Shown: one piece after another, positions 1 through 64,000 of the stretch | Numbering within the stretch: the first letter of the stretch is position 1 | Layout: each line of letters opens with the position of its first letter | Origin: Caulobacter sp. BP25 | GTDB lineage: Bacteria; Pseudomonadota; Alphaproteobacteria; Caulobacterales; Caulobacteraceae | Length of the DNA stretch: 64,000 nucleotides | Assembly (NCBI RefSeq): GCF_002737755.1 | Contig: NZ_PEGH01000018.1 | Location: 248,001-312,000 of the forward strand | Direction: 5' to 3' | Program-made: the position numbers and the translations under genes | Notes under the pieces: model-generated | What the model saw: only the letters and a program-made list of their open reading frames with translations | The model's database searches: none | What the model was told of the DNA's origin: nothing

Positions 1-341
1 CCCTGATACATCAAGGGGCGGTCGGACTCCGGATGGGGCAGGTTGAACGCCTTGGACATCAGCGCGCCGTGGCTGGGGAAGGCCGAGGCGTCGAGCCACT
101 GATAGGATCGCGGCAGGGGCGCGCCCGCCTCGCTGGGGACGAAGGCGAAGGCCCCCACCGCGTGTCCCGTGTTCAGGTCCTCGTAGAGGGTCTGCAAGGG
201 GGGCAACGCGGCCTCCCAATGCTCCAGCGCGGCTTGCAGCGTGGGAAGCGACGCGTCGGCGGGCGCGGCCCAGCGCAAGTCGCGCGAGACGACAACGAGC
301 TGGCCGTCCCGCGTTCCGTTGTCGAGCGTCGCCAGCTTCAT
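1..341 (-). CDS. Fumarylacetoacetate hydrolase-family protein, 3' part beyond window
   Basis: Only the N-terminal 113 codons lie in the window; the gene runs off the left edge. The protein begins MKLATLDNGTRDGQLVVVSR, which matches the N-terminal domain of fumarylacetoacetase-like (FAH) proteins that precedes the catalytic barrel. FAH enzymes hydrolyse or hydrate 2,4-dioxo acids at the end of aromatic ring-cleavage pathways; the metal-binding residues are not visible here. The ATG overlaps the stop of the upstream cupin gene (ATGA), so it is the last visible gene of a translationally coupled operon with an extradiol dioxygenase and an alpha/beta hydrolase. A role in processing a ring-cleavage product is inferred from that context. 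Confidence 0.8.
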   Translation of the reverse strand, partial: MKLATLDNGTRDGQLVVVSRDLRWAAPADASLPTLQAALEHWEAALPPLQTLYEDLNTGHAVGAFAFVPSEAGAPLPRSYQWLDASAFPSHGALMSKAFNLPHPESDRPLMYQ

Positions 342-892
342 GCCGCGTCGAGCCCGTCTTCGTAGACGCCGTCGATCAGGATGAAGGCGATCCGGCAGGG
401 CTTGTCGCTTCGGTTGGCCCAGCCGTGGTTGGTGCCGCGCTGTACGACGATGTCGCCCGCGCGCACTGTGGTCTCGCCCACGTCCATGATCAGCACCAGC
501 TCGCCCTCGAGGACGATCCCGTAGTCGATGGTTTCGGTGCGGTGGAAGCTGGCGTGGCGATCGCTGGCCGCGCCCTTGAAGTTGTCGCTGGCGGCGATGT
601 TGTCAAAGACCGTGTCCAGCTTGTCGTCAGGCTTGTCCGGCGGGATGTCCAGGACGCGGATACGCGCGCCGCCTTTCGGCGGAGACAGCACCAGGCGCTC
701 TTCGGGCGGCTGTCCGCTGGCGCGGTCGATGCGGGCGGGGGTCTCCTGGGTGTTCCAAATCTCGTGGAACACCAGACCCTCCTGGCCAAGCTTGTCGTAG
801 ATGCGATCGGTCGAGCCGTCAGACTGGATGATGGCCAGACCTTCGGCGTTATGGCCGGTGACGACGCGGCGGACGGGGCGGACGGCGCTCAT
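338..892 (-). CDS. Cupin-domain protein
   Basis: A 184-residue protein. The C-terminal half is a cupin barrel: a glycine-rich strand pattern around IDYGIVLEGELVLIMDVGE followed by VRAGDIVVQRGTNHGWANRS, with the His of the second cupin motif. The start was placed at MSAVRPVRR because it gives an ATGA overlap with the upstream hydrolase stop; longer readings run into that gene. It sits between the alpha/beta hydrolase and the FAH-family gene of the putative meta-cleavage operon. Cupins in such operons can be ring-cleavage dioxygenases, isomerases or binding proteins, so the specific role is not known. It ends in an ATGA overlap with the FAH gene. Confidence 0.8.
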   Translation of the reverse strand: MSAVRPVRRVVTGHNAEGLAIIQSDGSTDRIYDKLGQEGLVFHEIWNTQETPARIDRASGQPPEERLVLSPPKGGARIRVLDIPPDKPDDKLDTVFDNIAASDNFKGAASDRHASFHRTETIDYGIVLEGELVLIMDVGETTVRAGDIVVQRGTNHGWANRSDKPCRIAFILIDGVYEDGLDAA

Positions 893-2042
893 GCGGTTTT
901 CTCTCCGAAGGTTTCCGCGATCCAGTCGGCGATGAAGTCGCGACCGAAGCTCATGTTGTCGACGCCCACGTGCTCGACGCCGCCCTCGCGGTCGGTGAAG
1001 ATCTTCAGCTCGCGCTTGGGACTGTTGATCAGCTGGTCGTAGGTCTGGTGGGCGTATTCCAGGCCGATCTGGCGGTCGCGTTCGCCGTGGGTCACCAGGA
1101 ACGGGACCCGGATGCGATCCAGGACGCCGTCCAGAGTCATGCCCTTGGACTTCTCCAGGAAGTCGTCCATGTCCTTGGCTCCAAACACCCAGTGGACGTG
1201 CGCCCAATAGTGGGGGACAGGGTTCTCGCCCTCGCGCGCCAGGCGCTTTTGCTGGACCTCGGCCCAGTTGTGGTTGGCGCCCCAGACCGCGCCCAGGGCG
1301 AAGCGCGGCTCGAACGCCACGGTGCGCGGCGTGTAGTAGCCGCCCAGCGAAATGCCGGCGAGGCCGATGCGCTTGGGATCGACGTCGGGCCGCGTCTCCA
1401 GCCAGTCGACGACCTTGGACGCCCAGCGCTCGCTCTCGTGGGTGGCGTGCAGGCCCGAGAGCCTCAGCGACTCGCCCGAGCCGGGCTGGTCGATGCAGAG
1501 GGTCGAAACGCCCCGCCGCAGCAGGGCCTGGGGCAGGCCGCTCCAGTAGAGCAGCTCCTTGCAGCTATCGAGGCCGTTCACATAGACCAGGATCGGCGTG
1601 GGGCCATCGCCCTCCGCCCGCGTCAGCAGGCCGGGGATCATGCCGCCTTCGTAGGGAATTTCGACCCGCTCGGCGTTCTCGCGCCCCAGGCGCATGGCCC
1701 GGTCGAACGCCTCGCGCGCCTTGGCGTAGGTGGCCTGGCGACCTGGGTGGCCGTGCCCCTGCATCCGCTCGGCGGTGATGTAGTAGAGGCTGGCGCGCTG
1801 CAGCTTCTTGCCCGCGCTGAAAGCGCGGCCCTTGGCCTCGTCCTCGGCGGCGAGGTCGACGAGCTTGTCGGCCATCGCCACCCAATGCTTGAGGAACTCG
1901 CCGGTGCCGGCGTCTTCGCCGCGAGCGGCCGCGTCGCGCAGCGGGCGGCACATCTCGTCGATTTCGCCGATCTGGGCGCCGCTCTCGATGGCGATGTCCA
2001 CCGACAGGTTCCAGACATAGTTCTTGGGAAGTACTCGAACAT
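889..2042 (-). CDS. Alpha/beta hydrolase (C-C hydrolase/esterase-like), apparent frameshift near the N-terminus
   Basis: The conserved part reads as about 370 residues from a GTG at 2001. It has an N-terminal helical cap of about 130 residues and then an alpha/beta-hydrolase core with the nucleophile elbow GISLGG, a DQPGSGES loop, an acid near VTHGERD and a late His in GGVEHVG. This architecture resembles the 2,6-dihydroxypseudooxynicotine hydrolase/FrsA-like group, which includes C-C bond hydrolases. A better start is the ATG at 2042, preceded by a GAGGA ribosome site just after the dioxygenase stop. Reading MFEYFP-KNYVWN across needs one extra C in the CCC run at 2026-2028, so a single base appears lost. 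In context it would cleave or hydrolyse a ring-fission product. Confidence 0.75.
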
Positions 2043-2052
2043 GGAAAGGTCC

Positions 2053-2936
2053 TCAGAGCGCCGGGGCGCGCCAGAGCAGGGCGTCGGGAATGGGGGCGGG
2101 CATTTCCTTGGGACCGCCAACGCCGTAGCCCCACTGATCCATGATCTCGAGAGACGGCTTGTGGACCGTCGCGACCCAGGTCTCGTCGTCGACCTCCACC
2201 AGTTCGGACGTGTACTCGACCACGAACTCGCCGGGCGAGATGAAGTAGGAGAAGGTGTTGTCGCCGGCGGTGTGGCGGCCAGGCCCCCAGACCACGTCGC
2301 GCTCGGCGCGTCGCAGTTTGGCCACGCCGCGCATCATCGCATCGACGCTGGGCACGTCGTAGGCCACGTGGTTCAGGGCCGGCGGGCCGGGCACGAACGC
2401 CAGGCGATGGTGCCAGCTGTTGCAGCGTAGGAAGCACATGAAGTCGCCGAGCCAGTCGGAGACGCGGAAGCCAAGAGCCGTACCGTCACCTTGGGCGTGT
2501 GGAACACGACGTGGCTGATCTTGATCGGCAGGTCCTCGTTGCGCGTCAGGGGGCGGCTGGGTCCGCGCTCGACCTCGGCCGAGATTTCCAGGGCGTGACC
2601 GTCCAGGTCGAAGACGCGGAAGCCGTAGCCCCCGCCGAGGCCTGTCAAAGGCGATGGTGCGGAGATGATCTTCGCGTCCATCGCGGTCAAATGAGCGTGC
2701 AGCGCATCGACGTCCGCGCGTGTCTCGGCCGCCCAGCCGACTAGCTCCACGGACCGCTCGGCGGCTTGCCGCAGGCGGACGGCGAACTTCTCGGGCGAGC
2801 CCGGCGCGGCCAGATAGACAAGGCCATCCTCGCTGGCCACCTCGATGAGGCCCCAGGTATCGACATAGAAGCGGCGCTCGGCCTCCAGGTCTGGAACGGC
2901 ATAGGCGATGAAGCGCACGTCGCTGACGCGGGCCAT
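2053..2936 (-). CDS. Type I extradiol ring-cleavage dioxygenase (VOC family), internal frameshift
   Basis: Two overlapping frames join into one protein of about 294 residues, the usual length of two-domain BphC-type extradiol dioxygenases. The N-terminal domain starts MARVSDVRFIAYAVPDLEAE. The C-terminal domain carries the expected iron ligands: His in KISHVVFHTP, His in LNHVAYDV and Glu in FVVEYTSE. The frames join if one G is added near 2487, giving HTPKVDGTALGFRVSDW; the length of 884 bases is one short of a whole number of codons. The start has a good AGGAG site. Such enzymes open catechol rings beside the hydroxyls with Fe(II) and O2. It follows the flavin monooxygenase and precedes the hydrolase, a typical meta-cleavage order. 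As sequenced it would be truncated. Confidence 0.8.
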
Positions 2937-2963
2937 GGGCGGACTCCTGACTAGGTCGCGGCC

Positions 2964-4079
2964 TCAGATGGGCTGCGCGGTGATTTCGAACATCTTGCGG
3001 GACTCGCCGGCGGTGTCGGCGGGCGGGCCCTTGCCGAGCTGGGCGTCGCCGATGGCGCGGGATCGCTCCACGATGTAGCGGCAGCGCTCAAAACGGCGGG
3101 CTTGATAAGCCTCGAAGGCCTGCTCCGGCGTGTCCGCCTTGGCGAGCTCGTCGGCCAGAACCAGGGAATCCTCGATGGCCATGCCGGCCCCCTGTCCAAG
3201 GTGTGGGGTGGTGGCATGGACGGCGTCGCCGAGCAGCACGATCCGCCCCCGGTGCCAGGGGCCGTCGACGAACAGGCATTCCAAGGGCTTGTAGACGACC
3301 TCGTCGTCGTCCGTGATCTTTGCCGTCAGCTCGCTAATCCTGGGCGGCGCGTTGCGCAAGCGTGCGCGCATCTCGGCCGCCAATCCTTCCCTCTCGAAGC
3401 GGCGGCCAGGCGTCTCGGGGGTCGTGACGAACATGTACATCCGGTCGGCCGACAGCGGCACCAGGCCGATCCCCATTGGCCCCTCGTAGGCGCAGAGGCA
3501 CGTGACGTCGTCCGGCCGGACGAAGTTGTATCGCCACACCGACTGTCCGGTCGGTTCGGGAATGGGCGCGTCCGGGATGATCGCGCGACGCGTGGCGGAG
3601 TAGAGCCCGTCAGCCCCGATCACCAGGTCGTAGCGGCCGGCCGAGCCGTCCGAAAAGGCGACATCCACGCCGGCTCCGTCATCTTTGAGGCTTTCGCTCG
3701 TGACGCCCAGGCGAATGTTCGCTCCCGAGGCCTTTGCGCGGTCGCCCAGCACCTTGTGCAAGGCGGGGCGGCCGATGCCGATATTGGCGGGATAGCCTTC
3801 CGCCAGTTTGGGCGCGGGTATCTTGGCGACCTGACGGCCGTCCGGAAGGTAGACCTCGACATGGTCGAAACCGAAGCCAGCTTCCAGGTAGTCGTCGAGG
3901 ATGCCCAGCTGGGCGACGGCCCGGACCACGTTGGACTGCTGGATGATGCCGACGCCATAGACGGACCAGGTCGGATCACGCTCGAGGAGATCGACCTCGA
4001 AACCCTTCCCCCGCAGCGCTATGGCCGCAGTCAGCCCGCCGATGCCGCCGCCAACAATGAGGATCTTGCCCTCTTTCAA
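2964..4079 (-). CDS. FAD-dependent aromatic monooxygenase
   Basis: A 371-residue class A flavoprotein hydroxylase. It has an N-terminal Rossmann motif (ILIVGGGIGGLTAAIAL), a central DG-type motif (VIGADGLYSATRR) and the FAD-ribityl motif LLGDAVHATTPHLGQGAGMAIED. The family (salicylate or 3-hydroxybenzoate 6-hydroxylase-like) uses NAD(P)H and O2 to add a hydroxyl to a phenolic ring. The start is TTG at 4079, chosen because GGGAGG lies just upstream and the Rossmann strand begins at once. It is the first gene of the operon whose next gene is an extradiol dioxygenase, so it probably makes the catechol that the dioxygenase cleaves. Two related inverted repeats lie upstream (4148-4194). The actual substrate cannot be read from the sequence. 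Confidence 0.85.
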   Translation of the reverse strand: MKEGKILIVGGGIGGLTAAIALRGKGFEVDLLERDPTWSVYGVGIIQQSNVVRAVAQLGILDDYLEAGFGFDHVEVYLPDGRQVAKIPAPKLAEGYPANIGIGRPALHKVLGDRAKASGANIRLGVTSESLKDDGAGVDVAFSDGSAGRYDLVIGADGLYSATRRAIIPDAPIPEPTGQSVWRYNFVRPDDVTCLCAYEGPMGIGLVPLSADRMYMFVTTPETPGRRFEREGLAAEMRARLRNAPPRISELTAKITDDDEVVYKPLECLFVDGPWHRGRIVLLGDAVHATTPHLGQGAGMAIEDSLVLADELAKADTPEQAFEAYQARRFERCRYIVERSRAIGDAQLGKGPPADTAGESRKMFEITAQPI

Positions 4080-4147
4080 TGTCGCCTCCCTAACCGCGGA
4101 ACTCGCCGCGAGGCCGTTGTTGCCGCGACACTAGGGATGGCGCGGGT

Positions 4148-4194
4148 ATCCGTGAAATGAATTGTCTTGATCGAGAGTCATCCATGAAATGGAT
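4148..4194. promoter_or_regulatory. Pair of similar inverted repeats upstream of the aromatic monooxygenase operon
   Basis: ATCCATGAAATGGAT at 4180-4194 is a perfect 6-3-6 inverted repeat. ATCCGTGAAATGAAT at 4148-4162 matches it at 13 of 15 positions. The starts are 32 bp apart and lie 70-115 bp upstream of the monooxygenase start. Two spaced copies of one palindrome suggest a transcription-factor operator; the regulator is not in view. Confidence 0.5.
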
Positions 4195-4652
4195 CAATCG
4201 TTCAGGATTGGGCGCACCAGTCTTCGCAGGGCCCAAGCCGTGACGGCCGCGCCCAGAACGCCGCCATAGACGGCCTTGAGCCCCAGCAGCGTCGCGAACG
4301 GCAAGGGGGGCGAAATCAGGCTGAGCCCGGCCGCCGCGCCGCCAACAGCGACGGTGACGACGATGGCGGCGACCAGCGCGCGCCTCCAGAGAGGCCCGGC
4401 CCCCACCGGAGCGAACAGCGGAAGCCCGCCGGCTCGCAACCTCTTGCGGACAATCAGGGACGGCACGGTGATCCCCATCAGGCTCACCATGAACGTCTGG
4501 GGGAGGAAGTCGGCGGCGAAGCCTCCCCCTCCCGTCGCTGGAATAACAGTGTCTCCAGAGAACACCGCCATTGCGAAGGCGACGCTGAGGGCGGCGTTGA
4601 TCGTCCCGCTCGTGGCCGCCTCGACCGTCAGGAAGCGTGTGTAGTCGCGCAT
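4194..4652 (-). CDS. Small integral membrane protein of unknown function
   Basis: A 152-residue hydrophobic protein with about four predicted membrane segments: roughly residues 18-36, 50-66, 90-112 and 120-142 by hydrophobicity. I do not recognise the family. The start ATG lies only 2 bases after the stop of the TonB-dependent receptor upstream, so the two are almost certainly co-transcribed. A helper role in transport or signalling for the receptor is possible but only inferred. Longer in-frame readings extend into the receptor gene and were rejected. Confidence 0.7.
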   Translation of the reverse strand: MRDYTRFLTVEAATSGTINAALSVAFAMAVFSGDTVIPATGGGGFAADFLPQTFMVSLMGITVPSLIVRKRLRAGGLPLFAPVGAGPLWRRALVAAIVVTVAVGGAAAGLSLISPPLPFATLLGLKAVYGGVLGAAVTAWALRRLVRPILND

Positions 4653-4654
4653 GG

Positions 4655-6910
4655 TCAGAAACTCGTCGAGACGCGGAGGCCATAGGTGCGTGGCGGGCGG
4701 ATCTGGTTGTAGATGACCCCCGCCTTCGCTGGGCTTTGCAGCGAGTTGGCGAAGACGACCTTGTCCTCGATGTTGTTGACATAGCCCGTCAGGGACCATC
4801 GTCCGCCGGGCGCCTCGTACGTCACGCGGGCGTTCGACATCGCGTAGGCGCCTTGTCGGCCTTGGTCGAGATAGTCGATGGACAGGTAGCGCGCGCTTTC
4901 CAGTCGCGCGTCGGCGCCAGCCACGATCTTGCCGCCGCTCGCCAGCGGGAAGGTGTGCTCCCACCCCAGGTTGACGATCCATTTGGGCGCGTTGACCAGG
5001 GGGCGGCCCGAGCAATCGACGTTGTATATTCTCGCCGCGCTGCTCGCTCCGGTCTGGGCCGTGAGCGTAGTCGCGCAGCCGATCGCGGGCGCCGGTCCCG
5101 TGGTCGAGTAGGCCTGGTAGCGGAGCTCGTCGTACCGGCCATGCAGATACTGCACGTTGGCCGACAGCAGATCGTGCGCCGTGGCCTGGAACATGGCCTC
5201 CAGTTCAGCGCCGTAGATCGTCGCCTTGCCCGCGTTCTCGGTCATGAAGAGCGGGGCGTAGATGGGACCCGCGGGCGTCGTGGCCGCCTGAACCGCGCCC
5301 AGGTGGGAGATCTGCTGGTCCTTGTAGTCCCAGTAGAAGGCCTCGACGTTCAACTGCAGGCGGTTCTCGAAGAAGCGGTTCTTCGAGCCGAGGGTGTAGG
5401 CGGTGAGTTCTTCAGGGCGTGACCAGTTCTGACCGCGCGCGGCGAACAGGACGCCGGACTTGTAGCCGGTCGAAATGGAGCCGTAGAGCAGCGAGTGCTC
5501 GCCAAGATCATAGTCCAGGCCGGCCTTCCAGGTCACCTTGTCGAAGTCGACGTCGCTGACGGCCGTGGTCGGCACCACCTGGATGATGGGGGTGAAGCTC
5601 GCGGTGAAACCCACGAAGGGGCGGCTTTCGGCGTAGCTGTTCTGGCGCTTGTTGTCCTTGGTCCAGCGCAGGCCGCCAGTCACTCGCAGGCGATCGGTCA
5701 GGGACCATGAAGTCTGGCCGAATACCGCCAGGCTCTGGGTCTTGAGCTTGGAGCGGATGTACGAGCCGTTGCTGCCCTGGTCGAACAGCTGGTCGGCATT
5801 GACGAACTCGGAGAAGCCGTAGGCGCCCACGACCCAGTTCAGACGGTCGGTCTTTCCCGCCAGACGGGCTTCAAGCGAGGCTTGTTCGCTCTTTTCGGTG
5901 ATGTCGATCAGGAAGCTGGAGGCGTAGCTGCGGAAGTCGGCGTCGACCTTTCGCCAGGCGGGGATCACCGTCAGCTGAGCAAAACCCAGATCGCCGTTGA
6001 TCGTCGACTGGAGGCCCAGGAACTTGTTGTTCTGATAGCCGTCGTCCTTGGCGATGATCTGCGGAACCGGCGCGGTGGGATTGCGGGCGACATAGGCGGC
6101 GATCACCTTGGGGTCGCTGGGTCCCAGGCGAGCGTCGCCGTTGACCAGCGGCATGATCGTACCGCCCGAGCCCATGCCGCCGACATCGGCGTAGTCGATT
6201 GCAAAGGTGGCGTCGAAGCCGCCTGGAGGCGCATAGCGCAGCTGCGCGCGGATCGCCTTGGTGTCCTCGTCGTCGTAGCCGTCACTGAAATAGCCATCGT
6301 GCTTGGCCAGCTGCCCGGCCACCCGCAGAGCGGCGTCCTGGCCCAGGCCAATATTGACCGCGCCGAACGCCTTGACCGTGTCGTAGTTGCCGTACTCGGC
6401 GGTGAACTGGCCGCTGTTTGAGCCCAGCTTCGGCTTGGCGGTGATCACATTGACCGCGCCGCCGGTGGCGTTGCGCCCATACAGCGTTCCTTGCGGTCCC
6501 TTGAGCACCTCGATGCGCTCGACGTCGTAGAAGAGACCGGCTGGCGCGGTGGGACGCGACAGATAAACCCCGTCCAGATTGAAGGCCACGCCCTGCTCGG
6601 CGAAGGCGTTGGCGCCGAACGTGCCGACCCCGCGCAGATAGATTTGGGTCAGCGACGCCGCCGGGGCGATCTGGATCACCGGGATGAGGCGGGTGATGTC
6701 CGTGGCTTGGGAGACGCTGGCCTTGGTAAGCGTGTCGCCCGCGACGGCGCTGACCGCTACGGCGGCCTTCTGCAGGTTCTCCTCGCGGCGCTGGGCGGTG
6801 ATGACGACTTCTTCGAGTGCGACGGACTGGCCGGTGCGGTCCTCCGCGAAGGCTGTCGATGCTGTGAGCCCGCACGCCCATGCGGCGCCGGCCAAAAGCC
6901 AAGCTTTCAT
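4655..6910 (-). CDS. TonB-dependent outer-membrane receptor
   Basis: A 751-residue receptor. A signal peptide of about 22 residues ends AFA, followed by a TonB-box-like segment LEEVVITAQRR, a plug domain with the typical VEVLKGPQGTLYGRNATGGA motif, a 22-strand barrel and a terminal aromatic residue (RVSTSF). The start at 6910 was chosen over upstream in-frame starts because it gives the signal peptide and has a strong GGGAGGA site. The family imports siderophores, vitamins, glycans or aromatic compounds using TonB energy. It is followed 2 bases later by a small membrane protein and then by the meta-cleavage operon on the same strand, so an aromatic substrate is a reasonable inference. Confidence 0.92.
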   Translation of the reverse strand: MKAWLLAGAAWACGLTASTAFAEDRTGQSVALEEVVITAQRREENLQKAAVAVSAVAGDTLTKASVSQATDITRLIPVIQIAPAASLTQIYLRGVGTFGANAFAEQGVAFNLDGVYLSRPTAPAGLFYDVERIEVLKGPQGTLYGRNATGGAVNVITAKPKLGSNSGQFTAEYGNYDTVKAFGAVNIGLGQDAALRVAGQLAKHDGYFSDGYDDEDTKAIRAQLRYAPPGGFDATFAIDYADVGGMGSGGTIMPLVNGDARLGPSDPKVIAAYVARNPTAPVPQIIAKDDGYQNNKFLGLQSTINGDLGFAQLTVIPAWRKVDADFRSYASSFLIDITEKSEQASLEARLAGKTDRLNWVVGAYGFSEFVNADQLFDQGSNGSYIRSKLKTQSLAVFGQTSWSLTDRLRVTGGLRWTKDNKRQNSYAESRPFVGFTASFTPIIQVVPTTAVSDVDFDKVTWKAGLDYDLGEHSLLYGSISTGYKSGVLFAARGQNWSRPEELTAYTLGSKNRFFENRLQLNVEAFYWDYKDQQISHLGAVQAATTPAGPIYAPLFMTENAGKATIYGAELEAMFQATAHDLLSANVQYLHGRYDELRYQAYSTTGPAPAIGCATTLTAQTGASSAARIYNVDCSGRPLVNAPKWIVNLGWEHTFPLASGGKIVAGADARLESARYLSIDYLDQGRQGAYAMSNARVTYEAPGGRWSLTGYVNNIEDKVVFANSLQSPAKAGVIYNQIRPPRTYGLRVSTSF

Positions 6911-6993
6911 GAAATCCTCCCTCGCGACGCTCTTGCCGGCGTCGCTTCGGGAGGATGGTCGTCCCAAGCATCGTATTTGAAAAATCTATTGTT

Positions 6994-7011
6994 TGGATGG
7001 GGAACCATCCA
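6994..7011. promoter_or_regulatory. Inverted repeat in the receptor promoter region
   Basis: TGGATGG-GGAA-CCATCCA is a perfect 7-4-7 inverted repeat about 85 bp upstream of the TonB-dependent receptor start and inside the 170-bp gap after pcaL. It is a candidate operator. Its half-sites resemble those at 4148-4194 but in the opposite arrangement. No gene is seen in this gap. Confidence 0.4.
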
Positions 7012-7080
7012 TTCTTGCGATGCTTTAGGCGGAAACCAATCAAGTTTAACCCGTGTCGCGCCGCAACGGATTGATCGGCG

Positions 7081-8262
7081 TCAAGGCTGTTGCAGTTCCG
7101 CGATGATCTCCGTCGCCTCGGTGAACGCGGTGTTGGCCGCAGGCACGCCGGCATAGATCGCCGTCTGCATCAGAACCTCTTTCAGCTCGTCCTGGGTGAA
7201 GCCGCCCTGCTCAAGGCCGGCCCGGACATGGAGCCGAAACTCCTCCCAACGCGCCAAGGCCGCGCAGATCGCCAGGACCAGCAGGCGACGGGTCTTGTGG
7301 TCCAGTCCAGGACGCCCCCAGATCTCTTCCCAGGCGTAGCGGGTGATCATGGCCTGATAGTCGGCCGTGAAAGGGGTGCGCTTGGCCAGGGAGCGGTCCA
7401 CCCAGGCGTCGCCCAGCACGGCGCGCCGGGTCTTGAGGCCGGCCTCGAACAGGGTCTCCTTGGCCGCCTTCGCGGTCGGGTCGGCGCGTAGGAAGCCTCG
7501 GACCACGCCTGCGAAGGCGGCCGGCGTCTCGATCGGGGGGAGGTGGGCGCTGTCGAGCAAGGCGGTAGCCGCGCCCGGAACAGCCTCGGCGATCCGCGCG
7601 CCGTGCGCCTCGAAGGGGGTGGAGATGTCCTTGGTCCCGCCGATCACCAGGGTGGGCGTCGAGATCGCCGACAGGCGGTCCAGAAGCGTCATGTCCCGGA
7701 TGGCGGCGCCGCACGCGGCGTAGCCCTCGGCGCTGGTCGTCCGCAGTCCGGCCCGCACCGTTTGGACCACCTCAGGATGAAGCCGGCGGAAATCTTCCGA
7801 GAAGAAGCGTCCTAGGACGGTCTCGATGATCGCGTCCATGCCTTGGGCGCGCACCAGTTCGATGCGCTGCGCCCAGGCTGCGGAGTCCATCGCCGCCGAG
7901 GTGCAAGCCAGAACGAGGCCGTCCACGCGATCGGGCGCCGCCAGGGCCATCGTCATCGCGATCATGCCGCCCAGGGACACGCCGCAGACCGCCGCCTGAC
8001 CGATCCCGACCGCGTCCATCACCGCGAAGACGTCCTGGGCCAGCAGGGGGAGGCTGTAGTCCCCTGTCGGCGCATCGGAGGCCCCATGACCGCGCGTGTC
8101 GATCCGGAGCAGGCGGAAGTCTTCCAGCAGCAGAGGCGCGGCGCGGTCAAAGAGGCCAAGGTCACAGCCGATCGAGTTTAGCAGAACCAGGGTCGGCCGA
8201 TCTTCCGCGCCTTCGAGCCGGAAGTAGAGGCGCGCGCCGTCGCCGGCTTTAGCGAAGGCCAT
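7081..8262 (-). CDS. pcaL: 3-oxoadipate enol-lactonase / 4-carboxymuconolactone decarboxylase fusion
   Basis: A 393-residue two-domain protein. Residues 1 to about 255 form an alpha/beta hydrolase (nucleophile elbow CGVSLGG, acid near IGGTKDIS, His in DSAHLPP) equivalent to PcaD. Residues about 265-393 form a carboxymuconolactone decarboxylase domain with HVRAGLEQGGFTQDELKEVL, equivalent to PcaC. The fusion catalyses two consecutive protocatechuate-branch steps: decarboxylation of 4-carboxymuconolactone and hydrolysis of the enol-lactone to 3-oxoadipate. The start overlaps pcaB by 14 bases. It is the last gene of the pobA-pca operon. Separate pcaC and pcaD genes are not seen in the window, consistent with the fusion doing both jobs. 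Confidence 0.93.
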   Translation of the reverse strand: MAFAKAGDGARLYFRLEGAEDRPTLVLLNSIGCDLGLFDRAAPLLLEDFRLLRIDTRGHGASDAPTGDYSLPLLAQDVFAVMDAVGIGQAAVCGVSLGGMIAMTMALAAPDRVDGLVLACTSAAMDSAAWAQRIELVRAQGMDAIIETVLGRFFSEDFRRLHPEVVQTVRAGLRTTSAEGYAACGAAIRDMTLLDRLSAISTPTLVIGGTKDISTPFEAHGARIAEAVPGAATALLDSAHLPPIETPAAFAGVVRGFLRADPTAKAAKETLFEAGLKTRRAVLGDAWVDRSLAKRTPFTADYQAMITRYAWEEIWGRPGLDHKTRRLLVLAICAALARWEEFRLHVRAGLEQGGFTQDELKEVLMQTAIYAGVPAANTAFTEATEIIAELQQP

Positions 8263-9412
8263 GGGGCGAGCTCCTATAGTGATCCAGAATACGGCGCGCG
8301 ATCGTTTCGGACTCGCCGGTGTCAAGGCCGAGGTTCGCGGTCGCCAGATTGTCCGCCATACGGTCTGCGCGGACCTCCAGCCCCTCGATGGCCGGCGCCA
8401 TGGCCGCCAGCGCGCCGTGGGTCAGTGCGAACAGCTCGGCCAGGACCGGCCCCTCCGCCTGCCAACCGCCCAGGTCGCGTTCGTGGGCCTGTGGCAGGGC
8501 GGAAACTAGGGTCGCCGCCAGATGCGGAGCGCGCAGCGCCGCCGACAAGGCTGTCTGGCAGGCCGTGGGATTTCGCTTGTGGGCCATGGCCGATGATCCG
8601 CCGCGTCCGGTCACGCGCGGCTCGAAGGCCTCGGCCACTTCGGCCTGTGCCAGCAGTGAAAGGTCGCGGGCGATCTTGCCGATCGCGCCAACCAGGATCG
8701 CCAAGGCGCTGGCCAGCCCCGCCAGGGCTTCGCGGCGAGCGTGCCAGGGCGCCAGGGCCGGCGCGAGGCCCAGAATCTCCGCTAACCGGTCCGACACCGC
8801 CAGTCCTTGGCCATCCAGGTCCGCGAGCGATCCGGTCGCGCCGCCCAGCTGGATGCGCAAGGCGCGTTCGGCCTCCGCTTCGCTTCGCGCGAGGGCGTCG
8901 TCGATCCCCGCCAGCCACTGAGCCGTCTTCAGGCCGAACGTGATGGGAAGGGCCGGCTGGAGCAGCGTGCGCCCCAGCATTGGCGTGGCCAGATGTGCTT
9001 CGGTCAAGGTCGCCAAGGCTTGGCGGAGACGATGCCCCTCATGTCGGATCAGAGCCATGCCGGCCTTGGCCTGGAGAACCAGGACAGTGTCCGCCAGGTC
9101 CTGGCTGGTCGCGCCCTTGTGCAGTTCCGCCGCGATCGCGGCGTCGGGGATGCGCGCCCGCAGCAGCGCCACCAGCGGAATGGCCAGAGTGCCCGCGTGG
9201 GCCGCAGCCGCAGCCAGGGGCTCGATCTCGGGCGGCTCGGCGCAGGCCGCTTCGATAGCCTTGGCGCTGACGGGGTCCAGAAGGCCAAGATCGGCCCGCG
9301 CTCGCGCCAGGCCCGCCTCGAAGCGCAGGGCCGCGCGCAGCAAGGCCGCGTCGCCGAACGCCTCGAGCATCGCGTCGGTCGAGGCGGCGTGGGCGCGGAT
9401 CAGTGAGGGCAC
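8249..9412 (-). CDS. pcaB: 3-carboxy-cis,cis-muconate cycloisomerase
   Basis: A 387-residue member of the fumarase/argininosuccinate lyase superfamily. The signature loop GRGGSSAMAHKRNPTACQ is present at the expected position, as are the helical segments GATSQDLADT and LQPALPITFGLKTAQW. It converts 3-carboxymuconate to 4-carboxymuconolactone in the protocatechuate ortho pathway. GTG at 9412 is taken as the start because a GGAG site lies 5-8 bases upstream, between it and the pcaG stop; upstream in-frame starts lie inside pcaG. The length is slightly shorter than some homologues (about 400-450). It is located between pcaG and pcaL, as expected for the operon. Confidence 0.92.
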   Translation of the reverse strand: MPSLIRAHAASTDAMLEAFGDAALLRAALRFEAGLARARADLGLLDPVSAKAIEAACAEPPEIEPLAAAAAHAGTLAIPLVALLRARIPDAAIAAELHKGATSQDLADTVLVLQAKAGMALIRHEGHRLRQALATLTEAHLATPMLGRTLLQPALPITFGLKTAQWLAGIDDALARSEAEAERALRIQLGGATGSLADLDGQGLAVSDRLAEILGLAPALAPWHARREALAGLASALAILVGAIGKIARDLSLLAQAEVAEAFEPRVTGRGGSSAMAHKRNPTACQTALSAALRAPHLAATLVSALPQAHERDLGGWQAEGPVLAELFALTHGALAAMAPAIEGLEVRADRMADNLATANLGLDTGESETIARRILDHYRSSPHGLR

Positions 9413-9429
9413 GTCTTGCTCCGGATCTA

Positions 9430-10077
9430 TCAGACGTCGAAGAAGACGGTTTCCCGCTCGCCTTGCAAGACGATGTCGAAGCGCCAAGCTCCATCCTGTT
9501 TCCGCGCCATCAGGGTGCCGCGACGCTCAGGCGGGACGAGCGCCAGGATCGGATCAGACGCATTGGCCGGATCACCCTCGAAATAGACGCGCGTGACGAG
9601 GCGCTTGAGGAGGCCTCGGCCGAAGACCCCGACCGCGATATGCGGAGCGTGGCCTTCGCCGATGGAGCCGGGGAGGACGGTCCGGAAGCGATAGGTCCCG
9701 TCCTCGCCGGTCGAGGCGCGGCCAAAGCCTACGAAGCCGGTGTTACCCTCGGCGTAGTGGCCGGCCGCGTCGGCCTGCCATATCTCGATCATGGCGTCGG
9801 GGATGATCTGGCCTTCGGCGTCGACCACCACGCCTTCGAGTACGATGGTCTCGCCCGCGATCTCGCCCTTGGGGCTAGGGGAGGCCAGCAGATAGTGCTC
9901 GGGCGGCATTAGCTCGGGCCGAGCGCCGATGTCGCTGGTCCCGACCAGGTCAGCGCCGCCCTTCCAGGGCAGGCCGTAGTGGAAGAAGGGGCCAACTGTC
10001 TGCCAGGGGGTCTGGCCGAAGATCGCCGGGTCCTGGCTGTCTTGGCGCGGGGCGGGGCGGGCTTGCTCGGGGGTCAT
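9430..10077 (-). CDS. pcaG: Protocatechuate 3,4-dioxygenase alpha subunit
   Basis: A 215-residue intradiol dioxygenase subunit. The N-terminus has the alpha-subunit pattern TPWQTVGPFFHYGLPWKGG, then a beta-sandwich with VVVDAEGQIIPDAMIEIWQADAAGHY and the C-terminal TRVYFEGDPANASDPIL. Like other alpha subunits it lacks the full set of iron ligands and pairs with PcaH. The complex cleaves protocatechuate between the hydroxyls to 3-carboxymuconate using Fe(III) and O2. The start overlaps the pcaH stop as ATGA; longer in-frame readings extend into pcaH and were rejected. Confidence 0.95.
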   Translation of the reverse strand: MTPEQARPAPRQDSQDPAIFGQTPWQTVGPFFHYGLPWKGGADLVGTSDIGARPELMPPEHYLLASPSPKGEIAGETIVLEGVVVDAEGQIIPDAMIEIWQADAAGHYAEGNTGFVGFGRASTGEDGTYRFRTVLPGSIGEGHAPHIAVGVFGRGLLKRLVTRVYFEGDPANASDPILALVPPERRGTLMARKQDGAWRFDIVLQGERETVFFDV

Positions 10078-10787
10078 TGGCCGTTCTCGAAAGGCGTGGC
10101 GTCTTTGCCCCGCAGGACGATGTCGAACACGTAGCCCAGGGCCCAGTTGGGCTCGGTGGTCTCGATGTCGAAGCGCGAGACCATCCGCTGGCGGTAGGGC
10201 ATGGGCACAGCGTTGGCGATCGGATCGATCTCGATCAACGGATCGTCCGGGAAGTACATCTGGGTCACCAGCCGCGTGGCGAAGGCCGGGCCCAGCAGCG
10301 ACAGGTGGATGTGCGAGGGGCGCCAGGCGTTGTGGTGGTTGCGCCAGGGATAGGCGCCGGGGCGCACCGAGATAAACCGGTAGCGGCCCTCCGCATCGGT
10401 GATCACGCGGCCCGCGCCCGTGAAGTTGGGATCGAGCGGCGCGTCCCACTGGTCCTTCTTGTGGATGTAGCGGCCAGCGGCGTTAGCCTGCCAGACCTCG
10501 ACCACGGTGTGAGGCACAGGACGACCGTCGTCGTCCAAAACCCGGCCCGAGACCACAATCCGCTGGCCCAACGGCTCGCCATTGTGCTGGCTCGTGAGGT
10601 CTGCCATCGACTCGCCCATCAGCCGCGACCAGGCGTTCGCCGGGCCGGTGGTCTCGGTCAGGGTGTGCGGGATCTTGACCAGCGGTTCGCGGGGCGAGCG
10701 CGAGACGGTCGAGCCGTAGTCCGGATAGAGCGAAGGCGGTTGGCCTGCGTCCTCGCGGCGGTAGGAACCAGGCAGGATCAGGCTCAT
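10074..10787 (-). CDS. pcaH: Protocatechuate 3,4-dioxygenase beta subunit
   Basis: A 237-residue catalytic subunit. The four Fe(III) ligands are visible: Tyr107 in AGRYIHKKDQW, Tyr146 in GAYPWRN, and His159 and His161 in RPSHIHLSLLG. An N-terminal PcaH-specific segment (SLYPDYGSTVSRSP) precedes the beta-sandwich. It opens the protocatechuate ring in the ortho manner. A GGAG site lies directly after the pcaF stop and 9 bases separate the genes. It overlaps pcaG by ATGA, giving coupled synthesis of the two subunits. Confidence 0.96.
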   Translation of the reverse strand: MSLILPGSYRREDAGQPPSLYPDYGSTVSRSPREPLVKIPHTLTETTGPANAWSRLMGESMADLTSQHNGEPLGQRIVVSGRVLDDDGRPVPHTVVEVWQANAAGRYIHKKDQWDAPLDPNFTGAGRVITDAEGRYRFISVRPGAYPWRNHHNAWRPSHIHLSLLGPAFATRLVTQMYFPDDPLIEIDPIANAVPMPYRQRMVSRFDIETTEPNWALGYVFDIVLRGKDATPFENGQ

Positions 10788-10796
10788 GAGGGTCTC

Positions 10797-11992
<1,196 letters not shown>

Positions 11993-11996
<4 letters not shown>

Positions 11997-12651
11997 GCGA
12001 AAGCTCCCGCGTCGAAATCGGCCTCGGTCTTGGCCTTGATCTCGTCGAGGGTGACCCCGGGAGCGAGCTCGATCAACGTCAGGCCCTTCTCCCCTTGGCG
12101 CCTTTCCGATCCAACTCGAAGACGCACAGATCGGTGATGACCATGTCGACGCAGGCCGCGCCGGTTAGGGGCAGGGCGCAGCGCTTGAGGACCTTGCTCT
12201 GACCGGCCTTGTTGGCGTGGTCCATGACGACGATGACGCGCTTGACGCCGGCGACCAGGTCCATGGCGCCGCCCATGCCCTTCACCATCTTGCCGGGGAT
12301 CGTCCAGTTGGCGATGTCGCCGTTCTGGGCCACCTCCATCGCGCCCAGCACCGTCAGGTCGATGTGGCCGCCGCGGATCATGGCGAAGCTCTGGGCGCTG
12401 TCGAAGAAGCTGGAGGTCGGCAGCTTGGTGATTGTCTGCTTGCCGGCGTTGATCAGGTCCGGGTCGGCCTCGCCCTCGTAGGGGAAGGGGCCCATGCCCA
12501 GCATGCCGTTCTCGCTCTGTAGCGTGACGTGGACGCCTTCTGGAATGTGGTTGGCGACCAGGGTCGGGATGCCGATGCCGAGGTTGACGTAAAAGCCGTC
12601 CTTCAGCTCGCGGGCGGCGCGAGCCGCCATCTCGTCACGGGTCCAGGCCAT
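11993..12651 (-). CDS. pcaJ: 3-oxoadipate CoA-transferase subunit B, frameshifted near the C-terminus
   Basis: The uninterrupted frame gives 190 residues with the beta-subunit SENG signature ([14 protein letters not shown]) and the catalytic Glu in it. It then stops early after [10 protein letters not shown]. Adding one G to the run at 12091-12094 restores [20 protein letters not shown] and a stop at 11993 that overlaps the pcaF start as ATGA. The total of 659 bases is one short of whole codons. The restored length, about 219 residues, is normal for PcaJ. With PcaI it transfers CoA from succinyl-CoA to 3-oxoadipate. The lost tail is short and the pathway is otherwise intact, so a sequencing error is plausible. 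Confidence 0.9.
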
Positions 12652-13361
12652 TACGCTTGCTCCTTCGGACGCGTGGTCAGCTTCTCGATGCGCTTTTCGT
12701 TGATCGTGCTCAGAATGATGCGGTCGACATAGATGCCGGGCGTATGGATCGCGTTGGCGTCCAGTTCGCCGGCCTCGACGATCTCCTCGACCTCGACGAT
12801 CGTGACCTTGCCTGCGGTGGCCATGACGGGATTGAAGTTGCGGGCCGTCATCCGGAACATCAGGTTGCCTTCTGGATCCGCCTTCCAGGCCTTGATGATG
12901 GCGAGGTCGGCGCGCAACCAGGTTTCGCGCACGTACGGCTCACCCTCGAAGGTTTCGACCGGCTTGCCCTCAGCCACGACCGTGCCCACGCCGGTCTTTG
13001 TGTAGAAAGCCGGGATGCCCGCGCCGCCGGCCCGAATGCGCTCGGCCAGGGTGCCCTGCGGGTTCAGCTCAAGCTCCAGCTCGCCCGAGAGGTAGAGCTG
13101 CTCAAACAACTTGTTCTCGCCGACATAGGACGAGATCATCTTCCGGATCTGGCCGTTGTTGAGCAGCATCCACAGGCCAAAGCCGTCGGCGCCGCAGTTG
13201 TTGCTGATCACGGTCAGGTCCTTGACCCCCGTGTCTTTGAGCGCAGGGATTAGGGTCTCGGGATTGCCCGACAGGCCAAAGCCTCCGGACATCAGGGTCA
13301 TGCCGTCGAAGGCAACGCCCTCCAGCGCCGCCGCGGCGCTTTCGTAGATCTTGCTTTTCAT
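12651..13361 (-). CDS. pcaI: 3-oxoadipate CoA-transferase subunit A
   Basis: A 236-residue alpha subunit of a family I CoA-transferase. It has the glycine-rich [18 protein letters not shown], the [10 protein letters not shown] segment and [15 protein letters not shown], all typical of PcaI/ScoA. It forms the heteromer with PcaJ. The stop shares its last base with the pcaJ start codon, so the two subunits are translationally coupled. An 18-base gap with a GGAG site separates it from pobA upstream. Confidence 0.94.
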
Positions 13362-13379
13362 GGTGAGCTCCGGGGCCTT

Positions 13380-14597
<1,218 letters not shown>

Positions 14598-14643
14598 TCA
14601 AACTGTGTGTTCTCGCCGATCTTGGGGATGGACAGAGCGCCAC

Positions 14644-14658
14644 AAAAGTTGGACTTTT
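14644..14658. promoter_or_regulatory. Palindromic site between pobA and the divergent AraC gene
   Basis: AAAAGT-TGG-ACTTTT is a perfect 6-3-6 inverted repeat inside the 137-bp divergent promoter region, about 90 bp upstream of pobA and 35 bp upstream of the regulator start. It is the clearest symmetric element here and a candidate operator for the regulator; AraC proteins often use direct repeats, so this is tentative. Confidence 0.4.
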
Positions 14659-14692
14659 CTAAATCGCCTCTTCACGAGCTTGTGGTGTCGCC

Positions 14693-15577
14693 TTGGGGCA
14701 ATCTTCTAATATTCCTAGCTTTTTTCTTTTCGGCGAGCCGCTCCGGACCGTCGAAGGGAAGTTCCTGCATTTGGAAGACTTGGACGATCGTTCGCGCCCG
14801 AACGACTGGAACATTCGCCCGCACGCCCATGCGGACCTCAATCACGTCTTTCTGATCTCTGAAGGCGCGGGCGTCATAAGGGCCGAGGGGGAGACGATCG
14901 CCTTTGCCGCGCCGTGTCTGTTGCTGATCCCCGCTGGCGTGGTCCATGGCTTCGTCTACGAGCCGGACAGCGCTGGTTCGGTGCTGACCATCGCCGATAG
15001 CTATTTGCGCGAGCTGGTCGCTCGCGAACCAGGGTTTGCGGGCTTGTTCCGCGCCGCCCGCCAACTGCCGCTGCCGCGTGACTCCAGGGTGTCCGAGGTG
15101 CTGGCGCGGCTCGGGCGAGAGCTGGTCTGGACCGCGCCGGGGCGCGGCGCCGCCGTGGAGGGGCAGCTATTGACCTTGCTGGTCGAAGCCCTGCGTCTGC
15201 TGGTTCAGGCTCATTCCACCGGTCCGGCGGTGCAAGGCGCCCAGGCCCGCCTCGTGGCGCGTTATCGCGAGCTGGTCGAGGCCCACTTCCGGGAGGGGCG
15301 CTCTCTGGAGTTCTATGCCGGGCGGTTGGGCTGCACTGTCTCGCGCCTACGCACAGCGTGCTTGAAAACGGCTGGCGTTGCGCCGCTGCGGTTGGTGCAC
15401 GATCGCTTGTTGCTAGAGGCCAAGCGAGCCTTGATCTACTCAAACATGACCGTGGCCGAGGTCGCCTATCAGCTGGGTTTCGAGGACCCGGCCTATTTCT
15501 CGCGGTTTTTCAGCAAGGCCGAAGGCTGCTCACCGCGCCAGTATCGCACCGAACGGGCCTTCGACGAAACCGCATAG
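14693..15577 (+). CDS. pobR: AraC-family regulator, likely PobR
   Basis: A 294-residue protein with an N-terminal cupin-type effector domain (residues about 20-110; HAHADLNHVFLISEGAGVI) and a C-terminal pair of AraC helix-turn-helix motifs (residues about 190-290), the second reading TVAEVAYQLGFEDPAYFSRFF. It is divergent from pobA, the usual arrangement for a 4-hydroxybenzoate-responsive activator. The start is a TTG; no ATG or GTG lies in frame between an upstream stop at 14660 and this codon, and no strong ribosome site is seen, so the exact start is uncertain. Function as the PobA activator is inferred from family and position. Confidence 0.85.
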   Translation: MGQSSNIPSFFLFGEPLRTVEGKFLHLEDLDDRSRPNDWNIRPHAHADLNHVFLISEGAGVIRAEGETIAFAAPCLLLIPAGVVHGFVYEPDSAGSVLTIADSYLRELVAREPGFAGLFRAARQLPLPRDSRVSEVLARLGRELVWTAPGRGAAVEGQLLTLLVEALRLLVQAHSTGPAVQGAQARLVARYRELVEAHFREGRSLEFYAGRLGCTVSRLRTACLKTAGVAPLRLVHDRLLLEAKRALIYSNMTVAEVAYQLGFEDPAYFSRFFSKAEGCSPRQYRTERAFDETA

Positions 15578-15628
15578 GAGAACGATGAGTTGGGTCGTTG
15601 AGGAGGGGCTTGCGCATATTGTTCGCTA

Positions 15629-15656
15629 AGCATACAAATCGCCTGGCGTACAAATG
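15629..15656 (+). promoter_or_regulatory. Candidate MarR operator upstream of the ferulate operon
   Basis: AGCATACAAATCG (15629-15641) is repeated exactly at 29991-30003, in front of the MarR-family gene. A second similar half, GCGTACAAAT, follows at 15646-15655. The motif lies 45-70 bp upstream of the vdh start and could overlap a -10 element paired with TTGCGC at 15610-15615. The exact 13-base match at two promoters suggests one regulator for both. Confidence 0.5.
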
Positions 15657-15698
15657 ATCGCTCCAACAGCGGCGCGCCAGCGCAAGGGAAGGAACACC

Positions 15699-17111
15699 AT
15701 GAGCTCGACCCAGGCCGTCTTTGATCGCCGCGATCCTGTTACGGGCGAGGTGGCGACCACCGCGATCGCTATGAGCCCGGACCAAGCCCGCGCCGCTGCG
15801 GAAGCAGCCCAGGCGGCCTTGCCGGCATGGAGCGGGCTGGGGCCGAACGCCCGTCGAGCCCTTATGTCGAAGGCCGCCGAGGCGCTGGAGGCGCGAGCTG
15901 ACGCTTTCGTCGCGGCGATGATGGGCGAGATCGGCGCGACCGAGGGGTGGGCCCGGTTCAACCTGATGCTAGCCGCCTCGATGGTTCGCGAGGCCGCCGC
16001 CCTGACCACTCAGGTGAGTGGCGAGGTCATCCCTTCTGACAAGCCTGGTTGCCTGGCCATGGCCGTGCGCGAGCCGGTCGGCGTGATCCTGGGCATTGCG
16101 CCTTGGAACGCGCCGATCATCTTGGGCGTCCGGGCGGTCGCCACGCCTTTGGCCTGCGGCAACACCGTGGTGTTGAAGGCCTCCGAGAGCTGCCCGCGCA
16201 CCCATGAACTGATCGCCGAAGCCTTTGCCGCTGCGGGCCTGCCGGCGGGCGCGCTGTCGATCGTCACCAACGCGCCGGCCGACGCGGCCGAGGTGGTGGG
16301 AGCGCTGATCGACCATCCGGCCGTGCGGCGGATCAACTTCACCGGCTCGACCGCCGTGGGCAAGATCATCGCCAAGCGCGCGGCCGAGCACCTCAAGCCG
16401 GTGTTGCTGGAACTGGGGGGCAAGGCGCCGCTGATCGTGCTGGACGACGCCGATCTCGATGAGGCCGTGAAGGCCGCCGCCTTCGGCGCCTTCATGAACC
16501 AGGGTCAGATCTGCATGTCGACCGAGCGGATCATCGTCGTCGACGCCGTGGCCGACGCCTTTGTCGAAAAGTTCAGCGCCAAGGCCGCCAGCCTCGCGGT
16601 CGGCGATCCGCGCGAGGGCAAGACGCCGCTGGGCGCCGTTGTCGACCTGAAGACCGTCGCGCATGTCCAGGCCTTGGTGGCTGAGGCCGTGGAGGCTGGC
16701 GCCGTTCGAGTCTCTGGCGGGGACGCCGAGGGCGTTCTGATGCCGGCCACCGTCGTCGATAAGGTCACGCCCGCCATGCGTCTCTTCCGCGAGGAGAGCT
16801 TTGGGCCGGTCGTTGGCGTCATCCGGGCCCGCGACGAGGACCACGCCGTCGCCCTGGCAAACGACACCGAGTACGGCCTGTCGGCGTCTGTTTTCACCCG
16901 CGACATCGCCCGGGGCCTGAAGGTCGCGCGACGTATCCAGTCAGGCATCTGCCACATCAACGGCCCCACCGTGCACGACGAGGCTCAGATGCCGTTCGGC
17001 GGCGTCAAGGCCTCGGGCTACGGCCGTTTCGGCGGCAAGGCCGGGATCGACGCCTTCACCGAGTTGCGCTGGATCACCGTCGAGACCCAGCCCGGCCATT
17101 TCCCGATCTGA
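15699..17111 (+). CDS. vdh: Vanillin-type aromatic aldehyde dehydrogenase
   Basis: A 470-residue NAD(P)-dependent aldehyde dehydrogenase. Visible motifs are PWNAPIILGVRAVATPLACGN, the LELGGKAPLIVLDDAD loop with the catalytic Glu, the nucleophile Cys in NQGQICMSTERI, and EESFGPVVGV. These features match vanillin/salicylaldehyde dehydrogenases. The start at 15699 follows an AAGGGAAGGA ribosome site; an earlier in-frame start at 15654 was rejected. In this operon it would oxidise vanillin (or 4-hydroxybenzaldehyde) released by the next gene's product to vanillate (or 4-hydroxybenzoate), which feed VanAB and PobA respectively. Confidence 0.9.
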   Translation: MSSTQAVFDRRDPVTGEVATTAIAMSPDQARAAAEAAQAALPAWSGLGPNARRALMSKAAEALEARADAFVAAMMGEIGATEGWARFNLMLAASMVREAAALTTQVSGEVIPSDKPGCLAMAVREPVGVILGIAPWNAPIILGVRAVATPLACGNTVVLKASESCPRTHELIAEAFAAAGLPAGALSIVTNAPADAAEVVGALIDHPAVRRINFTGSTAVGKIIAKRAAEHLKPVLLELGGKAPLIVLDDADLDEAVKAAAFGAFMNQGQICMSTERIIVVDAVADAFVEKFSAKAASLAVGDPREGKTPLGAVVDLKTVAHVQALVAEAVEAGAVRVSGGDAEGVLMPATVVDKVTPAMRLFREESFGPVVGVIRARDEDHAVALANDTEYGLSASVFTRDIARGLKVARRIQSGICHINGPTVHDEAQMPFGGVKASGYGRFGGKAGIDAFTELRWITVETQPGHFPI

Positions 17112-17164
17112 CGCCCGATCGCCTTGCGCTGATCGCGTCCCGCCCAGACCCACAAGGATTACCC

Positions 17165-17992
17165 ATGACCACGACTAACGACACCGCGACCTTCACGGTC
17201 GAGAACCGCATCGCCTGGGTGAAGTTCAACCGCCCCGAAAAGCGCAACTGCATGAGCCCGACCCTGAACCGTCGGATGATGGAGATCCTGGACGAGCTGG
17301 AGTTCCGTGATGATGTCGGCGTCCTGGTTCTGACCGGCGAAGGGACGGCCTGGTCGGCGGGCATGGACCTGAAGGAGTATTTCAGGGAGACGGAAGCCCT
17401 GGGCCTGGGCGCGACCCGAAAGGCCCAGCGGGAATCCTACGGCTGGTGGCGACGTCTGCGTTGGTATCAGAAGCCGACCATCGCCATGGTGAACGGCTGG
17501 TGCTTTGGCGGCGGCTATGGCCCGCTCTATTCGTGCGACCTGGCCATCGCCGCCGACGAGGCCCAGTTCGCTCTGTCCGAGATCAACTGGGGAATCCTGC
17601 CCGGCGGCGGCGCCACCAAGGTGGTGGTCGATCTGATCCCCATGCGCGACGCGATGTACCATGCGATGACGGGCGAACTGATCGACGGCCAAAAGGCGGC
17701 CGCCTGGCGCCTGGTCAACGAGAGCGTTCCGTTGGAGCGCCTCGAGGCCCGCGTGAGGGAGCTGGCCGAGGTGCTGCTGAAGAAGAACTCCGTGGCCTTG
17801 AAGGCGACCAAGGACGCGGTCCGCAGGGTCAAGGAGATGACCTACGACAGCGCCGAGGACTATCTGGTCCGGGCCCAGGAAGCGGCGAACTTCCACGACA
17901 ACACCGGGCGCAAGGAAGGCATCAAGCAGTTCATCGACGACAAGACCTACAAGCCCGGATTGGGCGCCTACGATCTGGCCAAGCAGAACTGA
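17165..17992 (+). CDS. ech: p-Hydroxycinnamoyl-CoA hydratase/lyase
   Basis: A 275-residue crotonase-family enzyme very similar to feruloyl-CoA hydratase/lyase. It has the N-terminal VENRIAWVKFNRPEKRNCMS, an oxyanion-hole segment WSAGMDLKEYF, the region NGWCFGGGYGPLYSCDLAIA and the catalytic Glu in SEINWGILPGGG. It hydrates feruloyl-, caffeoyl- or coumaroyl-CoA and splits the adduct into the benzaldehyde and acetyl-CoA. It lies between vdh and the CoA ligase gene, the usual ferulate operon content. The start has an AAGGA site. Confidence 0.93.
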   Translation: MTTTNDTATFTVENRIAWVKFNRPEKRNCMSPTLNRRMMEILDELEFRDDVGVLVLTGEGTAWSAGMDLKEYFRETEALGLGATRKAQRESYGWWRRLRWYQKPTIAMVNGWCFGGGYGPLYSCDLAIAADEAQFALSEINWGILPGGGATKVVVDLIPMRDAMYHAMTGELIDGQKAAAWRLVNESVPLERLEARVRELAEVLLKKNSVALKATKDAVRRVKEMTYDSAEDYLVRAQEAANFHDNTGRKEGIKQFIDDKTYKPGLGAYDLAKQN

Positions 17993-18031
17993 GACGAGGG
18001 TGGGAGGAAACGACGAGGGGAGGAGGACCAG

Positions 18032-19537
18032 ATGACGCCGACGGACCATGTCGCCATTCAGGCGCGCCTCCAGCCCGATCGGCTGGCGGCCGTGGATCTG
18101 GCCACAGATCGTCGTTGGACCTACGCCCAGCTCGACGCCGCGATCGCACGCGCCGCTGCGGTGCTGCGGCGGCGAGGGGTGGGGGAGGGCGACCGTTTGG
18201 CGACCCTGGCGCGCAATCGGGTGCTCCTGGCCATCTTGCATCTGGCTTGCGCTCGGCTTGGGGCCATATTCGTTCCGCTGAACTGGCGGCTCAGCAGCGC
18301 CGAGATCGCCACCTTGATCGAGGACGCCGAGCCCGTTCTGATCGTCGGCGACGCCCAACTCGCCGCCCACGGCCTCAACGGGATCGACCTAGACGTTCTG
18401 CAGGCCGAGATCGACGACGCCGAGCCGGAGGCGACCGGCCCCGCTGATCGCGAACGCCCCTCGCTGATCCTCTACACCTCGGGCACGTCGGGTCGACCCA
18501 AAGGCGCTCTCCTCTCCGAGCGCAACCTCGATCAGACGGCGGTCAACTTTGGACGCCTGGGCAAGGTCACGCACCAGAGCGTCTTTCTGGTCGATGCGCC
18601 GATGTTCCACATCATCGGCCTGATCACCTCCATCCGGCCGCCCCTCATGCACGGCGGGACCGTGCTGGTGTCCGACGGCTTCGAGCCCGTTCGAACGCTG
18701 AGCCGGCTGGGCGATCCGGCGTTGGGCGTCACCCACTATTTTTGCGTGCCCCAGATGGCCGCGATGCTGCGCCGCGCGCCCAACTTCGCCCCCTCGGCTC
18801 TGCGTCGATTGACGGCGGTCTTCACCGGCGGCGCGCCGCACCCCGCCGCCGATATCCGCGCGTGGCTGGCCGACGGCCTGCCGATCGTCGATGGCTACGG
18901 CATGAGCGAGGCCGGCACTGTGTTCGGCATGCCCCCCGACCTGGCGTTGATCGACGCGCGCGCCGGCTCGGCCGGACTGGCCATGCCGTCCGTGGCCACC
19001 CGGATCGTCGATGACCAAGACGCCGACTGTCCTCCCGACGTCGCCGGCGAACTGCTGTTGAAAGGCGACAATGTCTTCCAGGGCTATTGGCGCCGACCTG
19101 AGGAGACCGCACGGGCCTTCACGCCCGATGGCTGGTTTCGCACCGGCGACATCGCCCGCGCGGACGCCGAGGGGTATCATTGGCTGGTCGATCGCAAGAA
19201 GGACATGTTCATCTCGGGGGGAGAGAACGTCTATCCGGCCGAAATTGAGGCGGCCTTGGCGGACCATGCGGCGATCGTCGAATGCGCCGTGGTCGGCATG
19301 CCCGACCCTCGCTGGGGCGAAATCGGTCACCTCGTCGTCACCTGCCGCGAAGGCGTGGCGCTGAATCTGGCCGCGATCCTGGACCATCTGGAAGAACGGC
19401 TCGCGCGTTATAAGCTGCCCAAGGCGCTGACCTTGGTGGCGGCCCTGCCGCGTACGGCCTCGGGCAAGATCCAGAAGGCGATCCTGCGCGAGCAGTTGCT
19501 CGCGGCGGGAACGACCGGCCAGCCTGACGGAGGGTGA
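18032..19537 (+). CDS. fcs: Hydroxycinnamate (feruloyl-type) CoA ligase
   Basis: A 501-residue AMP-forming acyl-CoA synthetase. The P-loop-like core LILYTSGTSGRPKGALLS, the DGYGMSEAGT motif, the hinge WFRTGDIARADAEGYHWLVDRKKDMFISGGENVYPAEIE and the C-terminal lysine in PRTASGKIQKAIL are all present. In sequence with ech and vdh it should activate ferulate, p-coumarate or caffeate to the CoA thioester. It is followed after one base by an AraC regulator. GGGAGGAGGA lies just upstream of the ATG. Substrate range among hydroxycinnamates cannot be read from the sequence. Confidence 0.9.
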   Translation: MTPTDHVAIQARLQPDRLAAVDLATDRRWTYAQLDAAIARAAAVLRRRGVGEGDRLATLARNRVLLAILHLACARLGAIFVPLNWRLSSAEIATLIEDAEPVLIVGDAQLAAHGLNGIDLDVLQAEIDDAEPEATGPADRERPSLILYTSGTSGRPKGALLSERNLDQTAVNFGRLGKVTHQSVFLVDAPMFHIIGLITSIRPPLMHGGTVLVSDGFEPVRTLSRLGDPALGVTHYFCVPQMAAMLRRAPNFAPSALRRLTAVFTGGAPHPAADIRAWLADGLPIVDGYGMSEAGTVFGMPPDLALIDARAGSAGLAMPSVATRIVDDQDADCPPDVAGELLLKGDNVFQGYWRRPEETARAFTPDGWFRTGDIARADAEGYHWLVDRKKDMFISGGENVYPAEIEAALADHAAIVECAVVGMPDPRWGEIGHLVVTCREGVALNLAAILDHLEERLARYKLPKALTLVAALPRTASGKIQKAILREQLLAAGTTGQPDGG

Positions 19538-19538
19538 A

Positions 19539-20477
19539 ATGGTGTCCAGTCTCGACGAGCGTGGCGGACCGGGTCGAAGCGTGGTCGGGCTCGACGCCTG
19601 GAACACGATGGTCGCATCAAATTTCGACAACCTCGTCGTGGACGCTGACCGCGAAGGCTTCGAAGGCCGGATGGACGTGCGCGATCTCGGCGGAATGGAC
19701 TTGTCCATGGTCGCCTCTAGCGCGGCGGTGGTGCGTCGGGGGCGCTCGGCGATGGCCCGGCGGCCCTATTTCAAGCTGCACGTTCAGGACGTTGGCCGCA
19801 GTCTGAACCTCCAGGAGGGCCGCGAAGCGGTGTTGGACGAGGGCGACCTCATGCTCTGCGACCCGGCTCGGCCCTATACGATCCGCTTCAACGACGCCAA
19901 CCGCATGCTGGTGCTGCGCATTCCTTCCGAACGTCTGGCCGAGCGGATGGGCGATCCCGAAGCCCTGTGTGGTCGCCGCCTGGCCGGAGATAGCTTGGCC
20001 GGCGCCTTGCTGACGTCCTTTATTCGCACGCTCTGGGCGAACGCTGGACAAGGCGCGGCCCCCGTGGGCGAAGCCGTGCAGGAGGCCGCGCTCTCCTTGC
20101 TTTCAGCCGCCGCAGGGGAAAGCGGCGACACGGCGCGCTGCGATATGGATGGCGGCCATCAGGGCGCGAAGGTGCGGATCAAGCGCTTCATCGACGAGAA
20201 CCTCTGCGATCCCGACCTCAGCGTTGGTCGGGTTGCCTGCGCGCTGGGCGTCTCACCCCGCTACGTGCAGATGGTGTTCGCCGGCATGGCCACGACGCCT
20301 TTGGCCTATATCCGGCGCAAGCGGCTGGAGCGCGCGGCCAGAGCCCTCCGAGACGCGAGGGGGGGCTGCAATATCACCGACCTGTCGTTCAGCCTGGGCT
20401 TTAACGACCTTTCGCATTTCAGCCGTGCTTTCAAAGCCTTCTACGGCGTCGGCCCACGCGAGTTCCGCGCGAGTTGA
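19539..20477 (+). CDS. AraC-family regulator coupled to the hydroxycinnamate operon
   Basis: A 312-residue protein with an N-terminal ligand domain of the AraC_binding_2/FeaR type (residues about 45-190) and a C-terminal AraC DNA-binding domain, whose last helix-turn-helix reads NITDLSFSLGFNDLSHFSRAFKAFYG. The ATG is one base after the fcs stop with a GGAGGG site inside fcs, so it is translated with the catabolic enzymes. Homologous domain types respond to aromatic acids or amine-derived aldehydes, so feedback control of this operon or of the TonB-dependent receptor downstream is plausible but inferred. Confidence 0.85.
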   Translation: MVSSLDERGGPGRSVVGLDAWNTMVASNFDNLVVDADREGFEGRMDVRDLGGMDLSMVASSAAVVRRGRSAMARRPYFKLHVQDVGRSLNLQEGREAVLDEGDLMLCDPARPYTIRFNDANRMLVLRIPSERLAERMGDPEALCGRRLAGDSLAGALLTSFIRTLWANAGQGAAPVGEAVQEAALSLLSAAAGESGDTARCDMDGGHQGAKVRIKRFIDENLCDPDLSVGRVACALGVSPRYVQMVFAGMATTPLAYIRRKRLERAARALRDARGGCNITDLSFSLGFNDLSHFSRAFKAFYGVGPREFRAS

Positions 20478-20577
20478 GTTTTAGGGTCCCGGCGTTCTCG
20501 AAAACGACGTTGGGCTTCGCATCCGTGAAAGTCGCCTTCGCGCCTAGCCAAGTCTGATCGCGCCGCCCGTGCTCCTG

Positions 20578-20591
20578 TGTCGACAACGACA
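20578..20591. promoter_or_regulatory. Short inverted repeat before the aromatic-cluster receptor
   Basis: TGTCG-ACAA-CGACA is a perfect 5-4-5 inverted repeat 21-34 bases upstream of the receptor start, just before its ribosome site. The 134-bp gap otherwise shows no gene. It could be an operator for the AraC gene upstream, but short repeats of this type also arise by chance. Confidence 0.3.
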
Positions 20592-20611
20592 TAAAAAGGG
20601 AGGTTCGGGCC

Positions 20612-23185
20612 ATGGTGCGCAAGCTCTGGCTATATCGGGTGTTTGGGGCGGCGTCTGTGCTGGCGCTAGCGGCGGCCGGCTCCGCGCATGGTCAGGCCGT
20701 CGAGGAAGTTGTCGTCACCGCTCAGAAGCGGGCCGAGAACGTCCAGGACGTGCCGATCGCCATTTCGGCCTTCACGGCCAATGCGCTGCAGGAGCGGGCG
20801 GTGGGCAATGTTGCTCAGCTGTCCAACCTGGCGCCCAACGTCACTCTGGACGGCGGCACGCCGTTCTCGGGTTCGCCGTCGGTGCTGTCGGCCTATATCC
20901 GCGGCATCGGCTCGGACGATTTCGCGTTCAACATCGACCCCGGCGTCGGCATCTACGTCGATGGCGTCTATCTGGCCCGCACCGTTGGCGCCAACCAGGA
21001 TCTGCTGGACGTCGAGCGCATCGAGATCCTCAAAGGCCCCCAAGGCACGCTGTTTGGCCGCAACACGATCGGCGGGGCGATCTCGATCGTGACCCGCGAA
21101 CCGGGCGACGAGTTTAAGTTCAAGGGCGACGTCACGGTCGGCAGCTTCAACCTGATGCAGGCGCGCGGCAGCGCCGACCTGCCTCTGGCCGAGGGGTTGT
21201 CCTCGTCGATCACATTCGGGATCAAGAGCCGCGAAGGCTATGTCGAGCGCATTCCCTATCCGGATGCTCGGGCTCGCAACACCACCTCCTACACCGCCTT
21301 CCCATCATCGGGTTTCGACACGGCCGCGCGTGAGGGCGGTGAGAACAGCTGGAACCTGCGCGGCAAGCTCAAGTGGAAGGGCGAGGCGACCAAGGTCGTG
21401 CTGTCGGCCGACTACACTCGCGAGGACGGCGGCGGGCTAGCCAACACCCTGATCGGCACGACCACGTCGGTTCCCGGTAACTTCGCGGGGACGAACAACC
21501 TGCCGGGCACGGCCTTCGATCCGACAGGGACCACCGGCTTCCTGTTCGGTGGGCTCTACAATTTCTGCATCGGCGCTACCCCGACCCAGATCGCCGCCCG
21601 CAACGCCCAGGCCCTGTGCGGCGTGCGCGGCACCCAGTACAGCCCCGGCCTTCACGTCGCCTCGCTGGCCAGCGTCAACGTCGACGCAGATCCCAACAAT
21701 GATCGGCTTCCCTATGACAACCGCTTCGTCAGCAAGGACATCGACAAGAGCTACGCCACCGGCAACAGCTTCTCGAACATGGTCAACTGGGGCGCGGGCG
21801 CGACGGTCGAGCAAAGCCTGACCGACGATGTGACGCTGAAGTCCATCACCGCCTACCGCAAGCTGCTTTGGAAGAGCGGTACCGACGCCGACGGTTCGCC
21901 GCTCAACGTCGGCCAGCTCAGCTTCAATATGAAGCAGTGGCAGATAAGCCAGGAGCTGCAGCTCCTGGGCTCGGCCTTCGACAAGAAGCTGAACTACGTG
22001 CTGGGCGGCTACTACTTCAAGGAAAAGGGCTCGCTGCACGACTACGTCACCTTCGACGAGGGCTTGCTGCAGGTCGACGGGCCCAATCTGCTGGAGACCA
22101 AGAACTACGCCGCCTTCGGCCAGGTCGATTGGCGACCGATCGACCTGATCGGGATCACCATCGGCGGTCGTTATACCAAGGAGAAGAAGCTGTTCGATGG
22201 CGGGCAGCAGGACCTGAACGGTTTTAACTACAAGCTCTTCGGTTGCTCGGACGCCAACGGCAACATCAGGCCGAACGGCGCCTTCCCGCTGGCACCGATC
22301 TCGTGCCAGACGGGCCTGAACTACCCGGATCCCAACAATCCGGTGCGGGTCTACGCCCCGGGCGTCAATGAGCAGACGTTCAGCAATTTCTCGCCCAAGA
22401 TCGGGGTGCAACTGCACCCGGCTGACGACCTGATGACCTATGTTAGCTGGTCAAAGGGCTACAAGACCGGGGGCTGGACGACCCGTCTGACCAATCCTCA
22501 GCTGGCCGCTCAGCCGTTCGGCGAGGAGACCGCCACCACCTGGGAGGCCGGCTTCAAGTCCAAGCTGCTGGATCGCCGCCTGCAATTGAACGGCTCGGTG
22601 TTCCAGACCCAGTACGACGGAATCCAGCTGAACTTCCAGCAAGGCACCTCGCCGACTATCCGAAACGCCGGGGACGCCAAGATCAAGGGTGTCGAGGTCG
22701 AGGCGGTCGCCGTGCCCGTGGAAGGCCTCACGATCAACGCCTCGGTGGGCTATCTGCACGCCCGCTACACCGAGGTGCTGGCCGGCGTGCTGGCGGTCAG
22801 CGGCCCTAACGTCTTCCAGGCGGGCACCTTTGTCGGGGCCCCGCTGCCCAAGACGCCAAACTGGAAGATCAATTTCAGCCCGCGCTACGAGTTCAAGCTG
22901 GCCAACGGCGGGGAGGTCACGGTCATCGCTGACTGGACCTACACCTCCAGCATCTGGAACAACGCCCAGCGCACCTATGTTCTCAAGCGTCCCGCGGTTC
23001 AGGTGGTCAACGCCAGCCTCGCCTACGCCGATCCGGACGACGCCTGGAGCGTCACCGTCGGCGGCACGAACCTGACTGACAAGCGCTACCTGACCACCGG
23101 CAACGAGAACATCGCCGCCGGCGCGATCTTTGGCACCTACAGCCGGCCGCGCGAGGCCTATGTCCGCCTCGGCGTGACGTTCTAA
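20612..23185 (+). CDS. TonB-dependent outer-membrane receptor in the ferulate cluster
   Basis: An 857-residue receptor. It has a signal peptide of about 28 residues (ending HGQ), a TonB-box-like VEEVVVTAQKRAENVQDVP, a plug with VERIEILKGPQGTLFGRNTIGGA, a long barrel with extended loops, and a terminal aromatic residue (VRLGVTF). A GGGAGG site precedes the ATG. It lies between the hydroxycinnamate operon and aryl aldehyde and alcohol dehydrogenases, on the same strand. The family includes TBDRs that import lignin-derived aromatics in sphingomonads, so uptake of a hydroxycinnamate, its ester or a lignin oligomer is inferred. Iron transport cannot be excluded by sequence alone. Confidence 0.93.
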   Translation: MVRKLWLYRVFGAASVLALAAAGSAHGQAVEEVVVTAQKRAENVQDVPIAISAFTANALQERAVGNVAQLSNLAPNVTLDGGTPFSGSPSVLSAYIRGIGSDDFAFNIDPGVGIYVDGVYLARTVGANQDLLDVERIEILKGPQGTLFGRNTIGGAISIVTREPGDEFKFKGDVTVGSFNLMQARGSADLPLAEGLSSSITFGIKSREGYVERIPYPDARARNTTSYTAFPSSGFDTAAREGGENSWNLRGKLKWKGEATKVVLSADYTREDGGGLANTLIGTTTSVPGNFAGTNNLPGTAFDPTGTTGFLFGGLYNFCIGATPTQIAARNAQALCGVRGTQYSPGLHVASLASVNVDADPNNDRLPYDNRFVSKDIDKSYATGNSFSNMVNWGAGATVEQSLTDDVTLKSITAYRKLLWKSGTDADGSPLNVGQLSFNMKQWQISQELQLLGSAFDKKLNYVLGGYYFKEKGSLHDYVTFDEGLLQVDGPNLLETKNYAAFGQVDWRPIDLIGITIGGRYTKEKKLFDGGQQDLNGFNYKLFGCSDANGNIRPNGAFPLAPISCQTGLNYPDPNNPVRVYAPGVNEQTFSNFSPKIGVQLHPADDLMTYVSWSKGYKTGGWTTRLTNPQLAAQPFGEETATTWEAGFKSKLLDRRLQLNGSVFQTQYDGIQLNFQQGTSPTIRNAGDAKIKGVEVEAVAVPVEGLTINASVGYLHARYTEVLAGVLAVSGPNVFQAGTFVGAPLPKTPNWKINFSPRYEFKLANGGEVTVIADWTYTSSIWNNAQRTYVLKRPAVQVVNASLAYADPDDAWSVTVGGTNLTDKRYLTTGNENIAAGAIFGTYSRPREAYVRLGVTF

Positions 23186-23263
23186 CCAAAGGCGGGGCGA
23201 GGCGTCCGCCGCCCGCCCCATTTCGCCCTTCGGGGCCTGTTGATTGAGGAGCGTGAGATCGCG

Positions 23264-24760
23264 ATGAACGACATGAGCCAACGTCCCACCGTGGCGATCG
23301 AAGCGCCGCTGCTGTCGGCCGATCAGTGGGCCGAACGGCTATTCTCCGACGGCTGGCGCGTAGCCCAGGGCGGCGTGATCGAGGTGCTGGAGCCGGCGAC
23401 CGAGACGGTTCTGACCTGCGTGGGTCGGGCCGACCGCTCGGACGTCGCCCGCGCCGCCGCCTCGGCCAGGGCGGCTCAACCGGCCTGGGCCGCCCTGACC
23501 GCCGACGCGCGGCAGAAGGTGCTGCTGCGCGCCGCCGACCTGTTGGAACAGCACACCGCCGACCTCGCGCCCTGGATCATGCGCGAGAGCGGCTCGGTGG
23601 GCGGAAAGGCCGCCGTCGAGCTTGAGCATGCCGCCGGTTTCGTGCGGCAGGCCGGCGTGATGGCGACCGAGGCCGCCGGGCTGGTCTTGCCCGCTGCCCC
23701 GGGCAAGACCAGCATCGCCCGTCGCGTGCCCTTGGGCGTGGTGGCGGTGATTTCACCGTTCAACTTTCCTCTGGTCCTGTCGATCCGCGCGGTCGCGCCC
23801 GCCCTGGCGGCCGGCAATGCGGTGGTGCTCAAGCCTGATCCGCGCACCCCGATCAGCGGCGGCTTCCTGATTGCTCGCGTCTTCGAAGCCGCTGGCCTGC
23901 CGGAGGGGCTTCTGCATGTCCTGCCCGGCGACGCCGAAGCCGGCGACGCCCTGTGCCGAGATCCCAACATCGCCATGATCGCCTTCACGGGCTCGACCGG
24001 CGCTGGCCGTAAGGTTGGCGAGGTGGCGGGCGCTCACCTGAAGAAGGTGTCGCTGGAACTAGGTGGCAAGAACCCGCTGATCATCCTCGATGACGCCGAT
24101 CCGGATGTCGCGGCCTCGAACGCGGCATGGGGCGCCTGGCTGCACCAGGGCCAAATCTGCATGACCGCGGGGCGGCTGCTGGTTCAGCGTGGGATCCACG
24201 ACGCGGTGGTCGAGCGATTGGTGGCCAAGGCGGCGCATTTGCCAGCGGGAGACCCCATGAGCGGCAACGTCGCGTTGGGGCCGCTCATCAGCCGCGGGCA
24301 GTTTGAACGCGTTCAAGCTATTGTGTCCGACACCGTAGCGGCCGGCGCGCATCTGGCTGCGGGAGGGACGTATCAAGGACTTTGCTACGCCCCGACCGTA
24401 CTGACCGGGGTCACGCCCGGCATGCGGGCTTTCGATGAAGAGATCTTCGGTCCGGTCGCGGCGATCACCGTCTTCGATGATCTGGATGAGGCGGCGCATC
24501 TGGCCAACCTTGGCGAGTACGGTCTGGCCGCCGGGATCATTACCGGTTCCGTGGGGCGCGGCATGGAATTGGGTAAGGCGCTGGAGGTTGGTCATTTGCA
24601 CATCAACGACGCGACACTCGACGCCGGACCGCATGCGCCTTTCGGCGGGATGAAGGCCTCCGGTAACGGCACCCGCATCAGCGGGCCGGCCAATCTGGAC
24701 GAGTTCACGACGTGGCGGTGGGAGACCGTCAAGGTCGCCGCCACGGCCTATCCTTTCTAG
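23264..24760 (+). CDS. Aryl aldehyde dehydrogenase (benzaldehyde/coniferaldehyde dehydrogenase-like)
   Basis: A 498-residue NAD(P) aldehyde dehydrogenase. It has ISPFNFPLVLSIRAVAPALAAGN, the VSLELGGKNPLIILDDAD loop, the nucleophile Cys in HQGQICMTAGR, and EEIFGPVAAITVF. The overall pattern resembles XylC-type benzaldehyde dehydrogenases. The start was set at 23264 (MNDMSQRP) rather than the longer frame at 23240 because of the GAGGAGCGTGAG site. With the alcohol dehydrogenase that follows it could oxidise aromatic alcohols such as coniferyl alcohol through the aldehyde to ferulate for Fcs. That substrate is an inference from the neighbours. Confidence 0.88.
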   Translation: MNDMSQRPTVAIEAPLLSADQWAERLFSDGWRVAQGGVIEVLEPATETVLTCVGRADRSDVARAAASARAAQPAWAALTADARQKVLLRAADLLEQHTADLAPWIMRESGSVGGKAAVELEHAAGFVRQAGVMATEAAGLVLPAAPGKTSIARRVPLGVVAVISPFNFPLVLSIRAVAPALAAGNAVVLKPDPRTPISGGFLIARVFEAAGLPEGLLHVLPGDAEAGDALCRDPNIAMIAFTGSTGAGRKVGEVAGAHLKKVSLELGGKNPLIILDDADPDVAASNAAWGAWLHQGQICMTAGRLLVQRGIHDAVVERLVAKAAHLPAGDPMSGNVALGPLISRGQFERVQAIVSDTVAAGAHLAAGGTYQGLCYAPTVLTGVTPGMRAFDEEIFGPVAAITVFDDLDEAAHLANLGEYGLAAGIITGSVGRGMELGKALEVGHLHINDATLDAGPHAPFGGMKASGNGTRISGPANLDEFTTWRWETVKVAATAYPF

Positions 24761-24824
24761 AGCCTTTTGTTTTGACGCATCTTCCGACGACGGGCCTTTA
24801 TCCACGGCGTCGGAAGATGCTCTA
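24758..24824. repeat. Intergenic inverted-repeat element with CTAGAGC/GCTCTAG ends
   Basis: Perfect 13-bp arms GCATCTTCCGACG (24777-24789) and CGTCGGAAGATGC (24808-24820) enclose an 18-base loop. Outer TAGAGC (24758-24763) and GCTCTA (24819-24824) add a second layer of symmetry. It fills most of the 77-bp gap between the two dehydrogenases and could act as a stem-loop in the transcript. A related CTAGAG-bounded element lies at 29888-29943, suggesting a dispersed genomic repeat family. Confidence 0.7.
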
Positions 24825-24837
24825 GGAGCGCTTGCGC

Positions 24838-25938
24838 ATGCAGATCACCGCCGCCGTCACCCGCGCGCCGACCGGGCCGTTCAGTTTGGAGACCCTGGAG
24901 ATCGACTCGCCGCGAGCGGGGGAAATCCTGGTTCGGGTGGTGGCGACGGGGGTCTGTCACACCGACATGGTGATGCGCGATCAGCACCTTCCAACCCCGC
25001 AGCCCGTGGTCCTGGGCCACGAGGGTGCGGGCGTCGTCGAGCGTATCGGGGCGGGCGTGACCAAGGTGGCCGTCGGCGACCATGTGGTCATGACCTTCAA
25101 CTCCTGCGGCCATTGTCCATCCTGTTCGGATCATGCGCCGACCTATTGCTACGAGTTCTTCCCGCGCAACTTCATGGGCGCGCGGGAGGACGGCTCGTCC
25201 GGGCTGTCGAAGGGCGAAGAGGTCATTCACGCCAACATCTTCGGCCAGTCCTCGTTCGCGACCCACGCGCTTTGTCACGAACGCAACGCGGTCAAGGTCG
25301 ACAAGACCGCGCCGCTTGAGCGGCTGGGGCCGTTGGGCTGCGGGGTAATGACGGGAGCCGGCGCGGTGATGAACGCGCTGAAGGTTCCGGCTGGACGCTC
25401 GCTCGTCGTGTTCGGCGCCGGCGCTGTCGGGCTTTCGGCGGTGCTGGCGGCCAAGGCGATCGGCGCTGGCCCGATCATTGCGGTCGACATCAACCCCGAG
25501 CGTCTGGCCCTGGCTCTGGAGCTGGGCGCCGATCATGCCCTGAACGGCGCCGAAGGTGGTGTCGTCGAGAAGATCCAAGCGATCACCGGCACGGGCGCGC
25601 ATTTCTCGATCGACACGACGGCCAATCTGAAGGTCATGCGTCAGGCCGTCGACTGCCTGGGCGCGCGCGGTGTCTGCGGCTTGGTCGGCGCGTCCAAGAT
25701 GGGCGACGAGTTGCCGCTGGACGCGGTGTCGGTGATGAGCGGCGGCAAGGTCGTGCGCGGCGTGGTCGAGGGCGACGCCGATCCCGACGTGTTCATCCCA
25801 GAGTTGATCGCCCTGCACCAGGCCGGCCGCTTCCCGTTCGATCGCCTGATCCAGTTCTATCCGCTGTCGGACATCAATCAGGCGGTGGCGGATGGCGAGG
25901 CTGGTCGGGTGATCAAGCCGGTGGTGCGGATGGCCTGA
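24838..25938 (+). CDS. Zinc-dependent aryl-alcohol dehydrogenase
   Basis: A 366-residue medium-chain alcohol dehydrogenase of the XylB type. The catalytic zinc site is visible as GVCHTDMVMRD and GHEGAGVVE; the structural-zinc loop has a Cys cluster (CGHCPSCSDHAPTYC); and the NAD Rossmann motif is VFGAGAVGLSAVLAA. It oxidises aromatic primary alcohols reversibly. The ATG at 24838 has an AGGAG site 7 bases upstream; a TTG two codons earlier is less likely. It follows the aryl aldehyde dehydrogenase, so together they could feed benzyl- or cinnamyl-type alcohols into the ferulate or 4-hydroxybenzoate routes. Confidence 0.9.
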   Translation: MQITAAVTRAPTGPFSLETLEIDSPRAGEILVRVVATGVCHTDMVMRDQHLPTPQPVVLGHEGAGVVERIGAGVTKVAVGDHVVMTFNSCGHCPSCSDHAPTYCYEFFPRNFMGAREDGSSGLSKGEEVIHANIFGQSSFATHALCHERNAVKVDKTAPLERLGPLGCGVMTGAGAVMNALKVPAGRSLVVFGAGAVGLSAVLAAKAIGAGPIIAVDINPERLALALELGADHALNGAEGGVVEKIQAITGTGAHFSIDTTANLKVMRQAVDCLGARGVCGLVGASKMGDELPLDAVSVMSGGKVVRGVVEGDADPDVFIPELIALHQAGRFPFDRLIQFYPLSDINQAVADGEAGRVIKPVVRMA

Positions 25939-25999
25939 TGGGCCCGGCGGCTCAGGAGCTAAGCCCGTTACGTTCCCAGCGTGTCCCCGAGGGGCCCCT

Positions 26000-26854
26000 A
26001 TGATTGAGAACTGGATCACCATCGGCGGCGTCCGGATCCGCTATGTCGATAGCGGAGGTGAGGGCATCCCTATGTTTCTTCTCTCCGGGATCGGCGGATC
26101 TCTGGAGTTCTGGTCCAACCAGTTCGGAGCACTGGGCGAGAGCTTGAGGCTCATCGCGTGGGACTATCCGGGTCATGGTCTGTCGGACGGGGACGGCCTA
26201 CCCCATGATCCCGATCGCTATGCGACGTTCGCGCTCGACGTCATGAACACGCTGGGATTGGAGCGCGTGGTGGCGGTCGGCAATTCCTTGGGAGGCGCGA
26301 TCGCTCTACGCATGGCCGGACTGGCGCCAGATCGCATTGCGGGCTTGGTGCTGGCCTCGCCGGCGATGATGGGCCCCGAGGTCTTTCTTCCGTTCCGCTT
26401 GATGGCGCTGCCTCTGCTGGGCGAGCTCATGAACAAGCCTGGGAAATTGTCGGTCGAACAGCAGATCGCGGCGCTGTTCCACGACCCCGCGTCGGCGACC
26501 GTAGCGCTGCGTCGGGTCATTTGGCGCAACGTTCATAAGGATGGTGCGTCGCGAACACTGCTGGCCACCATGCGCCTGACATTGTGGATCGGAGGCGTTC
26601 GCAAGCGCTATTGGGCGCGGAGCCGCGCGCTTTTAGCGGCGACGACCTGTCCGATCCTGTTCATCCATGGAAGGCAGGATGTCGTTCTTCCCGTTCAACA
26701 GTCGATCGATTGCGCGGGGCTGAACCCGCGCGCCGAGGTAAAGCTGATCGAAGACTGCGGGCATACCCCCCAGATCGAGATCCCCGAGAGGTTCAATGAG
26801 GAACTCCTGGCCTTCGCGCGAAAGGTCGATGGGGGCCTCGAGGTTTCTCAATAA
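26000..26854 (+). CDS. Alpha/beta hydrolase, possible aromatic ester or ring-fission hydrolase
   Basis: A 284-residue cytoplasmic hydrolase without a signal peptide. It shows the oxyanion strand FLLSGIGGSLEFW, DYPGHGLSDG, the nucleophile Ser in AVGNSLGGAIAL, the acid in LFIHGRQDVVLP and the His in EDCGHTPQIE. The layout matches the meta-cleavage product hydrolase/MhpC-like group as well as small esterases. It is the last gene on the plus strand of the aromatic cluster and ends 26 bases from convergent vanB. A role in hydrolysing hydroxycinnamate esters is possible, but nothing in the sequence fixes the substrate. Confidence 0.8.
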   Translation: MIENWITIGGVRIRYVDSGGEGIPMFLLSGIGGSLEFWSNQFGALGESLRLIAWDYPGHGLSDGDGLPHDPDRYATFALDVMNTLGLERVVAVGNSLGGAIALRMAGLAPDRIAGLVLASPAMMGPEVFLPFRLMALPLLGELMNKPGKLSVEQQIAALFHDPASATVALRRVIWRNVHKDGASRTLLATMRLTLWIGGVRKRYWARSRALLAATTCPILFIHGRQDVVLPVQQSIDCAGLNPRAEVKLIEDCGHTPQIEIPERFNEELLAFARKVDGGLEVSQ

Positions 26855-26880
26855 CCGATATCGCGCGGGACTTTCGGCGT

Positions 26881-27831
26881 TCAGAGATCCAGCACCAGGC
26901 GCGGTGAGCGGGCGCGCGAGCAGCAGGGCGTGAACTGGTCATTGGCGGCGCGTTCCTCGTCGGTCTGGAAGGCGTCGCGGTGGTCGGGCTCGCCGTCGAT
27001 CACGCCAGTCAGGCACGTGCCGCAGACCCCTTGCTCGCAAGAGACGGGGACGAAGACACCCGCGGCCTCAAGCGCCTGCGCGGCGGTCTGGTCGGCTGCG
27101 ACTGTCACGATCTGGCCAGTGCTGGCGATCAGCAGTTCGAACGGCCGATCCTGGCCTTCCGGCGCGGGCGCGGCGGCGAAATGTTCCTTGCGGATCTGGT
27201 CCGGTGACCAGCCGCGCGCCAGAGCGCCGTCGATCACGTGCGCCATGAAACCACCCGGGCCGCAGACATAGAGGCGGCGTCCAGGCGCTGGCAGGGCCAA
27301 CGCCGCGTCGAGGTCCAGGCGAGTTTGCGCCTCAGCGTCGAACGACAACCGCACCGCGCTCGCGAAGGGCGCGGCCGCGAGCTCGTCCAGGAACGCGGCG
27401 CGAGACCGGTCGCGCGCGCAATAGTGCAGGGCGAAAGGGTGGCCCAGGGTCGTTAGGCGCTTGGCCATGGCCAGGATAGGGGTCACCCCGACCCCGCCCG
27501 CGAACAGAACATGCTCCTCCGCCGTCTCGTCCAGCGCGAACAGGTTGCGCGGTGGGCTGATTTCCAGCGTCGCGCCTTCGGTCAGCGCCTCGTGGACATG
27601 GGCCGAGCCGCCGCGCGAAGCGGGCTCGCGCAGCACGGCGATCCGATAGAAGCCGCGTTCTGCGGGGTCGCTGCACAGGGAGTACTGCCGCGTCAGGCCG
27701 TTCGCTAGGAACAGGTCTATGTGCGCGCCCGCCTCGAAGGGCGGCAGATCGCGCCCCTCGGCGCAAACCAGATCCAGCCGCACGATACCTTCCGCAGCCT
27801 GGGCGCGGGACGCCACCCGAACCTTGATCAT
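26881..27831 (-). CDS. vanB: Vanillate O-demethylase reductase subunit
   Basis: A 316-residue class IA-type oxygenase reductase. The N-terminal flavin domain has the FMN motif RQYSLCSDP, the NAD domain has FAGGVGVTPILAMAKRL and YVCGPGGFM, and the C-terminal plant-type 2Fe-2S cluster is CEQGVCGTC with a later Cys. It passes electrons from NAD(P)H to VanA. Its ATG overlaps the vanA stop as ATGA. Confidence 0.95.
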   Translation of the reverse strand: MIKVRVASRAQAAEGIVRLDLVCAEGRDLPPFEAGAHIDLFLANGLTRQYSLCSDPAERGFYRIAVLREPASRGGSAHVHEALTEGATLEISPPRNLFALDETAEEHVLFAGGVGVTPILAMAKRLTTLGHPFALHYCARDRSRAAFLDELAAAPFASAVRLSFDAEAQTRLDLDAALALPAPGRRLYVCGPGGFMAHVIDGALARGWSPDQIRKEHFAAAPAPEGQDRPFELLIASTGQIVTVAADQTAAQALEAAGVFVPVSCEQGVCGTCLTGVIDGEPDHRDAFQTDEERAANDQFTPCCSRARSPRLVLDL

Positions 27832-28895
27832 CCCGCTTGCGCCACTGAGGCGGTCTCGGCGGCGATCGCCTTGTCGATGGCCATGCGCGAGCGCACGCCG
27901 CCGGCGTCGATGTTCAGCTTCAACAGCTTGCGGTCGGGATAGGCCAGCAGGTTCTTCTGCTGGCGCTCGAGCATCTCCAGATCCTCGGAGAAGATCTTGC
28001 CCTGGCCCTCGCGAATGGTGTCGGTCAGGGCGGAGTCCGACACGGCGAAGCTGCGCGCCATGCCCCAGAAGTACCAGTGCGAGGTCTCGGTCTCGGGGGT
28101 GATGAAGTCGACCACCACGCTGGAGACCTTCTTGTCTGTTGGGGCGTGATAGCCGCCGTGGCCGGCCAGGGCCACGCCCACCTCGATCATCACGTGGCTG
28201 GGCAGGGAGAAGCGACAGATCTGCCAGCGATCGACCAGGGCGTCCTCGGGCAGGCCCGCGCCGCGCAGGGCCATTCGCCAGAAGGGCGGGGCATGGATGC
28301 CCTCCATGAAGCGACTGGTCACAACCTCGTCGCCCTCAAGGCGGGTGGTTACCGGCGCCTCGTCGATCTCTTTCTGGCCGATGCTGCTGGCGTGGACATA
28401 AGTCTCGTGCGTCAGGTCCATCAGGTTGTCGACCATGAGCCGATAGTCGCAGGCGATGTGATAGAGGCCGCCGCCATAGGCCCAGTCGGGGCTGTCGGCC
28501 CAGAACAGCGGGTGCAGCTTAGCCGGGTCGGCCTGGGCGGGATCGCCGGGCCAGACCCAGATGAAGCCATGACGCTCTAGCACCGGAAAGGCGCGGATCG
28601 CGGGGAAGGCGGCGACGCGTTGGCCCGGCATCGCCGTGGCGCGGCCTTCGCAGCCCATGGTCAGGCCGTGATAGCCGCACACCAGTTCGCCGTCGCGCAC
28701 GAAGCCCAGCGACAGAGGCGCGCCGCGATGGGGGCAGAAGTCCTCAAGGGCGACGACGCGTCCCTCCTTACCGCGGTGGAAGACCATGGGCTCGCCGCAG
28801 ATACGACGCCCCAGAGGCTTCTCGGTGATTTCCTGGGGCGTGCAGGCCACGTACCAGGCGTCGCGCGGCCACGCGGCGGCTATCTCGGAGCGCAT
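27828..28895 (-). CDS. vanA: Vanillate O-demethylase oxygenase subunit
   Basis: A 355-residue Rieske non-heme iron oxygenase. The Rieske ligands are CPHRGAPLS and CGYHGLTM; the mononuclear iron site is in DNLMDLTHETYVH. It demethylates vanillate to protocatechuate with release of formaldehyde, supplying PcaHG encoded 17 kb away. The start at 28895 was preferred over the longer frame to 28934, which would run through the first VanR operator; an AGGAAA site precedes it. Expression is presumably controlled by VanR at three operators upstream. Confidence 0.95.
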   Translation of the reverse strand: MRSEIAAAWPRDAWYVACTPQEITEKPLGRRICGEPMVFHRGKEGRVVALEDFCPHRGAPLSLGFVRDGELVCGYHGLTMGCEGRATAMPGQRVAAFPAIRAFPVLERHGFIWVWPGDPAQADPAKLHPLFWADSPDWAYGGGLYHIACDYRLMVDNLMDLTHETYVHASSIGQKEIDEAPVTTRLEGDEVVTSRFMEGIHAPPFWRMALRGAGLPEDALVDRWQICRFSLPSHVMIEVGVALAGHGGYHAPTDKKVSSVVVDFITPETETSHWYFWGMARSFAVSDSALTDTIREGQGKIFSEDLEMLERQQKNLLAYPDRKLLKLNIDAGGVRSRMAIDKAIAAETASVAQAG

Positions 28896-28923
28896 GTCGT
28901 TTCCTCGTGTTTCCGGCCTTATT

Positions 28924-28935
28924 ATTGGATCCAAT
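28924..28935. promoter_or_regulatory. VanR operator 1 overlapping the vanAB -10 element
   Basis: ATTGGATCCAAT, a perfect 12-bp palindrome identical to the operator known for Caulobacter VanR. On the minus strand it overlaps the -10 element GATATT (28933-28938), so bound VanR would block initiation of vanAB. Confidence 0.9.
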
Positions 28936-28962
28936 ATCAGATCGGAAATGCAGATCCGTCAA
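28933..28962 (-). promoter_or_regulatory. vanAB promoter
   Basis: On the minus strand TTGACG (28957-28962) and GATATT (28933-28938) are separated by 18 bases and sit between VanR operators 2 and 1, about 40 bases upstream of the vanA start. This is a good sigma-70-type promoter in a GC-rich genome and its placement fits repression by VanR. Confidence 0.65.
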
Positions 28963-28964
28963 TC

Positions 28965-28976
28965 ATTGGATCCAAT
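28965..28976. promoter_or_regulatory. VanR operator 2
   Basis: A second perfect copy of ATTGGATCCAAT, exactly 41 bp from operator 1 and just upstream of the vanAB -35 element. Confidence 0.88.
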
Positions 28977-29005
28977 AATGCGCCGATTTTCCTTGTTGCT
29001 CGGCA

Positions 29006-29017
29006 AGTGGATCCAAT
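29006..29017. promoter_or_regulatory. VanR operator 3, proximal to vanR
   Basis: AGTGGATCCAAT differs from the consensus at one base and is exactly 41 bp from operator 2. It lies 54 bases before the vanR start, which suggests autoregulation. Confidence 0.75.
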
Positions 29018-29070
29018 GACGCTGGCTCGTGGGTTGTGAATGTCGGGGCGGGGCGGCTAGGGTTGCGACT

Positions 29071-29805
29071 ATGGACAGCAAGCGTATCAAGCCCGGCCAA
29101 CGCGTGATCGTGGCGCTGCGCAAGATGATCGCCTCGGGCGAGATCAAGGGCGGAGAGCGCATCGCCGAGATATCGACCGCCGCCGCGCTGGGCGTTTCGC
29201 GCATGCCGGTGCGCACGGCTTTGCGGGCGCTGGAGCAGGAGGGGCTGGTCGAGCGCCTGGGCGCGCGCGGCTACGCGGCGCGTAGCATGTCCAGCGCCCG
29301 GATTCGGGACGCCATTGAGGTGCGTGGCGTTCTAGAGGGCTTCGCGGCGCGACGCTTGGCCGAACGCGGCATGCCGCCTGAGCTTCGCGCCCGGCTGAGC
29401 GCGCTTTTGGAGCAGGGCGAGGCGCTGTTCGCCGCCGGCCGACTGGTCGCCGAGGACATGGATCGCTACGCCGCCTACAATCTGGCTTTCCACGACGCTC
29501 TGGTGGCGGGCGCGGGAAACAGCGCGATCGAGACGGCTTTGGCGCGCAACAATTTCGAACCGTTCGCGGGCGCGGGGGCCTTGGCGCTGGATCTAACGGA
29601 TCTTGACGCCGAGTATGACCACTTGCTGGCCGCCCACCGTCAGCACCAGTCGGTGTTCGACGCCATGGAGCGGGGCGATGTCGTGACGGCGGAGCGGATC
29701 ATGCGGGATCACGCCCTGGCCGCAATCCGGAACGCCAAGGTCTTTGAGGCGGCCGCCGAGGCGAACATCCCGGTTGGGCTGGCCCGGACTATCCGGGCGG
29801 ACTGA
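29071..29805 (+). CDS. vanR: GntR-family vanillate-responsive repressor
   Basis: A 244-residue GntR/FadR-type regulator. The winged helix-turn-helix covers residues about 8-70 (GVSRMPVRTALRALEQEGLVERLGARGY in its core), followed by the all-helical FCD effector domain with its metal-binding pattern (AYNLAFHDAL and later HRQHQSVF, RDHALAAI). It is divergent from vanAB with three operators between. Known Caulobacter VanR represses vanAB until vanillate binds. The ATG at 29071 is preceded by AGGGTTGCG. Confidence 0.94.
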   Translation: MDSKRIKPGQRVIVALRKMIASGEIKGGERIAEISTAAALGVSRMPVRTALRALEQEGLVERLGARGYAARSMSSARIRDAIEVRGVLEGFAARRLAERGMPPELRARLSALLEQGEALFAAGRLVAEDMDRYAAYNLAFHDALVAGAGNSAIETALARNNFEPFAGAGALALDLTDLDAEYDHLLAAHRQHQSVFDAMERGDVVTAERIMRDHALAAIRNAKVFEAAAEANIPVGLARTIRAD

Positions 29806-29887
29806 TCTTGCGCCGGGGCGACGGCTTGTCGTCCTTTTCGGCGGACGCGAAACAGCAGCGTGGTTGAATATGATCTAACCGTTTGAA

Positions 29888-29943
29888 CTAGAGGCCATTT
29901 TATCCCTTTCGGCTTGCTGCGATCAAATCGCAAAGGGCTCTAG
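29888..29943. repeat. CTAGAG-bounded inverted-repeat element with inner palindrome
   Basis: CTAGAG at 29888-29893 and GCTCTAG at 29937-29943 bound a nested structure: CCCTTT/AAAGGG arms and, inside, the perfect 6-3-6 palindrome TGCGAT-CAA-ATCGCA (29918-29932). A further GCTCTAG follows at 29960-29966. The end pattern resembles the element at 24758-24824. It occupies most of the 205-bp gap between vanR and the MarR gene; no gene is seen there. Confidence 0.5.
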
Positions 29944-29990
29944 CCGTCGTGAGAGAACCGCTCTAGATGCGATCGGCATATAGTTTTCCT

Positions 29991-30003
29991 AGCATACAAA
30001 TCG
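29991..30003 (+). promoter_or_regulatory. Candidate MarR autoregulatory site
   Basis: AGCATACAAATCG, identical over 13 bases to the site at 15629-15641 before vdh, ends 7 bases before the MarR start codon. A regulator bound here would block its own transcription or translation start region. This links the MarR gene to the hydroxycinnamate operon 14 kb away. Confidence 0.5.
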
Positions 30004-30010
30004 GAGCTTG

Positions 30011-30463
30011 ATGGCCATGGAGGACATCGCCGCTTTCGGCGTTCTGGGCGAACGTTTGGGACTGACGCTGCATTATGCCGATGTGCGGGCCATGGCGGGA
30101 CTGAGCATGCGCCTGGCGCCGTTTGGCGTTACGCCAGCGCGCGCCACGGCGGTCGTCTACATCGCGCTTAACCCTGGCTGTGATCAGATGTCCTTAGGCC
30201 GCGCGCTCGGCATCAATCGAGCGAGCACAGTAAAAGCAGTCAATGAGCTAGAGACGCTGGGCGCTATCGAGCGGCGTCCCGGCCGCGACCGTCGCGCCAA
30301 CGCCCTACACCTGACCGCCGCTGGAGAAACGCTGCGCGCGCGGATCGAACAAGAGACATTGGAGCATGATCGCGCCGCGTTCGCCTCCCTGTCAGCGGAC
30401 GAGAAGGCGCAGCTTAGTCGCTTGTTGAGCAAGATCCGATCTGACTCCGCAGCGGAGGGCTGA
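30011..30463 (+). CDS. MarR-family regulator, probable hydroxycinnamoyl-CoA-responsive repressor
   Basis: A 150-residue MarR protein. The winged helix-turn-helix includes MSLGRALGINRASTVKAVNELETLGAIERRPGRDRRANALHLT, with dimerisation helices at both ends. MarR proteins such as FerR, CouR and HcaR control ferulate/coumarate genes by binding their CoA thioesters; this gene sits next to vanR and shares a 13-bp upstream motif with the vdh-ech-fcs promoter. The start could be 30011 or the second ATG at 30017. The effector and target are inferred. Confidence 0.85.
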   Translation: MAMEDIAAFGVLGERLGLTLHYADVRAMAGLSMRLAPFGVTPARATAVVYIALNPGCDQMSLGRALGINRASTVKAVNELETLGAIERRPGRDRRANALHLTAAGETLRARIEQETLEHDRAAFASLSADEKAQLSRLLSKIRSDSAAEG

Positions 30464-30523
30464 TATCCGTACATGCCCAAGACTTGAGTTTCAGCGGAAG
30501 GCTATCGTTTAGCACTGAGACTA

Positions 30524-30576
30524 GCAGGAAGCAGGCCGTCCATGCGTCGGGCTCGCCGATGGCCTGTTTCTCCTGC
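30524..30576. terminator. Large stem-loop between convergent genes
   Basis: GCAGGA and CAGGCC (30524-30537) pair with GGCCTG and TCCTGC (30561-30576) around a small internal loop. It lies in the 173-bp gap between the convergent MarR and PepSY genes and could terminate either transcript. There is only a weak T-rich stretch, so it may be an inverted repeat of another kind. Confidence 0.35.
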
Positions 30577-30636
30577 GCCTTGACCCTGAAACATCTCTTA
30601 GAGCGCCGCCTACGTTATTGATGTCAGTGTCGTAGT

Positions 30637-32148
30637 TTAAGAGGGCGAGCGTTTTGGCAGCGTCGTTAGCGTCAGCAGCAGAGCCGTCGCAAGCAATGCA
30701 GCGTCGATGCCCCAGCCGATCGGATCGGCCATCGCGCTAGCTTGCAACACCCCGTGCGCCACGCAAACCAGGGCGAGGAGGCCGGCGGTGATCTGGCGGA
30801 GCGCTTTTGAGACGCCAGCCGGCGTCCCAAAGGCGGCCGAGGCGCAAGCGGCCAGGGTGGCTAAGCCCCAGACCACGACGGGGGCCGGGGTGGACGATAG
30901 CAGGCTGACCAAGGCCGAGAAGGCATAGGCGAGCGGCTGGCTCCACGCGAAAGCGACCCAGAGTCGTTCCCAGCGAGGCGCTGGCCTTCCCTTGTCCCGG
31001 CGACGAGCCAGCCAAATGGCGACTCCGCTGGCGGTGACGGCGGTGAGACCAAGGCCCAGCAGGAAGTAGGCGATCTTTACCGGCCAACCGCCGAACCAGC
31101 CGAAATGCAAAGGGGTCATGGCCGAGAGCACGCGGAAGCCCAATGAGCCGCTTTCGTAGCCGACCTCGCCCAGAATTCGCCCTTCGCCGTCGACCACGAC
31201 GGTCTCGCCGCGCGACAGACGTCCCTCTGTGGCGACATTGATGATGGCGTGCTGGCCGCGCTCGCCCGGATGCTCGACATAGAGGTAGGTTGGGCGGGCG
31301 TCGGGATAGCGGGCGGCGATGGCGTCGAGGGCCGCGCCGACGTTGATGATCTTGGCGGCCGGGCGCGGGTCGTCGGCGACGGTTGGCCCGCGGAACAGCG
31401 CATAGGCCTTGGCCGTGTCGCCCTTGAACGTCGCCAGGGCCAGGACGCCGACGATGATGGTCGTCAGGCCCAGGAAGGCGCCGGTTAGCGAAACGGCGAG
31501 ATGGAACGGCAGGCCCCAGACCGAAACTCGATTGTGCAGGTCCGCCTCCTGCAGACGCTTGGAGCCGCCCCAGCGAAAGGCGAAGGCGTCCTTGAAGACC
31601 CGGGGATGCGACAGCACGCCCGAGATCAGCGACGACAGCAGCGCCACGCCCGTCAGGCCGACCACGAACCCGCCCCAGGCGCGCGGCAGGTGAAGCACCG
31701 TGTGGAGCTCGGCCTGGAATTCGGTCCACGGGGTCCGCGCCTCGCCGACCAGCCGCCCGGCCTGATCGGCGACATAGGTATGCTCGCCGCCGTCCGCATC
31801 ATCGCCATGGACGGTCAGGCGAGGGTGGTCGGGCGTTGGCAGGCGCACAAGCAGGTCGTGCGGCTTGGTGATCTTGGTGAGGGTAGCCTGGACGGCGGCG
31901 TCCACCGCTTGGGGCGAAACCGCGTGCAAGACGGGCCCCTGGGGTTGCTCCCAGCGGCCGAACTCCTGGGTGAACACCGCGACCGATCCCGAGAAGCAGA
32001 CGAGATAGATCAAGGCCGCGAAAGCCAGGCCCAGTGCTGAATGGCCTGCCAGCATGGCGCGTACGAAATCGGCCGGGATCTTCGGCCAGATCGGCTTGCC
32101 TGCGGCCTTGGTCTTTGCGGGCGTGGTCTTGTCTGGCGAAGCGTCCAC
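30637..32148 (-). CDS. PepSY-associated membrane protein (siderophore/iron reductase type)
   Basis: A 503-residue inner-membrane protein of the PepSY_TM family: an N-terminal membrane helix (LGLAFAALIYLVCFSGSVAVF), periplasmic PepSY-like segments, paired central helices, and further helices to the C-terminus. Histidines in helices (HTVLHLPRAWGG, ADLHNRVSVWGLPFHL, LHFGWFGG) fit the heme- or metal-linked ferric reductase role proposed for relatives such as FoxB/PiuB. The start GTG at 32148 overlaps the stop of the preceding gene (TAGTG). It is the third gene of a TBDR-membrane protein-PepSY operon, so a role in releasing iron from an imported siderophore is inferred. Confidence 0.87.
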   Translation of the reverse strand: MDASPDKTTPAKTKAAGKPIWPKIPADFVRAMLAGHSALGLAFAALIYLVCFSGSVAVFTQEFGRWEQPQGPVLHAVSPQAVDAAVQATLTKITKPHDLLVRLPTPDHPRLTVHGDDADGGEHTYVADQAGRLVGEARTPWTEFQAELHTVLHLPRAWGGFVVGLTGVALLSSLISGVLSHPRVFKDAFAFRWGGSKRLQEADLHNRVSVWGLPFHLAVSLTGAFLGLTTIIVGVLALATFKGDTAKAYALFRGPTVADDPRPAAKIINVGAALDAIAARYPDARPTYLYVEHPGERGQHAIINVATEGRLSRGETVVVDGEGRILGEVGYESGSLGFRVLSAMTPLHFGWFGGWPVKIAYFLLGLGLTAVTASGVAIWLARRRDKGRPAPRWERLWVAFAWSQPLAYAFSALVSLLSSTPAPVVVWGLATLAACASAAFGTPAGVSKALRQITAGLLALVCVAHGVLQASAMADPIGWGIDAALLATALLLTLTTLPKRSPS

Positions 32149-32711
32149 TATAGCGCCCCCTTTAGGAAAGCCGCGCCCAGGGTCAGGGTCGCGACGCCGG
32201 CTAGGACCGCGAAGGCCCGCAGGATTTTGTCGTCCGAAAGGGTCCAGGCCATGCCGCCGGCCCACAGGAAGGGGACGATCAGTCCGCCGATGACCATCCG
32301 ACTCTGGATCTGGCCCGGCGCGCAGATCGCCACCGCCAGGCCGCAGCCCAAGGCCGCCACGCCAGCCAACGGACCGGCCAGAAACCCGCGCAGCCAGCCG
32401 CGCCAGGCGACACGTCGGCGATCAGAGGGTTCGGGCGCCAGCTCCCGCACGGCCTTCTTGCGGGCGTTGCGGCGCTCGACCCCGGCCGCGACGAAAACGA
32501 GGACCGCGGTCGAGCCCACCGCCAGGATGGCGGAGGGGCCGCGCACAGGCCCCATCAGCGGAACGGAGGCGGCGATCGCCAGGATCAGCAGGCTCCAGCC
32601 GCCCAGGATCAGCCAGGGACGTTGCGGGCCAGGGCCATCCCAGGCGCGCTTCAGCAGAACCGCGCCGGCCAGCGGCAGGGGCGCTAGGGCCAGAGCCCAG
32701 AACGCGCTCAC
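32148..32711 (-). CDS. Small integral membrane protein in TBDR-PepSY operon
   Basis: A 187-residue protein with about five or six hydrophobic helices; the first two are FWALALAPLPLAGAVLL and PWLILGGWSLLILAIAASVPL. The loop between the second half-helices is rich in Arg. GTG at 32711 is chosen because it overlaps the receptor stop (GTGA) and removes a non-hydrophobic leader that is the out-of-frame tail of the receptor. Relatives with similar topology occur beside PepSY proteins in iron-uptake operons (for example the DUF3325/DUF3649 types), but I cannot assign a family. Confidence 0.75.
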   Translation of the reverse strand: MSAFWALALAPLPLAGAVLLKRAWDGPGPQRPWLILGGWSLLILAIAASVPLMGPVRGPSAILAVGSTAVLVFVAAGVERRNARKKAVRELAPEPSDRRRVAWRGWLRGFLAGPLAGVAALGCGLAVAICAPGQIQSRMVIGGLIVPFLWAGGMAWTLSDDKILRAFAVLAGVATLTLGAAFLKGAL

Positions 32712-35036
32712 CAGCGGGTCTCCAGGGTCAGGCCCAGGATGCGGGGCTCGCTCAGCATCGCCACGCCCACGTCGGCGCGGGTGTATTGGGCGTAGGTCGC
32801 GTTCAATAGGTTCTTGCCGTAGATGTAGGCGCCCCAATGGGCGCGCTCGTAGCCAAAGCGGCCGTTGAACACGACGCGTTCCTTAACGACGTCGTCCTGG
32901 GCCTGCTGCAGGCCGCCGACGAGTAGCTGCGGGACCGGTAGTTTCCGTCCAGGTGGGCGATCAGGCCGTTGGCCCAGCGATAGTCAGCGCCCATCGCCAC
33001 CGTCCAGTGCGGGGCGTAGGGGAACTCCGATCCCGCCAGATTGCGGGTGTCGACGCCCGATGTAATCGTGAAATCGTCGAACTTGGTCTTGGTGCGGCCC
33101 AGCGAGGCGTACCAGGACAGGGCCTGGTTGACGCGCTGGGCGACCTCCAGTTCGAAGCCGTAGAGGTGCGACTTGCCCGCGTTGCGGACCTCGTAGTCGT
33201 AGCTGTTGAGGCCAAGGTTCACCGTCACCTGCTGGTCCTTCCAGTCGACATAGAAGGCGTTGGCGTTGACCGTCAGGGTCCCGTCCAGCCAGGCGGTGCG
33301 CAGCGAGGCCTCGTAGTTCCAGGTGTATTCGGGGTCGTAGGCCGCGACGGTCGAGCGGGCGATGTTCACCGTCGAGCCGCCGGAGCGGTAGCCGCGCTGC
33401 GCGACGAGGCTGGTGTTGATGTCGCGCGTCCAGTCGTACTTGACGCCGACCTTGGGCAAGAAGGCGTTGAACTTGCGGGTGTCCTCCGGCGCCGTGGAGC
33501 TCGCCTGGGCCACCATGTTGCCGACGAAGGCGTTCACCAGGGTCACGTACGGGGCGTAGGCGCCGAAGGACGAGGCGGTAGGATAGGTCCCCGTGAACCG
33601 CGCGACCTGGCTGCTGCTGCTGGTGTTCTTTTCGTGATCGTAGCGGAAGCCGCCCAGCAGGCTCAGCTTTTCGGTCAGGGCGAAGCTGGCGTCAGCGAAG
33701 ATGGCGCTGGTGTCGATCACCGAGGGCTGATCGCCCGAATAGTCCACCGGGATCACCGGCAAGGCCGCGATATAGAGATTGGCGAAGGCGTTGGCCTGAG
33801 CTGCGGCGGCGGCCTGCTGGGCGGCGGTCGGGCTGGGGATGCTCGCCAGCAGAGTCGAGGTCAGGGTGCTGACCAGGGTCGTGCGCGGGAGGCGACATTG
33901 ACCTGGCTTGTCGTCAGGTCCTGGGCGTCGCGCTTGGCGTGAAAGAGGCCGATCAGACCCTTCAGGCGTTCGCCGTCGTAATTGAGGCGCAGCTCCTGCG
34001 AGGCGGTGTCGGTGTCCTGGCGGCGCGCGCCGTACGAGGTCCTGACCGAGGTGAAGTCGAGGTCATAGACGGCTCGGGTATTGACCGTGTTCAGTGAGGC
34101 GATCGCGTTCAGGGTGAGGGCGTCGTTGAGCTTGTAGACGATGTCTGCGGTCAGGACGTCGGTCTTGGTGTTGGTGCGGTTCGGATCGCCCGACAGGTCC
34201 ACGCGGTGCTTGTAGTATTCGGGCGTGTCGATCCGCGAATAGGTGAACTGATAGCCCGCGTCCCGGTCGCTGTGGGCGTATGTCAGCATTGCCTTCAGGC
34301 CCGGCAGGGCGGTCGGGGTGAACAGCAGCTTGCCCCGGACGGTCAGGCTGTCCAGGGCGTCGGTGTCGCGTTTCAGCGTCGGATTGTAGACGAAGCCGTC
34401 GCTGTCCTTCTTCTCGACCGAGGCGCGGAAGGCCAGCTGGTCGGCGACGATCGGGCCGCCGCCGGCGATCGCGTAGGTGCGCTCGTCGCCGCTGGCCAGA
34501 TTCACGCGCGCCCGGAACTGGGGCGTGTAGGTGGGGTTTGCCGATGCGATCACGACCGCGCCGGCCAGCGAGTTGCGGCCCTGCAGCGTCGACTGCGGAC
34601 CGCGCAGCACCTCGACCTGGCCAATGTCCCACATGTCGAGCGGACCGCCATAAACCGCCTCGATCGGCAGGGCGGCGCCGTCGACATAGACCGTCGCCAG
34701 GCCGCCGGTCCCGCCGCCCGAGACGTTCATGTTGCTGACGCCCCGGATCGTGAAGCCGGTCTTGCCATAGGTCTCGCTCATATTCGCCGTGCGGGCGACC
34801 ACGTCATAGAAGGTCTGGATGTTCTCGCGCTCGATGCGGGCGGCGGTGGTCACGGCGACGCTGGTGACGGTCTGTTGGAGGGAGCGCGATGTCTTCTCCC
34901 CGGTGACTAAGACGGCGTCCACGGCGGTGGACTGATCGTCGCTCGGCGTCGTGGGGGAGCCGACCTCTCCGGCCCAGGCGGCATGGGCCAGGCTCAGGAT
35001 CGCAAAAGAGCAAGCGGTCAGCAGATAACGACGCAT
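32708..35036 (-). CDS. TonB-dependent receptor, two apparent frameshifts
   Basis: Three frame segments assemble into one receptor of about 776 residues. It has a signal peptide ending AAWAG, a TonB-box-like VDAVLVTGEKTSRSLQQ, a plug with VEVLRGPQSTLQGRNSLAGA, a barrel, and a C-terminus LGLTLETRW. The first break is near 33887: one C restores NVASPRTTLVSTLTS. The second is near 32933: one C restores NYRSPQLLVGGLQQAQDD. The total length is two bases short of whole codons, consistent with exactly two losses. The start at 35036 has a GGGGG site. The restored stop overlaps the next gene. As sequenced the gene could not make a complete barrel. Confidence 0.85.
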
Positions 35037-35357
35037 GAAAACCCCCAGGCGAGACATGGCGGAGGGCGCTACTCTAGATAATATTGCGAGTCAAACGCAT
35101 TAGCATGTTCACGTGAAACCGCTTCAGGGCTCGGCCGCAGCCAAAGCCGAATGTCTGATGGTCGGACGGGTGCTCGCGCCGGCGAACGCCATGATCCCAG
35201 GCGCCCCTACTGCCTGGCTTGGCGTCAGCCTTTCGTGGAGCAGCTCACCGCCAAGCGGATCAGCGCGCGACTTGCGCGGGGGCGAACCAGCACCGAATTT
35301 TGCAAATCGACCTGCAAACTGGTCGATAGCCAACGGAGCTAAGGGCTTGAAAAGTGG

Positions 35358-35431
35358 TGGAGGCCCGGGCCGGAATCGAACCGGCGTGCACGGATTTGCA
35401 GTCCGCTGCGTCACCACTCCGCCACCGGGCC
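35358..35431 (-). tRNA. tRNA-Cys (GCA)
   Basis: A 74-base tRNA with encoded CCA. The acceptor stem pairs GGCCCGG (5' end, 35431) with CCGGGCC, the discriminator is U (the usual cysteine identity base), the anticodon loop reads CTGCAAA giving anticodon GCA, and the T loop is GGTTCGATTCC. It lies in the gap between a TonB receptor and a LacI gene; 35037-35357 otherwise shows no supported gene. Confidence 0.96.
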
Positions 35432-35600
35432 ATCCGGGTGTCGACGCGAAACGTCGGCGGGGGAGGGCGTTCGATACAGGAGCGCCCGCTGCGCTGCAAC
35501 TTCGAAAATGCCGAGCGGATCGCGTCCATTCCCGGGCGTCGCTGATCGCGAATGCTTCAAAACCTCGCGCGGATCTTTCATTTTCGCTACGGGTGGTGAC

Positions 35601-36647
35601 ATGCAGCAGGATGAGCGGGGCGGGAAGGTCACCATCGTCGATATCGCCCGCGAGGCCGGCGTGTCGATCAAGACGGTTTCTCGCGTCATCAATCGCGAGG
35701 AAGGCGTCGGCGAAGAGACGCGGGCGCGTGTTCAGGCGCTGGTCGATCGCCTGTGCTATCGTCCGAATGTTTCCGCTCGCTCGCTATCCAGCCGCCGCAG
35801 CTATCTGATCGGCGCCATCTTCATGCGCGTGGGCGCCTATCACTATGTCGGCGAGGTGCAGGTGGGAGCGATGCGCGCGTGCCGCCGCGCCGGCTATCAT
35901 CTGGGCGTCGAGCAGGTGCGGCCGCCCGAGGCCGTGGGCGGCGTCCAGGGCTTCGCCGAAGGGCTGCGCGACGCCCGGTTCGACGGCGTGGTGCTGACCC
36001 CGCCCACGTGCGACGACCCCGAGGTCCTGGCGGCGGTCGAGGCTGCGGGGCTGCCCTATGTCCGTATCGCGCCGCACCGTGAGTTCGAACGATCGCCCTA
36101 CGTCTTCATGGACGATCGCAGGGCGGCGCGTGAGCAGACCCTTCGCCTCTGGAACATGGGTCACCGGCGGATCGCCTTCATCGATGGGCCCGCCGACCAT
36201 GGCTCGGCGGAGCGCCGTCGCCAGGGGTATCTCGAGGCCATGCGGGATCGCGGCGTCGAGCCCCGGCCCGAATGGATCGCCAAGGGCGAGTTTCTCAGCC
36301 TGTCGGGCTTCAACGCGACCGAAGCCCTGCTGCGGTTGAAAGAGCGGCCTACGGCGATCTTCGCGGCCAATGACGAGATGGCCGTGGGCGCCTTGGCCGC
36401 CGCGGCCAAGAACGGGCTGTCCGTCCCGCGTGACCTTTCCGTGGTCGGCTTCGATGACACGCCCGCCGCCGAGGCGGCTTGGCCGCGCTTGACCACCGTC
36501 CACCAGCCCACGGCGGAAATGGCGGAAGCCGCCGTCGAAATGCTGATCGACGGATTCGGCGATGAGCGTTTCCGCGCGAGGGTCACGGCGCGCAAGCTAG
36601 GCTATCGGCTGGTCCAGAGGGATTCGGCCGCGCCGCCGTCCGCCTAG
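35601..36647 (+). CDS. LacI-family transcriptional regulator of the GH3/receptor cluster
   Basis: A 348-residue repressor. The N-terminal helix-turn-helix is VTIVDIAREAGVSIKTVSRVIN with the hinge helix NVSARSLSSRRS, and the periplasmic-binding-type effector domain covers residues about 65-335 (AIFAANDEMAVGALAAA, DLSVVGFDDTPAAEAAWPRLTTV). It precedes, on the same strand, a TBDR and two GH3 glycosidases; two identical palindromes in the gap are its probable operators. A sugar or glycoside effector is inferred. The ATG at 35601 was preferred to a longer frame from 35508 that enters non-conserved sequence. Confidence 0.9.
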   Translation: MQQDERGGKVTIVDIAREAGVSIKTVSRVINREEGVGEETRARVQALVDRLCYRPNVSARSLSSRRSYLIGAIFMRVGAYHYVGEVQVGAMRACRRAGYHLGVEQVRPPEAVGGVQGFAEGLRDARFDGVVLTPPTCDDPEVLAAVEAAGLPYVRIAPHREFERSPYVFMDDRRAAREQTLRLWNMGHRRIAFIDGPADHGSAERRRQGYLEAMRDRGVEPRPEWIAKGEFLSLSGFNATEALLRLKERPTAIFAANDEMAVGALAAAAKNGLSVPRDLSVVGFDDTPAAEAAWPRLTTVHQPTAEMAEAAVEMLIDGFGDERFRARVTARKLGYRLVQRDSAAPPSA

Positions 36648-36800
36648 GACGCTTTTGGCTGCGGATCGCGCCCTTGGAGACCGATTTTTGACTCTTCTGC
36701 GAAAGCAGAGAACGAAGCTTCGCCAGAGCTGCGGTTAGGCAGGCGAGTTCCGTCTCCTGTACGCAATTTCCCGACAGCGGTGTCAAGAAAATGGGTCATA

Positions 36801-36812
36801 GACAACGTTGTC
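36801..36812. promoter_or_regulatory. LacI-type operator 1
   Basis: GACAACGTTGTC, a perfect palindrome with the central CG typical of LacI-family sites. TTGTCG at its right end (36807-36812 region extending to 36814) could form the -35 element of the receptor promoter. Confidence 0.7.
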
Positions 36813-36830
36813 GTAGTTGTGCTGTCTGAC

Positions 36831-36848
36831 TAAGACAACGTTGTCTTA
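36831..36848. promoter_or_regulatory. LacI-type operator 2
   Basis: TAAGACAACGTTGTCTTA, an 18-bp perfect palindrome with the same 12-bp core as the site at 36801, 33 bp downstream. It overlaps TAAGAC, a plausible -10 element. Both sites lie within the 354-bp gap between the LacI gene and the receptor (36648-37001), where no other gene is seen. Confidence 0.75.
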
Positions 36849-37001
36849 ATCCATCTTCGGAAGATGACCGCGTCGGGAAAAAGGCCTCGGAACAAGGGGC
36901 CCAAGGAAACGCAAACAGGCGCCGATGGCGCCGCTGGGGATCGTGGCGTCACGACGTTCGCGTCGGCGCGCTCCGAGTCCAGGCAGGACAAAGGGAAAGA
37001 G

Positions 37002-39191
37002 ATGCGTAGTCTCCTGTTCGCATCGGCCGCCTTGGCGGTCGTGAGCTTCCACGCGCCCGCGGCGATGGCCCAGGACGCCGGCGCCGTGAAGCTCGACGAA
37101 GTGGTCGTGACCGCTCAGCGCCGCAGTGAAAACCTGCAGAAGGCCCCGCTTACCGTGTCGGCGGTGACGGGCGACAAGCTGGAATCGCAGGGCATCAAGA
37201 CGGTCGTCGACCTGTCGACCCAGGTCCCGGCGCTGCAGATCAGCTCCAGCGGCGCAGGCGCGGCGGTGGTCTTCCTGCGCGGCATCGGCAGCACCAACAC
37301 CACCGAGGTCGGCGATCCGGCGGTCGCCTACCACATGGACGGCATCTATATCGCCCGCTCCACCTCGGTCGGCGCGCTATTCTACGATGTCGATCGGGTC
37401 GAGGTGCTGCGAGGCCCGCAGGGCACGCTCTACGGTCGCAACGCCACGGCGGGCGCGATCAACGTCATCACCAAACAGCCCAAGTTCGACTACGAGGGTT
37501 CGGGCTCGGTGGACGTCGGCAACTACGGCGCAATCACCACATCAGGCATGGTCAATGTGCCGGTCAGCGACACCGTCGCCGTTCGCGCCGCCTTCCAGAC
37601 CGCGCGCCATGACGGCTACGTGAAGGCGCTAAACAAGGGCCCCGGCACCGGCGGTAACGACCGCTACGATCAGGACGACAAGTCCGCGCGCATCCAGCTG
37701 CTGTGGAAACCCAGCGACACCTTCTCGCTGAAGGCCGGCGCGGACTACCTGCACCAGGGCGGGGCCGGCGGCGGCGATGCGACCTATGGCACGGCCCTCG
37801 CGACCAACGATCCGTGGACCTGCAACTGCGCCACCAACCTCTATCGCAACAACAAGTTCTTCGGCGCCCACGCCCAGGCGGACCTTGATCTGAGCTTCGC
37901 CACCCTGACCTACCTGACCGGCTACAACTTCTCGCGTCTCGACCGCAGCGGCGAGAACGCCAGCACCGGCGCGCCCAACTACTTCAAGGGCAAGGACTAT
38001 ACCTGGTCGCATGAACTGCGCCTGGGCGGCGACACCGGCAAGCTGAAGTGGGTGGTCGGTCTCTATCGCTTCACCGAGGATAACAACGTCGACTTCCGCG
38101 TCTTCCTGGCGACGAACTCGTACCTGTCCTTCATCCAGCCGGAAGTCACCGCCAAGTCGATCGCCGCGTTCGGCCAGGGCACCTACGAGGTGACGGACCG
38201 GTTCCGGGTGACCGGCGGCCTACGCTATACTGAGGACCGCAAGGGACGCGACGGCGGCACCTTCCTGACCAACTCGGCGGGCGCCATCACCAGCACGGTC
38301 ATCAAGAACCTGGCCGACGCCAAATGGGACGCCACCAACTGGAAGCTGGGCGCCGACTTCGACCTGACCAGCACCAGCATGCTCTACGCCAATGTGGCCA
38401 CGGGCTATAAAGCTGGCGGCTATTACGACGGCGTCGAGAACAACGTCTACGCGCCCGAGAAGATCACCTCATACGAAGCAGGCGTGAAGAACCGCTTCTT
38501 CGACAACCGCCTGCAGTTCAACGCCACCGGCTTCCTCTACGACTACCGCGACTTCCAGGTGTCGGCCGTGGGGATCATCGCCGGCCAGCAGGCCACGGTG
38601 ACGCTTAACGCTGATAAGGCTCGGGTCTACGGCGTTGAGTTCGAAAGCAATCTGGTCGTCACCGAAAACGATCGCATCGACGCCACGCTGGGCTGGCTGC
38701 ACGCGCGCTACACTGACTTCGTGCTGCCGCTGGGCGACTCTTTTTCCAACAACAGCGCCAACGCCAGTCTCGCTGGCTGCTTCAAGGCCAATTACAGCGC
38801 AGCAGCTCCGCGCTCGACGGACTTCTCGGGCTGCCGCATGGCGCGAACGCCGACCTGGAGCATCAACCTGGGCTATCAGCACACCTGGGACATGGCCTCG
38901 GGCGCCACGCTCGTGGGGCGCGTCCAGTCGCACTACGAGAGCGGAAAGAACCTCGAGTATCACGGCTTCGCCCAGAATAAGCAGGGCAGCTTCACCAAGA
39001 CCGACCTCAGCCTGACCTACACCAGCGCCGACGATCGGTGGAACCTGCAGGGCTATGTCCGCAATCTCGAGGACGACGACGTGCGCACCGCCTCGTCGCC
39101 CAACTCGACGACGGGCGTGGCCACCAACGGCAACGGCGAGTTCTACGCCCCGCCGCGCACCTACGGCCTGCGCCTGGGGGTCAATTTCTAG
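37002..39191 (+). CDS. TonB-dependent receptor of the glycoside cluster
   Basis: A 729-residue receptor. It has a signal peptide of about 24 residues (ending AMAQ), a TonB-box-like LDEVVVTAQRRSENLQKAP, a plug with VEVLRGPQGTLYGRNATAGA, and a C-terminal aromatic (RLGVNF). The start at 37002 has a GGGAAAGAG site and gives the signal peptide directly; the frame opens earlier at 36864 but that leader is Arg/Lys-rich and unlike an export signal. It is flanked by a LacI gene and two GH3 genes, so oligosaccharide or aryl-glycoside uptake is inferred. Confidence 0.93.
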   Translation: MRSLLFASAALAVVSFHAPAAMAQDAGAVKLDEVVVTAQRRSENLQKAPLTVSAVTGDKLESQGIKTVVDLSTQVPALQISSSGAGAAVVFLRGIGSTNTTEVGDPAVAYHMDGIYIARSTSVGALFYDVDRVEVLRGPQGTLYGRNATAGAINVITKQPKFDYEGSGSVDVGNYGAITTSGMVNVPVSDTVAVRAAFQTARHDGYVKALNKGPGTGGNDRYDQDDKSARIQLLWKPSDTFSLKAGADYLHQGGAGGGDATYGTALATNDPWTCNCATNLYRNNKFFGAHAQADLDLSFATLTYLTGYNFSRLDRSGENASTGAPNYFKGKDYTWSHELRLGGDTGKLKWVVGLYRFTEDNNVDFRVFLATNSYLSFIQPEVTAKSIAAFGQGTYEVTDRFRVTGGLRYTEDRKGRDGGTFLTNSAGAITSTVIKNLADAKWDATNWKLGADFDLTSTSMLYANVATGYKAGGYYDGVENNVYAPEKITSYEAGVKNRFFDNRLQFNATGFLYDYRDFQVSAVGIIAGQQATVTLNADKARVYGVEFESNLVVTENDRIDATLGWLHARYTDFVLPLGDSFSNNSANASLAGCFKANYSAAAPRSTDFSGCRMARTPTWSINLGYQHTWDMASGATLVGRVQSHYESGKNLEYHGFAQNKQGSFTKTDLSLTYTSADDRWNLQGYVRNLEDDDVRTASSPNSTTGVATNGNGEFYAPPRTYGLRLGVNF

Positions 39192-39208
39192 CTTCCCAAT
39201 GACCCTAA

Positions 39209-39246
39209 GCCCTCGGCGTCTCCTGCGCGCCGAGGGCGCTTTTCTG
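39209..39246 (+). terminator. Intrinsic terminator or attenuator after the receptor
   Basis: GCCCTCGGCG (39209-39218) and CGCCGAGGGC (39228-39237) form a perfect 10-bp stem with a 9-base loop, followed by GCTTTTCTGTTT. It lies between the TBDR and the first GH3 gene, both on the same strand, so it may give stronger expression of the receptor than of the enzymes. Confidence 0.75.
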
Positions 39247-39254
39247 TTTCGCGC

Positions 39255-41237
39255 ATGGAGTTCAATGTGCCCGCCCTTCGACGTCTCCTGATCTCGACCG
39301 CCATCCTGGCCGCGACCGGCTCGGGGGCCCTGGCCGCCGCCCAGCCTGACCTCGGCGTTCGCGACGGCAAGATCATCACGGCCGAGGGCCTGCGTTTCCG
39401 CGACCTCGATCGCGACGGTCAGCTCTCGCCGTTCGAGGACTGGCGTCGGTCGCCCAACCAACGCGCCGCCGATCTCGTCGCCCGTATGACGCTCGAGGAG
39501 AAGGCCGGCGAGATGATGCACGGCACCTTGCCGGCCTTGGGCGGCATGGTCCCAGGGCGCGGCAAGGGCTACGACCTCGACAAGCTCAAACCCCTGATCC
39601 TTGAGCGCCACGTCACGACCTTCATCACCCGTCTTTCGGGCGATCCGGCCTGGCTGGCTGAGCAGAACAACGCCGTCCAGGCCATCGCCGAGCAGGGCCG
39701 CCTGGGCGTGCCGGTCACGATCAGCACCGATCCGCGCCACCACTTCCAGTTCGTGGACGGCGCTAGCGTCGCCGCCGGCGGCTTCTCGCAATGGCCCGAG
39801 GCGACGGGACTCGCGGCGATCGGCGATGAGAAGCTCGCGCGCCGCTTTGGCGATATCGCCCGCCAGGAGTATCGCGCCGTCGGCATCCATCAGGCGCTGT
39901 CGCCGATGGCCGACCTCGCCACCGAGCCGCGCTGGTCACGGATCAGCGGCACGTTCGGCGAGGATCCCGATCTCGCCGGCCGCATGGTCAAGGCCTACAT
40001 CCAAGGGTTCCAAGGCGGCGACACTAACCTGGCGCCGAACGGCGTCTCGGCGGTGGTCAAGCACTGGGTCGGCTATGGCGCCTCGGTTAAAGGGTTCGAC
40101 GGCCACAATAGCTATGGCCGCTACGCCGTCTTCCCCGCCGGCCAGTTCGAGCTTCACGTCAAGCCGTTCGACCAGGCCTTCGCCGCTGGTGTCGTCGGCG
40201 TGATGCCGACCTACGCGATCCTCAAGGATCTCTCCCTGAACGGCCAGCCGCTGGAGCAGGTGGGCGCCGGCTTCTCCAAGCAGCTGCTGACCGAGCAGCT
40301 GCGCGGCAAGCATGGCTTCAAGGGGATCGTCGTCTCCGACTGGGCGATCACCAACGACTGCGGAGAGACCTGCCGCAACGGCTTCCCGGCGGGCCAAAAG
40401 CCGAGCTTCGCGGGCTTCTCGACTGCCTGGGGCGTCGAGGACCTGCCCAAGGTCGACCGTTACGCCAAGGGCGTGAACGCGGGCCTCGACCAGTTCGGTG
40501 GCGTGGAGGACACGGCCGAGCTGGTGGCGGCGGTGAAGGCCGGTAAGATCCCTGAGGCCCGTATCGACGATGCGGCGCGGCGCATCCTGGCGATCAAGTT
40601 CGAGCAGGGTCTGTTTGAAAATCCCTATGTCGACCCCTCGGCTGCGGCGGCGGTGGTCGGCTCCAAGCCTTTTGTCGCCCAAGGGCGCGCGGCGCAAAGC
40701 GCGGCGCTGACGCTGCTGGAAAACAAGAATGGCCTTCTGCCGCTGAAGGCTGGCGGCAAAAAGGTCTGGCTCAAGGGCGTGTCGGCCGACGCGGCCCGCG
40801 CCCAAGGTCTGGTCCCGGTCGACAATCTGGCCCAGGCCGAGCTCGCGATCATCCGCACCGCGACGCCGTTTGAGACCCTTCACCCGAACTTCATGTTCGG
40901 CAGCTTCCAGCACGAGGGCGATCTGTCGTTCAAGGATGGCGCGGCGGACTACGAGGCGATCAAGACCGCCTCGACCAAGGTCCCGACCATCGTTTCGGTT
41001 TACCTGGATCGGCCAGCGATCTTGACCAACGTGCGCGACAAGGCCGCCGCGCTGATCGGCGACTTCGGGTCCAGCGACGAGGCGTTCCTGGATGCGCTGA
41101 TGGGCGCGGCCCCACCGCGCGGCAAGCTGCCGTTCGAGCTGCCCTCGTCCATGGCCGCCGTTGAGGCCCAGGCCGAAGACGCGCCGCACGACTCCAAGGC
41201 CCCTCTGTACCAGATCCATTTCGGCCTGACCTACTAA
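39255..41237 (+). CDS. Secreted glycoside hydrolase family 3 (beta-glucosidase/xylosidase-like)
   Basis: A 660-residue GH3 enzyme with a signal peptide (LLISTAILAATGSGALAA). After a short linker with a Ca-type DLDRDGQLSPFEDW loop comes the catalytic barrel with TLEEKAGEMM, the substrate segment VSAVVKHWVGYGA, and the nucleophile Asp362 in GIVVSDWAI. The C-terminal alpha/beta sandwich is present, but no fibronectin-III tail is seen. It removes terminal beta-linked sugars in the periplasm. The usual KHF(A) motif reads KHW here. It is separated from the receptor by a terminator-like hairpin and from the next GH3 by 12 bases. Substrate is unknown. Confidence 0.92.
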   Translation: MEFNVPALRRLLISTAILAATGSGALAAAQPDLGVRDGKIITAEGLRFRDLDRDGQLSPFEDWRRSPNQRAADLVARMTLEEKAGEMMHGTLPALGGMVPGRGKGYDLDKLKPLILERHVTTFITRLSGDPAWLAEQNNAVQAIAEQGRLGVPVTISTDPRHHFQFVDGASVAAGGFSQWPEATGLAAIGDEKLARRFGDIARQEYRAVGIHQALSPMADLATEPRWSRISGTFGEDPDLAGRMVKAYIQGFQGGDTNLAPNGVSAVVKHWVGYGASVKGFDGHNSYGRYAVFPAGQFELHVKPFDQAFAAGVVGVMPTYAILKDLSLNGQPLEQVGAGFSKQLLTEQLRGKHGFKGIVVSDWAITNDCGETCRNGFPAGQKPSFAGFSTAWGVEDLPKVDRYAKGVNAGLDQFGGVEDTAELVAAVKAGKIPEARIDDAARRILAIKFEQGLFENPYVDPSAAAAVVGSKPFVAQGRAAQSAALTLLENKNGLLPLKAGGKKVWLKGVSADAARAQGLVPVDNLAQAELAIIRTATPFETLHPNFMFGSFQHEGDLSFKDGAADYEAIKTASTKVPTIVSVYLDRPAILTNVRDKAAALIGDFGSSDEAFLDALMGAAPPRGKLPFELPSSMAAVEAQAEDAPHDSKAPLYQIHFGLTY

Positions 41238-41249
41238 GGACGACCGCCC

Positions 41250-43448
41250 ATGAACCGCTCCCTGATCGCCGCCGCCAGCGTCGCGGTGCTTGCCATCGCT
41301 TCCGCCGCCCAGGCCCAGGCGCCCGCGCGGCCCTGGATGAACGCCAAGCTGTCGCCGGACGAGCGCGCGGCGTTGCTGGAAAAGGAGATGACCCTCGACG
41401 AGCGCATCGGCCTGCTGCACGGGCCGATGTCGATGCCGATCTTCGGTATCAAGAAGCCCGAGGGCGCGATCGGCTCGGCGGGCTACATTCCCGGCATCCT
41501 GCGTCTGGGCGTGCCCGCGATGAACGAGAGCGACGCCAGCCTTGGCGTAACCAACCCGCTGGGCGTGCGTCCGGGCGACGGGGCCACGGCGCTGCCGTCG
41601 GGCCTGTCGCTGGCGGCGACCTTCAACGCCACGCTGGCCTATGAAGGCGGCGCGGTCGTTGGTCGCGAGGCGCGGGCCAAGGGCTTCAACGTCCAGCTAG
41701 CCGGTGGGGTCAATCTGGCGCGCGATCCGCGCAATGGCCGCAATTTCGAGTACCTCGGCGAGGATCCGTGGCTGGCGGGCAATCTGGCCGGCGCGGCCAT
41801 CAAGGGCGTCCAGGACCAGGGGATCGTCTCGACGGTCAAGCACTTCTCCCTGAACGGTCAGGAGACCAAGCGCCATTTCGCCAATTCCGTCATCGACGAG
41901 GCCGCCCACCGCGAAAGCGATCTCTTGGCCTTCCAGATCGCTATCGAGAAGGGCCAGCCCGGCTCGGTGATGTGCGCCTACAACCTAGTCAACGGCGACT
42001 ATAGCTGTGGAAACGACCACCTGCTGAACACCGTGCTCAAGCGCGACTGGGGCTACAAGGGCTGGGTGATGTCCGACTGGGGCGCGGTCCATGCCACCGA
42101 CTATATCGTCAAGGGCCTGGATCAGCAGTCGGGCGAGCAGCTCGACGCCAAGGTCTGGTTCGGCGAGCCGCTGAAGGCCGCTGTCGAAAAGGGCGAGGTT
42201 CCGGCCGCCCGCATCTCTGACGCCACGCGCCGCATCCTGCGCTCGATGTTCGCCGCCGGTCTGTTCGACAAGCCGGTCGAGCCGGGCGGCGCGGTGGACT
42301 ACGAGGCCGGCGCCGCGATCGCCCAGGCCGCCGCCGCCGAAGGGATCGTTTTGCTCAAGAACCGCGATGGTCTGCTGCCGCTGGCCAAGAGCGCCAAGAC
42401 GATTGCCGTGATCGGCGGTCACGTCGACGCCGGCGTTTTGTCGGGTGGTGGTTCGTCCCAGGTCGTACCTCCGGGCGGCGCCAAGCGCGTCGTGCCTTTG
42501 GGGGGCGAGGGCATGATGGGCCCGTTCCGCAGCCAGTACTTCAATGGCTCTTCGCCGCTGGCGGCGCTGCGCAAGGCGCTGCCCGAGGCCAAGGTGACCT
42601 TCGACGATGGCCGTTATGTCGCTTCGGCCGTGGCTGCGGCCAAGGCCGCCGACGTTGTAGTGATTTTCGGCAATCAGTGGATGGGCGAGGGCGAGGATGC
42701 GCCCGACCTGTCGCTGCCCGACGGCCAGGACGCTCTGATCGCCGCCGTGACCGCCGCCAATCCGAACGCGATCGTCGTCCTGCAGACCGGCGGTCCGGTG
42801 TCGATGCCCTGGCTCGACCAGGCCGGCGCGGTCGTCGAGGCCTGGTACGCGGGCGCGAAGGGCGGAGAGGCGATCACCGACGTGCTGCTGGGGGCGGTCA
42901 ATCCGTCGGGGCGTCTGCCCGTGACCTTCCCGGCCTCGATCGACCAGTATCCGCGCGCCGAAATGCCGGGCCTGACCGTTCCGGAGAAGACCAAGTTCGA
43001 CGTGGTCTATTCCGAAGGCGCGGACGTGGGCTACCGCCGCTTCGCCGCCACTGGCCAGAAGCCGCTGTTCCCGTTCGGCTATGGCCTGTCCTACACCAAG
43101 TTCGCCTATTCGAACCTGAAGGTGACTGGCGGCGAGACCCTGACCGTAAGCTTCGACGTCGCCAATGTCGGCCAGCGGGCCGGCAAGGACGCGCCTCAGG
43201 TCTATCTGACCGGCGCGGCGGGTAAGTCGCTTCAGCGGCTGATCGGCTTCGACAAGGTCGCCCTGGCGCCGGGCGAGACGCGTCGCGTCACGCTCACCGC
43301 CGATCCGCGCGTGCTGGCCCGCTTCGATGCCAAGGCCAATCGCTGGAGCTTGACGGGCGGCGACTATCAGGTCGCCGTGGGGGCCTCCTCGGCCGACCTC
43401 GCCTTGAGGGGCGCGGCCAGGGTCAAGGCGCGGACGCTAAAGCCGTAA
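41250..43448 (+). CDS. Secreted glycoside hydrolase family 3 beta-glucosidase with fibronectin-III tail
   Basis: A 732-residue GH3 enzyme with signal peptide (LIAAASVAVLAIASAAQAQ). The barrel shows TLDERIGLLHGP, VNLARDPRNGRNFEYLGEDP, TVKHFSLNGQETKR and the nucleophile Asp276 in WVMSDWGAVH; the second domain follows; the C-terminal FnIII domain starts after LFPFGYGLSYTKFAYS. It is typical of periplasmic beta-glucosidases acting on cello- or aryl-glucosides. It is paralogous to the preceding GH3 but with different domain ends, so the two probably act on different linkages. It lies 13 bases before a carboxylesterase gene. Confidence 0.93.
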   Translation: MNRSLIAAASVAVLAIASAAQAQAPARPWMNAKLSPDERAALLEKEMTLDERIGLLHGPMSMPIFGIKKPEGAIGSAGYIPGILRLGVPAMNESDASLGVTNPLGVRPGDGATALPSGLSLAATFNATLAYEGGAVVGREARAKGFNVQLAGGVNLARDPRNGRNFEYLGEDPWLAGNLAGAAIKGVQDQGIVSTVKHFSLNGQETKRHFANSVIDEAAHRESDLLAFQIAIEKGQPGSVMCAYNLVNGDYSCGNDHLLNTVLKRDWGYKGWVMSDWGAVHATDYIVKGLDQQSGEQLDAKVWFGEPLKAAVEKGEVPAARISDATRRILRSMFAAGLFDKPVEPGGAVDYEAGAAIAQAAAAEGIVLLKNRDGLLPLAKSAKTIAVIGGHVDAGVLSGGGSSQVVPPGGAKRVVPLGGEGMMGPFRSQYFNGSSPLAALRKALPEAKVTFDDGRYVASAVAAAKAADVVVIFGNQWMGEGEDAPDLSLPDGQDALIAAVTAANPNAIVVLQTGGPVSMPWLDQAGAVVEAWYAGAKGGEAITDVLLGAVNPSGRLPVTFPASIDQYPRAEMPGLTVPEKTKFDVVYSEGADVGYRRFAATGQKPLFPFGYGLSYTKFAYSNLKVTGGETLTVSFDVANVGQRAGKDAPQVYLTGAAGKSLQRLIGFDKVALAPGETRRVTLTADPRVLARFDAKANRWSLTGGDYQVAVGASSADLALRGAARVKARTLKP

Positions 43449-43461
43449 GGGGAGGATTCCG

Positions 43462-45024
43462 ATGACCATCCGCACCATCGCCGCCGCGATCCTGGCCATG
43501 CTCTGCGCGGGGCAGGCCCTGGCGGCCGATCCCACCGCGACCACCACCTCCGGTCCCGTTGTCGGGGAAGCGTCTTCGGGCGTCGCCGCCTTCAAGGGCG
43601 TTCCGTTCGCGGCGCCGCCGATCGGCCCGTTGCGCTGGCGCGCGCCCCAGCCGCTCAAGGCCTGGACCACGCCTCGCGACGCCAGGGCCTATGGCCCGGA
43701 CTGCATGCAAAAGCCGTTCCCGGGCGACGCCGCGCCGCTGGGCGTGACGCCGGCCGAGGATTGTCTGTACGCCAATGTCTGGACGCCCGAGGCGGCGCTC
43801 AGGGACAAGGTCAAGCGGCCGGTGATGGTCTGGATCTATGGCGGCGGCTTCGTCAACGGCGGCAGCTCCCCAGCCGTCTATAGCGGCGACCGCTTCGCCC
43901 GCGACGGGGTGGTGCTAGTTAGCTTCAACTACCGTGTCGGCCGTTTCGGCTTCTTCGCCCATCCGGCCCTGACGGCGGCGGGGGCCGATGGCGGGATGCT
44001 GGGCAACTACGGCCTGATGGACCAGATCACCGCCCTGACGTGGGTGCGCGACAACATCGCCGCGTTCGGTGGCGACCCGAATAACGTCACCGTCTTCGGC
44101 GAGTCGGCAGGCGGGATGTCCGTCCACGCCCTGCTGACCGCGCCCCAGGCCAAGGGGCTGTTCCACAAGGCCATTATCCAGTCTGGCGGCGGTCGCCCGC
44201 GCCTCTTGCCGACCCTGCCGCTGACCGCCCCGGCGGGGCAGCGCTCGGCTGAGGCTTCGGGCTTGGCCTTCGCGGCCAAGGCGGGTGTTTCGGGGAGCGA
44301 CGCGACGGCGCTGGAGGCTCTTCGCGCCTTGCCGGCCGAGACCGTGGTCGACGGCCTCAACATGGCGACGTCCAACACCCCGACCTGGGGCGGTGGGCCG
44401 ATGCTGGACGGCAAGATCATGACCCGCGAGCCGCTGCAGGCCTACAAGGCTGGCGCCTGGACGAAGATGCCGGTGATGGTCGGGGCGACCAGCGCAGACG
44501 GCTTCTTCTTCGGCGGGAGCCGCGACCAGGTCTTCGCGCCGTTCGGCCCGCGCCGAGCCGAGGCCGAGGCGCTATACGATCCCAAGGGCGACGGCGACAT
44601 CAAGGTCTATGGCTGGGCGGCTGCGGGCGACCGCATGTTCATCGAGCCCGCCCGCGCCGTGGCGCGGGTGATGTCGGGCCAGGGCGCGCCGGTCTATCAG
44701 TTCCGCTTCTCCTATGTCGCTGAGAGCATGAAGGGACAGTGGTGGGGCGCGCCGCATGCCACCGAGATTCCGTTCGTGTTCGACACCGTCGACGCTCGCT
44801 ACGGCGCGGCGCTGACAGCGGCCGACGCGGCGGCGGCCCAGGCGGCTCACGCCTATTGGATCGGCTTCGCCAAGAGCGGCGCGCCTGTCGCTCCGGGCCT
44901 TCCCGCCTGGCCTCGCTACGAGGCGGCTTCCGATCAGCTTCTCGACTTCTCGGCGCAGGGCCCAAAGAGCCAGGCCGATCCGCTGAAGGCGCGTCTTGAT
45001 CTCGTGGAGGCGACCACGCCATGA
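43462..45024 (+). CDS. Secreted type-B carboxylesterase
   Basis: A 520-residue cholinesterase/carboxylesterase-type hydrolase. It has a signal peptide ending ALAA, the oxyanion VWIYGGGFVNGGSS, the nucleophile elbow VTVFGESAGGMSVH, and the late His region WGAPHATEIPFVF. Enzymes of this group cleave carboxylic esters. Placed after two GH3 genes it may remove acyl or aryl ester decorations from plant glycosides, which would also release acids for the aromatic pathways; this is inference. Its stop overlaps the next small gene as ATGA. Confidence 0.9.
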   Translation: MTIRTIAAAILAMLCAGQALAADPTATTTSGPVVGEASSGVAAFKGVPFAAPPIGPLRWRAPQPLKAWTTPRDARAYGPDCMQKPFPGDAAPLGVTPAEDCLYANVWTPEAALRDKVKRPVMVWIYGGGFVNGGSSPAVYSGDRFARDGVVLVSFNYRVGRFGFFAHPALTAAGADGGMLGNYGLMDQITALTWVRDNIAAFGGDPNNVTVFGESAGGMSVHALLTAPQAKGLFHKAIIQSGGGRPRLLPTLPLTAPAGQRSAEASGLAFAAKAGVSGSDATALEALRALPAETVVDGLNMATSNTPTWGGGPMLDGKIMTREPLQAYKAGAWTKMPVMVGATSADGFFFGGSRDQVFAPFGPRRAEAEALYDPKGDGDIKVYGWAAAGDRMFIEPARAVARVMSGQGAPVYQFRFSYVAESMKGQWWGAPHATEIPFVFDTVDARYGAALTAADAAAAQAAHAYWIGFAKSGAPVAPGLPAWPRYEAASDQLLDFSAQGPKSQADPLKARLDLVEATTP

Positions 45025-45227
45025 CGATGATCGTTGTCGATGCCGAGCAGGTGCGCCGTCTGCGCGACCTGCTCCCGGCGCTCACCAAGGCGCATCTTCA
45101 GGAGACCCTGGGTATCAGCGAGACCACGTGGGTCCGCCTGCGCGATCGGCGGCCGATCCGTCAGTCCACCTACGAGCGGCTGTTGAAGCGTTCGATGGCC
45201 CGGTCCGCCTCTCCCGCGAAAACTTGA
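45021..45227 (+). CDS. Small helix-turn-helix-like protein coupled to the carboxylesterase
   Basis: A 68-residue basic protein. Residues about 21-55 (LTKAHLQETLGISETTWVRL then RDRRPIRQSTYERL) have the spacing of a helix-turn-helix, suggesting a DNA-binding micro-protein. ATGA overlap with the esterase stop supports real translation. I do not recognise a named family. It may act as a small regulator of the glycoside cluster, but only its position suggests this. Confidence 0.6.
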   Translation: MTMIVVDAEQVRRLRDLLPALTKAHLQETLGISETTWVRLRDRRPIRQSTYERLLKRSMARSASPAKT

Positions 45228-45569
45228 CCCGCGCCTGTGGGCTTGAAGCCCAGCCGTGTCAGCCCCAGCACTCAGGATCCTCGCGCCGCAGCTGCATGAA
45301 GTCCTAGGCGACCGCATCATGCTTCAACGCGTGGGGGGGGCGTTTCAAGGCGCAGCGCCGCTATGGCCCGGAGCCGGCGCCCATGTAGCGGGCCCCAGCC
45401 TTGCTCGCATTGACCGATGCGCGTGCAAGCCCAACGTGATCATCACCCGTCGCCCGCCGGCGTGATCTAGGTCACATCCAGATTTTCCGAACCTTGTCAT
45501 GCGATCGCGCTAGTCGCTCGCGATCTGGGCGGCTAAAGCCACGACATCACGACTATAGCGAGCTCCTGT
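45228..45569. other. Intergenic region without a supported gene
   Basis: A 342-bp gap. A short GTG-started frame (45256-45465) has no recognisable domain, no ribosome site and a composition like other shadow frames. The right part (45470-45540) is less GC-rich and probably holds the promoter of the phosphomannomutase gene. Confidence 0.5.
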
Positions 45570-47066
45570 ATGTTCTCCACGCCGCGCGCCGATCTTGTTC
45601 CGAACACCGCCGCTTATGAAAACGAGCCACTGGTCAAGGCGACGGGGTTTCGCGAGTATGACGCGCGCTGGCTGTTTGGGCCGGAGATCAACCTTTTGGG
45701 CGTGCAGGCCCTTGGGCTGGGCCTCGGCACCTACATCCACGAGCTGGGCCAATCGAAGATCGTGGTCGGCCACGACTTCCGTTCGTACTCGTCGTCGATC
45801 AAGAACGCCCTGATCCTGGGTCTGATCAGCGCCGGCTGTGAAGTGCACGACATCGGCCTGGCGCTGTCGCCGACCGCCTATTTCGCCCAGTTCGACCTCG
45901 ACATCCCCTGCGTGGCCATGGTCACCGCCAGCCACAACGAGAACGGCTGGACCGGCGTGAAGATGGGCGCCCAGAAGCCCCTGACCTTCGGCCCGGATGA
46001 AATGAGCCGCCTGAAGGACATCGTCCTGAACGCCAAGTTCGTCGAGCGCGACGGCGGCAAGCTGATCCGCGTGCAGGGGCAGGCCCAGCGCTATATCGAC
46101 GACGTCGCCAAGCGCGCCAGCATCAGCCGCCCGCTGAAAGTCATCGCCGCGTGCGGCAACGGCACGGCCGGCGCCTTCGTGGTCGAGGCCTTGCAAAAGA
46201 TGGGCGTGGCGCAGGTCGTGCCGATGGACACCGATCTCGACTTCAATTTCCCCAAGTACAACCCCAATCCCGAAGACGCCGAGATGCTGCACGCGATGGC
46301 TCACGCGGTGCGTGAGCATAAGGCGGACCTGGCGTTCGGCTTCGACGGCGACGGCGACCGCTGCGGCGTCGTGGACGACGAGGGCGAGGAAATCTTCGCC
46401 GACAAGATCGGCCTGATGCTGGCCCGGGATCTCGCCCCGCTGCATCCTGGCGCGACCTTCGTGGTCGACGTCAAGTCCACCGGCCTCTACGCGACCGACG
46501 AGATCCTGAAGGCGCACGGCTGCCAGGTGATCTACTGGAAGACCGGCCACAGCTACATCAAGCGCAAGAGCGCCGAGCTGGGCGCCCTGGCCGGCTTCGA
46601 GAAGAGCGGCCACTTCTTCATGAACGGCGAGCTGGGCTACGGCTACGACTGCGGCCTGACCGCCGCCGCCGCGGTCCTGGCCATGCTGGACCGCAACCCC
46701 GGCAAGAAGCTCAGCGACCTGAAGAAGGCCCTGCCGGTGGCCTTCACCTCGCTGACCATGAGCCCGCACTGCGGCGACGAGGTGAAGTACGGCGTCGTGG
46801 CCGACGTGGTGAAGGAATACGAGGACCTGTTCGCCGCCGGCGGCTCGATCCTGGGCCGCAAGATCACCGAGGTGATCACGGTTAACGGCGTGCGCGTCCA
46901 CCTGGAGGACGGCTCCTGGGTCCTGGTCCGTGCCTCGTCCAACAAGCCCGAGGTCGTGGTGGTGGTCGAGAGCACCCAGTCCGAGGACGACATGCGCGCC
47001 CTCTTCCGCCAGGAGGTCAAGCCGCGCCTGGGCGACCGCGTCGGCAAGTATAACCAGGAAATCTGA
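45570..47066 (+). CDS. manB: Phosphomannomutase/phosphoglucomutase
   Basis: A 498-residue alpha-D-phosphohexomutase. The phosphoserine loop is MVTASHNENGWTGVK (Ser121), the Mg loop is FGFDGDGDRCGV, the sugar-binding loop is GFEKSGHFFMNGELGYGYDCG, and the C-terminal phosphate-binding loop is VRASSNKPEVVVVVES. It interconverts mannose-6-P and mannose-1-P (or glucose phosphates), supplying GDP-mannose and UDP-glucose pools. It converges with a mannose-1-phosphate guanylyltransferase gene. The symbol is assigned by role; bifunctional PMM/PGM activity is likely but not proven. Confidence 0.92.
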   Translation: MFSTPRADLVPNTAAYENEPLVKATGFREYDARWLFGPEINLLGVQALGLGLGTYIHELGQSKIVVGHDFRSYSSSIKNALILGLISAGCEVHDIGLALSPTAYFAQFDLDIPCVAMVTASHNENGWTGVKMGAQKPLTFGPDEMSRLKDIVLNAKFVERDGGKLIRVQGQAQRYIDDVAKRASISRPLKVIAACGNGTAGAFVVEALQKMGVAQVVPMDTDLDFNFPKYNPNPEDAEMLHAMAHAVREHKADLAFGFDGDGDRCGVVDDEGEEIFADKIGLMLARDLAPLHPGATFVVDVKSTGLYATDEILKAHGCQVIYWKTGHSYIKRKSAELGALAGFEKSGHFFMNGELGYGYDCGLTAAAAVLAMLDRNPGKKLSDLKKALPVAFTSLTMSPHCGDEVKYGVVADVVKEYEDLFAAGGSILGRKITEVITVNGVRVHLEDGSWVLVRASSNKPEVVVVVESTQSEDDMRALFRQEVKPRLGDRVGKYNQEI

Positions 47067-47123
47067 CGGTAGGCTGGCTCGCTGGGCGCCGGTCGTAGCT
47101 AGCGTCCAGCGAACTCCCGTCGT

Positions 47124-48437
47124 TCATCGACGTGTCCTGGTGACCAAGAGGGTCGTCATGGTCTTGGCTTGAGCAGTGGCGCTGGCCTCCAGCGGGATGA
47201 TCGCACCCGGGGCGTAGAGATCACCGTCGATCTCGATCGCGCCTTCCAGCACCTGCACGGTCGAGGGCGCGAGGTTGATGGCCGCCCCGGCCGAGGCGCG
47301 CCGCAGTTCGACATCGAAGCCGTCCGTCGAAACCAAGGCTTCGGTTCCGTTGGCGGCCGCGCTTCTCCTCAAGGCGATCGAGCGCCCTTTGGCCTTCAGG
47401 CCGTCAACCAGCGCCTTGACGGCCTGGCTGTCCTTGCGATGACACACGAGAACCGCGTCGGGCTCGGCGACCACGAAGATGTCGCTGACGCCGATGACGC
47501 CGACATAGGGGCCTGTCGAGCGCACCAGCACATTGGAGGTTCCGCGCAGGTCGACGTCGCCGGCCTGGGCGTTGCCCTCACTGTCGCGAGCCGAGGCTTC
47601 CCAGATCGCGTCCCAGGCGCCGAGGTCAGACCAGGCGAAGGCCGCCGGCACGACGGCGGCCTTGGACGTGCGTTCCATGACCGCGTAGTCCAGGGAGATT
47701 TTCTTGGCTTGGGCGAAGGCGTTTGGCTCCAGCCGGCCGATCCCCCGCTCCAGGTCCATCCCGCTCACGCAGGCCTTGGCGGCGGCGGCCACCGAGGGTT
47801 CGAACGCCTCGAACTCGTCCAGCAGCGTAGCGGCCTTGAACGCGAAGTTGCCGCTGTTCCAGAGATAGCCTTCCAGCAGGTAGCGTTCGGCGGTGGCCTG
47901 GTCAGGTTTTTCGACGAAGGCGGCGACCTCGCGCACGGAGCCGTCCAGCAGGGGCAGGCCTGGCCGGATGTAACCGAAGCCGGTGGAGGGCACGGTCGGT
48001 TGCACGCCGAAGGTGACGATCAGGCCGCTGGCGGCCGCCTTGGCGGCGGTGACCGCCGCCTCGCCAAAGATCTCCGGCTGGGAGATGTGGTGGTCGGCGG
48101 CGAGCATCAGCACGACGCCTTCCTCATCCTTCGATTGAACATAGGCCGCCGCCGCCGCCACGGCGGGCGCGCTATCCCGCGCCTCCGGCTCAACGAGAAT
48201 CGTGGTCTTGGCGCCGATCTCGGCGGTCTGTTGGGTGACGAACTCGACCATTGCCTCGCCGGTGACAATGACGACCTCGGCGACGCCGGGGATGTCCTTC
48301 ACCCGCAACACGGTTTCCTGGAAGGAAGAGCGGTCGCCCACCAGCTTCAGGAACTGTTTGGGCTGGTCGCTGCGCGAAGCCGGCCACAGACGCGTGCCCG
48401 AGCCGCCGCACAGGATGACGGGATAGATCGAAGCCAA
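47124..48437 (-). CDS. manC: Mannose-1-phosphate guanylyltransferase
   Basis: About 437 residues. The nucleotidyltransferase domain opens with IYPVILCGGSGTRLWPASRSDQPKQF, carries the metal-binding LAADHH and the FVEKPD motif, and ends with a C-terminal cupin-like segment (VQVLEGAIEIDGDLYAPG). The type II isomerase part is incomplete, so it is probably monofunctional GDP-mannose pyrophosphorylase. The start is a TTG at 48437 with GGGGAC upstream, giving the family's M-x-x-IYPVI opening; GTG at 48450 is the alternative. A 7-bp inverted repeat (47079-47112) lies in the convergent gap with manB. Confidence 0.9.
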   Translation of the reverse strand: MASIYPVILCGGSGTRLWPASRSDQPKQFLKLVGDRSSFQETVLRVKDIPGVAEVVIVTGEAMVEFVTQQTAEIGAKTTILVEPEARDSAPAVAAAAAYVQSKDEEGVVLMLAADHHISQPEIFGEAAVTAAKAAASGLIVTFGVQPTVPSTGFGYIRPGLPLLDGSVREVAAFVEKPDQATAERYLLEGYLWNSGNFAFKAATLLDEFEAFEPSVAAAAKACVSGMDLERGIGRLEPNAFAQAKKISLDYAVMERTSKAAVVPAAFAWSDLGAWDAIWEASARDSEGNAQAGDVDLRGTSNVLVRSTGPYVGVIGVSDIFVVAEPDAVLVCHRKDSQAVKALVDGLKAKGRSIALRRSAAANGTEALVSTDGFDVELRRASAGAAINLAPSTVQVLEGAIEIDGDLYAPGAIIPLEASATAQAKTMTTLLVTRTRR

Positions 48438-48450
48438 GATATGTCCCCAC

Positions 48451-48941
48451 ACTTTAGTTTTGCCCTCTGATAGAGGGTCGTTGCGAAGGTCTCTTAAAGA
48501 CAAAGCAGGCGGGAACGAAGAATTTTATCCGCTTTTGCGAGCGGCGTGCAGTGATCAGCTAAAACCTGGGCTGCCGCGAGCATCGGGACGATCAGCGGCG
48601 GGCGTCGTAGCGACAGCCGACCCGAATATGTCGCACGGCTCACGCCGATCACGGGGCAATGACTGGGCGGCGCCGGTTCCTGAAAGTTCGGCGTGGATCT
48701 TAGGCCTTACGCCTACGCAGAGGCCTGTCCAGCGGAAGCAAATGAACGAAGACCGGCTGGCTTTCGATCTGGTAGACGTCCCTATCTCTGATAGCTTGGT
48801 CGGAGCTCCAAGGCCAATGTCCGTCGCCGCGTCGTGTCAAAGCGCGATGGCGTCAAAGGGCGTCTTGCGTCGCGCCAACCTTGAACCTTTTTGGAACTTC
48901 CCGACCCGCATGGTTTGGGCGGGCTCTCTTGTGAGGGATAG
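48451..48941. other. Divergent promoter region, no supported gene
   Basis: A 491-bp gap between divergent manC and the UDP-glucose dehydrogenase gene. A 163-codon open frame on the plus strand runs through it but has no recognisable domain, lacks a ribosome site and overlaps the dehydrogenase start, so I do not call it. The region probably holds both promoters; I see no clear operator. Confidence 0.5.
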
Positions 48942-50249
48942 ATGCGCGTAGCGATGATTGGCACGGGTTATGTGGGCCTGGTGTCTGGGGCGTGTTTCGC
49001 CGACTTCGGTCACGTGGTGACGTGCATCGACAAGGACCCCCGAAAGATCGAGCGGCTTGAGCGGGGCGAGATCCCGATCTTCGAGCCGGGCCTGGATGAC
49101 CTGGTGGCCCGCAACGTGCGCGAGGGCCGGCTGTTCTTCACGCTCGAAGGGGCGCAGGCGATCAAGGACGCCGACGCGGTGTTCATCGCCGTGGGCACGC
49201 CCACGCGCCGCGGCGATGGCCATGCGGACCTGTCCTACGTCTACGCCGCGGCCGAAGAGATCGCCGGCCTGATCGACGGCTTCACCGTCGTGGTGACCAA
49301 GTCGACCGTGCCGGTGGGCACCGGCGACGAGGTCGAGGCGATCATCAAGAAGGTCCGCCCAGACGCCCAGTTCGCGGTCGTGTCGAACCCCGAGTTCCTG
49401 CGCGAAGGCGCGGCGATCGAGGACTTCAAGCGTCCCGACCGCGTGGTGGTGGGCACCGACGATGAGCGGGCCCAGGCGGTGATGCGCGACCTCTACCGCC
49501 CGCTGAGCCTGAACGAGACGCCGATCGTCTTCACGGGCCGTCGCACCAGCGAGCTGATCAAGTACGCGGCCAACGCCTTCCTGGCGATGAAGATCACCTT
49601 CATCAACGAGATGGCCGACCTGTGCGAGAAGGTCGGCGCCGACGTCCAGTCGGTGGCCAAGGGCATTGGCCTGGACAAGCGGATCGGATCGAAGTTCCTG
49701 AACGCGGGCCCCGGCTATGGCGGCAGCTGCTTCCCCAAGGACACGATCGCTCTCGTTAAGACCGCCCAGCAATACGGCGCGCCAACCCGGCTGATCGAGA
49801 CCACGGTCGAGGTCAACACCGCCCGCAAGAAGGCCATGGCCACGAAGGTCGCCGACGCCATCGGCTCGACGGATCTCGCCGGCAAGACGATCGGCGTGCT
49901 GGGGGTGACCTTCAAGCCCAACACCGACGACATGCGCGATGCGCCCAGCCTCGACATCCTGCCGGCCCTGCAGGCCATGGGCGCCAAGGTCCAGGCCTTC
50001 GATCCGGAAGGCGCCAAGGAAGCCGCGCACATGCTGGACGGCGTCGACTTCAAGGCCGGCGCCTACGAGGCCGCCGAGGGCGCCGACGCCCTGGTCATCC
50101 TGACCGAATGGGACCAGTTCCGGGCCTTGGACCTGGACCGTCTGAAGCTGCTGCTGAAGGCTCCGGTCGTGGTCGACCTGCGCAACGTCTACAAGCCCGC
50201 CGAGATGGTCCGCCACGGTTTCACCTACGCCAGCATCGGGCGCGGCTGA
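48942..50249 (+). CDS. ugd: UDP-glucose 6-dehydrogenase
   Basis: A 435-residue UDP-sugar dehydrogenase. It has the N-terminal NAD motif AMIGTGYVGLVSGACFADFG, AVGTPTRRGDGHADLSYV, the STVPVGTGDEVE segment, the Lys in ELIKYAANAFLAMKITFINE, the catalytic Cys263 in GPGYGGSCFPKDT, and the C-terminal GVTFKPNTDDMRDAPS. It oxidises UDP-glucose to UDP-glucuronate with 2 NAD+. It is followed 2 bases later by an epimerase gene whose substrate would be the product. It is likely to serve capsule, exopolysaccharide or LPS synthesis. Confidence 0.95.
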   Translation: MRVAMIGTGYVGLVSGACFADFGHVVTCIDKDPRKIERLERGEIPIFEPGLDDLVARNVREGRLFFTLEGAQAIKDADAVFIAVGTPTRRGDGHADLSYVYAAAEEIAGLIDGFTVVVTKSTVPVGTGDEVEAIIKKVRPDAQFAVVSNPEFLREGAAIEDFKRPDRVVVGTDDERAQAVMRDLYRPLSLNETPIVFTGRRTSELIKYAANAFLAMKITFINEMADLCEKVGADVQSVAKGIGLDKRIGSKFLNAGPGYGGSCFPKDTIALVKTAQQYGAPTRLIETTVEVNTARKKAMATKVADAIGSTDLAGKTIGVLGVTFKPNTDDMRDAPSLDILPALQAMGAKVQAFDPEGAKEAAHMLDGVDFKAGAYEAAEGADALVILTEWDQFRALDLDRLKLLLKAPVVVDLRNVYKPAEMVRHGFTYASIGRG

Positions 50250-50251
50250 GC

Positions 50252-51226
50252 ATGAGCAAGCTTCCCATCGTCGTCACCGGCGCGGCGGGCTTCGTGGGCT
50301 ACCACGTGGCCGAGCGCCTGCTTGATCGCGGCGAGGCCGTGATCGGGGTCGACGTCTTCAACGCTTATTACGATCCGGCTCTGAAAGAGGCCCGCGCCCG
50401 TCGGCTTGATTCCCGGCAGGGCTTCAAGATGCTCCGCATGGACATCGCCGACCACGAGGCCTTCGCCGAACTGGTGAAGAGCTCGGGCGCCAAGCAGGTG
50501 ATCCACCTGGCGGCCCAGGCCGGCGTTCGCTACTCGATCGAGAACCCGTTCGCCTACGAGCGCAGCAATCTCGCCGGCCACCTGTCGGTGCTGGAGGCCT
50601 GCCGCCACGCCGGCGTCGAGCACCTGGTCTACGCCAGCTCCTCGAGCGTCTATGGCGACCGGCCGCTGAACGGCGAGGGGTTCAAGGAGAGTGATCCGGC
50701 CGATAGCCCGGTGTCGCTCTACGCCGCCACCAAGCGCTCGTGCGAGCTGCTGAGCCAAAGCTACGCCAAGCTCTACGGCTTCCCGCAATCGGGCCTGCGG
50801 TTCTTCACCGTCTATGGTCCGTGGGGCCGCCCGGACATGGCCTATTTCGGCTTCACCGAGAAGATGCTGAAGGGCCAGGAGATCGAGGTGTACGGCGAGG
50901 GCAAGATGGCCCGTGACTTCACCTATATCGACGACATCGTCGACGGGATCCTGGGCGTCCTCGACAACCCGCCGGCCCAGGGCGGGCACGAGGTCTACAA
51001 CATCGGCGACAACGACCCTGTCGGCCTGATGGACATGATCACCACGCTGGAAACCGCGCTCGGGATCGAGGCCAAGAAGGTTTTCCGTCCCATGCAGCCG
51101 GGCGACGTGACGGCCACCTTCGCCAACATCGACAAGCTCCACGCCCTCTGCGGCTACAAGCCCAAGGTCAAGCTCGCCGAGGGTTTGGCGAAGTTCGTGG
51201 AGTGGCGGACCAGAGTCTATGCTTAG
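50252..51226 (+). CDS. NAD-dependent epimerase, UDP-glucuronate 4-epimerase type
   Basis: A 324-residue extended short-chain dehydrogenase. The Rossmann motif is VTGAAGFVGYHVAERL, the catalytic triad shows in ASSSSVYG and Y157AATK161, and the substrate-side segment is RFFTVYGPWGRPDMAYFGFTEKML, which is characteristic of UDP-glucuronate 4-epimerases (LpsL/CapI type). It would convert UDP-glucuronate made by the preceding gene to UDP-galacturonate. The ATG lies 2 bases after the ugd stop. Confidence 0.93.
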   Translation: MSKLPIVVTGAAGFVGYHVAERLLDRGEAVIGVDVFNAYYDPALKEARARRLDSRQGFKMLRMDIADHEAFAELVKSSGAKQVIHLAAQAGVRYSIENPFAYERSNLAGHLSVLEACRHAGVEHLVYASSSSVYGDRPLNGEGFKESDPADSPVSLYAATKRSCELLSQSYAKLYGFPQSGLRFFTVYGPWGRPDMAYFGFTEKMLKGQEIEVYGEGKMARDFTYIDDIVDGILGVLDNPPAQGGHEVYNIGDNDPVGLMDMITTLETALGIEAKKVFRPMQPGDVTATFANIDKLHALCGYKPKVKLAEGLAKFVEWRTRVYA

Positions 51227-51232
51227 AGGCGC

Positions 51233-52558
51233 TTGGGCTCATGCGTTCTCTGGCGAGGGTGTAGAACGCCAGCGAACTGGACGGCAACCGCCACGTTGCT
51301 GGTCGGCGGGCGCCACGAGACTGTACGGGGCGTAGGTCCGTTGTTGGGGCGGGCGCCAATTCCCGGTCCCGACCCTGAGCGGACGGTTGGAAAACCCTAC
51401 CCCCAGTGGGGGAGGAGGCCGAAGGCCGGAGGGGGAAGTCCTGCCGAGCCGGCTTCTTCCCCCTCCGTCAGCTTCGCCGACACCTCCCCCGCTGGGGGGA
51501 GGATTTGGTCCGCCTACCACCCACATGAGTGGTTCGCGCCGGCCGCCCACGCTCACTCGCCGACGGCGCCCTGGAGCGCGCCAGCGTCGGTCGAGACCAT
51601 CGCCGAGGACATCGAATTCCGCAGTGGCGATACTGCGCTGAGCGGGACACTCTATCTGCCGAAGGGGGCCCGCGCCGCGGCGGCGGTCGTTGTCACCCAT
51701 GGTGCGTCCTCGCCGCTTCGCAGCTCCCCGCTCTACTGGCATCTGCTTGAGATGCTGCCGCCCCTGGGAACCGCCGTCTTCGTCTATGATCGTCGCGGCT
51801 CTGGTCGCTCGGGCGGGGATCTGAAGACCAGCGACTACGCCATGCTGGCCGATGATGCGATCGCGGCGCTGCGGCGGGTCAAGACGGACCCCCGCATCGA
51901 CGCTCGTCGGGTGGGCCTGTGGGGCCTGAGCCAAGGTGGCTGGGTATCGCTCCTGGCGGCTGCGCGCGCGCCGGTTGAGCCCGCGTTCGTGGTCTCTGTC
52001 TCCGCTCCCGTGGTGACAGCTGACGTCCAGATGAACTTCTTCTCCGCCAATGCCTTGCGCGTGAATGGATACCCTCAATCAGAGATCGACGAGATGCTCG
52101 CGGCGCGGAAGGCTGTGGACGACTACATGCGCGGGACCGGCGACCGCGCGGACGCTCAGCGCAGGGTCGACGCGATTAAGACGCGCCCATGGTTCAACCT
52201 CATCTACATGAGGAAGACGGTCGGCCCGCGGGAGACATCACGCTGGCGCAAGGAGATCGAGAATGATCCGCTGAAGAGCCTCGAGGGCGGGAAGGTCCCG
52301 ACGCTGATGCTCTTCGGCGCCGCCGATCCCGGCGTGCCTGTCGCGGCCTCTATCGCAAGCCTCCGAGAGAGGCAGGCGCAATTGTCGAACGTGGAGGCGG
52401 CGGTCGTCGCCCGGGCCGATCACAGCATGCAACTGTCGGTGTCCCCGAAGGACCAGATGGATCCCGCCCGAGCCGACGACGGCGCACCCGAGTCCCCGGA
52501 GTATTTCGGGCGTCTCGCTGCGTGGCTGACCAAGCAGGGCATAACGCGCGGCAGATAG
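51233..52558 (+). pseudogene. Alpha/beta hydrolase (dienelactone hydrolase/S9-like) with 5' end replaced by a repeat
   Basis: From about 51580 the frame encodes a conserved serine hydrolase of about 325 residues: IEFRSGDTALSGTLYLPKG, VVVTHGASSPLRSS, FVYDRRGSGRSGGD, the nucleophile in LWGLSQGGWVSLLAA, the acid in LFGAADPGVPV and the His in ARADHSMQL. Upstream, the same frame passes through the inverted repeat and has no ATG or GTG start; only TTG at 51233 opens it. A remnant AAHAHS resembles the end of a signal peptide. I infer that the native start and export signal were lost, so the gene may be non-functional, although translation from 51233 cannot be ruled out. Confidence 0.6.
51389..51507. 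repeat. Long imperfect inverted repeat (Caulobacter-type intergenic element)
   Basis: Two roughly 50-bp arms, each holding a run such as CCCCCAGTGGGGGAGG and its reverse CCTCCCCCGCTGGGGGG, flank a short loop around 51440-51454. Segments like CCCTCCGTCAGCTTCGCCGA resemble repeats common between genes in Caulobacter and relatives. The transcript would fold into a strong hairpin. It sits where the start of the following hydrolase should be, so it may have inserted there. Confidence 0.75.
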
Positions 52559-52737
52559 TGGAACGGCTGAGCCGTTCGCCACAGCGCCTTCCGACTGCCC
52601 TGCGCCATTCTGCGACGTTCGGCGCCATACGCGCGGCCGGCAAGCGAGCCTGGAGCTGACGTCCCGGTTCTAAGCGTGAAGTCCAAGGCGCCGCGCTCCA
52701 GCGTAGTGCGGTTAGGGCGTCACCTCATCCTGACCTG

Positions 52738-52791
52738 TGACCTGCTCTCGAGACTCCGGCCGCCGCTGGGTGAAAGTGCAGGAGCAGGTCA
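52738..52791. terminator. Inverted repeat downstream of the PepSY gene
   Basis: TGACCTGCTC (52738-52747) and GAGCAGGTCA (52782-52791) are perfect 10-bp arms with a 34-base loop, 12 bases beyond the PepSY stop on the minus strand. It could end the FecIR-receptor transcript, although there is no T run. The 244-bp gap (52559-52802) holds no gene I can support. Confidence 0.4.
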
Positions 52792-52802
52792 GCTATGCTG
52801 GA

Positions 52803-53942
52803 CTACAAGGGGCTCGCGGAAACGGCGCGGCGGCGGCGCTTGGCCCACAGGAAGACGCCTGTCAGACAAAGTCCCGCTGTCGCCAGCCCCGCGACCGCGA
52901 CGATAATCCTGCCAGGCAGGTCGAGGATCTTCCCCGAATGCAGCGGGTACTGCCAGGCGAAGAAGGCGTCGCCGGGGCCTTCGCCGTTGTCGTGGCGCTG
53001 GCCCACGACCCGGCCGTTGGCCATGTCGACATAGGTCCAAAGCCGTCCCATGCCATCGAGGTCGCGCGCGTCGAAGCTGCGGACACCATAGACGCCTTGC
53101 CGGGGCAGCAGCACCAAGCTGTCGGCGCTCGACTGGGTCGCCGCCGCGACCTTGGCCAGAGCCTGGTCGGCGCTGATAGGGTTGGCGGGCGCGGGCCTTT
53201 GAGGCATCGACACGTGCAGGCGTTCGGACACTGGCGCCGCCCATCGCGCCACCCAGCGGGTCTCCTCGTGCCAAGTCAGGGTCAGGCCCGTCAGCGCCAA
53301 GGTGAAGGTTGCGGGATAGAGCCACAGACCACTGGCCCGATGCAGGTCGAACAGCCAGCGGAGGCTGAAGCCCCGACCCTTGATCAGGAACGCCTCGCGC
53401 CACCGCGCCCGGTTGGGAAACGACAGAAGCAGCGCCGCCAGATGGTCCAGTATCCAAAGCAGCGCCAGAAGCCCCAATAGCCAGGCCGCCATTTCACCCA
53501 AGAGCAGCTCGACATGCAGGCCGTAGATCGTGTCCATCAGGTGGCGGCGGTCCAAGGCCAGGACGCCCATCTGGCGCCAGCCCAACACCGTGCGTCCCTC
53601 GGCGTCGATGAAGGCTTGGGCCGGGACATCCTCGCCGTCTCGCGCCATGGAACCGATCATGGTGATCGTGTGGCCAGCCTGCTCTGGCAAGTCGACCATG
53701 CGCGGCGAAAAGCCCGGCAGGGCGGCGGCGACCGTGATCAGCGCCGCATCCACCGGGATAGACGGCGCCGGGCCGGCCACGGCCACGCCCCGCCAGTCCG
53801 GGTTTAGGGCGCGGTCCAGTTCGTCATAGAAGGCGATCACCGAGCCAGTCAGGGCCAGGAGCAGCAGCCACAGCGCTGCTCCCAACCCGAACCAGCGGTG
53901 CCAGGTCCTTAGGGCCGGGCGCCACCGCAGGAGATTGGCCAT
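52803..53942 (-). CDS. PepSY-associated membrane protein next to a FecA-type receptor
   Basis: A 379-residue PepSY_TM protein with four predicted membrane helices: GLGAALWLLLLALTGSVIAF near residue 20, two around 150-215, and IIVAVAGLATAGLCLTGVFL near the end. Histidines in HVELLLGE, DLHRASGLWLYP and YPLHSGK fit the family pattern for ferric-siderophore reductases. It follows the receptor with a one-base overlap of stop and start, giving the order fecI-fecR-TBDR-PepSY. Reduction of iron from the imported chelate is inferred. Confidence 0.88.
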   Translation of the reverse strand: MANLLRWRPALRTWHRWFGLGAALWLLLLALTGSVIAFYDELDRALNPDWRGVAVAGPAPSIPVDAALITVAAALPGFSPRMVDLPEQAGHTITMIGSMARDGEDVPAQAFIDAEGRTVLGWRQMGVLALDRRHLMDTIYGLHVELLLGEMAAWLLGLLALLWILDHLAALLLSFPNRARWREAFLIKGRGFSLRWLFDLHRASGLWLYPATFTLALTGLTLTWHEETRWVARWAAPVSERLHVSMPQRPAPANPISADQALAKVAAATQSSADSLVLLPRQGVYGVRSFDARDLDGMGRLWTYVDMANGRVVGQRHDNGEGPGDAFFAWQYPLHSGKILDLPGRIIVAVAGLATAGLCLTGVFLWAKRRRRAVSASPL

Positions 53943-56284
53943 CAGTAGCGGAAGGCTGCTGTCAGGCGGATGTCGCGGCCTGGCTCATAGACCCCGGCGA
54001 TGCCTTCCCAGCCCGGAATATGGTTGTAGTCAGCGACGCTGGAGTGGGCGCGATAGCGAGTGTCGAACAGGTTGTAGACCCCGGCCAGCAACGTCACCCG
54101 ATCATTGCCGAATGGCTTCCAGCTTCCGACGACGTCCACGACGGTGTAGCCGGGCTTGTCGACATACTGGGTCTTGCCGATCCAGCCTATGGCCACGCCG
54201 CGCTGCAGGACCTCAATGTTGTTGAGGTCAGCATAGCGCGTGAGGCTGGCCTCAAAGCGTAGCTTGGATGAAGGCTCGTAACCGGCCGTTAGGTTCCAGT
54301 TGTCGCCCACGGAGTTGCCAAGGCCGATGTGCTCATAGCCCTCGATCGTGTCGCCATTCAGCGTGGATTCGTAGTGATTGTAGTAAGCGTCCACCGAGAA
54401 CGGGCCGGAGCTGTAGCCGGCGCGCAGCTCGACGCCCTGAGCTTTGAAGCGGCCGACGTTCTCGTAATAGACGGCGTCTTGTGGTGGAGCGCCCGATCCT
54501 AGCTGGTCGAAGATCACGTCGTCGATCGTCATCGAGTAGTAGACCGCCGACGCGCGGAACGGGCCCCGGTCCCAGGTTAGACCCAACTCGTAGTTCCCGA
54601 CGGTCTCGGGCTTCAGCGTCGGCGATAGCGAGATCCGCCCAGGGCGCTTTTCCAGGGTGAAGGCGTCTCCGATCTCCTTGCCGCGGAAGGCTTCCGCATA
54701 GCTGGCGCTGAACGTCAGGTCCTGGCCAAGTTCGTATTCCAGACCGGCGTTGAAGCTGACGCCGTCGCTCTTGGTCCCGTTGGCGTAGGTGATCTGCGTC
54801 ATGTCATAGGCGTCGTAGCGCACGCCATAGCTCAACAGCAGCGGGCCGCCGACCCGCCAATGGTCCTGGGCGTAGACGCCAAAGACGTCGCCCTTTTCTT
54901 CGAAGCGCCCCACCGTCGGGCTCCAGGCCCACCGACCCCAGACCGTCGGCGCCGCCAGATACTGGCTGTGGATTCGATCAGAGCGGTATTCTGTCCCGAC
55001 AGCCACATCGTGGTCGCCACGCTGCATCCTGCCACGCACGTCGAAGCCGGCGCTGCGGATCGCCGCGCCATAAAGGCCCCAGCGATCATAGCGGTCCTGG
55101 GTGAAGCGCGAGCGGGTCCAGTAGCCGGTGGCCTCCAGATCCACGCCCTCGGCCAGGGTCACGCCATAGTTGGCGACGGCGGTCTGGCGCTTGCCTTCAG
55201 CGGGAAACAGGCGGTCGCCCGCCAGCACCGGCCAGTTCGGGCGCTGGCCGAAAGCGGCCTTCTCCTCGCGGTGCTCATAGCTGAGCGAAAAGCGATGGCC
55301 GCCGCCCAGGTCGCCGCCCAGCTTGGCATAGGCGAGGTTCTGTTCGGCCGAAGTGCCGCGCAACCTTTGACCGCCCCCGTCCTTCATGTCGTCTCTGTCG
55401 ACACGCACCAGAGAGCCGACAAAGCCGACGTCGCCGAACAGCCGACCATAGACCGTGCCGGACAGCTTGTGGCCGTCGTTGCTGAAATAGCCGGCCTTGG
55501 CCAGGGCGCCGAAGCGTTGACCAGGACGCAGCAGGTCATCGGCGTCCTTGGTGCGGAAGCGGATCGCCCCGCCGATAGCCCCAAAGCCCGCCGTGGCCTC
55601 GCCCGCGCCGGCCTGGACCTCGACGGCGTCCAGCAGTTCCGGCTCGATCGAGACGCGGCCGATGTGGTGGAAAAGGGTCCCGCGTTGCGGCGCACCGTCG
55701 ACGGTGACGTTCAGCAGAGAGTCTTCCAGGCCGCGCACATAGACCTTCTGGGCGATGCTAACCGCGCCGCCGACCGTCACCGACGGCGTCTGGCGAAAGA
55801 GATCGGCCAGGGAGTTGGCTTGGCGCAGTTCAATCGTGGCCGCGCCAATTTCCACGTCGGTTAGCGCGCCGACGATGATGACGGAATCGGTGAGCGTGGG
55901 GGCGTCATCGACGGATGGCGCGGTGCGGATCGGCGCGGATGGCGCGGCGGGCGAAGCGCGGACCAAGCGATAGCCGCCGCGACCATCGGCCAGGGCCCGC
56001 AGGCCGCTATCGGCCAATAGCCGGTCAAGGGCCTGCAAGGTCTCGTACTGGCCCGACAGGCCGCCAGTGCTGCGTCCGCGCACCAGGGCTGGATCGACGG
56101 TGACCACCACCCCGGCCTGACGCCCTAGGCGGGCGATCGCCGCGCCCAGCGGGCCGGCTGGCACGTCGAAGCGCGCCGTCGCGTCGGCCTTTGCGTGGGC
56201 GGTGGTGGTCGTGGCCGCGCCGGCCAGCGACAACAGCGCGGCCATGGCGGCGCCCGACAGCGCCTTGATCCGGATCTGGCTCAT
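53942..56284 (-). CDS. FecA-type TonB-dependent transducer with STN signalling domain
   Basis: A 780-residue receptor. After the signal peptide (ending TTAHA) residues about 35-110 form a secretin/TonB N-terminal (STN) domain (FDVPAGPLGAAIARLGRQAGVVV ... YRLVRASP, quoted in parts). The plug follows with ELLDAVEVQAGAGEATAGFGAIGGAI, then the barrel ending LTAAFRY. The STN domain passes ligand-binding information to the FecR anti-sigma factor encoded just upstream. It belongs to a FecI-FecR-FecA-like cell-surface signalling system for a ferric siderophore; the ligand is unknown. The start gives a complete signal peptide. Confidence 0.94.
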   Translation of the reverse strand: MSQIRIKALSGAAMAALLSLAGAATTTTAHAKADATARFDVPAGPLGAAIARLGRQAGVVVTVDPALVRGRSTGGLSGQYETLQALDRLLADSGLRALADGRGGYRLVRASPAAPSAPIRTAPSVDDAPTLTDSVIIVGALTDVEIGAATIELRQANSLADLFRQTPSVTVGGAVSIAQKVYVRGLEDSLLNVTVDGAPQRGTLFHHIGRVSIEPELLDAVEVQAGAGEATAGFGAIGGAIRFRTKDADDLLRPGQRFGALAKAGYFSNDGHKLSGTVYGRLFGDVGFVGSLVRVDRDDMKDGGGQRLRGTSAEQNLAYAKLGGDLGGGHRFSLSYEHREEKAAFGQRPNWPVLAGDRLFPAEGKRQTAVANYGVTLAEGVDLEATGYWTRSRFTQDRYDRWGLYGAAIRSAGFDVRGRMQRGDHDVAVGTEYRSDRIHSQYLAAPTVWGRWAWSPTVGRFEEKGDVFGVYAQDHWRVGGPLLLSYGVRYDAYDMTQITYANGTKSDGVSFNAGLEYELGQDLTFSASYAEAFRGKEIGDAFTLEKRPGRISLSPTLKPETVGNYELGLTWDRGPFRASAVYYSMTIDDVIFDQLGSGAPPQDAVYYENVGRFKAQGVELRAGYSSGPFSVDAYYNHYESTLNGDTIEGYEHIGLGNSVGDNWNLTAGYEPSSKLRFEASLTRYADLNNIEVLQRGVAIGWIGKTQYVDKPGYTVVDVVGSWKPFGNDRVTLLAGVYNLFDTRYRAHSSVADYNHIPGWEGIAGVYEPGRDIRLTAAFRY

Positions 56285-56368
56285 GAAATCCCCTAAAAAT
56301 GAACTCGTCGGGAAAGGGGACGGATGAACCTTTGAAAAGGGGACAGGGCCGGGCGAAGAAAATTGCGA

Positions 56369-57328
56369 TCAGTTCGACAGTCGGATCTCGCCCGTCGTCG
56401 AGCGGGTCAGGCGCAGGCCCGTCGACAGGGCGATAGCCTCGACGGCGCGATCGGTGTCGGTCAGCGGATAGCTACCGGTCAGACGGACCTTGGCGCCGGC
56501 GCGCGGGTCGTAGCGGACGGGGCGGGCGCGGTAGCGGTTTAGCTCTTCAAGCACCTCGGCCATTGGCCGGTCGTCGACCTCCAGCCAGCCCTTGGTCCAG
56601 GCGATGGCGGCTGCGGGGCTGACCGGCGTCAGGCGGACCGCTGCGTCGGTCGTCACGCGAGCGCGCTGCCCGGCCGTCAGATCCAGGCAGGCCCCGCGCG
56701 TGCGGGGGCAGACACGGACCTTGGACTCGATCACCGTCACTAGGGTTTGGGTCGCATCGCTGCGCACGAGGAAGGCGGTGCCTAGGGCGGTCGCCTGGCC
56801 TTGGCGCGAACGCACCACGAAGGGGCGCGAGCGGTCGGGCGCGACAGTGGCCAGAACCTGTCCCTCAAATAGCGTAACCGTGCGACGGCGGGCGTTCAGA
56901 TCGACATCCAGCTTGCTGGCGGTATCCAGAACGAGGGTTGAGCCATCGGCCAGGGCCAATGATTGCTGCTGGCCAGCAAGCGTTCCGTGGTCCGGCGTCA
57001 GGGCGCGAAGGGTCAGGTTCTGCGACGCCATCCAGCCGAGTAACACCGCAGCGCCTAGGCTCACCGTCATGACGGCAAGACGATTACGGTTCAGGTCGCG
57101 CTGCTTGATTGCGCGCTTGAGGGCGTCGCGTTCGATTGACCCCAGTTGCTCAAAGCGCGCCGAGACGCCGCGCATCCGCTCAAAAGCCAGGCGATGGCTC
57201 GGATGTTCGGCGCACCAAGTCTCGCAGGCTTGGCGCTGGCGCAAAGTGGCCTTCTCGGAATCCAGTTGCGCGGCCCAGCGTGCGGCTTGGGCGATCGTGC
57301 GCGCGTCAGGCCGCGCCAGTGCGGTCAT
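56369..57328 (-). CDS. fecR: FecR-family anti-sigma regulator
   Basis: A 319-residue single-pass inner-membrane protein. It has a cytoplasmic N-terminal FecR_N segment with conserved Trp/Arg (AARWAAQLDSEKATL, HRLAFERMRG), a membrane helix around residues 76-95 (LAVMTVSLGAAVLLGWMA), and a periplasmic FecR domain (LALADGSTLVLDTASKLDV, RRTVTLFEGQVLATVAPD) with a C-terminal STN-binding part. It holds or activates the FecI sigma factor in response to the receptor. ATGA overlap with fecI. Confidence 0.92.
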   Translation of the reverse strand: MTALARPDARTIAQAARWAAQLDSEKATLRQRQACETWCAEHPSHRLAFERMRGVSARFEQLGSIERDALKRAIKQRDLNRNRLAVMTVSLGAAVLLGWMASQNLTLRALTPDHGTLAGQQQSLALADGSTLVLDTASKLDVDLNARRRTVTLFEGQVLATVAPDRSRPFVVRSRQGQATALGTAFLVRSDATQTLVTVIESKVRVCPRTRGACLDLTAGQRARVTTDAAVRLTPVSPAAAIAWTKGWLEVDDRPMAEVLEELNRYRARPVRYDPRAGAKVRLTGSYPLTDTDRAVEAIALSTGLRLTRSTTGEIRLSN

Positions 57329-57840
57329 GCCAGCGCATCCGGATAGGCCAGAACGTAGATGTGGGCCAGCGCCTGAGCCATGTGGCGCTTGACCGTCCGT
57401 TCCGAGATGCGCAGGGCCCGCGCGACCTCGTCATGGGTCAGGCCGTCCAGTCGCCGCATCAGGAACGTGCGCCGCGTCGTTTCCGGCAGACCCGCCAGCA
57501 AACCCAGGACCGCATTCAGCAGCTCGATGGCCTGAGCGATGCGTTCTGGCGTCACGGTGTCGACCAAGTCTTCATGGGCCAAGGCGTCGAGATAGGCGCG
57601 CTCGACCTCGCGGCGGCGGATGTCGTCGATCAGCAGGCGGCGGGCGATGGTCGCCAGGTAGCGGCGAGGTTCGGCCGGCGTAGCTGTCGGTCGAGCCTCC
57701 AGCAAACGGCGAAAGGTGTCATGGGCCAGGTCGCTGGCGCGGTCGCCGCAACGGGTGCGACCCCGCAGCCAGCTGCGCAGCCAGCGGCCATGGTCAGCGT
57801 AAAGCCCTTCGATATCCAAGGTCGCCGCCGGTTCGGCCAT
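57325..57840 (-). CDS. fecI: FecI-type ECF sigma factor
   Basis: A 171-residue ECF sigma factor. Region 2 covers LYADHGRWLRSWLRGRTRC and DLAHDTFRRLLEARP; region 4 has the helix-turn-helix LDGLTHDEVARALRISERTVKRHMAQAL. The start at 57840 follows a GGAGCG site; a longer frame to 57891 would extend towards the Fur box. Activated through FecR, it should transcribe the receptor operon. A Fur-box-like site lies about 60 bp upstream. Confidence 0.93.
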   Translation of the reverse strand: MAEPAATLDIEGLYADHGRWLRSWLRGRTRCGDRASDLAHDTFRRLLEARPTATPAEPRRYLATIARRLLIDDIRRREVERAYLDALAHEDLVDTVTPERIAQAIELLNAVLGLLAGLPETTRRTFLMRRLDGLTHDEVARALRISERTVKRHMAQALAHIYVLAYPDALA

Positions 57841-57898
57841 ATGCGCTCCAGAGCAAGTCGCAAGCACTGAGCGGCCCGGCTCACGAGGCAACTATCGT

Positions 57899-57920
57899 AA
57901 ATGAGAATCGTTATCAATGC
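57899..57920. promoter_or_regulatory. Fur box upstream of fecI
   Basis: AAATGAGAATCGTTATCAAT closely fits the classical Fur consensus (a GATAATGATAATCATTATC-type palindrome), with TGAGAAT and TTATCA halves. It lies 59-80 bases before the fecI start, so iron repression of the sigma factor is expected. Confidence 0.8.
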
Positions 57921-58038
57921 CGTTATGGCTCGACGACGTCAGCGCTTGGGAGAGCGCGTCCCGGGCAGAAGCAGGTTCACCCATCGGTGGCTTTGCGGAC
58001 TGAAAACCTGAGGCGCCCTGCGCGCGAAGATGGGCGGT

Positions 58039-58914
58039 TCAGTCGATTTCTTCCCAGTGCGAGGGTAGCGCCCCATGTACGCGAGCGAACGCAGCGGCGA
58101 ACTTACTAGGATTGGCGTAGCCGACGGCCATGGCGGTGTTGGTCACTGAATGGCCACAGCGAAGGTAGTCCAAGGCCAGCTCCATCCGGCGACGAGTCAG
58201 GTAGGCGAATGGGGCTAGACCCGTCGCGGCGCGGAAAGCGCGCGTGAAGGTCGAGGGGTCCATCCCAAGGACACGCGCCATTTCGCCGACGCTGAAGTCT
58301 GTCGCCAGCCGCGATTCAAGGAGGTCGACGACGCGCGACAGCTGCGCCTTGGAGAGCGGAGCGATCTTGCGCGCCGGCTTGATGGGGGCGGCCAAGGTCT
58401 GGGCTAGCCGCGTCAGGATCAGGTTCAGACCATGGTCGAAGAAGGCGCTGGAGAGACCATGCGCTTCGGCGTCGCGCCACATCGCCGTCATCACGGCCGA
58501 GAGCAGGGGATCGCGATGGAGCTGAGAGGCCGCCGCGACCAGGGCCTCGGCCTTGACATCCATGGCCCCGCGCGCGTTCAGAGCGTCCAGATCGACCGCT
58601 ACGCCCAGCATCCGCGCGCTGGGCCAGCAGCCTCGCGCCGCGTCATCGGGTAGGGCCAGGCCGATCGTTCCGGGGCGAAGCATGCCCTCGACCTGGGCGC
58701 GGGCGCCCACCCGGCGCAGATGGCCCGTGCGACCGAGGCACATGTTGAGCATCAGGTAGGAGTGGGGTTGGAACTCCCCCTCGAAGGCCTTGAAGTCAGC
58801 GATGGCGAGCCGCACGGCTCCGCCGGGCTCGGATCTGACCAGACTGGGGGAGGCGCCAATCCGGCGCATCCCCGTCCGATAGGCTTCAACCTGTGTCTCG
58901 GCGGCCGCCGCCAT
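58039..58914 (-). CDS. AraC-family regulator divergent from a TonB-dependent receptor
   Basis: A 291-residue regulator with an N-terminal effector region (residues 1-190) and two C-terminal helix-turn-helix motifs (FSVGEMARVLGMDPSTFTRAFRAATG and SVTNTAMAVGYANPSKFAAAF, each part shown). It is a paralogue of the AraC protein at 62715-63545: both share SAFFDHG/TAFFQHG and the YLTRRRM ... VGYANP region. It is divergent from the receptor at 59053, so it probably activates that operon in response to a siderophore. The start may be ATG 58914 or GTG 58917. Confidence 0.88.
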   Translation of the reverse strand: MAAAAETQVEAYRTGMRRIGASPSLVRSEPGGAVRLAIADFKAFEGEFQPHSYLMLNMCLGRTGHLRRVGARAQVEGMLRPGTIGLALPDDAARGCWPSARMLGVAVDLDALNARGAMDVKAEALVAAASQLHRDPLLSAVMTAMWRDAEAHGLSSAFFDHGLNLILTRLAQTLAAPIKPARKIAPLSKAQLSRVVDLLESRLATDFSVGEMARVLGMDPSTFTRAFRAATGLAPFAYLTRRRMELALDYLRCGHSVTNTAMAVGYANPSKFAAAFARVHGALPSHWEEID

Positions 58915-59052
58915 CACTCCACCCCAACTTCCCAGAACGGATCATCCGCCCAGGTTGGAGTGGCGGCTGGTCGGCAAGCGGCATAAGCACCGCGCAGTTG
59001 ATATTCAATCGCAACAATGATTGCCGGTCCAGTGACTGATTTTGGGGGTGCC

Positions 59053-61122
59053 GTGAGAAATCGTCTTCTGACCCGCGCTTGCGCGGGCGCCTTGCTGGTC
59101 CTGTCTGTTCCAGCGGCTGCTTACGCCCAGGACAGTGAGGTTACGCCCCTCGACGCGGTCGTGGTCACCGGCGAGATCATCGCCCGTCCGTTGGCGCGCT
59201 CAGGCGCCAGCGTCGAGGTGCTGGACGCGGCGCTGCTGGCCGACAGGCCCGCGCTCGTGACCGTTCGCGATGTTCTCGCCCAGACCGCGAACCTCGCCAT
59301 CGTCACCGGGACGGGCAAGGCGCCGACCGTGCGCGGCGTCGACGGCACCGGCCCGGCCGAGAACGCCAACGCGTTCTTCGCCGGCAGCCGTCCGCGCCTG
59401 AACTGGCGGATCGACGGCCGTCCGGCCAGCTACAACGAGGTGGTTTTCGGTGATCTCGGGGTCTGGGATGTGGCGCGGATCGAGGTGCTGCGTGGACCGC
59501 AGAGCACCTTGGTCGGCCGCAACGCCATCGCCGGCACGGTGCTCATCGAGACCAACGATCCGAAACCCGAGTTCGGCGGCGCGATCCAGGTCGTGGTCGG
59601 CGACTATGGCCAGCGCCAAGGCTCTGCCATGCTGAACCTGCCGATCGTGGAGGGAAAGTTGGCCCTGCGGCTGGCCGCCGACGGCTTCCGCCGACAGGCT
59701 GCGACCTCCTATGACAGCTATTCCGGCGTCGATGATCCTGGCCGGATCGAAGGCCTCACCTTGCGCGGCAAACTCCTGTTCACGCCGACGACGTCCGACA
59801 GTCGGGCGTTGCTGACGGTCACCCACACTCAATCCAAGGCGCCAAACGGAGAGATCATCGTGCGGCCTTTCGAGGCTCGGCGATCGAACTTCCCGCTCCA
59901 GCCGGTGCATGAGCCGAAGAGCACTAGCGTCGGACTGGATGTCAGCCACCCGATCAGCGAGACGCTGAAACTGGAGCTCAACGCCTCGGGGACCGAGTTC
60001 GACTTCCGCCGTCGGGCTGCGCCCAATTCCAGCAACGCCACGATCGACACTCGCGAGTACGTGCTGGAGCCCCGACTGCGCTACGCCGCCGCGTCGGGCG
60101 TCTCGGTGGTGGCCGGCGCCTACGTCTACCGCGCCCGCCAGGATGAATTCATCGAGTTCTTCGGCGGCCAGCGGTTCGACGACCGCACCGACACTGCTGC
60201 GGCCTATGTCGAGACCGTCACACCGCTCTCCAATAACATCGACCTGTCGGCTGGCCTTCGTTACGAGCGCGAGAAGCGCCAGCGCACGGGCGGCGATCCG
60301 ACCGGGGCCTTGGTGCGCATCCAAGCCAAGCAGACCTATGAGGCGTGGCTACCCAAGCTGGGCATGGTCTGGAGCCCGTCCGCCTCGCGCAGCGTCGGCC
60401 TGCAGATCTCACGCGGCTACAACGCCGGCGGCGGCGGGATCACCTTCGCCTTCCCGATCGTCAACTATAGCTACGACGCCGAGTATGTGTGGACTGGCGA
60501 GGTGTTCGGGCGTCAATCCTGGTCCGGCGGTCGGGCTCAGACGACTCAGAACCTTTTCTATTCGCGCTATACCGACATGCAGCTGCCGTTCGACCTGACC
60601 CCTACGGTGTCCAGCGACGAGTCCTTCGTCGTGCGCAACGCCGATGTGGTCGAGACCTGGGGCGGGGAGTTTGGGGTGCGCGCGGCGCTGGCCAAGGGTT
60701 TGCGCGCCCACGCCACGTTTGGCGCGCTGCGGACCAAGGTCGCCAAGTATCCCGGCTCGGGCATTGAGGGGAACAGCCTTCTTACCGCGCCCAAGGCAAC
60801 AGGTTCGGCCGGCGTTAGCTTGGAGGAGGGGGCCTGGAGCGCGGCGGTCAACATGCGCTACGTTTCGCCCTACTTCACCGACGTCAACAACCGCGCGCGC
60901 GGCCGCACCGATCCCTACACCGTGACGGACCTGCGGATCGGTTACGACATGGGGCGCGCGCGACTGACCGCCACGGTGCGCAATCTGTTCGACGTCGAGC
61001 GGCCGGTGGCGCGCTATCCGGGTTTTGCTCCGGCTGGCTCCGGCCGCCCCGACAGCGACTACGACTCCGCCGTCCTGCTGGCCCCGCGGATGGTCAGCGC
61101 CGGCGTTGTGGCGACGTTCTAG
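59053..61122 (+). CDS. TonB-dependent receptor, siderophore-type
   Basis: A 689-residue receptor from the GTG at 59053, which follows GGGGGTG and begins a proper signal peptide (LLTRACAGALLVLSVPAAAYAQ); an earlier ATG at 59017 gives a non-signal leader. A TonB-box-like LDAVVVTGE precedes the plug (VEVLRGPQSTLVGRNAIAGT), and the barrel ends GVVATF. It resembles the frameshifted receptor at 32708-35036 in the plug and in GLTLRGKLLFTPT. It is followed by PepSY and small membrane protein genes, the same type of module, suggesting ferric-siderophore uptake and reduction. Confidence 0.92.
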   Translation: MRNRLLTRACAGALLVLSVPAAAYAQDSEVTPLDAVVVTGEIIARPLARSGASVEVLDAALLADRPALVTVRDVLAQTANLAIVTGTGKAPTVRGVDGTGPAENANAFFAGSRPRLNWRIDGRPASYNEVVFGDLGVWDVARIEVLRGPQSTLVGRNAIAGTVLIETNDPKPEFGGAIQVVVGDYGQRQGSAMLNLPIVEGKLALRLAADGFRRQAATSYDSYSGVDDPGRIEGLTLRGKLLFTPTTSDSRALLTVTHTQSKAPNGEIIVRPFEARRSNFPLQPVHEPKSTSVGLDVSHPISETLKLELNASGTEFDFRRRAAPNSSNATIDTREYVLEPRLRYAAASGVSVVAGAYVYRARQDEFIEFFGGQRFDDRTDTAAAYVETVTPLSNNIDLSAGLRYEREKRQRTGGDPTGALVRIQAKQTYEAWLPKLGMVWSPSASRSVGLQISRGYNAGGGGITFAFPIVNYSYDAEYVWTGEVFGRQSWSGGRAQTTQNLFYSRYTDMQLPFDLTPTVSSDESFVVRNADVVETWGGEFGVRAALAKGLRAHATFGALRTKVAKYPGSGIEGNSLLTAPKATGSAGVSLEEGAWSAAVNMRYVSPYFTDVNNRARGRTDPYTVTDLRIGYDMGRARLTATVRNLFDVERPVARYPGFAPAGSGRPDSDYDSAVLLAPRMVSAGVVATF

Positions 61123-61130
61123 GCGCTCTG

Positions 61131-62342
61131 ATGGACGCTCGATCCCAAGCCCCCAGTCCCAGGAACGCCGCGCGGCGGATCTCGGCGCCGGGCCTTAGTC
61201 GGAACGCGCTACGGGCCTGGGTCTTGATCCACAAGTGGACCAGCCTAGTTTGCACGGTCTTCCTGCTGATGCTGTGCCTGACGGGGTTGCCCCTGATCTT
61301 CCACGAGGAACTGGAAGACCTGATGGGCCACAGCGCACCGCTGGAGACGGTCGCGCTCGGGATTGTCCCGCCGACGCTGGACGCCGTGGTCGGCGGCGTC
61401 CTGGCGCAGCGCCCAGGCGAGGTGGTCCAGTCGCTGCTGTTCGAGCCGGACCGCCCGGTTGTGATCGTCGCGACCGCGACGCGCGTCGATGCTTCGCCAC
61501 GCGAGGCGCACATGCAGCCTGTGGATCTGCGGACAGGCAAGCTGGCCCCGCCGCCGCCCCAGCGTGAAGGCTTCATCTGGTTCGTACACGAGCTGCACGT
61601 GCGGATGTTCCTCGGGTTGCCCGGCACCCTCTTTCTGGGCGCGATGGGCCTTCTGTTCCTCGCGGCGACCATCTCCGGCGTGGTGATCTACGCGCCGTTT
61701 ATGCGCAAGCTGGCCTTTGGCGCCGTCCGCTTGGGGCAGAGCCGCCGGCTCCTGTGGCTGGACCTGCATAACCTGCTGGGGATCGCCACCGCCGGTTGGC
61801 TGTTGGTGGTCGGCGTGACCGGGGTCTTCAACAGCCTGGACGAGCCTCTGGCGCATCAGTGGCGAAACGGGCAGTTGGCGCAAATGCGCGCGCCCTACGC
61901 CAATGCGCCGCCGCTGGCGCGCCTGGGTTCGCTGGACGCGGCGGTGGCGACGGCCAGAAGGGCCTCCCCGGACATGGAGCCGTCGGTGATCGCCTATCCG
62001 GGATCGTTCTTCGCCACGCCCCACCACTATAACGTCTTCATGCGCGGCGCCTCGCCGGTGACCGAGCGCCTGCTCAAGCCCACCCTGGTCGACGCAGAGA
62101 CCGCCGCCCTGACCGACACGCGCGACATGCCGCTGCACATCCGCGCGCTCTTCCTGGCCCGGCCGTTGCACTTTGGCGACTATGCCGGACTACCGCTGAA
62201 GGTGGTCTGGGCGCTTCTCGACATCGTAGCGATCGTCGTGCTGGTCAGTGGTCTCTATCTGTGGTGGGCGCGGGCGCGCGTTCCTTCGGCCAAGCGCGCC
62301 GATGACCTCATCAGCCGATATGGCGCGGAGCGCGCGCGATGA
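61131..62342 (+). CDS. PepSY-associated membrane protein downstream of a siderophore-type receptor
   Basis: A 403-residue PepSY_TM protein. A membrane helix near residues 36-56 (LVCTVFLLMLCLTGLPLIF) is followed by a PepSY-like periplasmic segment, a helix pair (TLFLGAMGLLFLAATISGVVIY, GIATAGWLLVVGVTGVF in parts), and a last helix near the C-terminus. Conserved histidines occur in LIHKWTSLV, FVHELHVRMF and LDLHNLLGI. The gene lies 8 bases after the receptor and overlaps the next small gene (ATGA). Function as a ferric-siderophore reductase is inferred from the family. Confidence 0.88.
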   Translation: MDARSQAPSPRNAARRISAPGLSRNALRAWVLIHKWTSLVCTVFLLMLCLTGLPLIFHEELEDLMGHSAPLETVALGIVPPTLDAVVGGVLAQRPGEVVQSLLFEPDRPVVIVATATRVDASPREAHMQPVDLRTGKLAPPPPQREGFIWFVHELHVRMFLGLPGTLFLGAMGLLFLAATISGVVIYAPFMRKLAFGAVRLGQSRRLLWLDLHNLLGIATAGWLLVVGVTGVFNSLDEPLAHQWRNGQLAQMRAPYANAPPLARLGSLDAAVATARRASPDMEPSVIAYPGSFFATPHHYNVFMRGASPVTERLLKPTLVDAETAALTDTRDMPLHIRALFLARPLHFGDYAGLPLKVVWALLDIVAIVVLVSGLYLWWARARVPSAKRADDLISRYGAERAR

Positions 62343-62533
62343 CGACTAAATCGCCGCACGACGGTCTCTGGTCGACGTTCCGGACTCCGCTCACCCTGGC
62401 CCTCATCAGCCTGGCCGGACTGATCGGCGCCTTGTTGGCGGAGGGGGGGCTCGACCTCATTCTGACCTTCGCCGTCGCCGTTCCGCTGCTGACCGTCGCC
62501 GCGTGTGTCTTCATCGCGGTTTCGCGGCGGTAG
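62339..62533 (+). CDS. Small two-helix membrane protein
   Basis: A 64-residue protein with two hydrophobic helices (LTLALISLAGLIGALLA and LILTFAVAVPLLTVAACVFIA). ATGA overlap with the PepSY gene makes translation likely. It occupies the same place as the small membrane protein in the operon at 32148, though it is shorter, so it may be an accessory part of the reductase. No named family recognised. Confidence 0.72.
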   Translation: MTTKSPHDGLWSTFRTPLTLALISLAGLIGALLAEGGLDLILTFAVAVPLLTVAACVFIAVSRR

Positions 62534-62714
62534 CGCGATACTTTGATTGCCGCGCTCTCAATTTCCGGAGGGTGAGTGGTGGCGGCGCGCATGCTACGCA
62601 CCGTCTTCTCTGAGATGGTGTTCTAACGTCCGCTCAGTCAACGAGCTCTCCGTATCGAACGGGAATTGGCCACCGCGGCGCTTGATCGCGGGAGATCGTT
62701 GGCGGCTAGGGCGC

Positions 62715-63545
62715 CTACGATCTCGCTCGCCAGACGGTTGGAGAAGCGCCGAGCAATCGGCGGAACGCCAACGAGAACTGCGCGGGATTGGCATAGCCGC
62801 AGGCGCATGCCGTCCGGGCCACGCTTTCGCCAGCGCGTAACAGGGCTTGCGCGCGCGCCATCCGGCGGCGCGTGAGATAGGTGTAGGGCGTGCAGCCCAT
62901 GTCCGTCTTGAACGCACGGGCAAAGCCACTGACCTCCCGCCCCGCCCGGGCCGCCATGTCGCCAACGGTGATGTCGCCGTCGAGGTGGTTCTCGATCCAG
63001 TCGAGCACGAGATTGAGGCGCGCTCGGGGAAGACGCGACTGAGCGATGGTCGCTATGGAACTTCCCTGGAGCTCGCCGAGACGTCGGACCACCAGCGCCG
63101 CGCCGTGCTGGAAGAAGGCCGTGGACGCGCCATGCACGTCGGCCTCGCACCACAGCGCTCTCATGACGGAAGACAACAGTTCGTCCTCGACCAGTCCAAG
63201 CCCCTCGGTGGCGTCAAGCGATCGTCCGCCGCCGACCATTGCTGGATCTATCGCCAGCCCGAGGGTTGTGACGGCCTCGCACTGGCTCTCAAGCGGCGCG
63301 CCGGGCGGCGTCACGACGATCTGGCCCGCTCGCCAGGGGCCGTCGATCCGCGTGTCCCCGCACCGATAGGTCAGGCGCTCGGCGTCTCCGAGTGACAAAG
63401 CCAAGCGCAGATGCGCGTCTCCTTCATAGCGACCCTCGTGCGCGGGATAGCGGGCCCGGACGAGCATCACGCCATCTCCTTGGATGATCCGCCCGTTCAC
63501 GGGCGACGCGCGCCTTCCCTGATCGGTCTCCGAACCCGCTGACAT
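62715..63545 (-). CDS. AraC-family regulator, second paralogue
   Basis: A 276-residue regulator with an N-terminal effector region and C-terminal AraC DNA-binding domain (ITVGDMAARAGREVSGFARAF; ESVARTACACGYANPAQFSLAF). It is related to the AraC protein at 58039-58914 along its whole length. It is divergent from the receptor at 63672, repeating the AraC/TBDR arrangement of the previous module. The start ATG at 63545 gives the full domain; no strong ribosome site is seen. The gap 62534-62714 holds nothing I can support. Confidence 0.88.
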   Translation of the reverse strand: MSAGSETDQGRRASPVNGRIIQGDGVMLVRARYPAHEGRYEGDAHLRLALSLGDAERLTYRCGDTRIDGPWRAGQIVVTPPGAPLESQCEAVTTLGLAIDPAMVGGGRSLDATEGLGLVEDELLSSVMRALWCEADVHGASTAFFQHGAALVVRRLGELQGSSIATIAQSRLPRARLNLVLDWIENHLDGDITVGDMAARAGREVSGFARAFKTDMGCTPYTYLTRRRMARAQALLRAGESVARTACACGYANPAQFSLAFRRLLGASPTVWRARS

Positions 63546-63600
63546 GACTCGTGAAGTTTCCTGTTTCGGAGTGAAGGCATCCGGCTTTGGAGTGGACGCG

Positions 63601-63617
63601 ATGTTATATTATATCAT
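63601..63617. promoter_or_regulatory. AT-rich palindrome in the AraC/receptor promoter region
   Basis: ATGTTATATTATATCAT is a near-perfect palindrome (7 of 8 positions in each arm around a central T), conspicuous in a GC-rich genome. It lies 55 bases upstream of the receptor and 56 bases upstream of the divergent AraC gene. It may be an operator or overlap a -10 element. Confidence 0.5.
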
Positions 63618-63671
63618 TAGAGGTCATGAAAATGGTTCGCAACAGGCGCCCCGACGCGCCTTGGAGTTTTC

Positions 63672-64000
63672 ATGACGCGCGTTCTTCTCCTGGCCTCGAC
63701 GGCGGCTGCCTCCTTGCTTGGCTTTCAGGCCCTTGCGCAGGAGGTTCCATCGAAGGCGACGAAGGACGCCAGCACGGTCGAAGACCTTGTCGTCACCGCG
63801 ACCCGGCGGGCCACCCGCCTCCAGGACGCCGACCTGTCGGCGACCGTCCTTGATCGCGAAACCTTGGACCAGGCTCGCATCCGCGACATCCGCCAGCTGG
63901 ACGCGGCGGTGGCCAATGTTCAGTTCAATGAAAGCGGCCAACTGGGCAGCACCTTCATCAGTATCCGAGGCATCGAGTCCAACCCGTTCATCGTCAACCG
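63672..64000 (+). CDS. TonB-dependent receptor, N-terminal part only
   Basis: The first 109 codons of a TBDR that continues beyond the window. It has a signal peptide (VLLLASTAAASLLGFQALAQ), a TonB-box-like VEDLVVTATRR, and the start of the plug (IRDIRQLDAAVANVQFNESG; STFISIRGIESNPFIVN). It is divergent from the AraC paralogue. The substrate is unknown; a siderophore is suggested by the neighbouring module. Confidence 0.9.
   Translation, partial: MTRVLLLASTAAASLLGFQALAQEVPSKATKDASTVEDLVVTATRRATRLQDADLSATVLDRETLDQARIRDIRQLDAAVANVQFNESGQLGSTFISIRGIESNPFIVN

What the first reader, a model, noticed from the sequence alone, without database searches (positions are those of the whole stretch)
1..6910. 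Uncharacterised meta-cleavage operon linked to its own TonB-dependent receptor
Seen: flavin hydroxylase, two-domain extradiol dioxygenase with His/His/Glu ligands, an FrsA/C-C-hydrolase-like protein, a cupin and an FAH-family protein, coupled by short gaps or ATGA overlaps, behind a TBDR and a four-helix membrane protein on the same strand. Known: these families together open catechol rings beside the hydroxyls. Inference: the TBDR imports the aromatic (perhaps a lignin-derived dimer or plant phenolic) that this operon degrades, separately from the ortho route next door. I recognise no described pathway with this exact set.
Basis: partly seen in the sequence, partly recalled or inferred. Interest (0 to 1): 0.78.

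Follow-up and report, generated by a model that had tools for sequence, protein, structure and literature searches.

The report
Broken flavonoid-degradation operon with receptor
A Caulobacter genome carries genes that look built to import plant flavonoids and open one of their rings, with control sequences like those of rhizobial nodulation genes, but the ring-opening gene is damaged in this strain.

Summary
It is best read as a TonB-receptor variant of the described fde/ifc flavonoid A-ring cleavage route. The FAD hydroxylase is 44% identical to a protein that a source names FdeE (IfcA and FdeE share 36%); the hydrolase is 61% identical to one in a plasmid operon with fde gene order. The dioxygenase belongs to another extradiol subfamily (28%) and no Rieske partner was found. 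Clues to flavonoids: C-glycoside deglycosidase pairs lie in 20 of 80 related loci; the regulator beyond the window edge resembles rhizobial NodD1 (about 40%); the 3' half of a published nod-box pattern occurs once in the 4.29-Mb genome at up to 3 mismatches (it has 1), before the receptor. In 20 of 23 other genomes with a match, the receptor's best relative lies in the same operon. In this strain the dioxygenase is split by a net 19-bp loss and the hydrolase start codon is out of frame. Five of 75 genus genomes hold this dioxygenase class; it is broken in three. The neighbouring pob/pca genes may take the B ring. Nothing supports lignin dimers. Nothing was assayed.

The parts
6975..7021 (-). 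Nod-box-like element before the receptor gene: two ATC-N9-GAT modules; 3' half at 6975-6998
   Evidence: 1 mismatch to the 3' half of a published nod-box pattern; the only site in the own genome at up to 3 mismatches
4655..6910 (-). TonB-dependent receptor, 751 aa, inferred flavonoid importer
   Evidence: Pfam plug and barrel; best relative lies in the operon locus in 20 of 23 other genomes with a match
4194..4652 (-). Small protein, 152 aa, function unknown
   Evidence: No Pfam or NCBIfam match; relatives in 5 of 80 loci and in L025, L029, L033, L134
4148..4194 (-). Second, weaker nod-box-like element before the hydroxylase
   Evidence: 5 mismatches in the 3' half, reached in 0 of 2000 shuffles of the gap; one ATC-N9-GAT module (read)
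2964..4079 (-). FAD monooxygenase, FdeE-like, 371 aa
   Evidence: 43.8% identity over 370 aa to P0240, named FdeE by a source; NCBIfam PRK06847 over cut-off
2053..2936 (-). Type I extradiol dioxygenase, disrupted
   Evidence: Split frames, net 19 bp shorter than three congener copies; subfamily of PDB 3b59
889..2041 (-). FrsA-like C-C hydrolase with its conserved ATG out of frame
   Evidence: 60.6% to the B. anthina plasmid protein; related to 2,6-dihydroxypseudooxynicotine hydrolase 2jbw
338..892 (-). Cupin, IfcD/FdeH-like
   Evidence: Pfam Cupin_2; 44.9% to the B. anthina cupin
1..341 (-). FAH-family hydrolase, first part; continues outside the window, then a NodD-like LysR gene on the same strand
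   Evidence: L005:11355-12341 and L005:10382-11278; 55.7% to the B. anthina FAH
7081..14555 (-). Neighbouring pcaDC, pcaB, pcaG, pcaH, pcaF, pcaJ, pcaI, pobA: inferred B-ring route, not part of the operon
   Evidence: NCBIfam models over their cut-offs for all eight proteins; the link to the operon is inference

Best explanation
This is a flavonoid catabolic module of the fde/ifc kind in a Caulobacter, with its own outer-membrane receptor. A NodD-like LysR regulator senses a flavonoid and acts at nod-box-like elements before the receptor and hydroxylase genes. The receptor brings the flavonoid through the outer membrane. The FAD enzyme adds an ortho hydroxyl to the A ring, the extradiol dioxygenase opens that ring, and the C-C hydrolase, cupin and FAH-family enzyme cut the chain into central metabolites, releasing a B-ring fragment for the pob/pca genes next door. 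In this strain the dioxygenase is broken and the hydrolase start is out of frame, so the module is probably inactive or stops after hydroxylation. Shown: gene set, homologies, conserved linkage, promoter elements, frame breaks. Inferred: ligand, transport, order of reactions, B-ring route, loss of function.
For: Homologies to fde-type genes and to the published ifc set. C-glycoside deglycosidase alpha and beta homologues in 20 of 80 loci (families); beta subunits in 35 of 47 host genomes and 0 of 14 controls, 17 of 75 within 10 kb of the dioxygenase by coordinates against 0.33 expected. Regulator close to NodD1. Nod-box-like element: one site in the own genome; 57 sites in 92 loci against 0 for the reversed pattern, 45 of 57 upstream of an operon gene. 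Receptor linkage 20 of 23. Frame breaks.
Against: No activity was tested. The dioxygenase is only 28% identical to the fde-type one, and no Rieske partner was found. The 11 Caulobacteraceae genomes searched hold no deglycosidase beta subunit. A similar LysR with a similar element precedes a different meta-cleavage operon in Cupriavidus. 53 of 92 loci have no site at up to 4 mismatches; five fde-type and two receptor-variant plasmid loci have none. The FdeE name on P0240 is a source's label, and Herbaspirillum proteins themselves were not compared.
Confidence: 0.72

Rival explanations
1. The operon degrades another phenolic with a resorcinol or phloroglucinol ring (xanthone, stilbene, anthraquinone, chromone) by the same chemistry.
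For: C-glycoside deglycosidases also act on a xanthonoid and an anthraquinone. The dioxygenase differs from the fde-type one. The NodD-like regulator and its element also occur with another meta-cleavage operon.
Against: Hydroxylase, hydrolase, FAH and cupin all match the fde-type set, and NodD and FdeR, the nearest regulators with known ligands, answer to flavonoids.
Confidence: 0.18
2. The frame breaks are sequencing or assembly errors and the operon works in this strain.
For: The receptor, hydroxylase, cupin, FAH and regulator frames are open. Dioxygenase differences from the G064 copy still fall mostly at third positions, 22/15/91. Only one assembly was seen.
Against: A net 19-bp deficit with clustered substitutions beside it is not a usual sequencing error. 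A second break lies in the next gene. Two congeners carry other breaks in the same genes. Completeness is 99.95%.
Confidence: 0.12
3. The receptor is a siderophore or general receptor that merely lies beside the operon.
For: Its best NCBIfam model is the siderophore-receptor subfamily, below cut-off. TonB receptors are numerous in these genomes. 32 of 80 loci show no receptor at 30% identity or more, and some loci are cut by contig ends.
Against: Its best relative sits in the operon locus in 20 of 23 other genomes with a match, and the nod-box-like element lies directly before it.
Confidence: 0.1
4. One reading: a lignin-derived dimer is the substrate.
For: A TonB receptor for a lignin-derived compound (DdvT) is known in Sphingobium SYK-6 (search listing only), and vanillate-demethylase-like genes lie at 26881-28934.
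Against: The enzymes match the flavonoid set. No dedicated search for lignin-dimer genes was made.
Confidence: 0.03

Closest known systems
fde operon of Herbaspirillum seropedicae SmR1 (naringenin), compared through fde-type plasmid operons and P0240
   Same: FAD hydroxylase, C-C hydrolase, cupin, FAH protein and NodD-like regulator are homologous
   Different: Dioxygenase of another subfamily (28%), no Rieske partner, transporter, MFS, cyclase or epimerase in the window operon; a TonB receptor instead
ifc cluster of Variovorax sp. V35 (isoflavones)
   Same: Same kinds of enzymes: FAD monooxygenase, VOC dioxygenase, 2,6-dihydroxypseudooxynicotine-hydrolase-like protein, cupins
   Different: Sequences could not be fetched; IfcB is 65.8% identical to FdeC, so it probably belongs to the other dioxygenase subfamily (inference)
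NodD and the nod box of rhizobia
   Same: Regulator about 40% identical to NodD1; 3' half of the nod-box pattern with 1 mismatch, two ATC-N9-GAT modules
   Different: No nodulation gene was found beside it; spacer between modules one base longer than in the published pattern; ligand untested
C-glycoside deglycosidases (DgpB/C, DfgA/B, CarB/C)
   Same: Homologous pairs lie in 20 of 80 related loci and beside a related set on a Deinococcus plasmid
   Different: Beta subunit not found in the window's genome
DdvT, TonB receptor for a lignin-derived compound in Sphingobium SYK-6 (search listing only)
   Same: A catabolism-linked TonB receptor for an aromatic
   Different: Substrate and sequence relation not tested
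PDB 3b59, glyoxalase/dioxygenase of unnamed function
   Same: Same dioxygenase subfamily as the congener copies (E 2e-157)
   Different: No function is given in the listing

Membership tests
fde/ifc flavonoid A-ring cleavage operon | FAD monooxygenase of the FdeE kind | tested here: met
   43.8% over 370 aa to a protein named FdeE by a source; IfcA and FdeE share 36.3%
fde/ifc flavonoid A-ring cleavage operon | VOC dioxygenase orthologous to FdeC/IfcB | tested here: not met
   Congener copy is 28% identical to the VOC protein of the fde-type B. anthina operon and nearer to PDB 3b59; FdeC itself was not compared
fde/ifc flavonoid A-ring cleavage operon | Rieske partner FdeD | tested here: not met
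   No match above 60 bits in L005, and none counted in the 80 loci
fde/ifc flavonoid A-ring cleavage operon | C-C hydrolase, cupin and FAH-family protein | tested here: met
   60.6%, 44.9% and 55.7% identity to the fde-type plasmid proteins
fde/ifc flavonoid A-ring cleavage operon | NodD-like LysR regulator beside the operon | tested here: met
fde/ifc flavonoid A-ring cleavage operon | Activity on flavonoids | not testable with these tools
   Needs an assay
NodD/nod-box regulation | Regulator of the NodD group | tested here: inconclusive
   About 40% to NodD1, but the tree leaves the deeper order of regulators open
NodD/nod-box regulation | 47-bp nod box with ATC-N9-GAT modules | tested here: inconclusive
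   3' half: 1 mismatch. 5' module: one mismatch and a spacer of 8 instead of 7 when read by eye against the pattern
NodD/nod-box regulation | Flavonoid-dependent activation | not testable with these tools
   Needs a reporter test
Functional type I extradiol dioxygenase | One open frame with His/His/Glu ligands | tested here: not met
   Met in the congener G082; not met in the window, where the ligands lie in two frames
TonB receptor for an aromatic substrate | Receptor fold and conserved linkage to the catabolic genes | tested here: met
   Pfam plug and barrel; 20 of 23 other genomes with a match
TonB receptor for an aromatic substrate | Transport of the aromatic | not testable with these tools
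   Needs mutants and uptake tests

The most novel reading that the evidence does not exclude
Non-symbiotic Caulobacterales and Sphingomonadales run flavonoid uptake and degradation through a true NodD/nod-box circuit, and the rhizobial switch that starts nodulation was recruited from such a catabolic regulon. The window strain is a snapshot of that regulon being lost.
Probability: 0.3. Interest if true: 0.8.

Novelty: new variant of a known kind. Interest (0 to 1): 0.55.

Why it matters
It offers a substrate class for a gene set found in hundreds of loci (532 confirmed dioxygenase loci), whose dioxygenase subfamily has a solved structure without a named function (3b59). It proposes TonB-dependent import of flavonoids. 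It links nod-box-like promoters to catabolism outside rhizobia, which makes the origin of the NodD switch testable. The deglycosidase pairs beside many of these operons suggest complete routes for C-glycosyl flavonoids. The repeated damage in one genus shows the trait being lost.

Tried and rejected
Rejected: that the set belongs to no described pathway (fde/ifc found); plain membership of fde (dioxygenase subfamily and Rieske partner fail); the nod-box element alone as proof of flavonoids (Cupriavidus case); a lignin dimer as substrate (nothing found for it, but no dedicated search was made).

Led nowhere: the Herbaspirillum Fde and Variovorax Ifc sequences could not be fetched, because the one genome-contig scan kept the best 80 of 532 confirmed loci; P0240, with only a source's name, stood in for FdeE. 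The Variovorax paradoxus plasmid hit is an unrelated hydrolase neighbourhood. PMC10628242 held none of the six terms sought. Palindromes before the receptor were not shared across the six upstream stretches compared. pobA adjacency is weak (4 of 80). No structure was predicted.
Full report
WHAT IS THERE. The window is G000:C18:248001-312000 of a 4.29-Mb genome in 20 contigs. Its genus is Caulobacter by two links: congener G064 has a contig of the same number and length as one of Caulobacter endophyticus 774, and the G082 dioxygenase is identical to a protein named from Caulobacter sp. UNC279MFTsu5.1. On the minus strand lie a TonB receptor, a small protein, an FAD monooxygenase, a two-domain extradiol dioxygenase, an FrsA-like hydrolase, a cupin and an FAH-family protein. 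The last runs out of the window and is followed on the same strand by a LysR regulator.

FRAME BREAKS. The dioxygenase is split between two frames. Against three congener copies it lacks a net 19 bp between the first metal ligand and the other two, with several substitutions beside the gap. The hydrolase's conserved ATG is out of frame with its body. Elsewhere the dioxygenase still looks constrained: 22, 15 and 91 differences at codon positions 1, 2 and 3 against the G064 copy, so the break looks recent. The whole-genome searches found no other copy of this dioxygenase (at 1e-30) and no second hydrolase of this kind (two weak fragments only). Of 75 genomes in the genus, 8 match the dioxygenase profile at 1e-30; 5 belong to this class, G082 and G199 intact and G000, G064 and G086 broken, while G138, G230 and G154 match only at about 1e-40. 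In the 20 kb taken around them, G064 and G086 keep only hydroxylase, dioxygenase and a truncated hydrolase of the operon.

DISTRIBUTION. The hydrolase search matched 15 of 199 family genomes; 10 of these, the window's own included, are at 66% identity or more. In these 80, matches were counted for hydrolase in 78, hydroxylase in 69, FAH in 68, regulator in 59, cyclase in 51, receptor at 30% identity or more in 48, cupin in 37, epimerase in 24, MFS in 22, and Rieske in none. Some loci are cut by contig ends, and the sample favours the closest relatives.

RELATION TO KNOWN PATHWAYS. In Variovorax V35, IfcA hydroxylates daidzein at C8. IfcB gave a peak with the spectrum of the next intermediate, although substrate remained. 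IfcD cupins act later. The cluster also holds a hydrolase like 2,6-dihydroxypseudooxynicotine hydrolase, whose loss did not affect daidzein degradation (PMC11069340, passages and sections 17 and 18 seen). In Herbaspirillum, FdeE with the Rieske protein FdeD hydroxylates naringenin and the A ring is then cleaved (PMC8552027, passages; PMC11303751, passages). A Burkholderia anthina plasmid has LysR, transporter, hydrolase, EthD, VOC, Rieske, FAD oxidoreductase, MFS, cyclase, cupin, FAH and epimerase genes in a row. I call it fde-type because the order fits what these papers say of FdeA, C, D and E, and because its FAD enzyme is 67% identical to P0240, which a source names 'naringenin degradation protein FdeE'. 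The window's proteins match it at 60.6% (hydrolase), 55.7% (FAH), 44.9% (cupin), 41.0% (FAD enzyme) and 37.2% (regulator); the congener's dioxygenase only at 28.2%. That dioxygenase belongs with PDB 3b59, a solved protein listed without a specific function; its ligand residues align with BphC. Fde-type plasmid loci of Azospirillum, Diaphorobacter, Paraburkholderia and Alloyangia carry the other VOC and a Rieske protein. So there are two variants that differ in dioxygenase and Rieske partner. The receptor goes mostly with the window's variant, but not strictly: the Caulobacteraceae locus L028 has the other VOC, a Rieske protein and a receptor.

SUBSTRATE CLUES. A Deinococcus aetherius plasmid has a related hydrolase (65%) and hydroxylase (49%) near a TIM-barrel protein and a C-glycoside deglycosidase beta subunit that match solved deglycosidases. 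Both subunits have homologues in 20 of the 80 loci. A family search found beta subunits in 35 of 47 host genomes chosen from these loci, in 0 of 11 Caulobacteraceae and in 0 of 14 controls. By coordinates, 17 of 75 beta-subunit genes lie within 10 kb of the dioxygenase (0.33 expected) and 33 within 25 kb (0.83 expected); contig identity was not checked by name there. The substrates tested for such enzymes were C6- and C8-glycosylated flavonoids, a xanthonoid and an anthraquinone (PMC8563793, passages), so this clue favours but does not prove flavonoids. Novosphingobium is reported to use naringenin as sole carbon source (PMC6064089, passages); no gene cluster of this kind appears in the passages I saw.

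REGULATION. Among plasmid records, the regulator's best named matches are NodD1 of rhizobia at 39-41%; sphingomonad and other unnamed LysR genes rank above or among them, and the collection is rich in symbiotic plasmids. FdeR is cited as NodD-like and flavonoid-dependent (PMC10799723, passages). The nod-box pattern in PMC4782375 (passages; see also PMC5596368, passages) was shortened to its 3' half. At up to 3 mismatches it occurs once in the window's genome, with 1 mismatch, before the receptor gene. In eight Caulobacteraceae genomes it gives 8 sites in 5 genomes, 6 of them by position before operon receptor or hydroxylase genes, and none for the reversed pattern. In 92 loci there are 57 sites at up to 4 mismatches, in 39 loci by my count, against 0 reversed; 45 of the 57 lie upstream of an operon gene within 400 bp. 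L134's site lies before its hydroxylase but was scored as unplaced because that locus was not in the gene table. A looser form lies upstream of the regulator in 27 of 65 loci, the receptor in 20 of 61 and the hydroxylase in 19 of 78, against 0.5-1.2% of shuffles; it is also found before the dioxygenase in 5 of 86 and FAH in 3 of 75, and in 0 of 89 before the hydrolase. Two rhizobial nod regions gave sites with 1 and 3 mismatches. Five fde-type plasmid loci (L116, L117, L136-L138) and two plasmid loci of the receptor variant (L119, L141) gave none. A Cupriavidus regulator of a different meta-cleavage operon has a site too. So the element follows the regulator group rather than flavonoids alone. 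The regulator tree leaves the deeper order open.

RECEPTOR. I searched the receptor in 26 genomes; 15 of them were chosen because their locus showed a receptor. Apart from the window's own, 23 had a match at 1e-60, and in 20 the best match, among 21 to 94 first-look candidates per genome, lies in the operon locus by coordinates. Exceptions are G131, G019 and G086; G064 and G018 had no match. This supports a dedicated receptor, but transport is not shown. TonB uptake of a lignin-derived aromatic is described for DdvT (PMC6874591, search listing only).

MECHANISM. Family chemistry suggests flavin hydroxylation of the A ring, extradiol opening, C-C hydrolysis and FAH-type cleavage to small acids, with the B-ring part going to 4-hydroxybenzoate or protocatechuate and the adjoining pob/pca genes, whose identity NCBIfam confirms. 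The B-ring link is inference; pobA lies in only 4 of 80 loci. With the dioxygenase broken, the strain might still hydroxylate and build up an unstable catechol, or do nothing.

NOVELTY. Searches, which cover open-licence PMC papers only, listed no paper that I recognised as describing a receptor-linked flavonoid operon in Caulobacter or sphingomonads; most listed papers were not opened. The primary papers on fde and FdeR (Marin 2013, 2016; Wassem 2017) were seen only as cited by others. I rate this a new variant of a known kind.

Noticed in passing
window 32803-35057 (-): A second TonB receptor looks broken: the plug ORF (33861-35057) and the barrel ORF (32803-33762) are separate, next to a PepSY_TM protein gene (30637-32265).
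   Followed up: no
window 35508-45024 (+): LacI regulator, TonB receptor (40% identical to the operon receptor), two GH3 glycoside hydrolases and a carboxylesterase in a row: possibly a plant-glucoside locus.
   Followed up: partly
window 15654-28934: Two aldehyde dehydrogenases, a TonB receptor and a vanillate-demethylase-like pair: the stretch looks like an aromatic-catabolism region.
   Followed up: no
L026, L031, L059: Decayed operon remnants in two congeners still carry the nod-box-like half with 1 mismatch before the hydroxylase.
   Followed up: partly
L135:3025-15195: Deinococcus aetherius plasmid set that joins C-glycoside deglycosidase genes with hydroxylase, VOC, cyclase, FAH and hydrolase genes.
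   Followed up: partly
L144:1-9005: Cupriavidus plasmid operon of a different meta-cleavage kind with a NodD-like LysR and a nod-box-like site.
   Followed up: no
L093, L096, L099, near 7126-7194: Paired nod-box-like sites near deglycosidase genes rather than before a placed operon gene.
   Followed up: no
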